A DNA stretch of 44,789 nt from positions 1 to 44,789 of the IMG/VR virus record IMGVR_UViG_3300033143_005424; one strand, written 5' to 3'. Below the pieces are notes generated by a model. That model worked only from the letters and a program-made list of their open reading frames with translations. It ran no database searches and was not told where the DNA came from. Of this stretch, positions 1 to 44,789 are shown one piece after another (positions within the stretch are counted from its first letter, which is position 1; every line of letters starts with the position of its first letter). A program made the position numbers and the translations under genes. This DNA comes from a virus.

Positions 1-1347
1 TCTTCAGCATGGTTTACTAATAACACAACACCTACTATCTCATTTACATCTGTTACATTTGATGTTGATGATAATGGTTCAGATGAAGATTATGCTATTA
101 CTATTGATTGTAAAGCTAATCCATTAACAGAAGTATATGAATGGATTAAATATGCAACAAGAAATGGCGAAACAACTTCCGATCTTGATGAAATTAATGG
201 CGAGAGATATATTGGTGGTGAAGTATATTTAAAAACAACTACCATGACTAATACTCTATCCGAAGGAGAAAGTGTAACTCAAGCAACTTCAGGAGCAACA
301 GGAGTTGTTATTTCTTACAACTCAGCAAATGAAGTAATTCTTCTTAGAGATGTTAGAGGAACATTCACTACTGGATATCAAGTTGATTCAGATGATAGTA
401 GTGCTACTTTCACACCTGATCTAGCAGCTTCTACTTTCGCTCCAAAAACCGCTTCTCCATTAGGAACATTCGCTGGAGGAACATTCTTTGGTGCTCGTGG
501 TGTTCTTCTTGATAATTGGAAAACAACAGATGAAAACTCATTTATCCTTACACCTATTGAAGGTGGAACCAAACAAAGACCACAAGCGTTTATTATTGAG
601 GTAACTGGACTTGATGGTGGTGCTGAAACATCTGCATTACATGATAGAGTTTCAGTATTTCGTCTTGCAACTTCTGGTGGAATTATTGAAAAAGATGAGT
701 ATGATTGTACAACTAGTGATACTACTACAGGTGAAAATAATATTGTTGTTTCTGGATCTATTACACAGGATACACCTGGTAAATCTACTGGAGGATCATT
801 AGTATTAGTTGACGATCCTGATGGATTGGGAACTGAATATAAAATAAGATATTCTGGTTGGAATGGTAGTATATTTTACTTAGCTAATGTTGTTGAATTT
901 GTAACAACAGGAACTAATACAGATACTCAAGTTGAATATTCAGGTGGAGCGTTTAATACAGATGTTAAACGTGGAGATTTAGTTTATAACCGAACAGAAG
1001 ATTTAATTGGATATGTTAAAACTGTAAATTCAGATACAGTCCTAACACTTGAAGGTGATGGTATTGCAGGAAATACAGTTGGAGATGCAGTTGAAATAAA
1101 CTGTGTTCCTAAAGATATTACATCTGTTGATAATATATACGTTCCTTTTATTGATAAAGTTGCTACAGCTGCCACAGAAAGTGTATCAGTTATTTTTGTA
1201 GCAACTGTTTATTATAGAGTAAAAGTAAGAAACACAAGAGCAGCCACTAAAATAAAACCATATAGTTCTGATGGTACTGTTGCTACATCTACATCGAATC
1301 AAAGTATTCCAGTAATTCGTACGGAAGATACTATTATAACACCATAA
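1..1347 (+). CDS. Virion structural protein, tail/fibre-like (5' partial)
   Basis: The frame is open from base 1, so the gene starts outside the window; 448 codons are visible. The first ATG (244) is internal, with no ribosome site, and the upstream codons read as a continuous protein of the same composition. The product is rich in Ser, Thr, Gly and Asp, has no membrane segment, and contains a GESVTQATSGATGVV stretch. From family knowledge, similar Gly/Thr turn repeats are common in phage fibres and decoration proteins. It heads a same-strand run of structural genes, and the next ribosome site begins 3 nt after its stop. A virion role is inferred from composition and context; the exact component is not recognised. 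Confidence 0.6.
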   Translation, partial: SSAWFTNNTTPTISFTSVTFDVDDNGSDEDYAITIDCKANPLTEVYEWIKYATRNGETTSDLDEINGERYIGGEVYLKTTTMTNTLSEGESVTQATSGATGVVISYNSANEVILLRDVRGTFTTGYQVDSDDSSATFTPDLAASTFAPKTASPLGTFAGGTFFGARGVLLDNWKTTDENSFILTPIEGGTKQRPQAFIIEVTGLDGGAETSALHDRVSVFRLATSGGIIEKDEYDCTTSDTTTGENNIVVSGSITQDTPGKSTGGSLVLVDDPDGLGTEYKIRYSGWNGSIFYLANVVEFVTTGTNTDTQVEYSGGAFNTDVKRGDLVYNRTEDLIGYVKTVNSDTVLTLEGDGIAGNTVGDAVEINCVPKDITSVDNIYVPFIDKVATAATESVSVIFVATVYYRVKVRNTRAATKIKPYSSDGTVATSTSNQSIPVIRTEDTIITP

Positions 1348-1358
1348 GGAGATTATTA

Positions 1359-1562
1359 ATGGAAAGTGGATTTAGTGTAGAGTCTTTGGAAAATGGCATC
1401 CTTGCGTGTAAGAAAAATATCAAAACATTTGAGGATGCCATTGATCGGGAAAGAGAAACTATAAAAGAATATCATGTGATGATTGAAACTATTGAGGAAA
1501 AAGCAAGAATTGAAAAACAAAAAGAGAAAATGAAATCACAGATTAAAATTGAAAGGGACTAA
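1359..1562 (+). CDS. Small coiled-coil protein (67 aa), unknown
   Basis: An AAGGAG site lies directly upstream of the ATG at 1359. The product is short, highly charged and almost wholly helical in character, with Glu/Lys heptad-like runs from about residue 15 to the end. There is no signal peptide or membrane segment. It sits 11 nt after one structural gene and 7 nt before another, so it is probably co-expressed with them, for example as a small assembly or linker protein. No family is recognised. Confidence 0.6.
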   Translation: MESGFSVESLENGILACKKNIKTFEDAIDRERETIKEYHVMIETIEEKARIEKQKEKMKSQIKIERD

Positions 1563-1569
1563 TTAAAAA

Positions 1570-3003
1570 ATGGCTGAAATATTAGTATATCCTAATTTAA
1601 ATCCACGAATAATTATGGTCTTAGCTCCGACTACTGAAATTACAATGCAAGAATTGGTTGATCTAGTTAGAGCTTATGAAGATTCTAATATGGGTATGTA
1701 TTATCCTTATTTTCTATCTTCTTCTGGTAAAGAAGATCTAGGTGGTGGAGTCTCTGTAGGAATAACTGTAAACTTAATTAATTCTAAACTTAGATTCCAA
1801 GCAAGACCAGATCCTTTAGAAACTGGCATTTGTACGATGGATAATTTAAGGGGAAATATATTAACTGCAACTGGCGGAGATTTTATTAATAGTGTAATTT
1901 ATGCTGGGTGTACGGTTTTTAATTATACGACTGCTGCAATGGAAACTGTTATTGATGTAACTGATTCAACCTCTTTGATTTCTTTTGGTCTTCAAGCAGG
2001 AACTAGACAAACATGGTTGGATGGAGATTTATACTCTATTTATCCAAATCCTCTTTGTAATGTTTCTGGTGGAAATTTAGTTGCTGTTGATTCGAATGGA
2101 GCTGCCATGGATCCAATAATGCCTTCTCCTAATAATTATATAGTTCGTGCCAGTTCATCTTCTTCAACATTTCAAGACATTGAGGCAATTCAATATAGTT
2201 CATATCAAAATGCTGTTTGGGTAGATTCAAATAGTTCTTTGTATGGAACTGCCTATCCTTCAGGAACAAGAGAATTTCCAGTTAATAATATTGTAGATGC
2301 AGTTTATATAGCAAATGAAAGAGGGTTTGATGCTCTTCAAATTCTTTCAAGTATGTCAATTGGCAGTAATATCAATATAACAGGATTTAAATTAATAGGT
2401 AAATCTCATACTAATACTATTATTGTTATTTCTGCAAATGCTCAATGTGAAAATATAACTATTGAAAATTGTAATGTTTCAGGAGTCTTGGATGGAGGTA
2501 CTCATATAACTAAATGTATTGCTGGAAATTTAACTTATGTTAATGGGCATATTCATGAATCTGGATTGATAGGAGTTATTACTTTGAATGGAAATGAAGA
2601 TGCTGTGTTTGCTAATTGTTATACTATAGATCAAGATGATCCAATAACTATTAATATGGGTGGATCAGGTCAAAGTTTGGCAATGCCTAATTATTCTGGA
2701 GTAGTGACAGTTACAAATTTTTCCGATTCAACATCTGAAATAGGTATAGGATTACATGCTGGGCAAGTAAATTTAGAACCTTCAATAACCGCTGGGTCTA
2801 TTATTATTAGTGGTACAGGAATGTTAAATGATAATACAACAGGAACAACCATTGTAAATAGTGTTGGTTTAATTAATACACAAAATATAGCAGATTCTGT
2901 ACTTCGAGAAATTTTATCTGATCATATTTCAGAAGAAGGATCCTTAGCGTATGTTATAAATAGAATTAAAAAAGAAACAGGTTTAATTCCGGGGTTGATG
3001 TAA
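1570..3003 (+). CDS. Virion protein with beta-helix-like body
   Basis: The 477-aa product has an N-terminal region (1-60) containing an EITMQELVDLVRAYED helix. From about residue 215 it has a stretch of the type 'YPSGTREFPVNNIVDA', followed by repeated short beta-strands with many Asn/Ile/Gly/Thr (about 250-420) that look like a right-handed beta-helix. The C terminus (440-477) is helical. From family knowledge, the GTxxFPVNNxxDA segment before parallel beta strands is common in phage tail-fibre and appendage proteins. Two Asp-Ser-Thr-Ser tetrapeptides occur here, as in many other virion genes of the window. A tail appendage is inferred; enzymatic activity cannot be judged. Confidence 0.6.
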   Translation: MAEILVYPNLNPRIIMVLAPTTEITMQELVDLVRAYEDSNMGMYYPYFLSSSGKEDLGGGVSVGITVNLINSKLRFQARPDPLETGICTMDNLRGNILTATGGDFINSVIYAGCTVFNYTTAAMETVIDVTDSTSLISFGLQAGTRQTWLDGDLYSIYPNPLCNVSGGNLVAVDSNGAAMDPIMPSPNNYIVRASSSSSTFQDIEAIQYSSYQNAVWVDSNSSLYGTAYPSGTREFPVNNIVDAVYIANERGFDALQILSSMSIGSNINITGFKLIGKSHTNTIIVISANAQCENITIENCNVSGVLDGGTHITKCIAGNLTYVNGHIHESGLIGVITLNGNEDAVFANCYTIDQDDPITINMGGSGQSLAMPNYSGVVTVTNFSDSTSEIGIGLHAGQVNLEPSITAGSIIISGTGMLNDNTTGTTIVNSVGLINTQNIADSVLREILSDHISEEGSLAYVINRIKKETGLIPGLM

Positions 3004-3004
3004 T

Positions 3005-3346
3005 ATGGGAATAATATTTACTAAACCAACACCCGGAGCAAGTGGAGGGAGTGGAGTATATTCTCAAAGTGAAAAACTTGCTCTTGAAATGGAAATGGCA
3101 TTTAAAGCGCTTAACATTAACGTATATAAAGAGTTTACCTATGATAGTACTAGTGAAAATTTAATAACAATTGAATATTATACCGATACTGGAAAAGGTA
3201 CACAATTATTTACTACTGATTTATCATATAATACTTCATCTCAATTAACATCAAGTAAATTAACCAGAAACTCTGATTCGGTAACTTTGACTAAATCATT
3301 TATATATGATGGAGTTGGGAATTTAACAAGTATATCAAGGAGTTAG
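3005..3346 (+). CDS. Small virion-type protein (113 aa), unknown
   Basis: The gene begins 1 nt after the previous stop, so translation is probably coupled; the ribosome site is weak. The N terminus is Gly/Ser-rich (PTPGASGGSGVYSQSEK). The rest is a string of beta-strand repeats ending in YDGVGNLTSI, which resembles a single Rhs/YD-type strand repeat. It contains a Tyr-Asp-Ser-Thr-Ser motif. The Gly-rich N terminus resembles that of the 71-aa product two genes downstream. A virion component is likely from context; the function is unknown. Confidence 0.5.
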   Translation: MGIIFTKPTPGASGGSGVYSQSEKLALEMEMAFKALNINVYKEFTYDSTSENLITIEYYTDTGKGTQLFTTDLSYNTSSQLTSSKLTRNSDSVTLTKSFIYDGVGNLTSISRS

Positions 3347-3349
3347 TAA

Positions 3350-3847
3350 ATGTATATTTTATCATTCTTTACAGAAAGTGGAGTTCCTAAAACAGGTCTT
3401 TCAACAACCGTAACTGTAAGGGAAGTTCCAGCTGGAACAATCGAAGTTAATGGAGAAGCCATGTTGGAACTTGGAGATGGTTTTTACTATTATGACTTTA
3501 CAACCTATGATTATACAAAAGATTATGCAATTTTAGCAGATGGATCGGGTACATTGGTAAATGCTGAAAGATATCAGGCATCCGGGAATGAAAATTTTGT
3601 TGAAGATATAAATTCTGTATTAACAGAGAATTCTCTTTTACAAAGAATAGTAGGACTTTTACATGAGAATATTTTCATTGATACTCCAGTATACGATGAA
3701 AATAATAATTTGGTTTCTGCTAGAGTTAGAATTTATTCAGCTGCTGGTTCTGTAGGAACTGATAGCGATATAATAGGTACTTATACCATAACATCAACTG
3801 GGGATGGACCTGGAAAATTTACTAATTGGTCACAGGTAATCGTATAG
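3350..3847 (+). CDS. Virion-type protein with beta-sandwich-like N terminus
   Basis: The ATG follows an AAGGAG site that overlaps the upstream stop region. Residues 1-85 read as an immunoglobulin-like or carrier-domain strand pattern (GVPKTGLSTTVTVREV, then GDGFYYYDF). Residues 95-118 form a helix, and 120-165 a second small beta domain. From general knowledge, such modules are frequent in phage fibre or baseplate accessory proteins. No enzymatic motif is visible. Its place among structural genes supports a virion role. Confidence 0.5.
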   Translation: MYILSFFTESGVPKTGLSTTVTVREVPAGTIEVNGEAMLELGDGFYYYDFTTYDYTKDYAILADGSGTLVNAERYQASGNENFVEDINSVLTENSLLQRIVGLLHENIFIDTPVYDENNNLVSARVRIYSAAGSVGTDSDIIGTYTITSTGDGPGKFTNWSQVIV

Positions 3848-3857
3848 GAGATTATTT

Positions 3858-4073
3858 ATGTCTGTATCAATATCTACTATGGGTATGTTCCAACCAGCAG
3901 TAGGTACATCCGGTGGTGGTGGAGCTATTATACAGGTTGAAAAAGACGAAGAATCTCCACCTATGATCATGGTAAAAGGGGTGTACGAAGAAGAACAAAA
4001 AAATAAAAGACAAAATGAGTTTATAATAGTTAAATCAGTAAAAAATGGGGAGATACATAATGTTAAAACTTAA
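3858..4073 (+). CDS. Small Gly-rich/charged protein (71 aa), unknown
   Basis: An AGGAG site precedes the ATG at 3858. The N-terminal third is Gly/Ser/Met-rich (MGMFQPAVGTSGGGG) and the remainder is charged and helical. The last 14 nt overlap the start of the next gene, suggesting translational coupling. No family is recognised. Confidence 0.5.
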   Translation: MSVSISTMGMFQPAVGTSGGGGAIIQVEKDEESPPMIMVKGVYEEEQKNKRQNEFIIVKSVKNGEIHNVKT

Positions 4074-4737
4074 TATAAATAATCCTAAACCTTTGACTTT
4101 TGAGATACAATTATCGGGTATTAATCCAGATATGTTAAGTGGATATTTAAGATTTGAAATTGAAGAGGTAGAATATGGGTTTCCTGTAGAATTTGGGTCT
4201 GAAAGTATCTCAGTTGAAATTCCTCCTTTATCAGGAGTTGTTAATACTGAATTAAAAGAAGGTGATATATTAACTGGAAAACTCGAAGTTAATGGGAATG
4301 GGCATTTTTTAACTCCGTGGGAAGGGGAATTTACTGTAGCAAATCCTGTTAAAATGGAAGCTAAAGTATATGAAAAAGATGATAATGAAATTGTTTCAGA
4401 AGCTCCACAAATTAGTGTTAATACAGTAGTTGCTGAAAAGAAAAATAAATATACCAAAGAAAAATTAGTTGAAAGTAAACCTCAAAAATCAACTAATAAA
4501 AAGAAAGTTGTTAAGGAAGTTAAAAAGGTTATTCCTGAAAAAGCTAAACCTAAAGTTAATCTTAATAATATCACTGAAAAAGATATCTATAAATTTATGA
4601 CTTATATGGGAACTAAGAGCGAACCTATTCAAAAAATAATTTATGAACAATGTGAAATAAAAGCTGCATCTGATGAACCTAAAAAGATTTTTAAAGAAGT
4701 TTATAAAGTATTAAACAAAAAAAATAATGAGAACTAG
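4060..4737 (+). CDS. Virion-associated protein: beta domain plus Lys-rich tail
   Basis: The ATG at 4060 was chosen because GGGGAGA lies 8 nt before it; an in-frame ATG at 4045 has no ribosome site. Residues 1-105 form a beta-rich domain of the type LTFEIQLSGINPDMLSGYLR. Residues 105-165 are a Lys/Glu/Val-rich low-complexity linker, and 170-225 a small helical domain. The mix of one folded domain with a basic flexible linker suggests a core, scaffold or decoration protein, but this is inference. It ends inside a bidirectional terminator, closing the first plus-strand block. Confidence 0.5.
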   Translation: MLKLNINNPKPLTFEIQLSGINPDMLSGYLRFEIEEVEYGFPVEFGSESISVEIPPLSGVVNTELKEGDILTGKLEVNGNGHFLTPWEGEFTVANPVKMEAKVYEKDDNEIVSEAPQISVNTVVAEKKNKYTKEKLVESKPQKSTNKKKVVKEVKKVIPEKAKPKVNLNNITEKDIYKFMTYMGTKSEPIQKIIYEQCEIKAASDEPKKIFKEVYKVLNKKNNEN

Positions 4738-4751
4738 GCCCATTATTTTTT
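4719..4751. terminator. Bidirectional intrinsic terminator
   Basis: AAAAAATAATG at 4719-4729 pairs with CATTATTTTTT at 4741-4751 across an 11-nt loop. T-runs follow on both strands. It lies between convergent genes and contains the stop codon of the plus-strand one. Confidence 0.75.
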
Positions 4752-5066
4752 ATTTCTTAGTTTTTTAACTGAAATAGGATGTATATCTTTACCTTCTAAC
4801 TCCCATAGTTGACACTGGAGTTTCATAATATCCTCTTCTTCAATACAGTCACATTCACATGTAAAGATGGTTATTCCATTATCAAGTTCTATTCCAGAGC
4901 AGGGAACATCTATGAACTTGAATAACCGAGAATTATGACCAATTACCTTTCTAGGAGCTTTCTGCCCAATACAAGTTCCGAATCCTATTATTCCTATGGA
5001 TTCATCATTTTTAATTATAGCTCCGTATCTCTTACCTTTTATAAATTCCAATTTATAAAGGTCCAT
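4743..5066 (-). CDS. Unknown protein (107 aa)
   Basis: This is a soluble, mixed alpha/beta product beginning MDLYKLEFIKGKRYGA, with a Gly-rich segment (SIGIIGFGTCIG) and a Cys-containing acidic stretch (TCECDCIEEEDIMKL) near residues 71-85. The start overlaps the upstream minus-strand gene by 14 nt and has no ribosome site of its own, so translation is probably coupled. The Cys cluster could bind metal, but the spacing is not a standard zinc ribbon. No family is recognised. Confidence 0.6.
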   Translation of the reverse strand: MDLYKLEFIKGKRYGAIIKNDESIGIIGFGTCIGQKAPRKVIGHNSRLFKFIDVPCSGIELDNGITIFTCECDCIEEEDIMKLQCQLWELEGKDIHPISVKKLRNKK

Positions 5067-5325
5067 GTTTTTTTAATTTAAATGTAATTGGTTTTAAATA
5101 TCTTGATACTTTACTTCTGAATTTATTATGACTAAAATTTCTCCAGGTAATAAAAACTTCATTCCCCCCTTTAGGAGTGTAAATCAATCCCCCCTTACCT
5201 ACATCCCATCTTACTACATTTTGATCTGCTGCAAAAGCTGAAACAGAACGGTGAATAGAAAGAATACCATACACAAGATCTGATATTTTTGGCAGCGGGT
5301 GTAAAACACATAATTCTTTGGACAT
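5053..5325 (-). CDS. Unknown basic protein (90 aa)
   Basis: The start MSKELCVLHPLPK was chosen because AAAGGGGG lies just before it; the frame could extend 13 codons further upstream but without a ribosome site. The product is basic toward the C terminus (KVSRYLKPITFKLKKHGPL) with a central Trp/Gly-rich segment (RWDVGKGGLIYTPKGG). It heads a two-gene minus-strand unit whose likely promoter is the CTATATATATTAAT element 40 nt upstream. No family is recognised. Confidence 0.6.
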   Translation of the reverse strand: MSKELCVLHPLPKISDLVYGILSIHRSVSAFAADQNVVRWDVGKGGLIYTPKGGNEVFITWRNFSHNKFRSKVSRYLKPITFKLKKHGPL

Positions 5326-5364
5326 ATATCCCCCTTTAAAATTGTGGTAAAACATTCTTTTCAA

Positions 5365-5400
5365 TTATTAATATATATAGTTATTGAGAACAAAAATAAA
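5365..5400. promoter_or_regulatory. Divergent promoter region (A)
   Basis: TTATTAATATATATAG at 5365-5380 (minus-strand reading CTATATATATTAATAA) is followed by GAACAAAAATAAA at 5388-5400. The same pair recurs near 12414 and 23474. The AT element faces the minus-strand gene at 5325; the GAACAAAAATAAA element faces the plus-strand lysis-type genes. Promoter function is inferred from repetition and placement. Confidence 0.55.
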
Positions 5401-5416
5401 AAAGGAGACCTATATT

Positions 5417-5662
5417 ATGTATGAAGATGGTTGGTGGACAGGCGTATTTAAAAAAATAATTGAAACTTTAATATCAGTTAAAGTACTAACTATTATTGCT
5501 CTTCTAACTGTATCTACAATGATGGTATATGCTGGAAAAATGGATGGTGATACATGGGCGGCAGTTAATGGTGGAGTGATAAGTACTGTTTTCGCCCTGC
5601 GAGAAGGATTTAAAATAACAAAGGTGAAATCTGACGACGATTCGAAAAACATAAAAGTTTAG
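5417..5662 (+). CDS. Small membrane protein, holin candidate
   Basis: The ATG at 5417 follows AAAGGAG; an earlier in-frame ATG at 5384 lies within the presumed leader and was not chosen. The product is 81 aa, with a strong membrane segment at about 18-41 (VLTIIALLTVSTMMVYAG) and a second weakly hydrophobic segment at about 45-65 (WAAVNGGVISTVFALREG), then a charged C terminus. Size, topology and position before a coiled-coil membrane protein and a spanin-like lipoprotein fit a holin. No signature proves it, and no endolysin is visible nearby. Confidence 0.5.
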   Translation: MYEDGWWTGVFKKIIETLISVKVLTIIALLTVSTMMVYAGKMDGDTWAAVNGGVISTVFALREGFKITKVKSDDDSKNIKV

Positions 5663-5673
5663 GAGAATAAACC

Positions 5674-6003
5674 ATGTCTGGAGCAATAACAGTATTATAT
5701 GGTTTCTTGGGATGCGGTGGGTTAGCTGCGATTGCCTATTTTGTGACACAGAGTATAGGTAAAAAAGGAGCTGCTTTAGATGCAGTTCATAAAATGACTC
5801 AAAAATTGGGTCAACAAAAAGTAGCTAATATTGAAAAGAAACAAGAACCCATAAGAAAAAAGATTGAGGAAAATGAAATATTAGCAGAAGAAACTCGAGA
5901 GAAAATAAAAAAAATAAAGGCAAAAGCAAACAAACAAATTATCAAGACATTGAAAGAAGATGATTTTGTTAAGTTAGTTGAAAAGGAGAATGACTTATGG
6001 TAA
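5674..6003 (+). CDS. Membrane-anchored coiled-coil protein, Rz/i-spanin-like
   Basis: The 109-aa product has one N-terminal membrane segment (about 4-26, GAITVLYGFLGCGGLAAIAY) followed by a long Lys/Glu-rich coiled coil (about 45-95). This layout fits an inner-membrane spanin subunit. The downstream lipoprotein gene begins inside its last codons (ATGGTAA), the close coupling often seen for Rz/Rz1 pairs. However, the partner itself looks like a complete single-chain spanin, so this one could have another role in the cell envelope. Confidence 0.45.
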   Translation: MSGAITVLYGFLGCGGLAAIAYFVTQSIGKKGAALDAVHKMTQKLGQQKVANIEKKQEPIRKKIEENEILAEETREKIKKIKAKANKQIIKTLKEDDFVKLVEKENDLW

Positions 6004-6533
6004 AGATAAAAAAATTTATGATTTTTATATCCCTTATCATATTCACATTTTTCCTGGTGTCATGTGCTTCGTCGCCTACATTTTCTCCAAAAAAAATGCC
6101 AGAACTTAAGTTTGAAAAAACTCCTTCTTATGAACTGGATTTATCTAAAGTACCTAAAATTGAAAAACCTATTAAAATATGGGTTGATGAAAATTTCGAT
6201 AGGGTTGATATTAATAATGCTAAATATCTTGTTTTAGCAAAACCAGAATATGCAAAATTTATCGCTCAGTTAGGTCTTAAAAAAATGTATAAGGATATTT
6301 CATTACATCAAGAAATATTGATTAATCAATATATAGATAATATAAATGCTTTAAAAGAGTATTTAGCTTTAGAAAGAGCTAAGGCTGAAGAATATAGACA
6401 ATTATGGATTGATTCTGAAAATTCGTATAGGCATGAACAACAGTTACATGCTCAAGATAATGCTGTACATAAAACAATGATCGGAATAGGTTATATTGGA
6501 ACTATTGCAGCTCTGATTTTATTTGCCTTATAA
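5997..6533 (+). CDS. Lipoprotein with C-terminal membrane anchor, u-spanin candidate
   Basis: The 178-aa product has a lipoprotein signal (residues 1-23) with lipobox LVSC and Ala after the Cys, favouring outer-membrane sorting. A Pro/Lys-rich extended part follows (30-65), then a helical region (about 90-155) and a C-terminal hydrophobic segment (about 160-178, MIGIGYIGTIAALILFAL). From knowledge of phage T1 gp11, a lipid-anchored N terminus plus a C-terminal inner-membrane segment in one chain is the layout of unimolecular spanins, which fuse the two membranes at lysis. The gene overlaps the preceding coiled-coil gene. It implies a Gram-negative host. Confidence 0.55.
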   Translation: MVKIKKFMIFISLIIFTFFLVSCASSPTFSPKKMPELKFEKTPSYELDLSKVPKIEKPIKIWVDENFDRVDINNAKYLVLAKPEYAKFIAQLGLKKMYKDISLHQEILINQYIDNINALKEYLALERAKAEEYRQLWIDSENSYRHEQQLHAQDNAVHKTMIGIGYIGTIAALILFAL

Positions 6534-6551
6534 ATGAAAGGAACATGTTTA

Positions 6552-7121
6552 ATGAATTACACAGAAAATGTGAAACAGTTATTAAAAGAAAATATGTCTG
6601 AAAGAGGATATTCCTTATGGGAAGGTATTAATAAAATGCTTCCTAATATTTGGGAATTACCAACATCTTCAACTAAAAAATATCATTTAAAAGAAGATGG
6701 TAGCTGCCCTGATAATGCTGAACATACATTTGAAATGTTGTATGCATGTGTTAAATTATTTAGAATGTACGATGTTAAATCTAAAACATCTAATGCTGAT
6801 ATGTTTTTATTTGCCATTTCATTTCATGATTTGTATAAATACGGCAAATTTGGGAGTCAAGTTCACACCAATGGGAAGCATGATAAATTAATGGCAGATT
6901 TAATACAATCAAATAAAGCTACATTTTTAAAAATATTAAATGAAAAAGAATTTGATCTTATGGTTAAAATGATAAGATTTCATTCAGGACGATGGAGTAC
7001 AGACGTAGGTAATATAAATGAATTTGATTTCAATGATTATCCTGCAGAAGTTCAATTTATTCATATGTTAGATATGATGTCTACAAAAGATCTAATTAAA
7101 ATATGGAAAAAAGATTTATAG
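6552..7121 (+). CDS. HD-domain phosphohydrolase-like protein
   Basis: The ATG at 6552 was chosen because AAAGGA lies upstream; an in-frame ATG at 6534 directly abuts the previous stop and lacks a site. With this start, His58, the His92-Asp93 pair in FHDLYKYG, a later His (105 or 110), a RFHSGRW motif and a C-terminal HMLDMMS Asp fit the spaced metal ligands of the HD superfamily. These enzymes usually hydrolyse phosphomonoesters or nucleotides; the substrate here cannot be told. It follows the lysis-type genes but has no obvious tie to them. Confidence 0.65.
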   Translation: MNYTENVKQLLKENMSERGYSLWEGINKMLPNIWELPTSSTKKYHLKEDGSCPDNAEHTFEMLYACVKLFRMYDVKSKTSNADMFLFAISFHDLYKYGKFGSQVHTNGKHDKLMADLIQSNKATFLKILNEKEFDLMVKMIRFHSGRWSTDVGNINEFDFNDYPAEVQFIHMLDMMSTKDLIKIWKKDL

Positions 7122-7148
7122 GATTAAAAAATATAAGAGGAATAATAA

Positions 7149-7769
7149 ATGACTTTAGCATCTACTGCTCTTGTACCAGAGTTACAGTATTTTTTTAATT
7201 ATTTCGTTAAACATTCCTCTGTTAATTTAAATGGTGTTCCGTTTCCATCCCCAATAGGTGAAATATATATGGGGCAAAATAGTTTTATAGAAATGCTTTT
7301 TAATGATTCATATGAAGAGATTGAATATCAACATTTATATTATGAAGATACATCGAGAGGTTCGTGGCCAGGTGTTGTTAAAAGTAGACTTTTAGTGTAT
7401 CCAATGTCAGCAAAGTATTTTCAAATAGCTCCAAACGATACGACTGGCTCAAATATTTTTACATTAGTTGATGATGATTTAACTTTATTAGATACACTTT
7501 TACAATATAGAATAGATTCAACATCCGTTACAATAATAGATTCTACTTCCAACACTTTTGTATCTGATGTATTATATGCCAATTATGATAGTCTTTCAAG
7601 TAATTTGTCAAAATTAATTTTTCTTTATTTAGATTTACAAATTTATGAAAATACTGATAATTTTAATAATAGAGTATTGGTTTCATCAGCAGAAAGTACT
7701 TTAGAGAATATGTATGAAACCTATGTTTTAGATATGTTTTTCAATATAATTTCTGCTAGAGGAATTTAA
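7149..7769 (+). CDS. Virion/tail protein (206 aa), unknown
   Basis: The ATG follows a weak AGAGGAAT site. The soluble product has an N-terminal helical region (8-22), a Pro/Gly loop (VPFPSPIGEIYMG) and a mixed body with two Asp-Ser-Thr-Ser motifs (about 123-138), a tetrapeptide shared with many virion genes here. It ends 3 nt before the gpI-like gene, so the two are surely co-expressed, suggesting a baseplate or tail-completion role. No family is recognised. Confidence 0.5.
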   Translation: MTLASTALVPELQYFFNYFVKHSSVNLNGVPFPSPIGEIYMGQNSFIEMLFNDSYEEIEYQHLYYEDTSRGSWPGVVKSRLLVYPMSAKYFQIAPNDTTGSNIFTLVDDDLTLLDTLLQYRIDSTSVTIIDSTSNTFVSDVLYANYDSLSSNLSKLIFLYLDLQIYENTDNFNNRVLVSSAESTLENMYETYVLDMFFNIISARGI

Positions 7770-7772
7770 TTT

Positions 7773-9629
7773 ATGTTTAAAATAGATGATTTATGGAAAA
7801 TATTCAGAGTTGTAAAAGGGGAAGAAGTAACTGATATTACAGAAATATTAGAAGCTTTGGCTAAATCCGAAAAAACAAAATCTGAAAATTTTTTCAATAC
7901 CACTATGGATCAGTTTACTTTTTCCTCTGATGATTATACAAGATTAAAATCATTTTTGATTGATTGGTATGCAGCTCTAAAAACAATAACCGCCTCACAA
8001 GATACAGTTTCTGACCCATTTTCAATTCCTGATTCCCATCTAGACGAATTGTTTAGAAGTTTTGGGTTTGATCATTCTGTAAGATTATCTGTTCCTGATA
8101 ATAAAGTAAATGAAAACAAAGTAAATTTATTTTTAGATCTAGTTAATCTATATAAGATAAAAGGAAGTCCAAGATCCATATTTGAACTTCTTCAATATTA
8201 TAAACTTAATAATATTGATATTTATGAATTTTGGTTAGAGAAAGCTACAGATACTAGTCTTCATTTTAAAGGACAATATGTAATTGGAAATTCTAATAAT
8301 AAAACTGTACATTATTTTCCCTTTTCTTCCATTGTTGCTAATGACCCTCATTGGATTTTAACTGAATCCCAAATATTAGAATTAGACAGAACTAATAAAA
8401 TAAATCTTCCCTCAAAAAGTCCTTATTTTGCAATTCGTCCTAATTATGAACTGAAAGTTATCCCTCCTATATTAGCACGTACATGTCAAGATCAATATGA
8501 TGAATTTATAAGTACTGGTTCTATAATTGATGATACAGCTCTTATAAGTGAACTTGGTGAAAATTTTTCATTATTAGAATTATATTTGAGTTGTATTTAT
8601 ATATTCAATGAATTATATGATACAGGAAAAAGTGGCCCAACAATATTTAAATGTTATGACGGAACAAATGTAGTATATACAGATATTATAGCTGAACATA
8701 ATGCTCTTACATCAACCCCTCCCACAAGTAAAGAGGATAGAGATGCTAAATTAATTCAATATTATGATCTATTTACAAGACCAGAAACAAGTAATTTCCT
8801 ACAGAATAAAGATACGGCAAAGACTTTATTAAATACAATAAATCCAACTCTTTATACTCAGATAAATACATTTTATGAATCACAACCATCAGATACATTA
8901 TCATCTTTATTAAGAGATTTAGGTGATTGGATTGAAAAAGAAATAAGTGAAGATTTCACAAATATGGCATATTTGGTTTTGGGAATGAATTCCTTTAGTG
9001 AAGACTTTGGAGAAGTTATAGATTTCTTTAAACCTTATAGAAGTCGTTTGATTGATTTTGAATTAATTGATGTTGAAAATAAATTGGCAGGTTCTATTAG
9101 AGTTGGTGATGATTCTGATGAAAATGTATTCGATACAATTGTAGATCATTTAACAGGTGGAAGTGTTGGATGTTGTCCAGGATATCAAATAGAAATTGAT
9201 ACAACATCTGTCTCATATATGGATGGAACAACGTTGGTGATAATTGACGAAACAAGTCAAACAAAAATTTTAACATGTACCAGTGATTCAACAAGCGGTG
9301 TTTCCTTAGAACCTAGATTAACATATGACTGTGGTTCTTATTATGATATAGGTGCTGTTGATGATGATGATTGTGAAATATATTATCAAGATTTATACTA
9401 TGATGGACTTTTTTGTTTTCCAGATGGAACTTCTAATATAAATACATATCATGTTCTTGACTCAACAGGGACTTGGTTTATAACTCAATTGGATGGAACA
9501 AGTCAAATTGAAGTAGATAAAATTAGTTTAGTTGTGCAAGAAACTGGAAAGGATGTTTTTGATGGAGATGGTGTTTTTGACTGTCTTGCTGGATCAGATC
9601 AGTGTCATATTGTTGTAGAAAACGTATAA
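7773..9629 (+). CDS. Baseplate/tail protein, P2 gpI-like N-terminal part
   Basis: In this 618-aa product, residues 60-165 contain a helical region ending in a YKIKGSPRSIFELLQYYK motif. This matches the 'KGTPxSIExxL' signature of tail protein I/baseplate wedge families. About 165-440 continues with features of a wedge protein. Residues 450-618 form a Cys/Asp-rich beta region (SVGCCPGYQIEIDTTS; FDCLAGSDQCHIVVENV) that looks like an appended domain. From family knowledge, gpI-like proteins link the wedge ring to fibres. The Cys-rich C-terminal extension is unusual and may be the attachment or adhesin part. Confidence 0.6.
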   Translation: MFKIDDLWKIFRVVKGEEVTDITEILEALAKSEKTKSENFFNTTMDQFTFSSDDYTRLKSFLIDWYAALKTITASQDTVSDPFSIPDSHLDELFRSFGFDHSVRLSVPDNKVNENKVNLFLDLVNLYKIKGSPRSIFELLQYYKLNNIDIYEFWLEKATDTSLHFKGQYVIGNSNNKTVHYFPFSSIVANDPHWILTESQILELDRTNKINLPSKSPYFAIRPNYELKVIPPILARTCQDQYDEFISTGSIIDDTALISELGENFSLLELYLSCIYIFNELYDTGKSGPTIFKCYDGTNVVYTDIIAEHNALTSTPPTSKEDRDAKLIQYYDLFTRPETSNFLQNKDTAKTLLNTINPTLYTQINTFYESQPSDTLSSLLRDLGDWIEKEISEDFTNMAYLVLGMNSFSEDFGEVIDFFKPYRSRLIDFELIDVENKLAGSIRVGDDSDENVFDTIVDHLTGGSVGCCPGYQIEIDTTSVSYMDGTTLVIIDETSQTKILTCTSDSTSGVSLEPRLTYDCGSYYDIGAVDDDDCEIYYQDLYYDGLFCFPDGTSNINTYHVLDSTGTWFITQLDGTSQIEVDKISLVVQETGKDVFDGDGVFDCLAGSDQCHIVVENV

Positions 9630-9688
9630 GTTTTATTCTCACTCTATGAGATTCCTTCTAAATTTAAGGATATTATTCCAAATACTTA

Positions 9689-9707
9689 GAACAAATATTT
9701 AAATAAC
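9689..9707 (+). promoter_or_regulatory. Candidate promoter element upstream of the phosphoesterase
   Basis: GAACAAATATTTAAATAAC resembles the GAACAAAAATAAA element found upstream of three other plus-strand units. It lies in the 99-nt gap after the gpI-like gene, about 40 nt before the next ATG. The rest of the gap shows only a weak hairpin (TCTCA/TGAGA near 9639). Confidence 0.35.
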
Positions 9708-9728
9708 TTTAAATATGGAGGTCTTTGT

Positions 9729-10526
9729 ATGGTAGTTGTTACATATCGTATTCCCTATACATATGGGGAAACAATAAAAATTAAACCTATGTTTGATGTA
9801 CATTATGGTTCGGTAAATTGTGATACAAAAAAGTTTTTATCTTATCTTAGAGATTCGGATGAAAATACATATTTTATTGGAGGTGGAGATTTAATTGAAT
9901 GTATTTCACCAACTGACCCACGATATAGAAAAAGTAACGATCTTATTTACGGGGATGCTGTGATTGATACACAAATCAAAAAAATGACTGGATTTTTAGA
10001 GCCTTATAAAGATAAAATTATATGTATGGCAACTGGAAATCACGAAGATGTAATAACAAAAAAATATGGAACCAATCCTACTAGGCGAATGTGTGAATCG
10101 TTAGGTACTGAATTTTTGGGGTTTTCAGGACTTATTAGATTGATATTGACAGATAGAAAAGGCGGACGAGGAAGATCGGTAGTAATTAGACTTCATCATG
10201 GATGGGGTGGTGGTTCAAGAACACAGGGAGCAGATTTAACTAAATTTTCAAAAGACTTGATGCATTGGGATGCTGATATTTTTCTTTATGGTCATGTTCA
10301 TAGAAAACAAACAGATCAGATTCCGAGATTAGGTCTTGTTGGGAGTAAACTTGTAAGTAAACCTAAGACTATGTGTATTTGCGGAACCTATTTAAAGACA
10401 TATAGTAATGATGCAAATCCTTCTTATAGTGAAATTAAAGGATATCCACCTACAGAAATAGGTGGAGTTGTTGTAACAATAAAACCAACATCTAGCGGTG
10501 TGAAAATAAAAGCTGCGTTAGATTAA
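9729..10526 (+). CDS. Metallophosphoesterase
   Basis: The 265-aa product carries all the calcineurin-type metal motifs in order: DVH (Asp23, His25), GGGDLIE (Asp54), GNHE (103-106), HHGW (His156-157) and GHVH (188-191). The fold is therefore expected to bind two metals and cleave phosphomono- or diesters. The 'GGSRTQGADLTKF' segment after the fourth motif could shape substrate choice. GGAGG precedes the ATG. It stands between tail genes and the zinc-ribbon gene, so it may act on the host cell, on nucleic acid or in the virion; the substrate is unknown. Confidence 0.85.
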   Translation: MVVVTYRIPYTYGETIKIKPMFDVHYGSVNCDTKKFLSYLRDSDENTYFIGGGDLIECISPTDPRYRKSNDLIYGDAVIDTQIKKMTGFLEPYKDKIICMATGNHEDVITKKYGTNPTRRMCESLGTEFLGFSGLIRLILTDRKGGRGRSVVIRLHHGWGGGSRTQGADLTKFSKDLMHWDADIFLYGHVHRKQTDQIPRLGLVGSKLVSKPKTMCICGTYLKTYSNDANPSYSEIKGYPPTEIGGVVVTIKPTSSGVKIKAALD

Positions 10527-10531
10527 CAGTT

Positions 10532-10545
10532 TTACCCACTTTTAT
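10532..10545 (+). repeat. Left arm of inverted repeat flanking the zinc-ribbon gene
   Basis: TTACCCACTTTTAT is the exact reverse complement of ATAAAAGTGGGTAA at 11409-11422. The two 14-nt arms sit just outside either end of the 10609-11400 gene, so its transcript could pair 5' to 3'. Confidence 0.5.
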
Positions 10546-10552
10546 AACCCAA

Positions 10553-10592
10553 TGGACTTTAAGCAAATTTGAGGTTGTAGTCCAGACCCTCA
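10553..10592 (+). promoter_or_regulatory. Possible pseudoknot or switching leader before the ribosome site
   Basis: TGGACT (10553-10558) can pair with AGTCCA (10579-10584), and TGAGG (10570-10574) with CCTCA (10588-10592). The two helices interleave in a-b-a'-b' order. That gives either an H-type pseudoknot or two mutually exclusive hairpins. The last arm ends 1 nt before the GAAGGAG ribosome site of the next gene. Confidence 0.45.
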
Positions 10593-10608
10593 GAAGGAGA
10601 AAGTGATT

Positions 10609-11400
10609 ATGGTGTATTCAAAAAACTTTGTTATAGTTGTCAAATGTGGTGGAAAAATTCTCAGAGAAAGAGATGGAATTGTAACCCTTCCTTTCGGATC
10701 TGAATATTCCCTTCTAGTAAAGAATCTTGATTCCAGAAAATGTTCTTGTAAAATCAGTGTTGATGATACAGACATTGTAGGAGGATCATTGATCATAGAC
10801 GGAAATAGTGAATCCGAGTTGGAAGGGTTCATTACCGGTACCGTTGCTAAAAATAAATTCAAATTCATTCAAAAAACAAAACAAATTCAGGATCATAGAG
10901 GTGATAATATTGATGATGGAATGATTCGAGTTGAATTTGCTTTTGAAAAACCTAATCCAATATCAATAACTTGGACTGGGGCTTCTTCTTATACTTATTA
11001 TAATCATCACTATTTAAGTAATGATAATACTGGAACTATTAGAGGAGTAAATTCACTTTATTCATCAACTGGTGATGTACCAGTTGGACATGTAGGTTCT
11101 TCATGTTGTGATTCTGTAGTTACGGCTTCTTGTAGTTCCGCTCCTATTTCTGCAATTCCGGATGTTGATGAAGGAATAACTGTCAAAGGATCTGAGATTA
11201 ACCAACAGTTTAGATATGGAAGTATCGGAGAATTAGAAGCTTCTGAAGTAATTGTTTTAATACTCAAAGGAGAAACAACCAGGGGAACAATTGTTAAAAC
11301 TCCTATAACTGTTAAAACAAAATTGACTTGCTCTTCATGTGGAAGAGTTTCAAAATCAAATGCAAAATTCTGTATTAATTGTGGAACCTTTTTAGAATAA
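10609..11400 (+). CDS. Zinc-ribbon protein with phage-type N-terminal domain
   Basis: The ATG at 10609 lies 9 nt after AAGGAG; a GTG at 10603 is too close to the site. Residues 1-115 form a beta domain of the type FVIVVKCGGK/GSEYSLLVKNLDSR/HRGDNIDDGMIRVEF, a pattern I associate with proteins found in many large phages. Residues 120-180 are Ser/Thr/Tyr-rich with several Cys. The end (about 241-262) is a clear zinc ribbon, CSSCGRV...CINCGTFL. A virion or host-interaction role is inferred from neighbours; the exact function is unknown. Confidence 0.6.
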   Translation: MVYSKNFVIVVKCGGKILRERDGIVTLPFGSEYSLLVKNLDSRKCSCKISVDDTDIVGGSLIIDGNSESELEGFITGTVAKNKFKFIQKTKQIQDHRGDNIDDGMIRVEFAFEKPNPISITWTGASSYTYYNHHYLSNDNTGTIRGVNSLYSSTGDVPVGHVGSSCCDSVVTASCSSAPISAIPDVDEGITVKGSEINQQFRYGSIGELEASEVIVLILKGETTRGTIVKTPITVKTKLTCSSCGRVSKSNAKFCINCGTFLE

Positions 11401-11408
11401 CAAAAAAA

Positions 11409-11422
11409 ATAAAAGTGGGTAA
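11409..11422 (-). repeat. Right arm of inverted repeat
   Basis: ATAAAAGTGGGTAA is a perfect reverse complement of 10532-10545. It begins 9 nt after the stop of the zinc-ribbon gene and just before its terminator. Confidence 0.5.
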
Positions 11423-11423
11423 T

Positions 11424-11459
11424 ATACGGGTTTATCTTAATTGATAAACCCGTATTTTT
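11424..11459 (+). terminator. Intrinsic terminator
   Basis: TACGGGTTTATC and GATAAACCCGTA form a 12-bp stem around the 6-nt loop TTAATT, followed by TTTTT. It closes the plus-strand unit and separates it from the convergent ParB-like gene. Confidence 0.85.
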
Positions 11460-11465
11460 CCGTTG

Positions 11466-12365
11466 TTATGTTAGAAATGAAAGCATTGATGGTTTTGTCT
11501 TTTTACCTTTATTAAATACTTTCTGATATGTAGCTTGAATTCCATCTGTATCTGCTGTTCGTATAAAACTTGAAGACCGGTGACTGAATTTTCTTATACA
11601 TGATTTCATTTTTGTATCTGTATTTAACAAATTTTGTTCATTAAGTTTGTTAAATATCAACAGAAATGCCTTTATTGATTTATCATTATAAGGTAACGGG
11701 TTATCTTTTTTATTTCCAAAACAGCCAATAAACCATTTTAAAAATATATTTGTTCTCCCTCTTATTTGAGCATATGAGATTTTTTCTAAACCTTCGGTTA
11801 CTTTCTTATCAGATAGTCTTGACCAATGACTAGTAATATCTAAACACATTGAATTAATAATCATTGTTACAGAACCTATACTAAATTTGCTTTTTGGAGT
11901 GTATTTACCTTTGATAGCAATATTTTGAAACAACAAACTACTACTATCATTTTCTAATTTGTATATAAGTTTTGCAATTGGATTATTTGCTTCATGCATA
12001 GCATGCCATAACTGAACTCTGGGAAAATCATGGGATGTATCTAATTCCTTAATGGCAGCTTTTGCTTCTTCTTCATATGATACATATTCAACTATAATAG
12101 CAGGTATTTTTTTAATACCTAAATTTATAGCAGCTATACATCTATGTCTACCTTTTATAGGTTTTAATTCTTGATTTAAACAGGCAGGTTTATCCAGTTC
12201 GAAACCATTTATACGCATACTGTTTTCAATTCCAGTAATATGAGCAGCTTCTACATCTCGCTGATATTCTCCTACACCGAAATTAGTATCTATTTTATTT
12301 GTATCAATAAAATGATACCCTCTAATTACTTTAAACTTTTTCTGAATTACATCAACATCATTCAT
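11466..12365 (-). CDS. ParB/Srx-like nuclease-fold protein
   Basis: In this 299-aa product, residues 20-110 show the ParB N-terminal pattern. There is a GVGEYQRDVEAAHI stretch, then KPIKGRHRCIAAINLGIKKI, which corresponds to the 'DGxHRxxAxxxxGxxxIP' core with a conserved Arg-His. The rest is helical, with no clear HTH of chromosomal ParB. Phage proteins of this fold are often nucleases or DNA-modification partners rather than partition proteins. It is a single minus-strand gene between two plus-strand structural units, with AAGGAG before the ATG and a CTATATATATTAAT element 49 nt upstream. Confidence 0.7.
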   Translation of the reverse strand: MNDVDVIQKKFKVIRGYHFIDTNKIDTNFGVGEYQRDVEAAHITGIENSMRINGFELDKPACLNQELKPIKGRHRCIAAINLGIKKIPAIIVEYVSYEEEAKAAIKELDTSHDFPRVQLWHAMHEANNPIAKLIYKLENDSSSLLFQNIAIKGKYTPKSKFSIGSVTMIINSMCLDITSHWSRLSDKKVTEGLEKISYAQIRGRTNIFLKWFIGCFGNKKDNPLPYNDKSIKAFLLIFNKLNEQNLLNTDTKMKSCIRKFSHRSSSFIRTADTDGIQATYQKVFNKGKKTKPSMLSFLT

Positions 12366-12413
12366 AATAAAATAACTCCTTTTTTATAGTTGGGGGTAAC
12401 AATTCTATATCAC

Positions 12414-12468
12414 TTATTAATATATATAGTACCTTCCAATATATTCAATTTTTAAGAACAAAAATAAA
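12414..12468. promoter_or_regulatory. Divergent promoter region (B)
   Basis: TTATTAATATATATAG at 12414-12429 and GAACAAAAATAAA at 12456-12468 repeat the two elements of region A. The first reads CTATATATATTAATAA toward the ParB-like gene; the second lies 40 nt before the plus-strand gene at 12509. Confidence 0.55.
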
Positions 12469-12508
12469 AGGTAGATTTTATTAACTAAAGATAAAGGGAT
12501 ATCTCGCT

Positions 12509-13183
12509 ATGAAAGAAACTCAAGACCTTATTATTAATATAAATGATAATTATGGAGAAAAGTGCCTTGTTGATGATTGCTCTGGTGGGGAAGGCATCAC
12601 AAGAAAAAGAAAACCAGAGGGAAGAGTAGAAATATACGAAGTTGATGATAATGGTAATAAAATTCTTATAAACAAAAAAAATAATTTGGTTTTATATCAA
12701 GCGAGAGAATATATAGCTGAAAGAATTTTAGCTTTGAATAATTCAAATACCAATGTAGATCATTCTGATTATCTTTGTTGGTTTGGTTTAGGAGATGGTG
12801 GAGTTGATCCATCAGATCCTTATAATCCATATCCTCCAAGTAATAGTGATCTTACATTAGCAAACGAGATACCTATAAATGAAAGCGATTCTAGTTGCGG
12901 AGATTTAAGAGGAGATGGTAAATATTATAAACATCCATTTGATACTACAACTTTTGAACAAGATTCTGCTAATGATAACGCGTGGTTGGTAGTAAATATA
13001 ACTACTACAATTTCAGCATACGATGGAAATGGTTATCAATTGAGTGAAGCAGGATTATATCTAGCAAGTGATAATTCAGCTGGATATAGTGGAGACTTTT
13101 GGTTGTTTGGTAGAGTTACTTTCCCAGTTATTGTAAAGACAGATAGTAGACGATTGGTATTTATCTGGTATTTATATTTTTAA
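12509..13183 (+). CDS. Virion structural protein upstream of tail sheath
   Basis: In the 224-aa product, the N-terminal 35 residues are polar. Residues 45-110 include NLVLYQAREYIAERIL and a loop FGLGDGGVDPSDPYNPYPP. The C-terminal half is beta-rich (VNITTTISAYDGNG; GLYLASDNSA; FGRVTFPVIVK). No enzymatic motif is seen. It shares a transcription unit with the tail sheath 93 nt downstream, so a tail or neck component is likely. I do not recognise a named family. Confidence 0.5.
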   Translation: MKETQDLIININDNYGEKCLVDDCSGGEGITRKRKPEGRVEIYEVDDNGNKILINKKNNLVLYQAREYIAERILALNNSNTNVDHSDYLCWFGLGDGGVDPSDPYNPYPPSNSDLTLANEIPINESDSSCGDLRGDGKYYKHPFDTTTFEQDSANDNAWLVVNITTTISAYDGNGYQLSEAGLYLASDNSAGYSGDFWLFGRVTFPVIVKTDSRRLVFIWYLYF

Positions 13184-13276
13184 GTTACTAAGGCAATTTA
13201 TATAAAAAATAGATTTGAAAGGTGAGATAGACTATTAGAGAAACAATAAATTAAAAACTGACAGGAGGAAAAATTA

Positions 13277-15211
13277 ATGGCTAATATCTCACCGGGAGTC
13301 TATACAAAAATTATAGATCTCTCTAACTATGTACAAGCAGTACCCAGTACAATCGGTATGATATGTGCTCTAACTGAAAAAGGTCCTGATAATAAAATCA
13401 CATTTGTAGGTGGAAGATCAGAACTTATTTCAAAATGGGGCGAACCAAACATAGCTACTTATGGTAAAAATTATGGTCAAGGGGCCTACTGCGCATACAA
13501 CTTTTTGGGAGAAAGTGGAAGCTTATATTTCATGAGATGTCTTCCAGATGATGCCCAATTTGCTAATATGCGTATTGATGTTTCTAATTCGGATACAACA
13601 GGAACTATTTCAATAACTTATACTGATACAATCAATGCTACATCTGAATTCAAATCTGACCTAACTACTTCTAGTCAAGCGATTGCTTATCTATATCCAG
13701 TAGGTAGAGGTGTATGGTATAATGGTTTAGGTGTTAGATTTACAGAATACGCAAACCCAATGGTTGATGGTATTTATGTAATGGACATCTATGAAAAACA
13801 AACTGATGGTGACGATGTAATTATTGAATCTTTTGAAGTTTCATTTGATCCTACAGCAATGGATTCAGCTGGTGATTCAATCTATATCAAATATATTCTA
13901 GATACATATTCATCTGTTTTAAGATGTATCATGACTAAAGCTGATGGGTCTTATAGTGGTGGTTATGAAACTGTTGCTAGAGTATTTGATAAAAATATTG
14001 TTAATTTAAGTGCAACAATTACAAACGGTGTAGCCTCTCTTACTGATAACAAACAGGATTTTTCTGATTGGGAGGATACAGTAGGTGTTGCTAATTATGT
14101 TGTTACTGCAATTGATGGCAAAGGGAATAAAATTTGGGGTTGGTTAGGAAATGATACAACTGCTGCTACTGAAGAAATTATATTTGTTTATGACGACAAA
14201 CAAATGACTACCCAAGATTGGAATGGAGCTGTAAATTCATTTGATATTAATTCAGATATTACTTACAAAATCAAAAAATCATATTCTGATGTTGCAAGCG
14301 CATTTACATCAGCAACACCTGTTCCATTTAAAAAAGGTTCTGACGGAGCATTATTACAAGCAGACGGATCAATTGATACCGCTGAAGCAACAACATTATT
14401 GTCAAGTGCTTATGCTGGAACTGTTGATGAAGATATTCTAGACTACGAAAATCTATACTTTACATTGGTATTTGATTGTGGTTATCCAAGTGATGTTAAA
14501 ACACAAATTAGTTCTTTAGTTCAAACAAGAAGAGATTGTGTTGCTATTATGGATAATGGAGATAATGCAAGTTATACTACCGCAATGACTTCAAGAAATG
14601 ATACACATACTTTTAATAACTATTACTGTACAATGTATGAATGTTACAATAAGGTATTTGATATTTGGACAGGTCAAGATGTTTGGTTTTCACCTGTTTA
14701 TCATATGTCTTATCTACTTCCTAGAAACGATGCTGTTGCTGAGATTTGGTATGCGGCTGCTGGTTTCACAAGAGGAGTTATTGATTCAATTAAAGAATTA
14801 AGATTTAATCCAAGATTAGGTCAAAGAGATCAAATGTACTTGAAACAATTGAATCCGATTGTTAAATTTAACCCTGGTTATGTTGTTTGGGGTCAGTTAA
14901 CATCTCAATCAAAAGCAAGTGCTATGCAAGATCTAAATATAGTAAGATTAGTTCTTTATTGTAAGAGAGCTCTTGAACAATACTGCCGTTATTTTATTTT
15001 TGAACAAAATGATGCTATTACCTGGAACTTGGTAAGTGGTGGTATTATTGAATTCTTGGAAGATATTAAGAAACGTAGAGGACTTTATAGTTATGGTGTA
15101 GAAGTTGGAGCCACAGAATATGAAAAGAAAAAGAAAACTTTTCATGTGAATGTAACTCTTAATCCTACTAGAGTTGTTGAAAAAGTAGAGCTGAACTTTT
15201 TTATCGTGTAA
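13277..15211 (+). CDS. Tail sheath protein
   Basis: The 644-aa product starts MANISPGVYTKIIDLS, the typical opening of contractile-tail sheath proteins, followed by GMICALTEKGPDNKITFVGG. The C terminus carries the conserved sheath domain: the region FTRGVIDSIKELRFNPRLG, then RRGLYSYGVEVG and a final beta-strand VEKVELNFFIV. Residues about 90-450 form the variable outer domains. A strong ACAGGAGG site precedes the ATG, resembling the one before the tail tube and fitting high expression. The sheath surrounds the tube and contracts on infection. Confidence 0.9.
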   Translation: MANISPGVYTKIIDLSNYVQAVPSTIGMICALTEKGPDNKITFVGGRSELISKWGEPNIATYGKNYGQGAYCAYNFLGESGSLYFMRCLPDDAQFANMRIDVSNSDTTGTISITYTDTINATSEFKSDLTTSSQAIAYLYPVGRGVWYNGLGVRFTEYANPMVDGIYVMDIYEKQTDGDDVIIESFEVSFDPTAMDSAGDSIYIKYILDTYSSVLRCIMTKADGSYSGGYETVARVFDKNIVNLSATITNGVASLTDNKQDFSDWEDTVGVANYVVTAIDGKGNKIWGWLGNDTTAATEEIIFVYDDKQMTTQDWNGAVNSFDINSDITYKIKKSYSDVASAFTSATPVPFKKGSDGALLQADGSIDTAEATTLLSSAYAGTVDEDILDYENLYFTLVFDCGYPSDVKTQISSLVQTRRDCVAIMDNGDNASYTTAMTSRNDTHTFNNYYCTMYECYNKVFDIWTGQDVWFSPVYHMSYLLPRNDAVAEIWYAAAGFTRGVIDSIKELRFNPRLGQRDQMYLKQLNPIVKFNPGYVVWGQLTSQSKASAMQDLNIVRLVLYCKRALEQYCRYFIFEQNDAITWNLVSGGIIEFLEDIKKRRGLYSYGVEVGATEYEKKKKTFHVNVTLNPTRVVEKVELNFFIV

Positions 15212-15222
15212 TTAACCAAAAA

Positions 15223-15294
15223 AATTCCCGAGTGACTTTTGAGACGCTAAGCGACTCATTATTCACTCGGGAATTCTCCGACGGCATTCGGAGA
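15223..15294. terminator. Compound bidirectional terminator with branched hairpin
   Basis: A perfect 13-bp stem, AATTCCCGAGTGA (15223-15235) with TCACTCGGGAATT (15263-15275), encloses a second hairpin, GAGACGC-TAA-GCGACTC (15241-15257). It is followed by a 7-bp hairpin TCTCCGA/TCGGAGA (15275-15294, loop CGGCAT). On the minus strand the large stem is followed by seven T; on the plus strand the second hairpin is followed by TTTATA. It lies between the convergent sheath gene and the accessory operon. Confidence 0.75.
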
Positions 15295-15295
15295 T

Positions 15296-15445
15296 TTATA
15301 ACGATTGAACAAGACCAACTATGATAATTATTCCAGTGATGCCTATGCAAAAGGTGATAATTGTTAAAATATCTTTAAGACATGGTTTTTCAATTTTTTT
15401 CGGGGATTTACCCATAAGAGCACTACCCATGTATAAATTGTTCAT
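15296..15445 (-). CDS. Tiny membrane protein (49 aa)
   Basis: An AAAAGGAGG site precedes the ATG. The product opens MNNLYMGSALMGKSPKKIEKP and ends with one hydrophobic segment (about 25-46, DILTIITFCIGITGIIIIVG). A CTATATATATTAAT element lies about 39 nt upstream, so it may have its own promoter. It is the last gene of the minus-strand block. The function is unknown; a membrane or host-takeover peptide is possible. Confidence 0.6.
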   Translation of the reverse strand: MNNLYMGSALMGKSPKKIEKPCLKDILTIITFCIGITGIIIIVGLVQSL

Positions 15446-15483
15446 GGTACCTCCTTTTAAGTTAATAAATTTCTATCTCATAT

Positions 15484-15497
15484 ATTAATATATATAG
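15484..15497 (-). promoter_or_regulatory. Minus-strand promoter candidate (C)
   Basis: ATTAATATATATAG, read CTATATATATTAAT on the minus strand, lies 39 nt before the 49-aa membrane gene. Unlike regions A, B and D, no plus-strand gene or GAACAAAAATAAA element follows, which ties this element to minus-strand transcription. Confidence 0.55.
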
Positions 15498-15507
15498 AAG
15501 TTTAATC

Positions 15508-15624
15508 TTAAACTAACTTAAACCATAAAATTATTAATGATCCAAATTCATTTCCTGAAAATGAAAGAGCAACTAAACATAAAGGAATTAATAAACATAA
15601 CCATGATAGGAGTACATTTTTCAT
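15508..15624 (-). CDS. Tiny membrane protein (38 aa)
   Basis: The ATG overlaps the stop of the previous gene as TAATG, with GGAGG 8 nt upstream, so expression is coupled. The product MKNVLLSWLCLLIPLCLVAL... is hydrophobic over residues 3-20 and again near its end (LIILWFKLV). It looks like a signal-anchor peptide. The function is unknown. Confidence 0.5.
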   Translation of the reverse strand: MKNVLLSWLCLLIPLCLVALSFSGNEFGSLIILWFKLV

Positions 15625-16010
15625 TATGCTGCCTCCAATTGTACTATTTGGTTGATAGCCTTTTCAGTCTCTTCTTGCAATGCTGGGGATAATATATTTA
15701 CAATAATAAAATCATTTGTATTCCCAGCATCAACATAATGTATCATTAGATTTAGATCTTTTAAAATTTGAAAAAAATATTTAATTGTATTTGGGGTTAT
15801 TTTATCTGTAGGTTCTAATACCCATATTGTTTGTGTTTTCAAGGAGTTCAAAAGAAAAGTTATTTGATCAATATTAATATCTTTAACTGGAAATATTTCG
15901 CAAAGTTCTCTAATAGACATATAATCAAGAATTTCAAAATCATGAGGAATTGCCACAACCCCAACATGGTATGATTTTCTATCATAACTATTATCATGAT
16001 AATTAGTCAT
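15624..16010 (-). CDS. Unknown protein (128 aa)
   Basis: The start MTNYHDNSYDRKS at 16010 follows GGGGGAAC; the frame could extend 10 codons upstream with a Met run, but that lies inside the preceding gene. The soluble alpha/beta product contains SIRELCEIFPVKDINIDQIT and a C-terminal acidic helix (about 108-128). It overlaps the upstream TNSSS-motif gene by 8 nt. No family is recognised. Confidence 0.55.
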   Translation of the reverse strand: MTNYHDNSYDRKSYHVGVVAIPHDFEILDYMSIRELCEIFPVKDINIDQITFLLNSLKTQTIWVLEPTDKITPNTIKYFFQILKDLNLMIHYVDAGNTNDFIIVNILSPALQEETEKAINQIVQLEAA

Positions 16011-16353
16011 AGTTGTTCCCCCAATTATCATCATCATCAATTTTAAATTTAATATTTTTAATTTTGTAGTTACTTAACTCTCCTGGAATAAATGATAACA
16101 CCATCAAATCTCTAAAATAACCAGGGATATCTGTAAAATCATTATACATAGAAGTAAATTCCCGTATAATGAAAATACCGTCTGATTTTTTATCTATTGT
16201 CAGAGGATTGTAAAATTTAATATTTCTATCAGTTCGTTTTAAAAACCTATTGAATAGATGTTCAAACTCGTCTATATCATTTAATTCAGATTCAATAGTT
16301 AAAATAAAACTAGCAGAACTAGAGTTAGTTACAAAATCTGTTTTAGTTTTCAT
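16003..16353 (-). CDS. TNSSS-motif protein 1 (116 aa)
   Basis: AAAGGAG precedes the ATG. The product opens with MKTKTDFVTNSSSASFIL, almost the same opening as two other proteins of this operon, while the rest is unrelated to either. The body is mixed alpha/beta, with an acidic helix (NDIDEFEHLFNRFLKR) and a basic/acidic C-terminal strand region ending in DDDDNWGNNYD. I recall similar DFVTNSSSSSF openings on otherwise unrelated hypothetical proteins of phages and bacteria, with no function known to me. The shared opening suggests a common processing, targeting or binding signal. Confidence 0.65.
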   Translation of the reverse strand: MKTKTDFVTNSSSASFILTIESELNDIDEFEHLFNRFLKRTDRNIKFYNPLTIDKKSDGIFIIREFTSMYNDFTDIPGYFRDLMVLSFIPGELSNYKIKNIKFKIDDDDNWGNNYD

Positions 16354-16362
16354 ATTACTCCT

Positions 16363-16818
16363 TTAACACATTCTAGTAGTTCCGTATATACTGGCAGGTT
16401 CATCAAGACCTAATTTCTCTCTTAAATTTTCCAATATCAATATTTTTTTGGATAAGTCATAACCAGAAACCTTTTCGGGATTACCACAATCATCAATATC
16501 CATCAATCCAAACCCTACAAGTGTTTTTCCTTCCGGAGCTCCATCTTCTATATCAGATAAAATGGTAATATCATTATTATGTGAAACTTTGATGTCTCCA
16601 TATCTAGTAATGAATTTAAAAATTTTCTTATAATCATCTTCATCAAGAAACAATTTAGGTTCACTTAACTCTTTATATTGTGCCTCAATTTCATCTATCT
16701 GATCTTCATAAAGAGTTGTTAGTAATATTTTATAGTTAACTTTTTTGACTACTTCAAGACCAAGAAATACAAATGAACAACTTGAACTATTTGTTATAAA
16801 ATCATTTTTTGCTTTCAT
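16363..16818 (-). CDS. TNSSS-motif protein 2 (151 aa)
   Basis: The start MKAKNDFITNSSSCSFVF at 16818 aligns with the other two motif proteins; an ATG two codons upstream is possible. The gene overlaps the end of the FmdB-like gene by 17 nt. The body (20-151) is acidic and mixed, with IDEIEAQYKELSEPKLFLDEDD and a C-terminal helix KKILILENLREKLGLDE. The motif Cys (residue 14) is not shared by the other copies. It is unrelated in sequence to its two motif-bearing neighbours beyond the first 18 residues. The function is unknown. Confidence 0.65.
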   Translation of the reverse strand: MKAKNDFITNSSSCSFVFLGLEVVKKVNYKILLTTLYEDQIDEIEAQYKELSEPKLFLDEDDYKKIFKFITRYGDIKVSHNNDITILSDIEDGAPEGKTLVGFGLMDIDDCGNPEKVSGYDLSKKILILENLREKLGLDEPASIYGTTRMC

Positions 16819-16987
16819 ACCCATCCCTTCCCCAACCAGATCCTTTTAAAGTAAAACTGGTTTGTGAAATTATTTTTTTCATTTGAACTTTACATTTATT
16901 GCATATAATTGTTTCTTCTTTTATCCTGTTTGTGATGACCTCTTTAATGTCACCACATTCAGGACATTCAAATTCATAAACTGGCAT
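16802..16987 (-). CDS. FmdB-like zinc-ribbon protein (61 aa)
   Basis: The opening MPVYEFECPECGDIKE, with cysteines at 8, 11, 29 and 32, and the ending SFTLKGSGWGRDGY match the small FmdB/zinc-ribbon family exactly in layout. The four Cys should bind one zinc. Members are often labelled putative regulators, but their biochemical role is not established. AAAGGTG lies upstream of the ATG. It sits mid-operon between a membrane protein and TNSSS-motif protein 2. Confidence 0.75.
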   Translation of the reverse strand: MPVYEFECPECGDIKEVITNRIKEETIICNKCKVQMKKIISQTSFTLKGSGWGRDGYESKK

Positions 16988-16996
16988 ATAATAAAA

Positions 16997-17416
16997 TTAA
17001 CACCTTTCTTGATAGCTTTTGAATTTATAACCTATAATAGAATTAGTTATACAAAGGATTATGAACCCTCCCATAAATATTGTACAAGTTAGCATCCAAC
17101 CATTTACAGCTAATAAAAAGCCGATAATAATATTTATAAAGAAGGAGCCAATAATAAAACCAATATTGGTTTCAAGTCCTATTTCTATTAAATTACCAAA
17201 GTTTTCAAAGTATTCATAATCACTATTAAAATCCATATAAAATGCAGACCCGAAACCATATATAACACTAGATACTGTATATAAAATCATTAAAAAGGAT
17301 GCTCCATTTGTAATTTGTTTCGAATCAGGATACGTCATACTTAAACCTATTATAATCAAGTAAAATAAATAAACAATTCCTTTAGCAATTCTTATAATAT
17401 TTTTATTTGATAACAT
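16997..17416 (-). CDS. Multi-pass membrane protein (139 aa)
   Basis: Four hydrophobic segments are visible: about 10-28 (IAKGIVYLFYLIIIGLSM), 40-56 (SFLMILYTVSSVIYGFG), 85-105 (IGFIIGSFFINIIIGFLLAV) and 106-128 (MLTCTIFMGGFIILCITN). An acidic loop (YMDFNSDYEYFENF) separates the second and third. The ribosome site AAGGAG is formed by the last codons of the KptA gene upstream, so the two are coupled. No transporter or enzyme motif is seen. Confidence 0.6.
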   Translation of the reverse strand: MLSNKNIIRIAKGIVYLFYLIIIGLSMTYPDSKQITNGASFLMILYTVSSVIYGFGSAFYMDFNSDYEYFENFGNLIEIGLETNIGFIIGSFFINIIIGFLLAVNGWMLTCTIFMGGFIILCITNSIIGYKFKSYQERC

Positions 17417-17953
17417 TTAATACTCCTTAATATATACTAATGGTACATGATTTGTTAACCACACATTATTATCAGATAAGAAAAATTTATATCCATTATT
17501 ATTCATCTCTCCTGCTTTAATAGTCATAACTAAAGCCTTTCCGTGTCGTGTTCCAACTTGTTTGGCAGTTTCTATTTCATGAGATAAATGAACATGATTT
17601 CTATTCATAGACAATAACCCATTAGATTTTTTAATAGAAGGAATAAATTTGACTGCGGTACCATGATATAGAAATTCAGGAGGCGTTTTTGATTCAAGTC
17701 CTAAATCTATATCAATCGAATGCCCTTGATTTGCTCGAATCATTAATCCATCATCACTAAAGGAAAATCGTTTTTTATTATTAGTTCTAACAATCTCCTT
17801 TAGTGATGAAAGATTTAATTTACGCCCGTGTGAGTTAACACAATCAAGTAGACTTTCAACAGATGCCCAACCATGTTCATCTAGTTTTAAACCTATCGCT
17901 TTCGGTTTGTGCCGAAGTACATAACTGAGAAATCTACTATCTGTATTTTTCAT
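17417..17953 (-). CDS. kptA: RNA 2'-phosphotransferase (KptA/Tpt1)
   Basis: All family blocks are present: SYVLRHKP (Arg14-His15), LDEHGWASVESLL, KKRFSF, MIRANQGHS (Arg73), FLYHGT, NHVHLS, VGTRHGKA (Arg136) and NVWLTNHVP. The Arg-His-Arg-Arg set used for catalysis in Tpt1 is intact, and 178 aa is the usual length. The enzyme uses NAD+ to remove the 2'-phosphate left at an RNA ligation junction. The ATG lies 2 nt after the radical-SAM stop, so the two are tightly coupled. With the nucleotidyltransferases nearby it points to RNA repair; action on 5'-phosphate or ADP-ribosylated RNA is an alternative. Confidence 0.92.
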   Translation of the reverse strand: MKNTDSRFLSYVLRHKPKAIGLKLDEHGWASVESLLDCVNSHGRKLNLSSLKEIVRTNNKKRFSFSDDGLMIRANQGHSIDIDLGLESKTPPEFLYHGTAVKFIPSIKKSNGLLSMNRNHVHLSHEIETAKQVGTRHGKALVMTIKAGEMNNNGYKFFLSDNNVWLTNHVPLVYIKEY

Positions 17954-17955
17954 TT

Positions 17956-19008
17956 TTATTCCATTAGTGCTGGGCAACAGTTAGGAGTTTCGCTTAAAAT
18001 TCTTCTAAATCTACCAAACCCTTCTCCGTTTAACCAAGCATCTGCAATTGTTGTATTTTTTAAACTTATTGAATGAGTATCATGATCAGCAAATGAACAA
18101 GGAACTAATTTCATATCTGGTGTGATATAAACTGACATTCGACTCGATTCACAAGTATCTATTGACATTTCCTGTTGTGGAGTTAATTCGGCATAAGGTT
18201 GAATTTTATTAATTAGACAACTATCCATTCCTATTTTAAAAGAAAGTTTTGTCTTATTAATCTCTTTAGCCAATTCTTTAATTTGAAATTCATTAGGAAC
18301 CCACGTAACTAAATTCTTACCATTCCCTTTCATTTTAAACAGAAGAAGAACAATGGCATTTAATGTTTCTAGATCTACAAACTTATTATATACTTCATTT
18401 TCTCCACGAAACAGTTTCATTACATCAGTATGAGTTTTAGCTGAATATATTTGATGAATATTTGTTTTACACCCAGCGGTCATAAACATATTTAAAGCGG
18501 TATATGTAAAAGTTTTATCGTACATAGAAACAGCTACGGCTCCTACATATTCTTTTGTTATACCGACTATTTTACTATTAACATTATTTCCAGCAGTAGT
18601 ATAGTTAGGAACAACTCCGTTTTCTCTTGCGTATTTAACTATTTCTTCAAAATCCTCATGGTCTTCTGGGTTCCCTCTTCCTCCCAGAGCGACCTGAGAA
18701 GCATGATGTTTAACTTGATCAATGATTCGTTTGAAGTCTTCTATCTTCATATTTGGTTCTACTTTTGACCCTTGATAGCAAAAATTACAATTGTTTTTAC
18801 AATGCCCCATAATTCCTACATCACACATTGTAGGGAGCTCGGTCATGAAAGGATCTTTTTTACCTTCAAGAGGATTTAAAACTTCAACTCCTGTTTTGGT
18901 ATTGAAAAATAATTCATAGTTTTTATTTTTGAAAAACTTATCAAACTCTCCAACAATTACCATTTTTGTGTTTGGATCAACTATAATTCGTTTCATCATT
19001 TTGTTCAT
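17956..19008 (-). CDS. Radical-SAM protein with SPASM-like cysteine tail
   Basis: The start is uncertain: ATG at 19008 (used here) or an in-frame GTG at 19017 close to AGGA. Cys70-x3-Cys74-x2-Cys77 in GHCKNNCNFCYQGS binds the S-adenosylmethionine iron-sulfur cluster, and GGRGNPEDH fits the glycine-rich SAM segment. The C-terminal part has further cysteines (DTCESSR, VPCSF, NCCPAL) like a SPASM or twitch auxiliary-cluster region. Such tails are common in peptide-modifying enzymes but also occur in others. It overlaps the 64-aa gene upstream and abuts kptA. The substrate is unknown; an RNA or a protein of this operon is possible. Confidence 0.75.
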   Translation of the reverse strand: MNKMMKRIIVDPNTKMVIVGEFDKFFKNKNYELFFNTKTGVEVLNPLEGKKDPFMTELPTMCDVGIMGHCKNNCNFCYQGSKVEPNMKIEDFKRIIDQVKHHASQVALGGRGNPEDHEDFEEIVKYARENGVVPNYTTAGNNVNSKIVGITKEYVGAVAVSMYDKTFTYTALNMFMTAGCKTNIHQIYSAKTHTDVMKLFRGENEVYNKFVDLETLNAIVLLLFKMKGNGKNLVTWVPNEFQIKELAKEINKTKLSFKIGMDSCLINKIQPYAELTPQQEMSIDTCESSRMSVYITPDMKLVPCSFADHDTHSISLKNTTIADAWLNGEGFGRFRRILSETPNCCPALME

Positions 19009-19171
19009 CGAATTCACAATTCCTTTCTTCTTTACTAAAATAAAAGAGATCTATTGGAGTCCATCCTTCTTTTAACATATCAACGGTATCTATTAATCTT
19101 TTTTTATCTTCTTCAAGTTTTTCAATACCACGATTAAAAAGATTAGATAATCTTCGGTAATATAAAGACAT
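18977..19171 (-). CDS. Small helical protein (64 aa)
   Basis: The start MSLYYRRLSNLF at 19171 follows AAGGAGG; an upstream TTG is less likely. The product has a Lys/Glu-rich helix (about 17-38) and an acidic end. Its last 32 nt overlap the radical-SAM start and it begins just after the stop of TNSSS-motif protein 3, so it is part of the coupled operon. No family is recognised. Confidence 0.5.
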   Translation of the reverse strand: MSLYYRRLSNLFNRGIEKLEEDKKRLIDTVDMLKEGWTPIDLFYFSKEERNCEFDEQNDETNYS

Positions 19172-19173
19172 TA

Positions 19174-19560
19174 TCAAAATCCTCCTTCGCCTTGTATAAC
19201 ACGAACACCCTGATCTTTAAAATCTGATTGAAATATTCCTCTTTCACATATAAGAGCTTCTTCTGGTTCTCCTTCATTAGTTGCATGAATAATATGTAAA
19301 TGGCCACCTTTTTCAATAATTGCTAGTTGTTCTAGATATTGTTCATCGTCTTTTCTTTTTTCTCCAGTTTCTATTTCAGTTCCGTACCATTCATCCCAAT
19401 ATTTATTAAGTTCAACGACATTTGTTAGACTTTCAGATAGGAGAGTTTTTATTTTTATCGGAACCATAATCTCAACTTCTCCAATATCAATATCAGGAGT
19501 ACTTGATATTATAAAAGAAGTACTAGAGCTATTTGTTACAAAATCTCTTTTTGTTTTCAT
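19174..19560 (-). CDS. TNSSS-motif protein 3 (128 aa)
   Basis: GAAAGGA precedes the ATG. The opening MKTKRDFVTNSSSTSFII matches the other two motif proteins at nearly every position, while the body is unrelated. The body holds an EVEIMVPIKIK strand, an acidic linker (TEIETGEKRKDDEQ) and a compact end with GGHLHIIHATNEGEPEEALI. It lies two genes upstream of the radical-SAM gene and directly downstream of the endonuclease gene. The motif is separated from its siblings by about 2.8 kb, so the resemblance is not simple tandem repetition of one gene. The function is unknown. Confidence 0.65.
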   Translation of the reverse strand: MKTKRDFVTNSSSTSFIISSTPDIDIGEVEIMVPIKIKTLLSESLTNVVELNKYWDEWYGTEIETGEKRKDDEQYLEQLAIIEKGGHLHIIHATNEGEPEEALICERGIFQSDFKDQGVRVIQGEGGF

Positions 19561-19561
19561 T

Positions 19562-20602
19562 TTATCCTTTCAAATTATAAATTATCCCATTTTCAATTTT
19601 TGGAAAATAATCAAATGAAGGTTTTGTATTGATCTTCATTAAATTTTCTAATATTTTTAATTGTTCTTCAAAAATAAGATAAACACTTATATTTGATAGT
19701 TTTGTTGCATTTATCATTTTATTTTTATCTTTATTATTAAACCATCCTTTTGTTTCAATCAAAATCGCATCATTAATTTTAAAATCAGGAATGTAGTTTC
19801 TAGTTATTTCTCCATCAAAATAAGGAAATTTTGTATAATTTCTATTCCATTGATTTTTAAAAAAATATTCTAAAATATAAATGAATCTTTCTTCATAAGA
19901 ACTTTGATAAAAAATTTTTCCTATTGATGTATTTATATAACCAGTTTTAAATTTAGAATTCATAGAAAATTTACCATCAATATAAGCTTGAGCTATACAG
20001 TTAGATTGTTTTTCCCTTTCTTTTGGATCAGAAAATCTTTTTATTCCTCTGTCTCTCATAATGATTCTTTCATTTGGATCTTCAAGTCTCTTTTTAGTTA
20101 TTTCGCTCATACGAGATCTTGATTGTTCAGTCCATTGAGATTTCCTTACGTCTAACATATGATCCCTTTTAAATTTCCATAATTTAATTGCTGCTTGTTT
20201 ACATTGTTCTTTTTTATGTTTTTTATATTCTGGATCAGATTCTAATTTTTTCTTAATTATTTCATTTGCTATTTTAGAAGCTCTTCTATTATCTTCTCTT
20301 CCTTTCTTAGTGTTTTTTGCTTTTTTTATTCCTAATTCTCTTTTTTTTCTTACTTCTGAATTTTTCCAACTTTCTTTTATTTTTTCTTTTTTTTTGGTTA
20401 TTTGTTGATCAGTTAAATTTAATTTTTTACCTTTATTATTATGACCCATAATAAATCTGTTTCCTGATTTAGAAGTTTTATTACCACACCCACATTCACA
20501 CAATTTTAATTTTTTAGGTAATTTTCTTCTATTATGCCCAAGTATAAAACGGTTATCTTTTTTAACTAATTTACCACATCCACATTCACAATATTTCTGC
20601 AT
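19562..20602 (-). CDS. Homing-type endonuclease: tandem Cys/His modules plus PD-(D/E)XK-like end
   Basis: The ATG at 20602 follows AAGGAG; the frame could extend 20 codons but without a site. Residues 5-23 and 35-53 are two copies of a CECGCG...RFI.GHN module, a small zinc-type DNA-binding repeat. Residues 60-220 are very Lys-rich with NUMOD-like repeats (KRLEDPNER, KRFSDPKER). Residues 235-300 contain SSYEERF, then NYIPDFKI...ILIETKGW, a PD-(D/E)XK/Vsr-like nuclease core with Asp and Glu-x-Lys. The gene sits between operon genes as a free-standing insertion, typical of phage homing endonucleases. Confidence 0.75.
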   Translation of the reverse strand: MQKYCECGCGKLVKKDNRFILGHNRRKLPKKLKLCECGCGNKTSKSGNRFIMGHNNKGKKLNLTDQQITKKKEKIKESWKNSEVRKKRELGIKKAKNTKKGREDNRRASKIANEIIKKKLESDPEYKKHKKEQCKQAAIKLWKFKRDHMLDVRKSQWTEQSRSRMSEITKKRLEDPNERIIMRDRGIKRFSDPKEREKQSNCIAQAYIDGKFSMNSKFKTGYINTSIGKIFYQSSYEERFIYILEYFFKNQWNRNYTKFPYFDGEITRNYIPDFKINDAILIETKGWFNNKDKNKMINATKLSNISVYLIFEEQLKILENLMKINTKPSFDYFPKIENGIIYNLKG

Positions 20603-20661
20603 GTTAGAATTATCTCCTTTTATTTTTTGTTCTAACATGCAGCACACATTATGTGAATACA

Positions 20662-21714
20662 TTATGAATTTAAATTACGTTTAATTATATCTATACATAA
20701 TTCATTAATCTTAATTCGATTAGGTTCTCTTGGTAAATGAGAATCTAAATATAACGCTTCAAGTTGTTTGTCATAATCCTCAGTAAATTCCATTAATTGG
20801 TCGTATGTATAAACTCCGTTTCTTATAGCAATTAAAAATTCAGCGTCTGGACGTGGAAACGTTATTTTTCCGGTTGTAAGTAATTCTTTACATTCCGAAA
20901 ATAAACGTACAAGGTGGGAGGCGTGTTTTGTATCCAGTCCAAACCTTTTTTCCATTTCTGCTCTTGCTGGATTTCTATTTTTCTTCCATTGTAAATAATT
21001 ATTCCACCCTTTTAGAGCATTAGCAAACGCCTTTTCTCTTTCAAGTGTATGTAACATATTATCGCTCACTTCAGGAATTACATCTCTTAAAGCGTTATAA
21101 TCAACATCAACTAAATGTTGAGCAACATCAATATAAGCAACTGTTTCTTCCATTTCTTCAAGTTGTTCTCTTAATGGGTGAGACTTTCCTACTTGCTCTA
21201 GATATAAAGCTACTAATCTATTGAATGCTCCGATTTGCTCTTTAGGTAATAATGAACGATTAACAGGAAGTCCATAGTCTGGTCTCTCAGGTTGTTTCTT
21301 GGGAGGATTTAATAACCATGATCTGTGTCGTTTAATCCGTTTAAATTGTGAATGAGCATATCCTGAAAATGTCCATCTACATTTAGTAGATATAAAATGA
21401 TCTCTTACGTTAATAATTCTTTCCCACTCTTCTGTATAACTTAAACATTGTTCAAGTGGAATAAAAAGAAATTCCACAATATTTGGATTGTTGTTCAATG
21501 CTAAAAATAAGAATTTTCTTATTTCATATAATTCATCATCAGCACCGTCCTTATCTTGTAATTGTTCTACTTTGTCTAAGAACCCATAGAAATATTTTTC
21601 TGTTGGGATGAAAACGCCACGAACATCCGTATCAGAATGTTTAGTAGCATTTCCATATAAGTGGGATCCAGTTACGAATGTACTAATTACTTTGAATCCT
21701 TCAGGTACTTTCAT
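20662..21714 (-). CDS. RlaP-type nucleotidyltransferase
   Basis: The 350-aa product has the polymerase-beta type site FVTGSHLYGNATKHSDTDVRG, with Gly16-Ser17 and Asp28/Asp30 as metal ligands. NNNPNIVEFLFIP follows, and the long helical remainder fits the predicted nucleotidyltransferase family renamed RlaP (RNA ligase-associated). From that literature, the family is predicted to act in RNA repair. The gene starts by TAATG overlap with the 74-aa gene upstream. With the CCA-type enzyme and KptA it forms an RNA-processing group. Direct activity is unproven for most members. Confidence 0.75.
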   Translation of the reverse strand: MKVPEGFKVISTFVTGSHLYGNATKHSDTDVRGVFIPTEKYFYGFLDKVEQLQDKDGADDELYEIRKFLFLALNNNPNIVEFLFIPLEQCLSYTEEWERIINVRDHFISTKCRWTFSGYAHSQFKRIKRHRSWLLNPPKKQPERPDYGLPVNRSLLPKEQIGAFNRLVALYLEQVGKSHPLREQLEEMEETVAYIDVAQHLVDVDYNALRDVIPEVSDNMLHTLEREKAFANALKGWNNYLQWKKNRNPARAEMEKRFGLDTKHASHLVRLFSECKELLTTGKITFPRPDAEFLIAIRNGVYTYDQLMEFTEDYDKQLEALYLDSHLPREPNRIKINELCIDIIKRNLNS

Positions 21715-21938
21715 TATTTTTTATCCTTCTTCGGAACTTCAATTCCGGCTTCTTTTAGAAAGTCTTCCCAATCGTCACCGGCTTGGGCTTTTAACATTCC
21801 TATTGCAATTTTTGCGTTTGTCATTTGCAGATCCAAAAGCAAATCAACCCTTCGACAAGTTCTTTCAAATGATTCCGCAATATCACAAACGGCATTTACA
21901 AAATCGTTATCCTGCTGATATTCAGAAAATAGACTCAT
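21714..21938 (-). CDS. Small helical protein (74 aa) between two nucleotidyltransferases
   Basis: The product is predominantly helical (FVNAVCDIAESFERTCRRVD; LQMTNAKIAIGMLKAQAG) with an acidic/basic tail ending KKDKK. Its start overlaps the CCA-enzyme stop (ATGA) and its stop overlaps the RlaP start (TAATG), so the three are translated together. A partner or adaptor for one of the nucleotidyltransferases is inferred. No family is recognised. Confidence 0.6.
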   Translation of the reverse strand: MSLFSEYQQDNDFVNAVCDIAESFERTCRRVDLLLDLQMTNAKIAIGMLKAQAGDDWEDFLKEAGIEVPKKDKK

Positions 21939-23275
21939 ATATTCTCCTTTAATATTACTGCTATTTGAGTTAATAAATCAAAATCATTCCAATCAGGATT
22001 AAGAATAACTAGATCCAATAAAATAGTTTTGATTTTTCCTATTTCTGGACCTGGTTTCAACCCTGTAACTTCCATAATATGTTTTCCATTGATAGCTAAA
22101 TCGCCGAATTTATTAGGGGATTTTCTCTTAATTTCAAACATAATATTATGAACAATTTTATTAATCTTTTCTTTAGGATACCCTCCTTTTGTCGAGTTAG
22201 CAAGACTATCTGACATTTTCAACTGAAGAAACTCTTTCCAAGAAATTTCATGTTCATTTAACATTTGTAGAGTTCGTCGTGTTGCTCTAGGTGTTTTGAA
22301 ATTTCTCATATGTTTTCCAGTGAGTGTTGTTATATATTTGATTTCTTTATTTGAAAATCTTAAATGTTTTAATTCAACGTTAAGGCAATCAGCTCCTTTT
22401 TCAGCATGTCTATGAAAATGCAAATCATTGGTTTTTGGATTCCAAGAACATGCACCAGGTTTTCCAACATCATGAAGATAACCAGCTAATTTCAGTAGAG
22501 GTTTTCTTATAGGAAGATTATCACCACAAATATATGAATGGTCAATTACTGATTCTTCATGCCATCTACCATGATCCTTATAAGCATAACAATCATCTAA
22601 AGAAGGAAATATATATTCAAGAGCACCTATTTCATATAAGGCATGAAAAAAACGAGATGATTTCTTGATCCTTGTTATAGTTTTCATAATCTCCTTATTG
22701 ATTCTTTCTGGATCAACAAAATCAGGGATTAAATGGGCAAAGTAAATAAGTGCTTCTTTTGTCTTTTCTTCAAATGTTCCATTGATTAACGCTTTGAATC
22801 TGCATGCTCGAATCATCCTATTCGGGTCTTCAAATATTCGCTTCTCAGGACTCCCCACGAAGCGTATAACGCGTTTTTGTAAATCTTCACGCCCATGATA
22901 TGGATCCACAACATCACCGGTGTATTGACAAAATGCTGCGGCATTTATGGTTAAATCACGACGTTTTAAATCTTCAAGAATATCCCCAGCTACTTGAACT
23001 TCAACTTGTTTATCTGATAATCCTGTGTATCTATCAGTTCTGAAAGTAGCCACTTCAATTCCATCAACCATTACCACTTTAAACGATTTTCCAACCGTTT
23101 TGATATTATGCCCTTCAAAAATTTTCTCTACTTCTTCAGGTAAAGCTGCGGTCACAACATCTTCATCATCTGCGGGAACTCCTCGTAAAAGATCACGAAC
23201 AGCTCCCCCAACTATGTATGTATCATAACCGCAATCACAAAGTCTTTCAACTATTTCCTCTCTAGTTATTTTCAT
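21935..23275 (-). CDS. cca: CCA-adding-type tRNA nucleotidyltransferase with HD domain
   Basis: The 446-aa product carries YIVGGAVRDLLRG with the Asp37/Asp39 metal pair in DDEDV, then RRDLTINAAAF and EDPNRMIRACRF, all class II poly(A)/CCA polymerase blocks. An HD domain follows at about 240-310 (LAGYLHDVGKP, later FHRHAEKGAD), and then a helical tail. Full-length architecture matches bacterial CCA enzymes that add or repair tRNA 3' ends. GGAGGTG precedes the ATG. In a phage this may keep tRNAs usable after host nucleases attack; a pure poly(A) activity cannot be excluded. Confidence 0.88.
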   Translation of the reverse strand: MKITREEIVERLCDCGYDTYIVGGAVRDLLRGVPADDEDVVTAALPEEVEKIFEGHNIKTVGKSFKVVMVDGIEVATFRTDRYTGLSDKQVEVQVAGDILEDLKRRDLTINAAAFCQYTGDVVDPYHGREDLQKRVIRFVGSPEKRIFEDPNRMIRACRFKALINGTFEEKTKEALIYFAHLIPDFVDPERINKEIMKTITRIKKSSRFFHALYEIGALEYIFPSLDDCYAYKDHGRWHEESVIDHSYICGDNLPIRKPLLKLAGYLHDVGKPGACSWNPKTNDLHFHRHAEKGADCLNVELKHLRFSNKEIKYITTLTGKHMRNFKTPRATRRTLQMLNEHEISWKEFLQLKMSDSLANSTKGGYPKEKINKIVHNIMFEIKRKSPNKFGDLAINGKHIMEVTGLKPGPEIGKIKTILLDLVILNPDWNDFDLLTQIAVILKENI

Positions 23276-23291
23276 TTTTCACCTCCAAAAA

Positions 23292-23467
23292 TTAATTTAT
23301 TACAATATAGAATACAAACATTACACATCCTAAAAAAATACAACTTAAAAAAGTAATCCCGGTTAGGCATGCAACTTTAAGAATTACTTCTTTTGTATTA
23401 TTATCAAATTCAATCCTTATAACTTTTTTTTCTTTATTATCTCCTTTAATTTAACTAAACATTTCAT
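23292..23467 (-). pseudogene. Small membrane ORF in two frames: frameshift candidate or broken gene
   Basis: An ATG at 23467 opens a 16-codon frame ending in AAA-AAA-AAG-TTA-TAA. The -1 frame continues from the AAG for 43 codons and encodes a membrane segment (about VACLTGITFLSCIFLGCVMF), ending at 23292. The joint is an A-AAA-AAG heptamer with AAGGAG 11 nt upstream, the arrangement of the dnaX -1 frameshift. Without shifting, the downstream frame has no usable start codon. Alternatives are a lost start codon after the AAGGAG, or a miscounted run of eight A. Confidence 0.45.
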
Positions 23468-23473
23468 TCACTA

Positions 23474-23541
23474 ATTAATATATATAGCATTTTTATTTAT
23501 AAATAGAACAAACCTACTATAAGTTTAGAACAAAAAATAAA
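23474..23541. promoter_or_regulatory. Divergent promoter region (D)
   Basis: ATTAATATATATAG at 23474-23487 reads CTATATATATTAAT toward the accessory operon. On the plus side GAACAAACC (23506) and GAACAAAAAATAAA (23528-23541) precede the 50-aa gene. A TATAAATA sequence (about 23498-23505) equals the T4 late-promoter core. This 266-nt gap is therefore regulatory apart from the small two-frame ORF. Confidence 0.55.
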
Positions 23542-23558
23542 GTTAAGGAATAGGTGAT

Positions 23559-23711
23559 ATGGTTAAATATGTTCTAAAGAATTATCTTGAAAACTTACAA
23601 AAAGATGAGTCTATATTCCCAATGGACTCAGTACATACTGGAAAGAAATTAGTTTTAAAACCAGGGTACCCCGAATCAAAAGATGAAGACAAAAAGAAGG
23701 ATGACAAATGA
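23559..23711 (+). CDS. Small protein (50 aa), first gene of the tail-tube unit
   Basis: AAGGAATAGGTGAT precedes the ATG. The product MVKYVLKNYLENLQKDESIF... is helical at its N terminus, with a LVLKPGYP segment and a Lys/Asp-rich tail ending KKKDDK. It overlaps the HNH gene by 4 nt (ATGA). As leader gene of the tail-tube unit it may be a small tail or assembly protein; no family is recognised. Confidence 0.55.
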   Translation: MVKYVLKNYLENLQKDESIFPMDSVHTGKKLVLKPGYPESKDEDKKKDDK

Positions 23712-24589
23712 AAGGTAGTTCAAAAGGAATTAAAAAAACATATACTAATGAAACGGTTGAAACTGAAGAATTATGCGTATATGGGTGTGGGTTAATTGCT
23801 CAATATAGACTTAAAAATGGAAAATTATGTTGTAGTAGAATGTCTAATAGTTGTCCTGAACTAATAAGAAGAAGTGCTGAAACTAGAACAGGGTTGAAGA
23901 GAACTAAAGAAATACGAGAAAAATTTTCCAAATCTCATAGAGGGCAAATATCTAACAAGAAAGGTAAAACTTATGAAGAAATATATGGAAGAGAACAAAC
24001 TTTAAAAATAAAGGAGAAAATGAGTATTTCAGCAAAACATACTCTAAAATCTCTAAATAAAAAATATCCATTATTTTGTAAAGTGGAGCAATTAAGAGAA
24101 GATCCTGAAACAGGAGATATTCAATGTAGGTGTAAAAACCATAAATGTAATAATTCAAAAGAAAATAATGGTTGGTTTACTCCATCATATACTCAATTAT
24201 ATGAAAGGATGAGAAATATTGAAAGAGGAGCGTATTTTTATTGTTCAGAAGATTGTAAACAATCATGCAATCTTTTTGGAAAATCAACAAATCAAATAAT
24301 AAAAAATTTTGAAATTGAATCCGGAACTTATGAAGGTAAAAAACAATATTATACAGATGAAGAATATAGAACATTCAGAAGTGAAGTTTTAAAAAGAGAT
24401 AATTATAAATGTATTTACTGTGGTGAAAAAGCAGAACATGTTCATCATACAAGACCAAAAAAACTAGAACCACTTTTTGTTTTAGACCCAGATTATGCAA
24501 TATCATGTTGTATTGAATGTCATTATAAATATGGGCATAAATCTGGTACTGAATGTTCCACGTACAAGTTAGCGATAAAACAATGTTAG
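23708..24589 (+). CDS. HNH homing-type endonuclease
   Basis: In this 293-aa product the C-terminal part (about 225-280) is an HNH domain: VLKRDNYKCIYCGEKAEHVHH, then CIECHYKYGH, with the expected Cys pairs and His-His. Residues 1-60 hold a CVYGCG...CCS Cys module, and 60-120 basic NUMOD-like repeats (KFSKSHRGQISNKKGK). A second Cys group lies at 138-195. It lies between a tiny leader gene and the tail tube gene, where free-standing homing endonucleases often settle next to conserved virion genes. Confidence 0.8.
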   Translation: MKGSSKGIKKTYTNETVETEELCVYGCGLIAQYRLKNGKLCCSRMSNSCPELIRRSAETRTGLKRTKEIREKFSKSHRGQISNKKGKTYEEIYGREQTLKIKEKMSISAKHTLKSLNKKYPLFCKVEQLREDPETGDIQCRCKNHKCNNSKENNGWFTPSYTQLYERMRNIERGAYFYCSEDCKQSCNLFGKSTNQIIKNFEIESGTYEGKKQYYTDEEYRTFRSEVLKRDNYKCIYCGEKAEHVHHTRPKKLEPLFVLDPDYAISCCIECHYKYGHKSGTECSTYKLAIKQC

Positions 24590-24616
24590 GCATTGAAATA
24601 ACAGGAGGAAATAATA

Positions 24617-25339
24617 ATGAAGTATTCATTTGCAGAGTTAGGATCCAATATATTAACTAGACGTTTCGGAGGAACATCCGTAGGAGTAGCAGATCCTTAT
24701 GTTTCTGGATATCATTTTATCTGGTTTGATAAGTTACCTGCGGATATTATCAAATATACATCACAAGGTATTAGTGGAATTTCAAGTGAAGCAGAAGTTA
24801 AGAATATTCTTGCTGCTTCTTGTTTAGGTGTAACACCTCCGGGTGGAACTCTTAACAAAGTAGAATTCACAGGGTTGGGAGGAGTCAAATGGAGTGTGCC
24901 CGGCAATGTTGATTATGGGAATACTGTTTCAATTAAGTTTCTTGAAATGAACAAAACTCCTATTCTTGATATTATGCATGGATGGGTAAAAATGATTCGT
25001 GACTATAGAACTGGTGTTACTGATTTGGTAGATGGTGATAGTGGTGATGGTTACACAAAGAAAACATATGCAGGTATGATGTATTACTGGACAACAGCTC
25101 CGGATGCAAAAACTGTTGAATATTATGCATGTTACGATGGTATGTTTCCTGGTAAAGATCCTCAAGATCTATTTACAAGTGATGTTGAAACAGTAGGAAG
25201 ATTAGATGTAGAAATCGAATTCAACGTAGATTATGCATGGCATGAACCTTGGGTAAAAGCAAAATGTGAAACATTCGCAGAAACATTTATGTCAGCTAAA
25301 TCAGAAGTTGAAGGTTATGGCGAAACTCAAGCAGGTTAA
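24617..25339 (+). CDS. Tail tube protein (T4 gp19-like)
   Basis: The 240-aa product has the tube-protein pattern: an N-terminal RFGGTSVGVADPYVSGYHF, then FTGLGGVKWSVPGNVDYGNTVSIKFLEM, a WVKMIRDYRTG helix and a C-terminal VGRLDVEIEFNVDYAW strand. These correspond to the beta-sandwich ring proteins inside contractile tails. Size and an ACAGGAGG site like that of the sheath fit a major structural protein. A strong terminator follows. Confidence 0.75.
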   Translation: MKYSFAELGSNILTRRFGGTSVGVADPYVSGYHFIWFDKLPADIIKYTSQGISGISSEAEVKNILAASCLGVTPPGGTLNKVEFTGLGGVKWSVPGNVDYGNTVSIKFLEMNKTPILDIMHGWVKMIRDYRTGVTDLVDGDSGDGYTKKTYAGMMYYWTTAPDAKTVEYYACYDGMFPGKDPQDLFTSDVETVGRLDVEIEFNVDYAWHEPWVKAKCETFAETFMSAKSEVEGYGETQAG

Positions 25340-25352
25340 ACAAATTACAAAT

Positions 25353-25374
25353 GGGGTCTACGGACCCCTATTTT
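25353..25374 (+). terminator. Terminator with UACG tetraloop
   Basis: GGGGTC-TACG-GACCCC (25353-25368) is a compact 6-bp hairpin closed by a C-UACG-G tetraloop of the stable UNCG class, followed by TATTTT. It lies between the tail tube gene and the next gene and may limit read-through so that tube mRNA is in excess. Confidence 0.75.
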
Positions 25375-25396
25375 ACACAAATAAGGAGATTTAATA

Positions 25397-25861
25397 ATGA
25401 ATATTAATGATTTAAAATTAAATGCAGCTGGTTTTGTAGTTGATTCAAAAATGAGTAAGCCTGCTAAATTACAAATGTTAAAGTTTATACAACATGAAGC
25501 TACAGAAGAACAACTAATGGTTATTCTATTGGATGGAAAAATTGAAGTTCTTGATGAACAAGCATCTGAAATTGTAAGAGATAGATTTGCAGTTAATGAA
25601 GCAATGACACAGGATACTAAAGATGCTATAACTCCATATAACAGAATGTTTGGGGTTTGTGCTAAAAAATGTGGACGAATTGCATTATCTACTAAAGCGG
25701 CAGCATGTAAAAAAGCATGTCAAAATCAAAGAGATCAAGCGATCTATAAAGCAAGATTAAAAATTAAAGCAGCTAAAAAAGCAGGTGGTCCAAATAAAAA
25801 AGCTAATGTTGCAGCAATAAAAGCTAAAAGAGCAAAAGAATTAGAAGCATCAAAAAGATAA
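25397..25861 (+). CDS. Cys-motif virion protein with basic tail (154 aa)
   Basis: TAAGGAG precedes the ATG. Residues 15-70 are helical and acidic. Cys88-x3-Cys92-x11-Cys104-x3-Cys108 forms a twin CX3C motif that also occurs in the two proteins at 27312 and 27971. The tail (112-154) is Lys/Ala-rich and basic, able to bind nucleic acid. There is no membrane segment, unlike the other two. It sits between the tail tube and baseplate genes. The function is unknown; the paired Cys suggest two disulphides or a metal site. Confidence 0.6.
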   Translation: MNINDLKLNAAGFVVDSKMSKPAKLQMLKFIQHEATEEQLMVILLDGKIEVLDEQASEIVRDRFAVNEAMTQDTKDAITPYNRMFGVCAKKCGRIALSTKAAACKKACQNQRDQAIYKARLKIKAAKKAGGPNKKANVAAIKAKRAKELEASKR

Positions 25862-25890
25862 AATAAAACAACAAGAAAGGAGATAGACTA

Positions 25891-26682
25891 ATGGTTTTCA
25901 AAGGATTTAATGTGAAGTATCCCGAATACGAGGTTATCACCCCTCAGACAAAATTGTCATTCCATGTCAAATCATTGAATGTACAAGAAGAGGAAAGAAT
26001 GAAAGGGAGTCTTATGACTCCAACTAAAATCACAGAACATTTAAATAAATGTCTGTTTGAATCAATTACTGTAAAACCTGAAGGAATCCAAGACTTTGGA
26101 AGTTTTTTAAAAAATGTTACATTAAAAGATAGAGATGCATTGTTATATGGATTATATCATATTACATATGGTGAGATACGAAATTACGATGTACGTTGTG
26201 GTTCTTGTAATAAGGAGTTCCCTATAAATATTGAAATTTCAAGTACTTTTAATTTCAATCCATATCCAGGCGATAACATTCTTACGGAAAAAGTTAAAGT
26301 TCCATTAAAAATTACTGATGGGGTTTCCGTAGTTTTAAAACAACCTACCCTTCAAGATGAAACTTTAGCGCTTAGAAATCTTTCATCTAGACCTGGATCA
26401 AATACAGATCTTATTATTGAAACATTAATAATTGATAGTTTTGAAGAAGATGTTCCTGAAAGTACAGAACCAAAAGTGTACAATGAAAAAACTGATATTA
26501 TTGATGCATATTTGACTCTGCCTGCCAAAGACAAAAGAATCATCCATGAACAATACCTAGAAAAATTTGGTAAGTATGGTATTGAATTAAAGATGAAAAC
26601 TTTTTGTCCTTCTTGTGGTGCAGAGGAAGATTTAAATATAGATCTGGTGGAAAACTTTTTTCGTGAAATCCACTCAGCATAA
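25891..26682 (+). CDS. Baseplate assembly protein, T4 gp26/gp51-like, with split zinc site
   Basis: In this 263-aa product, Cys103-x2-Cys106 (DVRCGSCNKEF) and Cys239-x2-Cys242 (FCPSCGAEED) probably form one zinc site bridging the two halves. The pattern of an early helical part, a TLKDRDALLYGLYHITYG segment and a final DLNIDLVENFFREI is what I associate with T4-type baseplate hub assembly proteins. Its neighbour 2 genes on is gp25-like, as in T4. The 3' end overlaps the 68-aa frame by 20 nt at a TTTTTTC run. Confidence 0.5.
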   Translation: MVFKGFNVKYPEYEVITPQTKLSFHVKSLNVQEEERMKGSLMTPTKITEHLNKCLFESITVKPEGIQDFGSFLKNVTLKDRDALLYGLYHITYGEIRNYDVRCGSCNKEFPINIEISSTFNFNPYPGDNILTEKVKVPLKITDGVSVVLKQPTLQDETLALRNLSSRPGSNTDLIIETLIIDSFEEDVPESTEPKVYNEKTDIIDAYLTLPAKDKRIIHEQYLEKFGKYGIELKMKTFCPSCGAEEDLNIDLVENFFREIHSA

Positions 26683-26869
26683 TGAAATAGCTGAGTATAG
26701 GCAAATTTTACACGATAATGTTTTTTCTTGTATGGAAATGAGTAAACAATCCTGGATTGATACTATGATGATGCCCGTAAAAACATTTTCTGATTACCTT
26801 AAGTGGAAGTCTACTCTTGAGGAAGAAAAGAAAAAATTAATGGAAGAGGAGGCTGCAAAAGGTGGCTAA
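26663..26869 (+). CDS. Helical protein (68 aa) in +1 frame, possible frameshift extension
   Basis: The first start is GTG at 26663 with no ribosome site, inside the last codons of the previous gene. The product is helical (AEYRQILHDNVFSCMEMSKQ; WKSTLEEEKKKLMEEEAAK). It could be made by a +1 shift at TTT-TTT-C of the upstream gene, giving a longer fusion as in tail-assembly chaperones, or by coupled re-initiation. Its end overlaps the gp25-like start. Both arrangements keep it in the baseplate unit. Confidence 0.5.
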   Translation: MKSTQHNEIAEYRQILHDNVFSCMEMSKQSWIDTMMMPVKTFSDYLKWKSTLEEEKKKLMEEEAAKGG

Positions 26870-27299
26870 TTTACTAGATAGATTTAATAAAAATGCAATA
26901 GGATCCAAAGGAAACATTGCTGATTATATTTCTATTATAATATCTTCCGGTGATTTTAAACGAGTCACAAATCTAGAAGTAATATTAAATTCGTGGAGTA
27001 ATATTTTATTAACCCCTCTCAGAACTTATGATCATGACCCTACATACGGGAGTGATTTATATAAGATGATATTTGAACCTGCTGATGAAATGACATCTGA
27101 AAAAATTGAAAGAGAGATTGAATCTAAAATTACTTTGTTTGATGATCGTGCCACAATTGAAGATATTTCTATTGATTTTCTTACAAATCAAAAAGGATTT
27201 AATTTGAGCATTACAGTTGATTACGAAGGAACTTCTGGAGAATTAAAAACTACAATTGATGAATCTCTATATTTTAAATTTATGGAAGTTACTGAGTGA
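26862..27299 (+). CDS. Baseplate wedge protein, gp25-like
   Basis: GTG start with AGAGGAGG 9 nt upstream. The 145-aa product matches the gp25/IraD-like fold: an N-terminal helix, then NILLTPLRTYDHDPTYGSDL, FEPADEMTSEKIEREIE and a strand LSITVDYEG. In T4, gp25 joins the wedge to the sheath start and initiates sheath assembly. Length is normal for the family. It is followed by the cysteine-motif pair and the gp6-like array. Confidence 0.85.
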   Translation: MANLLDRFNKNAIGSKGNIADYISIIISSGDFKRVTNLEVILNSWSNILLTPLRTYDHDPTYGSDLYKMIFEPADEMTSEKIEREIESKITLFDDRATIEDISIDFLTNQKGFNLSITVDYEGTSGELKTTIDESLYFKFMEVTE

Positions 27300-27311
27300 G
27301 GATAAATTAAT

Positions 27312-27956
27312 ATGACAGAGATAGATAAAAAATTATTAGAAGAAGCTTGTAAACATGTTCTTCTTGATATAGCTGTTAATAGTACCCATTTAAAAGAGAA
27401 TGTTACATTTAAGCAACATGTTGGTGTATGTAATACAATAACTGAAATGACTTACGAAGAAGCTGTATCTTATGTTTTTAATAAAGGTGAAATATTAGAT
27501 GAATTTGGAATAAGAGATTTTGAAGGTAAATTTAAAAAAATGTTAAAATATGGAATGGCAGCTATTGCAGGAGGAGTTGTAGCTGCTATGGGAGCTGTAT
27601 CAACAGCATTGGTTGCCCCCGCAATAGGAGTTTTTGTTTATTATTTATTTAGAAAAGTAACTGATCCTTGTTGGCAGGCATGCATTAAAAAGATGCCGAT
27701 GAGTACAGAAAATCAAATATGTAAATATCAATGTCATGTAACTGCTGCTAAAAATATAGTTCGTGATATAAAAGTAGAAATGAACAAATGTAGTCAAACC
27801 AAAAATCCACCAAAATGTACTAAAGCACTTCAAAAACAATATATAAAATGGTCTAAAAAATTACAATCAGAGATAATAAATTTAAGACAAGCAACTGCTA
27901 AAGCAGATGAGAAAAGAAGAAAACAGCAAGAAAAAGAAAGAAAGGCCAAAAGATAA
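27312..27956 (+). CDS. Cys-motif membrane protein 1 (214 aa)
   Basis: Residues 30-58 (VTFKQHVGVCNTITEMTYEE) match the same region of the next gene (LSFKEHLELYDYVTNLSE), so the two are paralogues. A long hydrophobic segment spans about 80-113 (GMAAIAGGVVAAMGAVSTAL and onward). Then come Cys120-x3-124-x12-137-x3-141-x18-160-x8-169, and a very basic tail (KADEKRRKQQEKERKAKR). A membrane segment followed by a stable Cys domain and basic tail suggests a virion protein that enters the host envelope, but this is inference. Confidence 0.6.
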   Translation: MTEIDKKLLEEACKHVLLDIAVNSTHLKENVTFKQHVGVCNTITEMTYEEAVSYVFNKGEILDEFGIRDFEGKFKKMLKYGMAAIAGGVVAAMGAVSTALVAPAIGVFVYYLFRKVTDPCWQACIKKMPMSTENQICKYQCHVTAAKNIVRDIKVEMNKCSQTKNPPKCTKALQKQYIKWSKKLQSEIINLRQATAKADEKRRKQQEKERKAKR

Positions 27957-27970
27957 TTATGGAGAAACTA

Positions 27971-28495
27971 ATGACCAGAGATTCTTTATTAGAAATAATA
28001 TCAAATAATACTTCAATACGAAATAAATTATCATTTAAAGAACACTTAGAATTATACGATTATGTTACAAATCTTTCAGAAATTAACTTAGCTAAATTAA
28101 TCGAAGAGGTAGAACCTCCTGAAACTAATCCTAAATTACAAAAGTTTTTAACTATGGGACTTGCAGCAGCAAGTTTGTTATTGCCTGTTCCGGGATTAAC
28201 AGCTGTTGTTTTATATGCAACAGATATAAATATGTATAAGTGTAGAATGAGATGTGAAAAGGAAGGATCTTCAAATAAAGAATTATGTTATAGGAAGTGT
28301 AAATATTTAGCGACTAAATGGGCGGTGAAATGGGTAGAAGGTGAAATTAAAAAATGTAGTAAAACTAAAACTCCTTTTAAGTGTCAGAAAAAATTATTCA
28401 AACTTTTAAAAGCGGTTAAATTAAAAGAAACGAAAGAAGAAATTATATTCAAGCAAAAACAAAAGGAAGCTAACTGGAAGGCATCAAGGAGATAA
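27971..28495 (+). CDS. Cys-motif membrane protein 2 (174 aa)
   Basis: The start MTRDSLLEII at 27971 follows ATGGAG with 6-nt spacing and aligns with the start of its paralogue; an in-frame ATG at 27959 is less likely. A hydrophobic segment spans 60-82 (TMGLAAASLLLPVPGLTAVV). The Cys pattern 91-x3-95-x10-106-x3-110-x18-129-x8-138 matches the upstream paralogue almost exactly, including the final CSKTKTPFKC against CSQTKNPPKC. The tail is basic. A tandem duplication of an unknown virion or envelope protein. Confidence 0.6.
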   Translation: MTRDSLLEIISNNTSIRNKLSFKEHLELYDYVTNLSEINLAKLIEEVEPPETNPKLQKFLTMGLAAASLLLPVPGLTAVVLYATDINMYKCRMRCEKEGSSNKELCYRKCKYLATKWAVKWVEGEIKKCSKTKTPFKCQKKLFKLLKAVKLKETKEEIIFKQKQKEANWKASRR

Positions 28496-28497
28496 AT

Positions 28498-29145
28498 ATG
28501 CAAAAATTTCAGCGTATTTATGATTACATTCATGAATATCAAAGTTTGGTTTATGACTATTATTCCAAAATTGCCGTTGCATATTTAGTTACTTATTATA
28601 ACCTTGATAAAGATGAAACCGTTTGGGACGATACTGATTTGTTTGGTGGTTCTTATGAAAGAACAGGTACTGATCTCAGTGGAATAAAACGAAATAAAAT
28701 TTTATTACTTCCTGTTTTCTTTCCAGAAGAAGTTAGTACTGTATTTGATGGTCAAGAAACAGGTTACCATAAGGTAAATGAAACCTCCTTTGTAATGCCA
28801 AGTACATATGGAATAACTCCATACCCGGGAGATATAGTCAAATTAGAACAAGAATATTTAAATCCAACAGATGATACATATCCATTATTTATAGTGGAAG
28901 GAGTTGAAATATCAGTAAATACTGAAAGACGTTTTTGGAAAATTAAATTAAAAACATTTGAAAATCAAAAAGTTTCTGCTATTGATGTTCAAGTTACAAA
29001 TACTTATGCTTTTATGGAATATGATAAAACAATTCATACATTAGAAGATTCCGCACTTATGACAAAGCTCCTATATAAAAACAGTCTATTACGGGAAAAT
29101 CTAAAACATCTATATGACGACAATTCGGGTTTCTATTTAATATAA
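28498..29145 (+). CDS. Baseplate-region protein (215 aa), unknown
   Basis: The gene starts 2 nt after the previous stop. The product has an N-terminal helix (1-35), a segment NETSFVMPSTYGITPYPGDIV that looks like an OB or beta-barrel entry, and strands LFIVEGVEISVNTERRFWKI; the C terminus (180-215) is helical. No enzymatic residues stand out. Its position between gp25-like/Cys-motif genes and the gp6-like array argues for a wedge or hub component. I do not recognise a named family. Confidence 0.5.
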   Translation: MQKFQRIYDYIHEYQSLVYDYYSKIAVAYLVTYYNLDKDETVWDDTDLFGGSYERTGTDLSGIKRNKILLLPVFFPEEVSTVFDGQETGYHKVNETSFVMPSTYGITPYPGDIVKLEQEYLNPTDDTYPLFIVEGVEISVNTERRFWKIKLKTFENQKVSAIDVQVTNTYAFMEYDKTIHTLEDSALMTKLLYKNSLLRENLKHLYDDNSGFYLI

Positions 29146-29157
29146 AAGGAATAATAT

Positions 29158-31605
29158 ATGTCAGATTCTATTTCAACTCAGATTAATTTATCAAGAGATT
29201 CTATAAGAGAGCAATTGATTTCCTATATGAAGAATAATCTTGAACTTGAAAATGTGGATCTTACGAAATCGTCATTTCTATCATTTTTAGTAAATGTTTT
29301 ATCAAGTCTAACAAGTAATTTATTATTCTATCAAATGTCTGTTTATAAAGAATTCTTTTTAACACAGGCGCAACTTCCCGAAAGTATTTTTAATTTATCT
29401 GCCTTTCTAGGTTATAATTCGCCAAATGCAAATTATTCAAATGCAACTGCAATTGTTACCGTTCCGTTTGGGTTTCCAGATGCAACCAATATATTTACAA
29501 TTCCTACTGGGTTTAAATTTAAAACAGATAATGAAATTCAATTTGTTACCTATTATACAGTGACAGTTACTGTAACTAGTAATTCAAGTGTAACTGTTGT
29601 ATTAACAGAAGGAACTAAAAGATATAATTTAGCCGTTGATGTTGGTAGTTCGGATTTTTCATTTGCTCTACCATTAAGACAATATAAGACAGTTATACAA
29701 GAATTTAAGATTGATGATTATCTTGAAGAATATCAATTTGTTACAATTGATGTTCCTATGACGGGCAAAGTTGCTGAAATGGAAGTAAAATTTATAGATC
29801 CAACTGATCTATCAGAAACAATATGGACGGAATTTGATAGTTTATATCTTATGAATGAAACATCAGAAGGGTATGTTTCAAGAAGAACCGATTCAGGAAG
29901 AAGATTATATTTTGGAAATAATTTAATTGGGGTTCAACCTACTGCTGGATCAACATTAATAGTTACAACGAATGAAACAGAAGGAGCTAATGGAAATATA
30001 ATAGCCGGATCAATTAGAACAGGCGAACGTCTTTATACTACAATTGATTTAGGAACAAATCAATTAGTAAGTTATGATGTAACAAATCCATCTTCAGCTA
30101 CTGGAGGAACTGACGAAGAATCTCTAGAAGCGATTAGAAGTAATTCTATTGCTGCTCTTACAAGTTTAACAAGATTAGTAACTGAAAATAATTATAAAAA
30201 TATAGATACTGTAATTCCAAATGCCCCTCTTGGAGCAAATTCTCTTACAGTCAAAAAAACATCTGATATAAAAACAAATGAAACTAATTTATATAGTTCA
30301 ATTGAATTTGATGGTGATATTGTTCCTACAAGATCTATTTATTATGAAGTTCCTTATTCTACTACTTTTATTCCTCGTGGAACAACAATAACATTTGATT
30401 CAATAGACTACTATACTATTTTTTATATGAACATTGATATTTTAAATTCGGTTGCTGAATATATATATATTTTGGACGAACTTGAGCAAATTCCTACACT
30501 TATTACTAGTTATTCTTCACAATACGATCTTATTATAAGTAATCTTGTTGTATCTAAAGTTGGTAACAAAGCGGTATTTACACTTCACTATATAAGTACA
30601 GAAACTAATTATGAAAATTGTACTTGCAAAATGCAATTTGCTTCAACTGAAATTACTCACGCAATGACAAATGATTCAACTGCAAGTACTTTCACATATG
30701 AATTTCCTTTATATACCACAATTCCGGAAGATGATCAATTATATTACTTTACATTAACAGATCCATCATCTATAGATATGGCTAGATATTCAGCAACACT
30801 TACATTTGCCAAAGATTGTTCTGGATTCATGTTATCAAATACCAATTATGACGGGACAGATACAACAACTATATATGATATTCCAGTAATAAAGAAAAGT
30901 TATTATGATAGTATTAATCAAAGAACATTTGAAAGTTCTGTATTACAACCTATAATTTCATCATTAGGATTAACTAGTTATAGAATGTTATCAGATTTTA
31001 CAAATTTTAAATTTGTAAATACTACTGGAAATTGTGTAAATATGAAATACAATCCCCCAACTCGAACCTCAGTTATTAATTTAAGAGGTTCCGCCCCAAC
31101 AGGAATGGATGTAGGGGATAGATATATTTTAACTACTGGAACATATCAAAATTATATATTCGAAGCAACTGATTCAACATCTGGAACATATATAGAAGCT
31201 ATAACTGATGATATTGTACAAGTTACTAGTTTAAATAAATTTTATATTTATTCAGATATAGGTTGGATTGAAATTCCAGAGTATACAATTCCATTTGAAA
31301 TTGAAATTGAGATATTCAAGGAATCATCATATGCAGATTCTAATACTACATTATCAGACACAATTAAAACAGCTATTGTAAATAATTTTCAAAGTCGATT
31401 TGGAGCAAACCTTGCTTTATACAGGTCCGAAATAATTGACACGGTTCAAAGTATAGATGGTATAGATCATTGTAGGTTATTACAACCTACATCAAATATA
31501 TTTTTCAGTTTCGAAATAAGTGATTTGTCTGAGGATGAACTATTGGAATATACCCCTGATTATGTTTATTTCGATTCTTCTAATATTACGGTAAGGATAA
31601 TATAA
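29158..31605 (+). CDS. Baseplate wedge protein gp6/Baseplate_J-like, intact copy
   Basis: In the 815-aa product, residues 1-100 (DSISTQINLSRDSIREQL; LFYQMSVYKEFFLTQAQLPE) are the N-terminal arm. About 100-350 is the Baseplate_J core (RRLYFGNNLIGVQPTAGSTL; NETEGANGNI; EEESLEAIRSN-type helix). About 350-557 is a beta region ending at KDCSGFMLS. From 571 comes a C-terminal module opening TIYDIPVIKKSYYDSINQR and ending DHCRLLQP...SNITVRII. In T4, gp6 dimers link the wedges into the inner ring. Two enlarged, split copies follow. Confidence 0.8.
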   Translation: MSDSISTQINLSRDSIREQLISYMKNNLELENVDLTKSSFLSFLVNVLSSLTSNLLFYQMSVYKEFFLTQAQLPESIFNLSAFLGYNSPNANYSNATAIVTVPFGFPDATNIFTIPTGFKFKTDNEIQFVTYYTVTVTVTSNSSVTVVLTEGTKRYNLAVDVGSSDFSFALPLRQYKTVIQEFKIDDYLEEYQFVTIDVPMTGKVAEMEVKFIDPTDLSETIWTEFDSLYLMNETSEGYVSRRTDSGRRLYFGNNLIGVQPTAGSTLIVTTNETEGANGNIIAGSIRTGERLYTTIDLGTNQLVSYDVTNPSSATGGTDEESLEAIRSNSIAALTSLTRLVTENNYKNIDTVIPNAPLGANSLTVKKTSDIKTNETNLYSSIEFDGDIVPTRSIYYEVPYSTTFIPRGTTITFDSIDYYTIFYMNIDILNSVAEYIYILDELEQIPTLITSYSSQYDLIISNLVVSKVGNKAVFTLHYISTETNYENCTCKMQFASTEITHAMTNDSTASTFTYEFPLYTTIPEDDQLYYFTLTDPSSIDMARYSATLTFAKDCSGFMLSNTNYDGTDTTTIYDIPVIKKSYYDSINQRTFESSVLQPIISSLGLTSYRMLSDFTNFKFVNTTGNCVNMKYNPPTRTSVINLRGSAPTGMDVGDRYILTTGTYQNYIFEATDSTSGTYIEAITDDIVQVTSLNKFYIYSDIGWIEIPEYTIPFEIEIEIFKESSYADSNTTLSDTIKTAIVNNFQSRFGANLALYRSEIIDTVQSIDGIDHCRLLQPTSNIFFSFEISDLSEDELLEYTPDYVYFDSSNITVRII

Positions 31606-31608
31606 AAA

Positions 31609-34600
31609 GTGTCAGATTCTATTTCAACACAAATTGATATATCAAGAGATTCTATAAAAGAACAGGTTAGTACATATCTTAAAGAATATCTTGAAATTGA
31701 AAATGTAGATCTTTCAAACTCCTCATTTTTATCATTCCTGGTAAATATTTTATCAACACTCACAGGAAATATATTATTTTACCAACTCTCCGGTTATAAA
31801 GAATTTTTCTTAACTCAAGCACAACTTCCTGAAAGTATTTCCAATTTATCTGCATTTCTAGGTTATCATTCAAACATGGCGGAATATGCGACTACAAATG
31901 TTGTTATGACTGTTGAGTTTAATTTTCCAGACGATTCAAATACATTTACAATTCCATCTGGATTTAAATTTAAAAGTAATAGTATAGAATTTGTAACTTA
32001 TTATACATCTGATGTAGAGGTCACAAGTAATTCAGAAGTTAATATTTTAATTACAGAAGGTGATAAAAAATACTATCTTCCAGTAACAATAGGAAGTGGA
32101 ACCTTTTCTTTTGCATTGCCGGTACGTCAATATAAAACAAATACACAAGAATTTCAGATAGATTTGGATATTGAACCTTATCAATTTTTAACCATTGATG
32201 TTCCCTTATCTGGAAAAGCTACATCTATAAATGTAACTATTTCAGAACCAGGAAATGCAGCAACTATTTTATGGACTGAATATAATAGTTTATACTTTTT
32301 AGATCAAACTACCAAAGGGTATGTCGTAAGAAATACAAGTTTTGGAAAAAGATTATTTTTTGGAAATGGTTTAATTGGAAGTCAACCTTCTGCAGGATCT
32401 AATATAACAATAGTTATAAATGAAACTGAAGGAACTATTGGAAATATTGATGCTGATTCTATTACATCTGGAGATAAAGTATATACATTTATAGAAACAG
32501 GAACTAATCAAGCAGTTAAATATACTATGACAAATCCTGTATCAGCTACATGTGGAAAAGATGAAGAATCGGATGAAGAAGTTCGAAGTAATTCTATTAA
32601 ACATATCACGAGTTTAGGAAATCTAGTAACAAATAATGATTATAAAAATATTGATGTTGTTGTTGACAATTCTCCTTTATCAGAAAATATTCTGGCAGTT
32701 TTAAAAAGATCTGATATAAAATTAAATGATATTCAACTATATAGTCCAATTGAATTTTCAAGTGAAATAACACCTACTAGAAATACTTATTATACAGATC
32801 GTACCGACTCGGGTATTGTTTCAAGAGGGACAATAGTAACAACAGATAATGTTGATTATTACACTCTTTTTGATTTAATATTAGATTATACTACTTTAAT
32901 TGCTAAATATAAATATGTAATGTATGAAATTGAACAAATCCCATCCTTAATAATAACACATACCAATTATGGTTTATATGTTATTAATTTAGTTGTTTCT
33001 AAATCAGCTTCTAAAGCAGTTTTTAAATTATATTATACAAGTACCGAATCAAATTTTGAGAATTGTACTTGTGAAATGCAAATTGTATCAAATGAAACAT
33101 CTTATAATATGGTTAATGATTCAACCTCGCAAACATTTATATATGAAATTGACCCATATACAACAATCCCTGATGATAAACAGAAATATTATTTTTCTAT
33201 ATCAAATCCATCATCCACATTAGTTTCAAAATATTCTACTTCTTTTACATTTGTTAAAGATTGTTCAAAATTTATGTTATCAACATTTGAATATACAGAT
33301 CCATATATTCCAGTTGAATCTTTTGATCCTGTTTCGGTTTCTCCTTTTTATACATGGGTTATTGAAGAAGATACTTATAGTAAAACAGATCCTCATCTAG
33401 ATCATAATATTATATTTAATTCTATTACTGGTAAAGTTGAAATAGTGTATATTGATGATAATGTAAATGAAGGAAGTTATCATATAAGCGGAAATAAAGA
33501 TTCCTTTACAGCCGGAGATTATAGATGCTCTAATATGCAATATCAATCCAAAATAATGTTGGATGATTTTGGTAATATATATTATGTTGGTTGGAGTGGA
33601 ACTGGTTATTTAGGTATTAAAGGTAATGGGTATGGTAGTTATTCTGCCGATGCTTATGATCTAGCTCCCGGGTATAAAATACACAATAGTGTGGGCGATA
33701 GATATAGTTACAGAGGATTTGATGTAATAACAGGTCTAAATGAAGGTGATATTCATGCGGTTTTTTATGGGTATAATTCAACTTTAATGATAAATTATGG
33801 GACTTACTATACAACAAATGTAACTGGATCATGGGTAACCAAATTTATTTCTGATAAATTTTCATATGTACCTAAAATCAAAATTGACAGTCTCGGAAAT
33901 TTATATATTGTTCTACCAAATACAACAACAAATGCTTATACAACAGTTATAGAAAGTTTAGGTACTTGGGAATCAACAAACTATTCTGCTATTGTTAATT
34001 CGTCAATTTCAATGGTTGGAATTGATTTTGATTCTAGTAATAACCTTCATATGGTTGGATTTCATTCATCTATAAATAGTTTAATTTATGCCACAAATGT
34101 GACAGGTGAATGGGTAAGTCAAACTATTACCCAAATTGATCCTTTAAATAATACAAGTGAATGGACCGGGTCTTATAAACAAATTTCATTTAAAATAGGT
34201 CGTAATAGAACGGTTTATATTCTTCATTATTACACAAGTCTATCAACTACAGCTGCCAAAATGGTTATGAGTAATAATGTTTCAGGTCAATTTATTAGTT
34301 CTATTGTGGATCAAGAAAATGAAACAGGAAGAACATATACTGATTCTGGTGTGCAAATGGATCTTTATATAAATAATATTCATGCTGTTTATTGTAAATA
34401 TAATCCTGGTTCTACAGTAATATATTCTTCTCTAGTTTACGGGGTATTCGGGGAATCAGGATATGTTTCATTAACAGATACTAATTACTGGGCTCCAGAT
34501 TCCACTATTTGTAGTTTTGACAGTACTTCTAATACATGGGTATCAGAGGATACATATTCACCAAAAGGTATAAGTCTAACTCCTATAAATAATTGGCAAA

Positions 34601-36930
34601 CAGAGTTTAGACCTACAAAAGCAATAGTCGATTATACAACAGATGTATATGGAAATGAGACCATAATTAAAGATTCAAATGGATCAACTATCGGAAGTTA
34701 TTCAGAAGTAGCCCCAGTATTACCTAGTGATATAACTTCAATTGAATACTCACTTCCACATGACTATGCTTGGATTTCAAATACATCCAATTTAGACCCA
34801 GTTATTACAAAAATAGATCTTACTACAAATATCGCTACGCTTCTTGATGTAGGACCAGAACCAGCTCATAATTATTTTGATGGAGAATGGTTCTGGGTGT
34901 CTCATATTAATGAATATTTTGCAAGATTATACAAAAGGTATGTAAGTGGGGGGTCAGCCGGTTCTAAAGATTTTGGTGATTGGACGAATCCAGCATATAT
35001 GGTAAGTGATGGAACTTATTTATGGCTCTCGTTTTATTCGACATCTACTACAACTAGAATAGCTAAAATAGATGGAACTCTAGCGCCCGGTAGTTGGATA
35101 GTAGATTCAATAGACGATCCTGATATACAATCTACCGTTGTAAGTCCTATATTTAATGGAACTGATATTTGGGCTAGTATAGGGTTTTCTTGGGATAATC
35201 CTGGAACTTTAGTAAAAATTAATACTACTACATGTTCAGTAACAAGTACATATTCTGATGGACCTACTATTAAAAACGCTATTACTGGTCTGATATTTGA
35301 TGGAGAATATTTGTGGTTTTCATGTTCTACATCATCAAGCCTAAATGACGCTTGGATTTCTAAATTTGATATTAATACAGGAACTGTAATTAATAGTGTT
35401 AATATTTATTCAGGGTATACGTTAGAATATGATGGAACTTATATGTATGTAAATGGATTTCTGACTAATACTATAACTGTAATAAATGCTGAAACATTTA
35501 GCATTGTAAACACTATATTACTTTCTGATACGTCAGGGTCGGGGTCATCAAGTTTGAGTTTTGACGGGGAAAGTATACTGTTGGCATGTGGGGATGGTTT
35601 TTATAGAGTAAATATTGAAACATATGATGTAAGTGGAAAACTTACTCTCGGCGGTTATAAATCTACTTTTATTACAACTAATGCTATACCAATAATAATG
35701 GAACCTAATTGTGCAACCATAGATAATAATCAATTAATTAGTATGAGAGTTCTTGCTTTACCATTTTACTCAATATATTATACTTTAGATGGAACTACTC
35801 CAACTAATCAAAGTAATTTATATACAGTTCCATTTTCACTTCCAAATAATTCTACAACCACAGTTAAAACGGTTGCAATTCATCCAGGGAGAAAAACATC
35901 TAAAGTAAAAACTATTGACTATACAACCGGTGGGGGTGAGATGGGACATATTTGGACTGTAAATAGGATTAGCAATACACTTTCAAAAGTAAATACAATT
36001 ACAAATACTACGGTTCAAACTATACCTGTAAAATCTAATGCATCTAAAATAGTTTATGATGGTACCTATCTATGGGTTTCAAACACATCAACAGATAGTG
36101 TATTGAAAATAGATCCAATATATGGGCATGTTTTATACCAGATAGATGTGCAAAATACCCCACAATATATGGTATATGACAATGGCTATCTTTGGGTATC
36201 TAATATAGACAGTCATAGTATATCAAAAATAGATACAACTTCAAATATTGTTGTTGTTAATATTCCATTACCAAACATTTTTCCGCAAAGAGGATTAGTA
36301 TTAGATGATAATAACGGTCTTTGGACTGCGGATAGTAGTAATGATCAACTGCTTCGAGTAGATATAATAACTCATGCAGTTACTACAGTAGCTGTAGGTA
36401 CCTATCCATATGGGGTTTTCTTCTTAGATGGTTATATTTGGACAGGAGATGTTCACCAAATGGCTGTTAATACTGTTTCAAAAGTTGATCCGATAACACA
36501 AACTCGAGTTGCACAAATAATGGTTGGAGATGAACCGGTAGGAATGACATTTGATGGTACCTATATTTGGGTTGCTAATTATTATGACCAGAATGTATCT
36601 AAAATAGAGGCTTCTACCAATACAGTTGTAAATACAATAGCTGTTGGTACTTCAAACCCACACAATATGCTTTTTGATGGAACCTTTGTTTGGGTTGTTT
36701 GTTTGGGTGGTTCGGTGTGTAAAATTGATCCTTTAACTGATAATGTAACTGAGATTTCTTTAACTACCAGCGCTTACAATATTATTATGGACGGAACTTA
36801 TATATATATTGGTCATTATGGGATTGAAAATACATTATCAAAAATTCATAGAATAACAAACGAATTAACAACTATTACAGTAGGATCTGGAGTTGATGGT
36901 CTGATTAAACACAATACAATCTTATTATAA
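31609..36930 (+). CDS. gp6-like N-terminal half fused to beta-propellers (first split copy, part 1)
   Basis: GTG start aligned with the other copies, AAGGAT upstream. Residues 1-557 repeat the intact copy up to KDCSKFMLS. Then the sequence departs: a sialidase-like propeller (about 580-960; repeats of the type 'TTNVTGSWVTKFI' and 'IDSLGNLYIV'), a linker, a YVTN-like propeller (about 1050-1360; 'FDGEYLWFS'), a chitobiase-type domain (about 1365-1440; IYYTLDGTTPT) and a second YVTN propeller (about 1445-1773; 'YDGTYLWVSN', 'FDGTYIWVANYY'). The gp6 C-terminal module is absent and is found on the next gene. Receptor binding by the propellers is inferred. Confidence 0.75.
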   Translation: MSDSISTQIDISRDSIKEQVSTYLKEYLEIENVDLSNSSFLSFLVNILSTLTGNILFYQLSGYKEFFLTQAQLPESISNLSAFLGYHSNMAEYATTNVVMTVEFNFPDDSNTFTIPSGFKFKSNSIEFVTYYTSDVEVTSNSEVNILITEGDKKYYLPVTIGSGTFSFALPVRQYKTNTQEFQIDLDIEPYQFLTIDVPLSGKATSINVTISEPGNAATILWTEYNSLYFLDQTTKGYVVRNTSFGKRLFFGNGLIGSQPSAGSNITIVINETEGTIGNIDADSITSGDKVYTFIETGTNQAVKYTMTNPVSATCGKDEESDEEVRSNSIKHITSLGNLVTNNDYKNIDVVVDNSPLSENILAVLKRSDIKLNDIQLYSPIEFSSEITPTRNTYYTDRTDSGIVSRGTIVTTDNVDYYTLFDLILDYTTLIAKYKYVMYEIEQIPSLIITHTNYGLYVINLVVSKSASKAVFKLYYTSTESNFENCTCEMQIVSNETSYNMVNDSTSQTFIYEIDPYTTIPDDKQKYYFSISNPSSTLVSKYSTSFTFVKDCSKFMLSTFEYTDPYIPVESFDPVSVSPFYTWVIEEDTYSKTDPHLDHNIIFNSITGKVEIVYIDDNVNEGSYHISGNKDSFTAGDYRCSNMQYQSKIMLDDFGNIYYVGWSGTGYLGIKGNGYGSYSADAYDLAPGYKIHNSVGDRYSYRGFDVITGLNEGDIHAVFYGYNSTLMINYGTYYTTNVTGSWVTKFISDKFSYVPKIKIDSLGNLYIVLPNTTTNAYTTVIESLGTWESTNYSAIVNSSISMVGIDFDSSNNLHMVGFHSSINSLIYATNVTGEWVSQTITQIDPLNNTSEWTGSYKQISFKIGRNRTVYILHYYTSLSTTAAKMVMSNNVSGQFISSIVDQENETGRTYTDSGVQMDLYINNIHAVYCKYNPGSTVIYSSLVYGVFGESGYVSLTDTNYWAPDSTICSFDSTSNTWVSEDTYSPKGISLTPINNWQTEFRPTKAIVDYTTDVYGNETIIKDSNGSTIGSYSEVAPVLPSDITSIEYSLPHDYAWISNTSNLDPVITKIDLTTNIATLLDVGPEPAHNYFDGEWFWVSHINEYFARLYKRYVSGGSAGSKDFGDWTNPAYMVSDGTYLWLSFYSTSTTTRIAKIDGTLAPGSWIVDSIDDPDIQSTVVSPIFNGTDIWASIGFSWDNPGTLVKINTTTCSVTSTYSDGPTIKNAITGLIFDGEYLWFSCSTSSSLNDAWISKFDINTGTVINSVNIYSGYTLEYDGTYMYVNGFLTNTITVINAETFSIVNTILLSDTSGSGSSSLSFDGESILLACGDGFYRVNIETYDVSGKLTLGGYKSTFITTNAIPIIMEPNCATIDNNQLISMRVLALPFYSIYYTLDGTTPTNQSNLYTVPFSLPNNSTTTVKTVAIHPGRKTSKVKTIDYTTGGGEMGHIWTVNRISNTLSKVNTITNTTVQTIPVKSNASKIVYDGTYLWVSNTSTDSVLKIDPIYGHVLYQIDVQNTPQYMVYDNGYLWVSNIDSHSISKIDTTSNIVVVNIPLPNIFPQRGLVLDDNNGLWTADSSNDQLLRVDIITHAVTTVAVGTYPYGVFFLDGYIWTGDVHQMAVNTVSKVDPITQTRVAQIMVGDEPVGMTFDGTYIWVANYYDQNVSKIEASTNTVVNTIAVGTSNPHNMLFDGTFVWVVCLGGSVCKIDPLTDNVTEISLTTSAYNIIMDGTYIYIGHYGIENTLSKIHRITNELTTITVGSGVDGLIKHNTILL

Positions 36931-36945
36931 GGAGAATAATAATTC

Positions 36946-39228
36946 ATGCAAGTTGGTACTGTATATATATCACCTGGAGATGGATCAGAAATACAACCAA
37001 CTGATACCATTACCATTACATGTGATACATCCGATGTTTATATTTATTATACTTTGGATGGAAGTACTCCTACACAGTTATCAACTTTATACACTGTCCC
37101 GTTTATAATTGGAGATAACACAACTCAAGTTAGTGCACGAGCGTTTGCTGTTCCTCAAGAAGTAACCCATTATATGAGATTAGAAAATGACGAAGCAATA
37201 GCAAATTTTGATATTGTATCAGACACAACTAATTCTATGGAATTGAGTGACATATCTTTATATAGTGATATTCCTCTAGTAGGAACATTAACAACTACAT
37301 TAATAGATGAAACTAATTTTTATGAACTTAGAGGGGCAAAAACAGATCCAAACACTAATATTCAACATATCTTTTATGTTGATAATGAAAATACTTTATA
37401 TCATGCATATGGGAATGGAGATTCATTTAATATAGAAGAAGTTACATCTAGTAGTCTTTATACACAATCTAATGTAAGTATAGCTTTTGATTCTTCTGGT
37501 GACATTCATTTAGCAGTAGCAGCTTTCAGCGAAGATGATATAAATTATCTAACTACCCGTGGGTATCTTGGATGGGGGGGTGTACAACGAGTAGGGCATT
37601 GCACTCCAGCTGATTCTTCGTATGATATTATAGACATTGTGGTTGATTCAAACGATGATATTCACATAATTTATACATATGGAACCTCCGGAATATTTCG
37701 ATCAAGTAAAATATCAGGAATTTGGTCAAAATTTCAAGTTGTATATGCTACAAATGATATTGAATCAACTGATATTGTTTCATCTCCAAAAATTAGTATT
37801 GATTCTGATAATGATATTCATATATACTTTAGATGGTATGATAATCTTGGAAGTGAAACATGGCATTTATATTATATGGTTCTTTATAGTAATTTCTATA
37901 TAACAATCCCAATAGATACATCGTTTAAATCAGGAACTTCTTTAGCCACTGATTTTAATGATAAGTCTTTCTTTTCAACTAATGAAGGGGTAACTTCTGA
38001 AAGATTAATATTAGGAGTTCTTGATTCTACATCAAGTCTATCATATGGAACTTCTGGAAGCGCTGGAGTGACAACACCTCCTATTGATTCCACATCTAAT
38101 TGGACAATATACTCTATATTACTTCCTCCTATTATTGATTCATTTGGTTTATTTCTAACTATATCTTTTAATAAAATGGTTATTATAGATGATATTATTT
38201 ATTTATTGAGTGTTTTTGAAAGTATAGAAGCATCACCAAATACATCGTATTCTATATTATCATCTATTCAACAAAGCAAACTTGGGATTAATACTTGGAA
38301 TTCATATATTCTTACAGATGGTGACGAAATTATTATAAATGAATATAACGATATTTGGGCTGTTAATAATACACTTTATATTACAGGATATCAAAATAAT
38401 ACAATTACAGGTGATCGTTCATTGTTTACATCTGAGTATGATTCAGAAAGAATTATATATGGGTCTCCTGGACCAGGGGCTGCTACTATTTATGATATAC
38501 CAGTTATAAAGAAAAGTTATTATGATGGTATTAACCAAAGGGTTTTTGAGAGTCAAATTTTACAACAAATAGTTTCAAATATAAGTTTAGAAGACTATAA
38601 AATACTGACAGATTTTTCAAATATTAAATTCACTAATACAGATGGTAAATGTATAAATATGGGTTATAATACAACAAACCGGGTATCAATAATTAATTTA
38701 ATAGATACGCTTCCTTCTATTTCTAATGATGGAGATAGATATATTTTAACAAGTGGGGATTATACAAATTATATAGCCCAATGTACTGATTCAACTGCAA
38801 ACACCTGGATATATAAAGAACCTACAACAAACGATATTGTTACGATTACTGCTTTATCAACAAAATATATTTATTCATATAATGGTTGGCTTGAAATTCC
38901 AGAATATCAAATTCCTCTTGAACTTGATATTGAAATATTTAAAGAAAATTCATATATAGGATCTAATACAGAGTTAGCAACATTTATCAGAGAAAGTGTT
39001 CTAACATCATTTCAAAGTAGATTCGGGTCTAATATTTCTCTATATAGGTCTGAAATTATTGATGTTGTTCAAAGTTTGACTGGAGTTGACCATTGTAGAT
39101 TATTACAACCAGTAACTGATATATTTTTCAATTTTGATTTAACAAATTTGACAAAAGCTGAATTATTAACCTATGGACCAGATTACATTTATTTTGGATC
39201 TGATAATATAACGGTAAGGATTCTATAA
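36946..39228 (+). CDS. Chitobiase domain, propeller and gp6-like C-terminal half (first split copy, part 2)
   Basis: AAGGAG precedes the ATG at 36946. Residues 1-75 are a chitobiase-type domain (YIYYTLDGSTPTQLSTLYTV) and about 80-125 a small beta module. About 125-505 is a sialidase-like propeller ('VDSNDDIHIIY', 'IDSDNDIHIYF'). Residues 513-760 match the intact gp6-like C-terminal module from TIYDIPVIKKSYYDGINQR to SDNITVRIL. It thus supplies exactly what the preceding gene lacks. It is in the same frame as that gene, separated by three TAA codons in 18 nt. Confidence 0.75.
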   Translation: MQVGTVYISPGDGSEIQPTDTITITCDTSDVYIYYTLDGSTPTQLSTLYTVPFIIGDNTTQVSARAFAVPQEVTHYMRLENDEAIANFDIVSDTTNSMELSDISLYSDIPLVGTLTTTLIDETNFYELRGAKTDPNTNIQHIFYVDNENTLYHAYGNGDSFNIEEVTSSSLYTQSNVSIAFDSSGDIHLAVAAFSEDDINYLTTRGYLGWGGVQRVGHCTPADSSYDIIDIVVDSNDDIHIIYTYGTSGIFRSSKISGIWSKFQVVYATNDIESTDIVSSPKISIDSDNDIHIYFRWYDNLGSETWHLYYMVLYSNFYITIPIDTSFKSGTSLATDFNDKSFFSTNEGVTSERLILGVLDSTSSLSYGTSGSAGVTTPPIDSTSNWTIYSILLPPIIDSFGLFLTISFNKMVIIDDIIYLLSVFESIEASPNTSYSILSSIQQSKLGINTWNSYILTDGDEIIINEYNDIWAVNNTLYITGYQNNTITGDRSLFTSEYDSERIIYGSPGPGAATIYDIPVIKKSYYDGINQRVFESQILQQIVSNISLEDYKILTDFSNIKFTNTDGKCINMGYNTTNRVSIINLIDTLPSISNDGDRYILTSGDYTNYIAQCTDSTANTWIYKEPTTNDIVTITALSTKYIYSYNGWLEIPEYQIPLELDIEIFKENSYIGSNTELATFIRESVLTSFQSRFGSNISLYRSEIIDVVQSLTGVDHCRLLQPVTDIFFNFDLTNLTKAELLTYGPDYIYFGSDNITVRIL

Positions 39229-39230
39229 AA

Positions 39231-42200
39231 ATGACAGACCCTATTTCAACACAAATTGATGTATCAAGAGATTCAATAAAAAGTCAAGTCGGTATGTACT
39301 TGAAAGAATATCTTGAGCTTGAAAATGTTGACCTTACAAAATCGTCATTTTTGTTATTCTTAGTAAATATATTATCAACATTAACAGGAAATATATTATT
39401 TTACCAACTTTCATTATATAAGGAATTCTACTTAACACAAGCACAATTACCTGATAGTATATTCAATTTATCAGCTTTTCTTGGGTATAATTCATCATCT
39501 GCAACATATGCTACTTCTAATGTAACAATGACAGTTGATTTTAATTTTCCTGATTCGTCAAATACATTTACTATACCTTCAGGATTTAAATTTAAAAGTG
39601 ATAGTATAGAGTTTGTAACTTATTATAATTCTGCTATTACAATTACTAATAATTCAGCAGTATCTATTTTAATAACTGAGGGGAATAAGAAATATTATCT
39701 ACCTGTAACTATAGGAAGCGGATCATTCTCATTTTCATTACCTATCAGACAATATAAAATTACATCCAAAGAATTTAAACTTGCGTCTAATCTTGAACAA
39801 TATCAATTTGTTACAATTGATGTGCCTATAGATGGAAAAGTTTCATCCTTATCAGTAGGTATAACTGTACCTGGAGATGCTATAGTAAAAACATGGACAG
39901 AGTATAATAATTTATATTTAATGAGCGACACAATTGAAGGGTATGTTTCAAGAAGAACTGCCGATGGAATTACATTATTTTTTGGAAATGGTCTAATAGG
40001 AGCACAACCTGTCGCTGGATCATCGGTAACTGTTAATATAAATGAAACAGAAGGTATAAGTGGAAATGTTGCAGAAGGAACAATTAATAAAGGAGAAAAA
40101 ATATATACCTATCTAGATTCTGGAGCAACCCAAGTTGTTAAATACACAGCAACAAATTCAGTTGCGGCATTTAATGGAAAAGAAGAAGAAGCATTAGAAG
40201 AAATTAGAAGTAATTCTATTAAGTCAATAACAAGTTTAGGAAATCTAGTCACTAATAATGATTATAAAAATATAAATGTTGTAGTTGATGATTCTCCGTT
40301 AGAACCAGATACTATAGCTGTTTTGAAAAGATCAGATCTTAGATTGAACGATATTCAATTATATAGTCCTGTAAAGTTTGAAAATGTAATAACACCGACA
40401 AGAAATGAACAAAGATCTCAAAATTATTATGGAGTTCCTATTCCTAGAGGAACAGTAATATCGTCTAATGGTACAGATTATTATACGCTTTTTGATTTAG
40501 ATGTAAATACAGATAGTTCAATGGTAAATTATAACTATGTAATGTATGAGATTGAACAAATTCCATCTTTAATTAAAGATTATGAAACTACATATGATTT
40601 TGCGGTTACTAATTTAATAGTTTCTAATAGTAATAATACATCTATATTTGAATTGTATTATACAAGTACTGAGGTAAATTGTGATTTGTGTTCATGTGAA
40701 ATGCAAATAGCTTCAAACGAACGAACATATGATATGACAATTGATTCAACTTCAAGTATTTTTACATTGAATATAACTCCTTATACATTACTACCTGCTG
40801 ATGAGCAAATATATTACTTTACAATAACAAATCCAAGTGGTACGGCAGTATCTAAATATTCAGCAACGTTTACTTTTATTAAAGACTGTTCAAAATTTAT
40901 GTTATCAAGTATTGGTGATTATATTGATTCGACCTCTGTACCAGGAGATCCTATAATAATAGATGTAGATCCAGAACCTCCAATTGTTGGTCCTTTATAT
41001 ACTTGGGAAATTACTGATGATATATATAGTTTTCTAAATATAATATATAATCATATTGATGGAAATACACATATAACATATGAAGGTAATGAAGGAATTT
41101 ATTATATATATGGAAATAATGGGGTGTATTCAAATCCAGAATTTTTATTTCCTGATGAAGACTATAGTGAAGAATATTGTACAATGGCATATGATAGTAC
41201 AGGAACTATGTATTTTAGTGGAAGAACTGATGATTGGGAGCTACGGTATTATAAATATGGAACCCAGACAGAAATATTAGATGAAGGTCCACTTGGATCA
41301 ACTTTCAGTGTAGATATGATAATAGATGATAATGATTATGTTCATATTTTTTATCGAAAATCGAATATACTATATCATACAACAAATTTAAGCGGGGCAT
41401 TTGTAAGAGAAGTAATATATACCCATTCTGATGAAAACCCTTGGGGGGCTTCAGTTGTTGCAAAAATAGATAGGGATCAAAATTATCATATTGCTGTTAT
41501 AATACCTGCTCAATATATTCCTGAAACACATGTTTATACTTCTAATATTGCTTATATTTATGGAAATACTGGGAATTGGAGTTCCCCTGACATAGTAGAT
41601 ATTGAAAATAGATGGGTTCGTGTACATATGGATATTGATAAGATAGAAGTAGGAGTAGTTCATATATCATATTATTCACATGATGATGATCATATTAGAT
41701 ATACTTCGAATAGTTCAGGAACTTGGGAATATACTAATATACACACATTACCTCCTGTTGATTTAAATAATGATTGGGATATTGCAACCAATAATGTAAT
41801 TACACAAAATAATAAAGTATATATTATAACATGTTATCGTAAGTATGTCTGGGCCCTTGATATTTATAAGTCTACTATAGTAATATCGGTTAAAATAAAC
41901 AATAATTGGATTTCATATAATTTACTTGAGTATACAGATAAAATTATTGCTTTTAGTAGCATGGCTACAAGTTTGTATCATAATTTAATATATTTAGTTT
42001 ATAAGACTACTGCTAGTGGAAATATTAAAAGTGTAACATCTGGAGTATATGGTGAAAGTGGATGGGTTGATGTAACAAATGATCAATTTTGGGAACCAAC
42101 TCCATTGTTGGATAATACTAGTTGGGATAGTACCTCAGAATCTTGGATTTCAAATGATTTAACAAATAGTATTGATCTTATTCCAACTGGAGACTGGGAA

Positions 42201-43487
42201 ACAGATAAAACATTTTCAGAAGCAAGAGTACTTTGTAATGTAGAATCCCCCCCGATTGTTACTGCTTCATTTAAAGATATTAATGAACAAATGATTGGTG
42301 AAACATCAGCTTTTTCTGAAGAAACTAGTAGTGAAGCATCAGTTACATATTACGAAGCGGCTCCTTTTGCTTGGGTAGGAACTGGAACCGGTTATATAGA
42401 TAAAATTAATTTAGATGATGATTCTATAGAAAACATACTTGTAGGCAGCAATGCCGAAAATACTTTTTATGACGGTGAATATATGTGGGTTTCATGTAGT
42501 GACTCTTTTAATCCATTGATCCAAAAACTTCATAAATATACAAATGAACTTCTTTGTACAACTTTAACTTCTAGTGGAGCTTATGGAACAGTTTTATCAA
42601 AGTTTCCAGAACAAATGTGCAAAGCTAGTTACCTTTGGTTTGTTTGTAATACTAATGACTCAGGAAGTTATAGAGTTCAAAGGATAAGTCTTTATAATTG
42701 TTATAAATATATAGGTATTTCAGAACCTACAGTTGGTGATTATGCTAAAGGTATAGCATATGATGGGAGTAGTATTTGGATTGCTTGGAGTGGCGTATTA
42801 GGTAATTTTAGTCAGTATGGTATTCATTTAGAGTCTTATGGATCATTTGGAATAAGATCAGAAAGATTATTATTTGCTGGAGGGTATTTATGGTTTTCAG
42901 CATATGTAGCCGGGGAGTATAGAATATGTAAATTTGATGTATCTTCTAAAACTGTTCTTGATTATGCAGTAATTCCTGATTACACATATGATTTAGCGTT
43001 TGATGGAGTTAATGTTTGGACTACTATAAGAAATGACGCTATTGCAGTTAAAATAAATGCTTCAACAATGACAATTGCAGATAATGTTGCTGTTGGGAAT
43101 GACCCAAGAGGAATTACTTTTGATGGAAGTAATATTTTAGTATGTAATTATTATGATGATACTATATCAAGAATTGCTGTTTTAAATGGAAGTGGAACTA
43201 CAACAATAACAGGCATAACAGAAGAACCATGTAATATTGAAATTAGTGAACCTGTTATATATCCGAATCCACATCCTGGTTCAGTACAAGTAGGAACTAC
43301 TTTAGCATTAACATGTAGTATATTAGATTATGATATTTACTACACAATAGATGGTTCAGACCCTAATCCCGGTACTTTATATACTGCTCCTTTTACAATA
43401 CCTCATGGCGTAGTTAAAGTAAAAGCAGTAGGAACTTATAATGGTAAAATACAATTATACAATTATACAACTTATTCTCCTTTATAA
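39231..43487 (+). CDS. gp6-like N-terminal half fused to propellers (second split copy, part 1)
   Basis: AAGGAT lies before the ATG; the product opens MTDPISTQIDVSRDSIKSQV. Residues 1-557 repeat the gp6-like N-terminal part to KDCSKFMLS. The rest holds a sialidase-like propeller (about 590-960), a linker with WDSTSESWIS, a YVTN-like propeller (about 1045-1335; 'YDGEYMWVSC', 'FDGSNILVCNYY') and a C-terminal chitobiase-type domain (about 1340-1410; IYYTIDGSDPNPGTLYTAPF). Compared with the first split copy it lacks the second YVTN propeller. The gp6 C-terminal module is again missing. Confidence 0.75.
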   Translation: MTDPISTQIDVSRDSIKSQVGMYLKEYLELENVDLTKSSFLLFLVNILSTLTGNILFYQLSLYKEFYLTQAQLPDSIFNLSAFLGYNSSSATYATSNVTMTVDFNFPDSSNTFTIPSGFKFKSDSIEFVTYYNSAITITNNSAVSILITEGNKKYYLPVTIGSGSFSFSLPIRQYKITSKEFKLASNLEQYQFVTIDVPIDGKVSSLSVGITVPGDAIVKTWTEYNNLYLMSDTIEGYVSRRTADGITLFFGNGLIGAQPVAGSSVTVNINETEGISGNVAEGTINKGEKIYTYLDSGATQVVKYTATNSVAAFNGKEEEALEEIRSNSIKSITSLGNLVTNNDYKNINVVVDDSPLEPDTIAVLKRSDLRLNDIQLYSPVKFENVITPTRNEQRSQNYYGVPIPRGTVISSNGTDYYTLFDLDVNTDSSMVNYNYVMYEIEQIPSLIKDYETTYDFAVTNLIVSNSNNTSIFELYYTSTEVNCDLCSCEMQIASNERTYDMTIDSTSSIFTLNITPYTLLPADEQIYYFTITNPSGTAVSKYSATFTFIKDCSKFMLSSIGDYIDSTSVPGDPIIIDVDPEPPIVGPLYTWEITDDIYSFLNIIYNHIDGNTHITYEGNEGIYYIYGNNGVYSNPEFLFPDEDYSEEYCTMAYDSTGTMYFSGRTDDWELRYYKYGTQTEILDEGPLGSTFSVDMIIDDNDYVHIFYRKSNILYHTTNLSGAFVREVIYTHSDENPWGASVVAKIDRDQNYHIAVIIPAQYIPETHVYTSNIAYIYGNTGNWSSPDIVDIENRWVRVHMDIDKIEVGVVHISYYSHDDDHIRYTSNSSGTWEYTNIHTLPPVDLNNDWDIATNNVITQNNKVYIITCYRKYVWALDIYKSTIVISVKINNNWISYNLLEYTDKIIAFSSMATSLYHNLIYLVYKTTASGNIKSVTSGVYGESGWVDVTNDQFWEPTPLLDNTSWDSTSESWISNDLTNSIDLIPTGDWETDKTFSEARVLCNVESPPIVTASFKDINEQMIGETSAFSEETSSEASVTYYEAAPFAWVGTGTGYIDKINLDDDSIENILVGSNAENTFYDGEYMWVSCSDSFNPLIQKLHKYTNELLCTTLTSSGAYGTVLSKFPEQMCKASYLWFVCNTNDSGSYRVQRISLYNCYKYIGISEPTVGDYAKGIAYDGSSIWIAWSGVLGNFSQYGIHLESYGSFGIRSERLLFAGGYLWFSAYVAGEYRICKFDVSSKTVLDYAVIPDYTYDLAFDGVNVWTTIRNDAIAVKINASTMTIADNVAVGNDPRGITFDGSNILVCNYYDDTISRIAVLNGSGTTTITGITEEPCNIEISEPVIYPNPHPGSVQVGTTLALTCSILDYDIYYTIDGSDPNPGTLYTAPFTIPHGVVKVKAVGTYNGKIQLYNYTTYSPL

Positions 43488-43505
43488 AAATAGGAATTTT
43501 AATTT

Positions 43506-44789
43506 ATGACAATATCTAATGTAGTAATATCACCAGCAAACGAATCAGCAGTATATCCTACTGACCTGATTACGTTAACGTGCTCGAGTTCGGGGGTTGC
43601 TATATATTATACATTAGATGGAAGTACTCCAACTAAAGATTCTAATTTATATACAGTACCGTTTGTTATAGGAAGCGCTACAGAGGTTACCGCCAAAGCA
43701 TTTACTATTTATGGAGATGAATATATAGAGTTAGAGACTGGAGAGGATATAGGGTATTTTAAAATAGATTCAACTTCTGAAATTGATATAATTCTTAATA
43801 ATGTATCGTTATATTATAATAAAGATTTAAAAGGGACTGTTACACAATGGGATACGTCATTCGATGAAACAACATGGAGTGGAGGGAATAGAGGAGAATA
43901 TAGTACAGCAGATGAAAAATATCATGTTATATATTTTGGAGAACCTGGAATTGATCCCCGTGGGGGAGTAACAAGAGGTAATATGATGTATATAAAAGGA
44001 ACTGAAGATAATTTCAGTACTCCTATAGATTTAATAGCAACAATGCCACATTTTTATCATAGTCACACCTATCCAAGAATGACAGTAGATAGTAATGGAT
44101 ATGTTCATCTAATTATATATGACGGTTATATATATTACGGTACAAATAAAACTGGTACATGGGTTGAAGAAGAATTAATAGAAATATATGATATGGATGA
44201 TGATGATAATGATTTAGATATAGTTGTTGATGCTAATGGGTATGTTCATATTGCAGCTTTGATGTCTGAGTATGATGATGGTGATGATGTTGGAGTTTAT
44301 TATATTACTAATAAAACAGGATCATGGACATCTGAGAGAAATGTACAAGCTACGGATTATGATTATATGGCAGGTGGGGTTCAAATAGATGTAGACAAAA
44401 ATGGAATAATTCATATTATTTATGGGATAGTTCCTTATTCTGGAAGTGAAGGATATTATTATATATATGGAAGTATGTGGAGTTGGTCAAGTCCTTCTTT
44501 TACTGGAGTAGACCTAAATGATGGTTCAGCTTTAAGTATGAAAATTGATGCTAACTCAGTAGTTAATTTTACATCATTAATAAATCCTCCAGGCAAATTC
44601 TCTACTGTGTTATATACAAAAAATGAAACTTCAACTCCTTTGGCTTTTACATCAGAAATCCTTTATCCACCTGCTTCAATTGATTTAACTTTATGGAAAT
44701 CAAATACTATTATTCTAAGAGAAGAAAATTCTCATATTTTTATACTTATTAGTTATTATAAGACCTACTCACAGAAGATAGTACTTTTT
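43506..44789 (+). CDS. Chitobiase domain plus propeller (second split copy, part 2; 3' partial)
   Basis: The frame is open from the ATG at 43506 to the last base (428 codons), so the gene runs off the right edge. Residues 1-75 are a chitobiase-type domain (AIYYTLDGSTPTKDSNLYTV) very like that of the gene at 36946. A beta module follows (about 80-120; KIDSTSEIDI), then a sialidase-like propeller ('VDSNGYVHLII', 'VDANGYVHIAA', 'VDKNGIIHIIY'). It is in the same frame as the preceding gene across TAA, TAG and TAA. By analogy it should end, outside the window, with a gp6 C-terminal module. Confidence 0.7.
   Translation, partial: MTISNVVISPANESAVYPTDLITLTCSSSGVAIYYTLDGSTPTKDSNLYTVPFVIGSATEVTAKAFTIYGDEYIELETGEDIGYFKIDSTSEIDIILNNVSLYYNKDLKGTVTQWDTSFDETTWSGGNRGEYSTADEKYHVIYFGEPGIDPRGGVTRGNMMYIKGTEDNFSTPIDLIATMPHFYHSHTYPRMTVDSNGYVHLIIYDGYIYYGTNKTGTWVEEELIEIYDMDDDDNDLDIVVDANGYVHIAALMSEYDDGDDVGVYYITNKTGSWTSERNVQATDYDYMAGGVQIDVDKNGIIHIIYGIVPYSGSEGYYYIYGSMWSWSSPSFTGVDLNDGSALSMKIDANSVVNFTSLINPPGKFSTVLYTKNETSTPLAFTSEILYPPASIDLTLWKSNTIILREENSHIFILISYYKTYSQKIVLF

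Follow-up and report, generated by a model that had tools for sequence, protein, structure and literature searches.

Why should three proteins encoded by one viral operon begin with the same short peptide when the rest of their sequences has nothing evident in common? This is the question raised by the window analysed here, i.e. the whole stretch of 44,789 nucleotides of IMG/VR virus record IMGVR_UViG_3300033143_005424. On its minus strand, three ORFs (19174-19560, 16363-16818 and 16003-16353) share the N-terminal opening MKxKxDF[VI]TNSSSxSF. Their residues 1-18 are MKTKTDFVTNSSSASFIL, MKAKNDFITNSSSCSFVF and MKTKRDFVTNSSSTSFII, with MK.K.DF.TNSSS.SF as the consensus, and the corresponding degenerate DNA pattern finds exactly 3 matches in the window versus 0.04 expected from shuffles. 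The features of the operon are:

19513-19560, minus strand: tag of protein C, residues 1-16, MKTKRDFVTNSSSTSF
19174-19560, minus strand: protein C, tag-bearing, 128 aa; its body family ends with a conserved GEGG[YF]
18977-19177, minus strand: small ORF of 66 aa in the same operon, lying between gene C and the radical SAM gene and overlapping each of them
17956-19017, minus strand: radical SAM enzyme, 353 aa, with CX3CX2C (C73, C77, C80) and a truncated SPASM; proposed maturase
17417-17977, minus strand: RNA 2'-phosphotransferase (KptA/Tpt1 family), same operon
16771-16818, minus strand: tag of protein B, MKAKNDFITNSSSCSF
16363-16818, minus strand: protein B, tag-bearing, 151 aa; C-terminal RMC, also found in several other tag proteins
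16306-16353, minus strand: tag of protein A, MKTKTDFVTNSSSASF
16003-16353, minus strand: protein A, tag-bearing, 116 aa; predicted to have an alpha+beta fold and a disordered N-terminal tail; body family F7
15624-16040, minus strand: tag-less protein with a 'VAIPxxFxIxxY' signature

The sequence-only reading had reported the three proteins and their common opening, which held, and an 18-residue motif, which held in part, the common segment being about 16 residues long. It had also described the bodies as unrelated past about residue 18. This was confirmed: blastp among the three bodies past that residue gives a best E of 1.4, profile-profile comparison finds no link above 50% probability between their families, and neither Pfam, NCBIfam nor PHROGs assigns a family to any of the three proteins. 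The possibility that they are simple paralogues sharing one fold has been checked only in part. The AlphaFold2 models of proteins C and A differ in topology, and neither had a confident match in a structure search of the PDB. Globally, no relation between the three bodies is detectable and a common fold is not apparent. In the same two models, the only ones available on this point, the tag is a loosely predicted tail outside the core, with pLDDT below 50 for the first nine residues in one and for the first four in the other (mean of 57 over the first ten).

The same opening is found in more than 450 ORFs from phages, bacteria and archaea, on at least 62 body clusters that include a Zn-ribbon-like type and a leucine-rich-repeat protein; the tag proteins have a median length of 135 aa and reach 919 aa. 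Many of the loci belong to large phages, and several tag genes are clustered together. F is nearly always residue 7 and the distance from the start codon is fixed. Both TCN and AGY codons are used for serine at every tag position, in a ratio close to background, and therefore it is the peptide, not the DNA, that is conserved. Conservation of the peptide and its fixed position are thus established, and hundreds of 'hypothetical proteins' without any assigned role, from phages, gut bacteria and archaea, begin in this way.

The sequence-only reading had missed the probable partner of the tag, a radical SAM/SPASM-type enzyme encoded beside the tag genes (17956-19017). It matches the Radical_SAM profile PF04055 (32.3 bits, cut-off 29.5), and its C73, C77 and C80 are invariant across the family alignment. 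It is a member of a single uncharacterised SPASM-type family that tracks the tag. The window enzyme itself does not qualify as a SPASM protein (PF13186, 17.8 bits, cut-off 21.5) and is devoid of the CX2CX5CX3C half of this domain, so that its chemistry may differ from that of classical peptide maturases; these cysteines are kept in bacterial members of the family, for example at locus L164 (PF13186, 25.6 bits). Profile comparison places the peptide-modifying enzymes SuiB, SkfB and PqqE, together with anSME, among its best solved relatives. None of the named peptide-maturase equivalogs (PqqE, mycofactocin, PapB, GeoRSP, W_rSAM) exceeds its curated NCBIfam cut-off, the best equivalog score of the window enzyme being 45.6 (cut-off 380) and that of a bacterial member 69.1 (cut-off 265). 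Identity as viperin/pVip was considered and rejected: against a curated viperin cut-off of 180, the window enzyme scores 20.3 bits and a bacterial member 36.8, and the pVip matches are weak and partial.

The association of tag and enzyme was evaluated in genomes drawn regardless of the tag. Among 299 evenly drawn Firmicutes genomes (enzyme at E<=1e-30, strong tag match at >=36 bits), exactly the same 9 encode both, close together and on the same contigs; when the centre genome is left out, the figures are 8 versus 0 (Fisher p=7e-16). All 18 of 18 genomes selected for the tag encode a family enzyme, as do 28 of 30 viral contigs of more than 100 kb that carry the tag, the enzyme being absent from the other 2. 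At genome loci from many phyla, the median distance from the enzyme gene to the nearest tag gene is 7 bp, both lie on the same strand in 82 of 83 cases, and at least 26 body clusters occur within 300 bp of the enzyme. In 50,697 records of cultured phages, 166 match the enzyme and 172 match the tag, in the same genera. They include the coliphages RB16, RB43 and Lw1, which carry both. The tag genes and the enzyme gene of RB16 are about 20 kb apart, so that their pairing is not mere adjacency; the body of RB16p111 is known from only 175 records, within the same Straboviridae genera as the enzyme. The strict tag is absent from the fetched flank in 27 of 80 enzyme-bearing viral loci, two of which have near-variants while most others are fragments, and one 38-kb and two 16-kb enzyme-bearing viral records contain no tag when the whole record is searched. 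Co-occurrence of the tag with this enzyme family is near-exclusive and their adjacency is frequent.

The spelling of the tag is informative too. Arg occupies position 4 in 133/133 proteins (29 body clusters) found with the expanded-Cys enzyme clade, whereas 59/63 proteins (13 body clusters) found with the phage clade have Lys there (0/10,000 in a locus permutation); K/(K+R) of the bodies is the same for both, 0.62 and 0.63. Three body clusters that occur with both clades switch from K to R. Likewise, the enzymes of RB16 and Vibrio phage D479 form one clade, and the seven tags of these two phages, on different bodies, all read GFVSN. Across unrelated bodies, the spelling therefore follows the enzyme clade and not the body, which argues for direct recognition, with the caveat that this covariation rests on only 3-4 enzyme clades, though on dozens of bodies.

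We propose that MKx[KR]x[DG]F[VI][TS]NSSSxSF is a transferable 16-residue N-terminal tag that would be read by one dedicated radical SAM/SPASM-type enzyme, in the window the protein encoded at 17956-19017. This enzyme would bind the tag of many proteins that are otherwise unrelated, and would very probably modify them post-translationally, most likely inside or beside the Asn/Ser-rich stretch of the tag. That the tag is the recognition site, and perhaps the modification site, of a dedicated maturase serving many proteins is likely; binding and modification are both inferred, in the absence of any biochemistry. The earlier claim that the peptide itself is functional is thus supported, as are two of the roles suggested for it, namely that it signals modification or that a single partner recognises it. 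Searches of the literature for the enzyme-tag pair, for the phages and for the link to NACHT proteins found no description, and a text search for the tag strings returned one paper only, which is unrelated.

The alternative that survives best is leader-like docking, in which the tag would bind the radical SAM enzyme while the modified residues lie at the C-terminus, by analogy with ribosomally made modified peptides that have an N-terminal leader and a C-terminal core. In its favour, 11 of 19 tested body families share a flush end at one column, and the final residues of most of these 11 are strongly conserved (e.g. SHH, HMG, GRNG, GEGGY, GYCD); compared with neighbouring non-tag families, tag families stand out for conservation of the last four residues (p=0.006) and for a common end (p=0.016). 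Against it, C-termini are ragged and unconserved in about one third of the families, and the C-terminal sequences differ among families, with no single target residue common to all. It remains possible.

It is very unlikely that the tag directs packaging, export or cleavage of phage proteins through a virion or host factor, with the enzyme merely a frequent neighbour. The clustering of tag genes and the abundance of large phages among the loci would fit, but the tag-enzyme pair is also found on the chromosomes of bacteria and archaea from many phyla, where its neighbours include NACHT ATPases, ABC transporters and regulators, and for this reason the packaging option of the sequence-only reading is unsupported. 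The tag also accompanies a single enzyme family when genomes are sampled irrespective of its presence, its spelling goes with the enzyme clade, and the distance in RB16 excludes mere adjacency. Assignment of the chromosomal NACHT neighbours to AVAST type 2 (Avs2) was rejected (73.3 bits, cut-off 1000; PADLOC matches only partial).

Simple paralogy, in which all bodies would have diverged from one small domain with the tag as its most conserved part, is also very unlikely. Profile comparison does link some families over about 50-117 columns (F0, F3, F5, F12 and the tag-less companion c135; F1 with F9; F17 with F21), but most families, the three of the window included, remain unlinked, the bodies are diverse in type and size, and the two models differ in topology and leave the tag outside the core. 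A DNA or mRNA element at gene starts (recombination site or translation control), the peptide being incidental, would account for the fixed start-codon distance but is all but excluded, the codon data largely refuting it (mixed serine codons; 445 of 466 33-mers distinct).

As for the other genes of the operon, relatives of the 'VAIPxxFxIxxY' protein adjoin the radical SAM gene in related phages; profile comparison does not support this protein as a tag-less version of body family F14. No evidence was found that the RNA 2'-phosphotransferase belongs to the tag-enzyme system.

Returning to the tag as the site read by a dedicated maturase, a bolder reading can be put forward, which we find as easy to doubt as to accept: a general protein-tagging system common to phages and cells, in which a portable tag would mark any body for one radical SAM enzyme and the modification would alter the function of dozens of proteins. 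Large phages would carry the enzyme with whole sets of tagged proteins, whereas in bacteria and archaea the pair would be used within NACHT-type conflict operons. If true, one radical SAM enzyme would act on many unrelated folded proteins, unlike one-enzyme, one-peptide maturases, and could be a source of new chemistry and of a portable tag with which to modify proteins. In any case, once tied to one enzyme, the orphan motif becomes an enzyme-substrate system that can be tested, for which the three coliphages are lab-ready models.

Several known systems resemble this one in part. The capsid-targeting sequence of phage T4, a signal for head packaging and protease cleavage, is likewise a single short N-terminal sequence common to unrelated small phage proteins, whereas the present tag is also chromosomal and tied to an enzyme. 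FxSxx peptides and radical SAM/SPASM genes occur in NTP-dependent conflict systems (PMC7159879); there too, a conflict system built around an NTPase has a radical SAM/SPASM gene and a short conserved peptide motif as neighbours. However, the motif described here is another one, the proteins are much larger, the NTPase is NACHT/Avs2-like, and the pair is also found without any NTPase and in phages. The anSME are radical SAM/SPASM enzymes that act on Ser/Cys in a short motif of protein substrates; they share the enzyme type and a weak profile match with the tag-system enzyme but serve one enzyme family through an internal motif, not unrelated bodies through an N-terminal tag. Of the criteria for a RiPP system, one is fulfilled, namely that a conserved substrate element is encoded together with a maturase gene; as to the short precursor, the lengths of the tag proteins are those given above. 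The closest parallel is with the radical SAM/SPASM maturases (PqqE-PqqA, SuiB-streptide, the SkfB sactipeptide system and mycofactocin), which also combine a co-encoded enzyme, candidate substrates and a conserved substrate element, and which include the solved structures that the enzyme profile matches best, SuiB, SkfB and PqqE. The tag system differs from them in that its enzyme family falls far under every curated NCBIfam cut-off, that one enzyme faces up to ten candidate substrates in a single cluster, and that these candidates, tagged at the very N-terminus, are entire proteins (about 100-900 residues) whose bodies are of dozens of unrelated kinds.

The sequence-only reading had claimed three proteins with a common opening on unrelated bodies, and each part of this claim held. 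Proteins A, B and C are present on the minus strand of the window, a 44.8-kb virus record, and all display MK.K.DF.TNSSS.SF at residues 1-16. Past residue 18, neither blastp nor a profile-profile comparison of the families to which they belong found similarity between them. A degenerate DNA pattern of the motif matches the window in exactly three places, the starts of A, B and C (chance expectation 0.04). These genes belong to one tight minus-strand run from 20662 to 15624, with intergenic gaps of -41 to +9 bp, that includes:

16003-16353, minus strand, tagged protein A
16363-16818, minus strand, tagged protein B
17417-17977, minus strand, phage-encoded KptA/Tpt1 RNA 2'-phosphotransferase
17956-19017, minus strand, radical SAM protein (PF04055, 32.3 bits against a cut-off of 29.5)
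19174-19560, minus strand, tagged protein C
within 20662-15624, minus strand, FmdB-like zinc ribbon
within 20662-15624, minus strand, PD-(D/E)XK-like nuclease

A fold shared by the bodies, which would have contradicted that reading, is not what AlphaFold2 predicts: the models of A and C show different folds behind a loosely predicted tail (pLDDT below 50 for residues 1-9 of A and 1-4 of C), and neither had a confident match among solved structures. A motif-less 'VAIPxxFxIxxYLxMRE' protein (window 15624-16040; loci L322, L330, L331, L333 and others) often adjoins the phage enzyme, even at loci where no motif gene was found.

Clustering of neighbouring ORFs identified one non-motif family, the radical SAM protein, present in 178 loci. 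Its distance to the closest motif gene in genome loci has a median of 7 bp, and the two share a strand in 82/83 cases. Alignment of 13 members shows invariant C73/C77/C80 as well as GFDSC-like and PCSF motifs. In an expanded-cysteine clade (L184, L009, L033, L040, L129 and most gut-type loci), CX3CX2C gives way to an unusual cluster motif, for example CVHGASGLCIKSGVQCYQ. Each of 18 whole genomes, which were reached via motif loci and thus selected for the motif, encodes the family at >270 bits, usually once, while their other radical SAM proteins score <60 bits, except for a split copy in genome G004.

The association was also found in genomes drawn regardless of the motif. Among 299 evenly drawn Firmicutes genomes, nine encode the enzyme (E<=1e-30) and the same nine carry a strong motif (>=36 bits), the only other motif matches being three at 17-24 bits (Fisher p = 7e-16 without the centre genome). 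The 36-bit line was set after the scores were known; the score gap is wide. Both partners occur in the centre genome only among 326 Bacteroidota genomes, and in G006 and G004 among 295 genomes sampled from the phylum to which an archaeal match belongs. In the latter sample, G952 carries a strong motif and its enzyme could not be seen because the contig stops ~220 bp past the motif gene; four genomes encoding a related radical SAM protein (122-134 bits) lack a strong motif and provide a useful negative control.

In viruses, 28/30 motif-bearing contigs >100 kb encode the enzyme, and 50,697 phage records gave 166 enzyme and 172 motif matches in the same Straboviridae genera. Vibrio phage D479 encodes the enzyme and five motif proteins. 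In phage RB16, the motif genes p106 and p111 lie ~20 kb from the enzyme gene p156 (phrog_7293), so adjacency alone cannot account for the pairing. A vWA-domain protein (RB16p109, L376:1921-4140) is encoded next but one to p111. The reverse search, from the enzyme in viral contigs, found a strict motif in the fetched flanks of 53/80 loci, against none in 996 kb of reversed sequence. Two loci carry near-variant tags (DYVTNSSS in L292, NSSSSVF in L361), the others without a strict motif being mostly fragments from related phages; three whole enzyme-bearing records of 16-38 kb, searched in full, lack the motif. The pairing is therefore strong but not absolute.

Pattern scans found the motif in at least 119 IMG/VR and at least 116 GTDB stretches (108 IMG/VR stretches without the start-codon anchor). 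The Phe is residue 7 in 155/159 genomic and 324/335 viral ORFs. The perfect conservation of F7, V/I8, T/S9 and the serines is biased, since the search patterns partly demanded them; no pattern demanded residue 4, which is K or R in all but 1 of 466, and D6, not demanded by the first pattern, is found in 91%. Serine codons mix TCN and AGY near background at each motif position and 445/466 of the motif 33-mers are distinct, which indicates that the peptide is what selection maintains. Grouped by phmmer, the bodies fall into 62 clusters with E<1e-4 and 127 with 1e-10, some remotely linked, so that independent folds are fewer than clusters. They include a Zn-ribbon-like type and a leucine-rich-repeat protein, and 96% have an acidic excess; the proteins have a median length of 135 aa (maximum 919 aa). 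Four Firmicutes motif proteins of 466-492 aa (L368, L369, L370, L375), mostly reading ...NSSSESF..., carry a Gly/Ala-rich hydrophobic stretch behind the tag; that of L375, the only one tested, has no Pfam match.

The spelling of the tag tracks the enzyme, not the body, the main caveat being phylogenetic dependence. In a quick tree, with no careful search behind its support values, phage-type and expanded-cysteine enzymes form clades (support 99 and 96), and bacterial-type enzymes a main clade (97), with two changes needed in all. Residue 4 is Arg in 133/133 motif proteins (29 body clusters) found with expanded-cysteine enzymes and Lys in 59/63 (13 body clusters) with phage-type ones, a concordance of 192/196 reached in 0/10,000 permutations of clade labels among loci. 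Composition does not explain this difference, since Lys/(Lys+Arg) of the bodies is equal (0.62 and 0.63), and the three body clusters occurring with both clades change from K to R. The RB16 and D479 enzymes form one group (support 100), and all seven tags of these phages read MK[IV]RxGFVSNSSSSSF on differing bodies.

The data thus show a single peptide on many bodies, paired with a single enzyme family that its spelling matches. That the enzyme recognizes the tag is inferred, without binding data. That it would modify the tagged protein is a further inference, with neither chemistry nor modification demonstrated: it rests on the best solved-structure matches of the enzyme, SuiB, SkfB and PqqE (BtrN and anSME being weaker), which mostly modify peptides or proteins. 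The simplest guess for the site, which is not settled, would be the Asn/Ser stretch, because it is the sole part common to all tagged proteins. A serious rival is that the N-terminal tag may serve for docking and that modification may occur at the C-terminus. Indeed, 11/19 body families end flush, most of these with conserved last residues, and motif families exceed neighbouring families in this respect (p=0.006 and 0.016). The conserved ends include SHH, HMG, GRNG, GEGGY, GYCD and RMC, unlike those of neighbouring families, and might point to a second functional end in many motif families.

As the chromosomal settings vary, the biological role of the tag and its enzyme is not settled. A recurrent operon of Bacteroidota, Alphaproteobacteria, Firmicutes and methanogens encodes a NACHT/STAND ATPase, a motif-less companion (c135), a motif protein and then the enzyme, for example:

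L164, 1266-5793
L134, 4229-7998
L130, 2537-7169
L190, 1-3804
~30 other genome loci

Profile comparison relates the companion to the motif protein (95.6% probability). Elsewhere, motif genes neighbour an HTH gene in Lachnospiraceae and vWA/MoxR genes in Ruminococcus (L168). In L390 and L391, a motif gene and the enzyme lie amid what appear by eye to be iron-type ABC transporter genes (binding protein, permease, ATPase), which may hint that in some Firmicutes the role is metal-related.

The ATPase of the recurrent operon has a variable N-terminus (DUF4062, SMEK, others) and only partial similarity to Avs2; the operon may resemble an undescribed conflict system, and some motif-enzyme pairs could plausibly work in such systems. 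Radical SAM enzymes with paired substrate peptides are already known. A single family that acts on many unrelated whole proteins via one N-terminal tag, and that occurs in both phages and cells, was absent from the family libraries and open literature searched (subscription literature and preprints were outside the search).

Follow-up and report, generated by a model that had tools for sequence, protein, structure and literature searches.

Can a baseplate wedge protein be opened at one internal point to take in propeller domains of receptor-binding type, so that the baseplate itself would become the adhesin? The question is raised by a 44,789-base stretch with 30% GC from the IMG/VR virus record IMGVR_UViG_3300033143_005424 (the window), in which an earlier note had read positions 29158 to 39228 as an intact gp6-like gene followed by a second copy split around sialidase-like, YVTN-type and chitobiase-type domains.

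The wedge gene and its tandem copies

The baseplate cassette starts at 26862 and is read throughout on the plus strand. Its upstream part (26862-29145) comprises a gp25-like gene with a Pfam match (26862-27299), two variable genes and a conserved gene of 215 aa (28498-29145). Copy A follows (29158-31605), encoding an intact protein of 815 aa with an N module (residues 1-566) and a C module (570-815). In line with the gp6-like identity proposed in the earlier note, copy A belongs to the gp6/J-type baseplate wedge proteins, an assignment on which profile, fold and synteny are concordant. Its sequence matches the PHROG profiles phrog_219 (E 1e-27) and phrog_6 (E 4e-15), as well as the PDB profiles of 9f4a, ‘Baseplate wedge protein gp6’ (E 4.6e-9), and P1 BplA (E 2e-6). 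The AF2 model, built with 62 aligned sequences (mean pLDDT 85.7), contains N-terminal helices, a beta core, a beta-sandwich around residues 439-551 and the C module, and its fold matches include P1 BplA (Z 16), phiKZ (15.3), T4 gp6 (14.2) and J-type proteins. The gp25-like gene belongs to the same tail/baseplate operon, and relatives share the gene order.

Elsewhere in the cassette, the slot that separates the gp25-like gene from the 215-aa gene is highly variable within the family; the two adjoining variable genes of the window (27312-28495, 214 and 178 aa) have a single fused gene of 390-403 aa as their counterpart in two relatives (L126 and L128). Further upstream, an RlaP-type RNA-repair nucleotidyltransferase adjoins a PolyA_pol-type CCA-adding enzyme (20662-23275), and a radical SAM/SPASM gene lies at 17956-19017.

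Downstream of copy A stand, in order, B1 (1,773 aa), B2 (760 aa), C1 (1,418 aa) and C2, which runs to the window end. B1 begins with a GTG codon whose Shine-Dalgarno sequence lies within the 3' end of copy A, and its N module (residues 1-564, 31609-33300) matches residues 1-566 of A at 57% identity. The corresponding C module is found at the end of B2 (residues 514-760, 38485-39228), where it is 59% identical to A 566-815 (E 2.6e-98) and is predicted to complete the gp6-like fold. Alignment of copy A to the two products fixes the boundaries at A 1-566 and 566-815, and the homology between the last 248 aa of the B2 product and A 571-815, on which the earlier note had staked its reading, is present at that same E value. 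Between the matched modules lie about 1,209 residues in B1 (33301-36930) and 513 in B2. The opened copy is thus confirmed, and the outlined stretch of 29158 to 39228 omits a third copy that is opened in the same way (39231-43487 and 43506 onward). The N module of C1 (residues 1-562, 39231-40916) is 53-54% identical to A and 64% to B1, the match to A running over residues 1-578 at 53%; it is followed by an insert (40917-43487) and by C2 (43506-44789), which is cut by the window end. The full C2 gene, present on contig 3300033153_008111 (27401-29704), encodes 767 aa with the C module at its end. The joints between A and B1, between B2 and C1, and between C2 and the next gene have a TAAGGAT stretch in common in the last codons, as expected under end-to-start duplication of whole genes.

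Contigs, relatives and the history of the copies

Contig 3300033153_008111 is 99.8% identical to the window over 28.6 kb and extends beyond the window end. It contains the whole layout, including the completed copy C, and carries a 373-aa gene and then the large terminase 3' of C2. Over the 28.6 kb, contig and window differ by 12 SNPs and two indels, one of which is a 20-nt deletion in the contig at about 36856 that alters the final residues of B1. Contig 3300033143_006579 has the end of C2 as its first feature, followed by the terminase and a tape-measure-like gene, and exactly 55 of its bases are in common with the window end. Given this overlap, it and the window may be products of one assembly, so that clear independent support comes from one contig (3300033153_008111) and partial support from 3300033143_006579. 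As a separate observation, 3300033153_008111 starts with the reverse complement of window positions 15618-15731 fused directly to 16166, at the 10-bp inverted repeat ATAATGAAAA; this junction reflects an inversion of 548 bp or else a chimeric end of the contig.

Relatives were collected from viral-contig scans and one genome scan, with one scan represented by the best 80 of 383 confirmed relatives. The 113 distinct intact relatives listed encode proteins of 699-987 aa, and in 110 of them a gene of the same 373-aa type stands 3' of the single intact gene, within 2.5 kb and mostly at less than 100 bases. No opened copy was found in the other relatives listed (in one scan, the best 80 of 383), and rarer opened copies could exist elsewhere among the 383. 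Among the relatives listed, interior N-only or C-only genes are likewise confined to this phage; the two exceptions, fragments in L061 and L093, have the look of frame breaks. Fifteen other records of the family (45 to 312 kb) hold one gp6-like copy each, and both the CHB domains and the inserts' propellers are absent from these records, all of which may be fragments. Copies B and C are known from one phage, represented by two near-identical contigs and a partial third.

A large minus-strand gene located 3' of the relatives' cassette was considered as a displaced receptor-binding gene and rejected, since it matches tape-measure proteins and a similar gene is also present in this phage. All three relatives from the genome collection (L149, L150 and L151) sit in archaeal MAGs (Heimdallarchaeota, Thermoplasmatales and Woesearchaeota); the gene order of the stretches in these MAGs is that of the phage itself, and misbinning may therefore explain their placement.

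In the trees of the N and C modules, copies A, B and C group as a single clade (support 99 and 98, respectively) within which B and C are sisters (100 and 96), and in both trees the branches of B and C are not longer than that of A. B and C retain the near-invariant residues of the modules to the same degree as A, at 60 of 65 and 23-24 of 25 positions. When B is compared with C, the wedge modules have dN values of 0.26 and 0.20 and the inserts 0.87 and 0.73, with dS at 0.93-1.20; since dS approaches saturation and the inserts align with many gaps, this contrast is approximate, and its direction and size alone are relied on here. The wedge modules are strongly constrained, while the inserts are diverging fast between B and C. 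Decaying or accidental duplication, or an assembly chimera, might account for extra copies seen in one phage only and for a 20-nt deletion that gives B1 different final residues in the other contig. Such an origin is nevertheless barely credible: the same layout recurs in a contig that belongs to a different record, with partial support in a third contig, the frames stay open over about 10 kb, the modules are under constraint, and the B and C branches are no longer than that of A.

The simplest order of events suggested by the sequences is a duplication, a single opening, and then a duplication of the opened pair. Within one lineage of large myophages, a gp6/J-type wedge gene would have undergone tandem duplication, and one daughter would have gained a block of propellers and CHB-type, carbohydrate-binding-like domains at the hairpin turn that joins the N and C modules. 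The opened gene would by then have become two genes, with the break adjoining the CHB domains, and the opened pair would have been duplicated once more to give B1 plus B2 and C1 plus C2.

The opening site and the two-gene arrangement

In copy A, the opening site corresponds to positions 30832-30894. DSSP of the AF2 model assigns residues 559-564 and 569-579 to successive strands with a four-residue turn (D565-D568) between them, and from their order the two strands are predicted to pair as a hairpin. The match of B1 to A ends after KDCSKFMLS and that of B2 starts at TIYDIPVIKKSYYD, in agreement with the single internal opening point described earlier; the spacing between the two motifs in copy A, given there as 12 residues, measures about 10. 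In both B and C, the opening sits at this turn, with the N-module strand on B1 or C1 and the C-module strand on B2 or C2. Among relatives, the stretch around the turn is 20 to 29 residues long (a spread of up to 9), and one gp6-like gene (L151, 964 aa) carries a second copy of the beta-sandwich region directly 5' of the C module, which indicates that the area before the C module tolerates additions. A different gp6-like gene (L065, 987 aa) has an internal partial duplication located in the C module.

The N and C halves of copies B and C do not lie on one chain. Both the B1/B2 and the C1/C2 breaks contain several stops in frame, together with a Shine-Dalgarno-like stretch and an ATG, and the halves are therefore separate genes; at the B1/B2 boundary (36928-36948), these elements are the B1 stop, two further in-frame stops, a GGAG Shine-Dalgarno sequence and the B2 ATG. 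The break adjoins CHB domains, falling directly between two of them in C and after one extra propeller in B. Readthrough or recoding that would fuse B1 and B2 was considered and is ruled out by the multiple in-frame stops and the start with a ribosome site at both junctions; the frame relation is also broken by the 20-nt deletion of the other strain. Both partner genes share the reading frame of their predecessors (a chance of about 1/3 given one origin), which weakly hints that the pairs arose by fission of one former reading frame, the alternative being insertion of a segment that spans two genes.

Each pair would then be translated as two polypeptides, and the N module of the first together with the C module of the second would restore a single wedge subunit, with the two hairpin strands paired across the break. 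Alternatively, no two-chain subunit would form, and B1, B2, C1 and C2 would be four accessory adhesins docking separately on copy A, with the N-terminal helical bundle of B1 and the C module of B2 as anchors. Separate docking accords with pair members that are distinct genes with their own ribosome sites, and with half-modules that are each well conserved on their own. We consider it unlikely, however, since the cut splits the predicted hairpin exactly and both strands are retained in both pairs, since pairing and gene order were held through the second duplication with module trees that agree, and since the first C-module strand is disordered when B2 is modelled alone. In this model, the pLDDT of the C module is mostly above 90 over about residues 570-760 and below 50 in the first strand, which fits a partner strand sitting on B1. 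A fold search with the same model returned a list filled by propellers, with no gp6-type chain listed for the C module. The N module of B1 and the C module of B2 could also be placed in different subunits.

Propellers, CHB domains and known systems

CHB_HEX_C_1/Fn3_assoc domains are present in all four proteins at 38-50 bits, against Pfam cut-offs of 22-23, with E values of 1e-12 to 1e-13 in B1 and B2. The B1 insert, delineated from Pfam, a PDB match and repeat motifs, contains in order a propeller-like region (about 577-1010), a second propeller-like region with DGxYLWV repeats (about 1056-1380), a CHB_HEX_C/Fn3_assoc domain (1383-1438) and a YVTN/Vgb-type propeller (1447-1770). This terminal propeller matches PF21783 (YNCE, 30.4 bits against a cut-off of 27.1) and the surface layer protein 1l0q (E 1e-19). 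The first part of B2 (36946-38484) consists of a CHB domain (residues 6-68) and a lectin/sialidase-type propeller (about 112-500), assigned from Pfam, a partial model and a fold match. In copy C, the C1 insert comprises propeller-like regions and a terminal CHB domain (1347-1402) without the last YVTN propeller of B1, and the portion of C2 within the window holds a CHB domain and a propeller.

This inventory bears out the earlier description as to propellers, CHB domains in B1 and B2, and a YVTN-type propeller in B1, the last two recovered by Pfam, whereas the ‘sialidase-like’ label lacks direct sequence support. A regex search of the inserts found neither Asp boxes nor a FRIP motif, and a weak SBBP repeat is the sole sequence-level trace in that direction. 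In fold, the partial B2 model (mean pLDDT 61.5) resembles propeller lectins and sialidases, and the best matches of its propeller are fucose-binding propeller lectins and sialidases (from Z 16.8 downwards). Since propellers resemble one another, this match suggests sugar binding by the B2 propeller without proving it. The sialidase fold similarity, together with sequence similarity to virginiamycin B lyase, could also be taken to mean that the inserts act enzymatically, as a depolymerase, a sialidase or a lyase-like protein, and cleave surface sugars instead of binding a receptor. With Asp boxes and FRIP motif absent, a Vgb (virginiamycin B lyase) match in B1 that stays under its Pfam cut-off (41.1 of 50 bits), and CHB domains and best fold matches that are those of binding proteins, an enzymatic role appears very improbable.

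Searches for close relatives of the inserts' propellers in viral contigs and annotated phages matched only the same phage, and a CHB search of viral contigs gave matches only in runs of large unrelated proteins. Such runs occur in three records (L217, L218 and L219), with proteins of up to about 1,600 aa, several of which have CHB-type domains; they are possibly fibre arrays.

On balance, we lean towards split wedge subunits that are rejoined through the hairpin and display lectin-like propellers as baseplate adhesins. The propellers would protrude at the turn, forming receptor-binding arms of the baseplate ring next to intact copy A. We infer that B1, B2, C1 and C2 are incorporated into the virion, that the N and C halves rejoin, that the hairpin turn faces outward, and that the inserts bind a carbohydrate or receptor. 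A more far-reaching form is put forward tentatively, as somewhat short of an even prospect: the two polypeptides would complement each other across a broken beta-hairpin, the turn would serve as a socket for multi-propeller adhesins, and B and C sockets would join intact A in a mixed ring, with the baseplate itself as the receptor-binding device.

Copy A and both modules share their fold with T4 gp6, P1 BplA and the pyocin and Mu J-type proteins (Z 14-16 for T4 and P1), all of which are shorter. To our knowledge, these wedge proteins have no propellers and are encoded by one gene each.

The opened copies may work like evolved Dit without being members of that group, as profile and fold both assign the protein to the gp6/J type. 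In lactococcal and other siphophages, evolved Dit carries carbohydrate-binding domains internal to the baseplate ring protein, which promote adsorption and measure 168-319 aa in the phages studied (PMC10688798). The likeness lies in an internal insert of carbohydrate-binding type, here predicted from sequence and model, with flanks colinear with the short form. Evolved Dit, however, is a siphophage distal tail protein made as one polypeptide from a single copy, whereas here a wedge protein has taken in well over 1,000 aa per copy and is encoded by two genes.

In the Anabaena myophage A-1(L), the wedge protein gp31 has an insertion domain of ~100 residues (81-180) that holds the long tail fibre (PMC10966104). 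It resembles the present case as a gp6-type wedge protein with an extra, outward-reaching inserted domain, and differs in that the insert is small, lies elsewhere in the chain and is a fibre holder rather than an adhesin, on one polypeptide. In phiKZ, gp131C is a seven-bladed propeller (4GBF) at the baseplate periphery and a suspected host binder (cited in PMC4901313). A large-phage baseplate, a gp6-like fold (9xqs, the best Foldseek match) and a peripheral propeller are thus shared with phiKZ, and no evidence or description was found in the literature of that propeller lying within a gp6-like chain or of a split pair. The baseplate of Staphylococcus phage phi11 has a beta-propeller receptor-binding protein that likely binds sugar (GlcNAc) (PMC4901313); it differs in being a separate trimeric protein, outside any wedge subunit.

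Adhesion domains in ring proteins (PMC10688798), insertion domains in wedge proteins (PMC10966104) and the peripheral propeller of phiKZ are therefore known elements, and the claim that this layout is not known from described phages narrows to the split wedge with propellers. In mainly open-access literature, no precedent was found for a tandem-duplicated wedge protein split in two genes around propellers, and no open-access paper was found that brings baseplate wedge, beta-propeller and phage together.

If the favoured reading is true, this phage would possess a contractile-tail counterpart of evolved Dit. It would also illustrate, in nature, how a structural ring protein can be cut open at a single turn, divided in two and made to carry very large adhesion domains while the constraint on its core is kept. 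Testable questions follow as to whether two chains can assemble into a wedge subunit and whether the hairpin turn is a general insertion site of gp6-like proteins. Finally, duplicates of the same age with conserved cores and diverged inserts would offer a clean record of apparent receptor-binding diversification.
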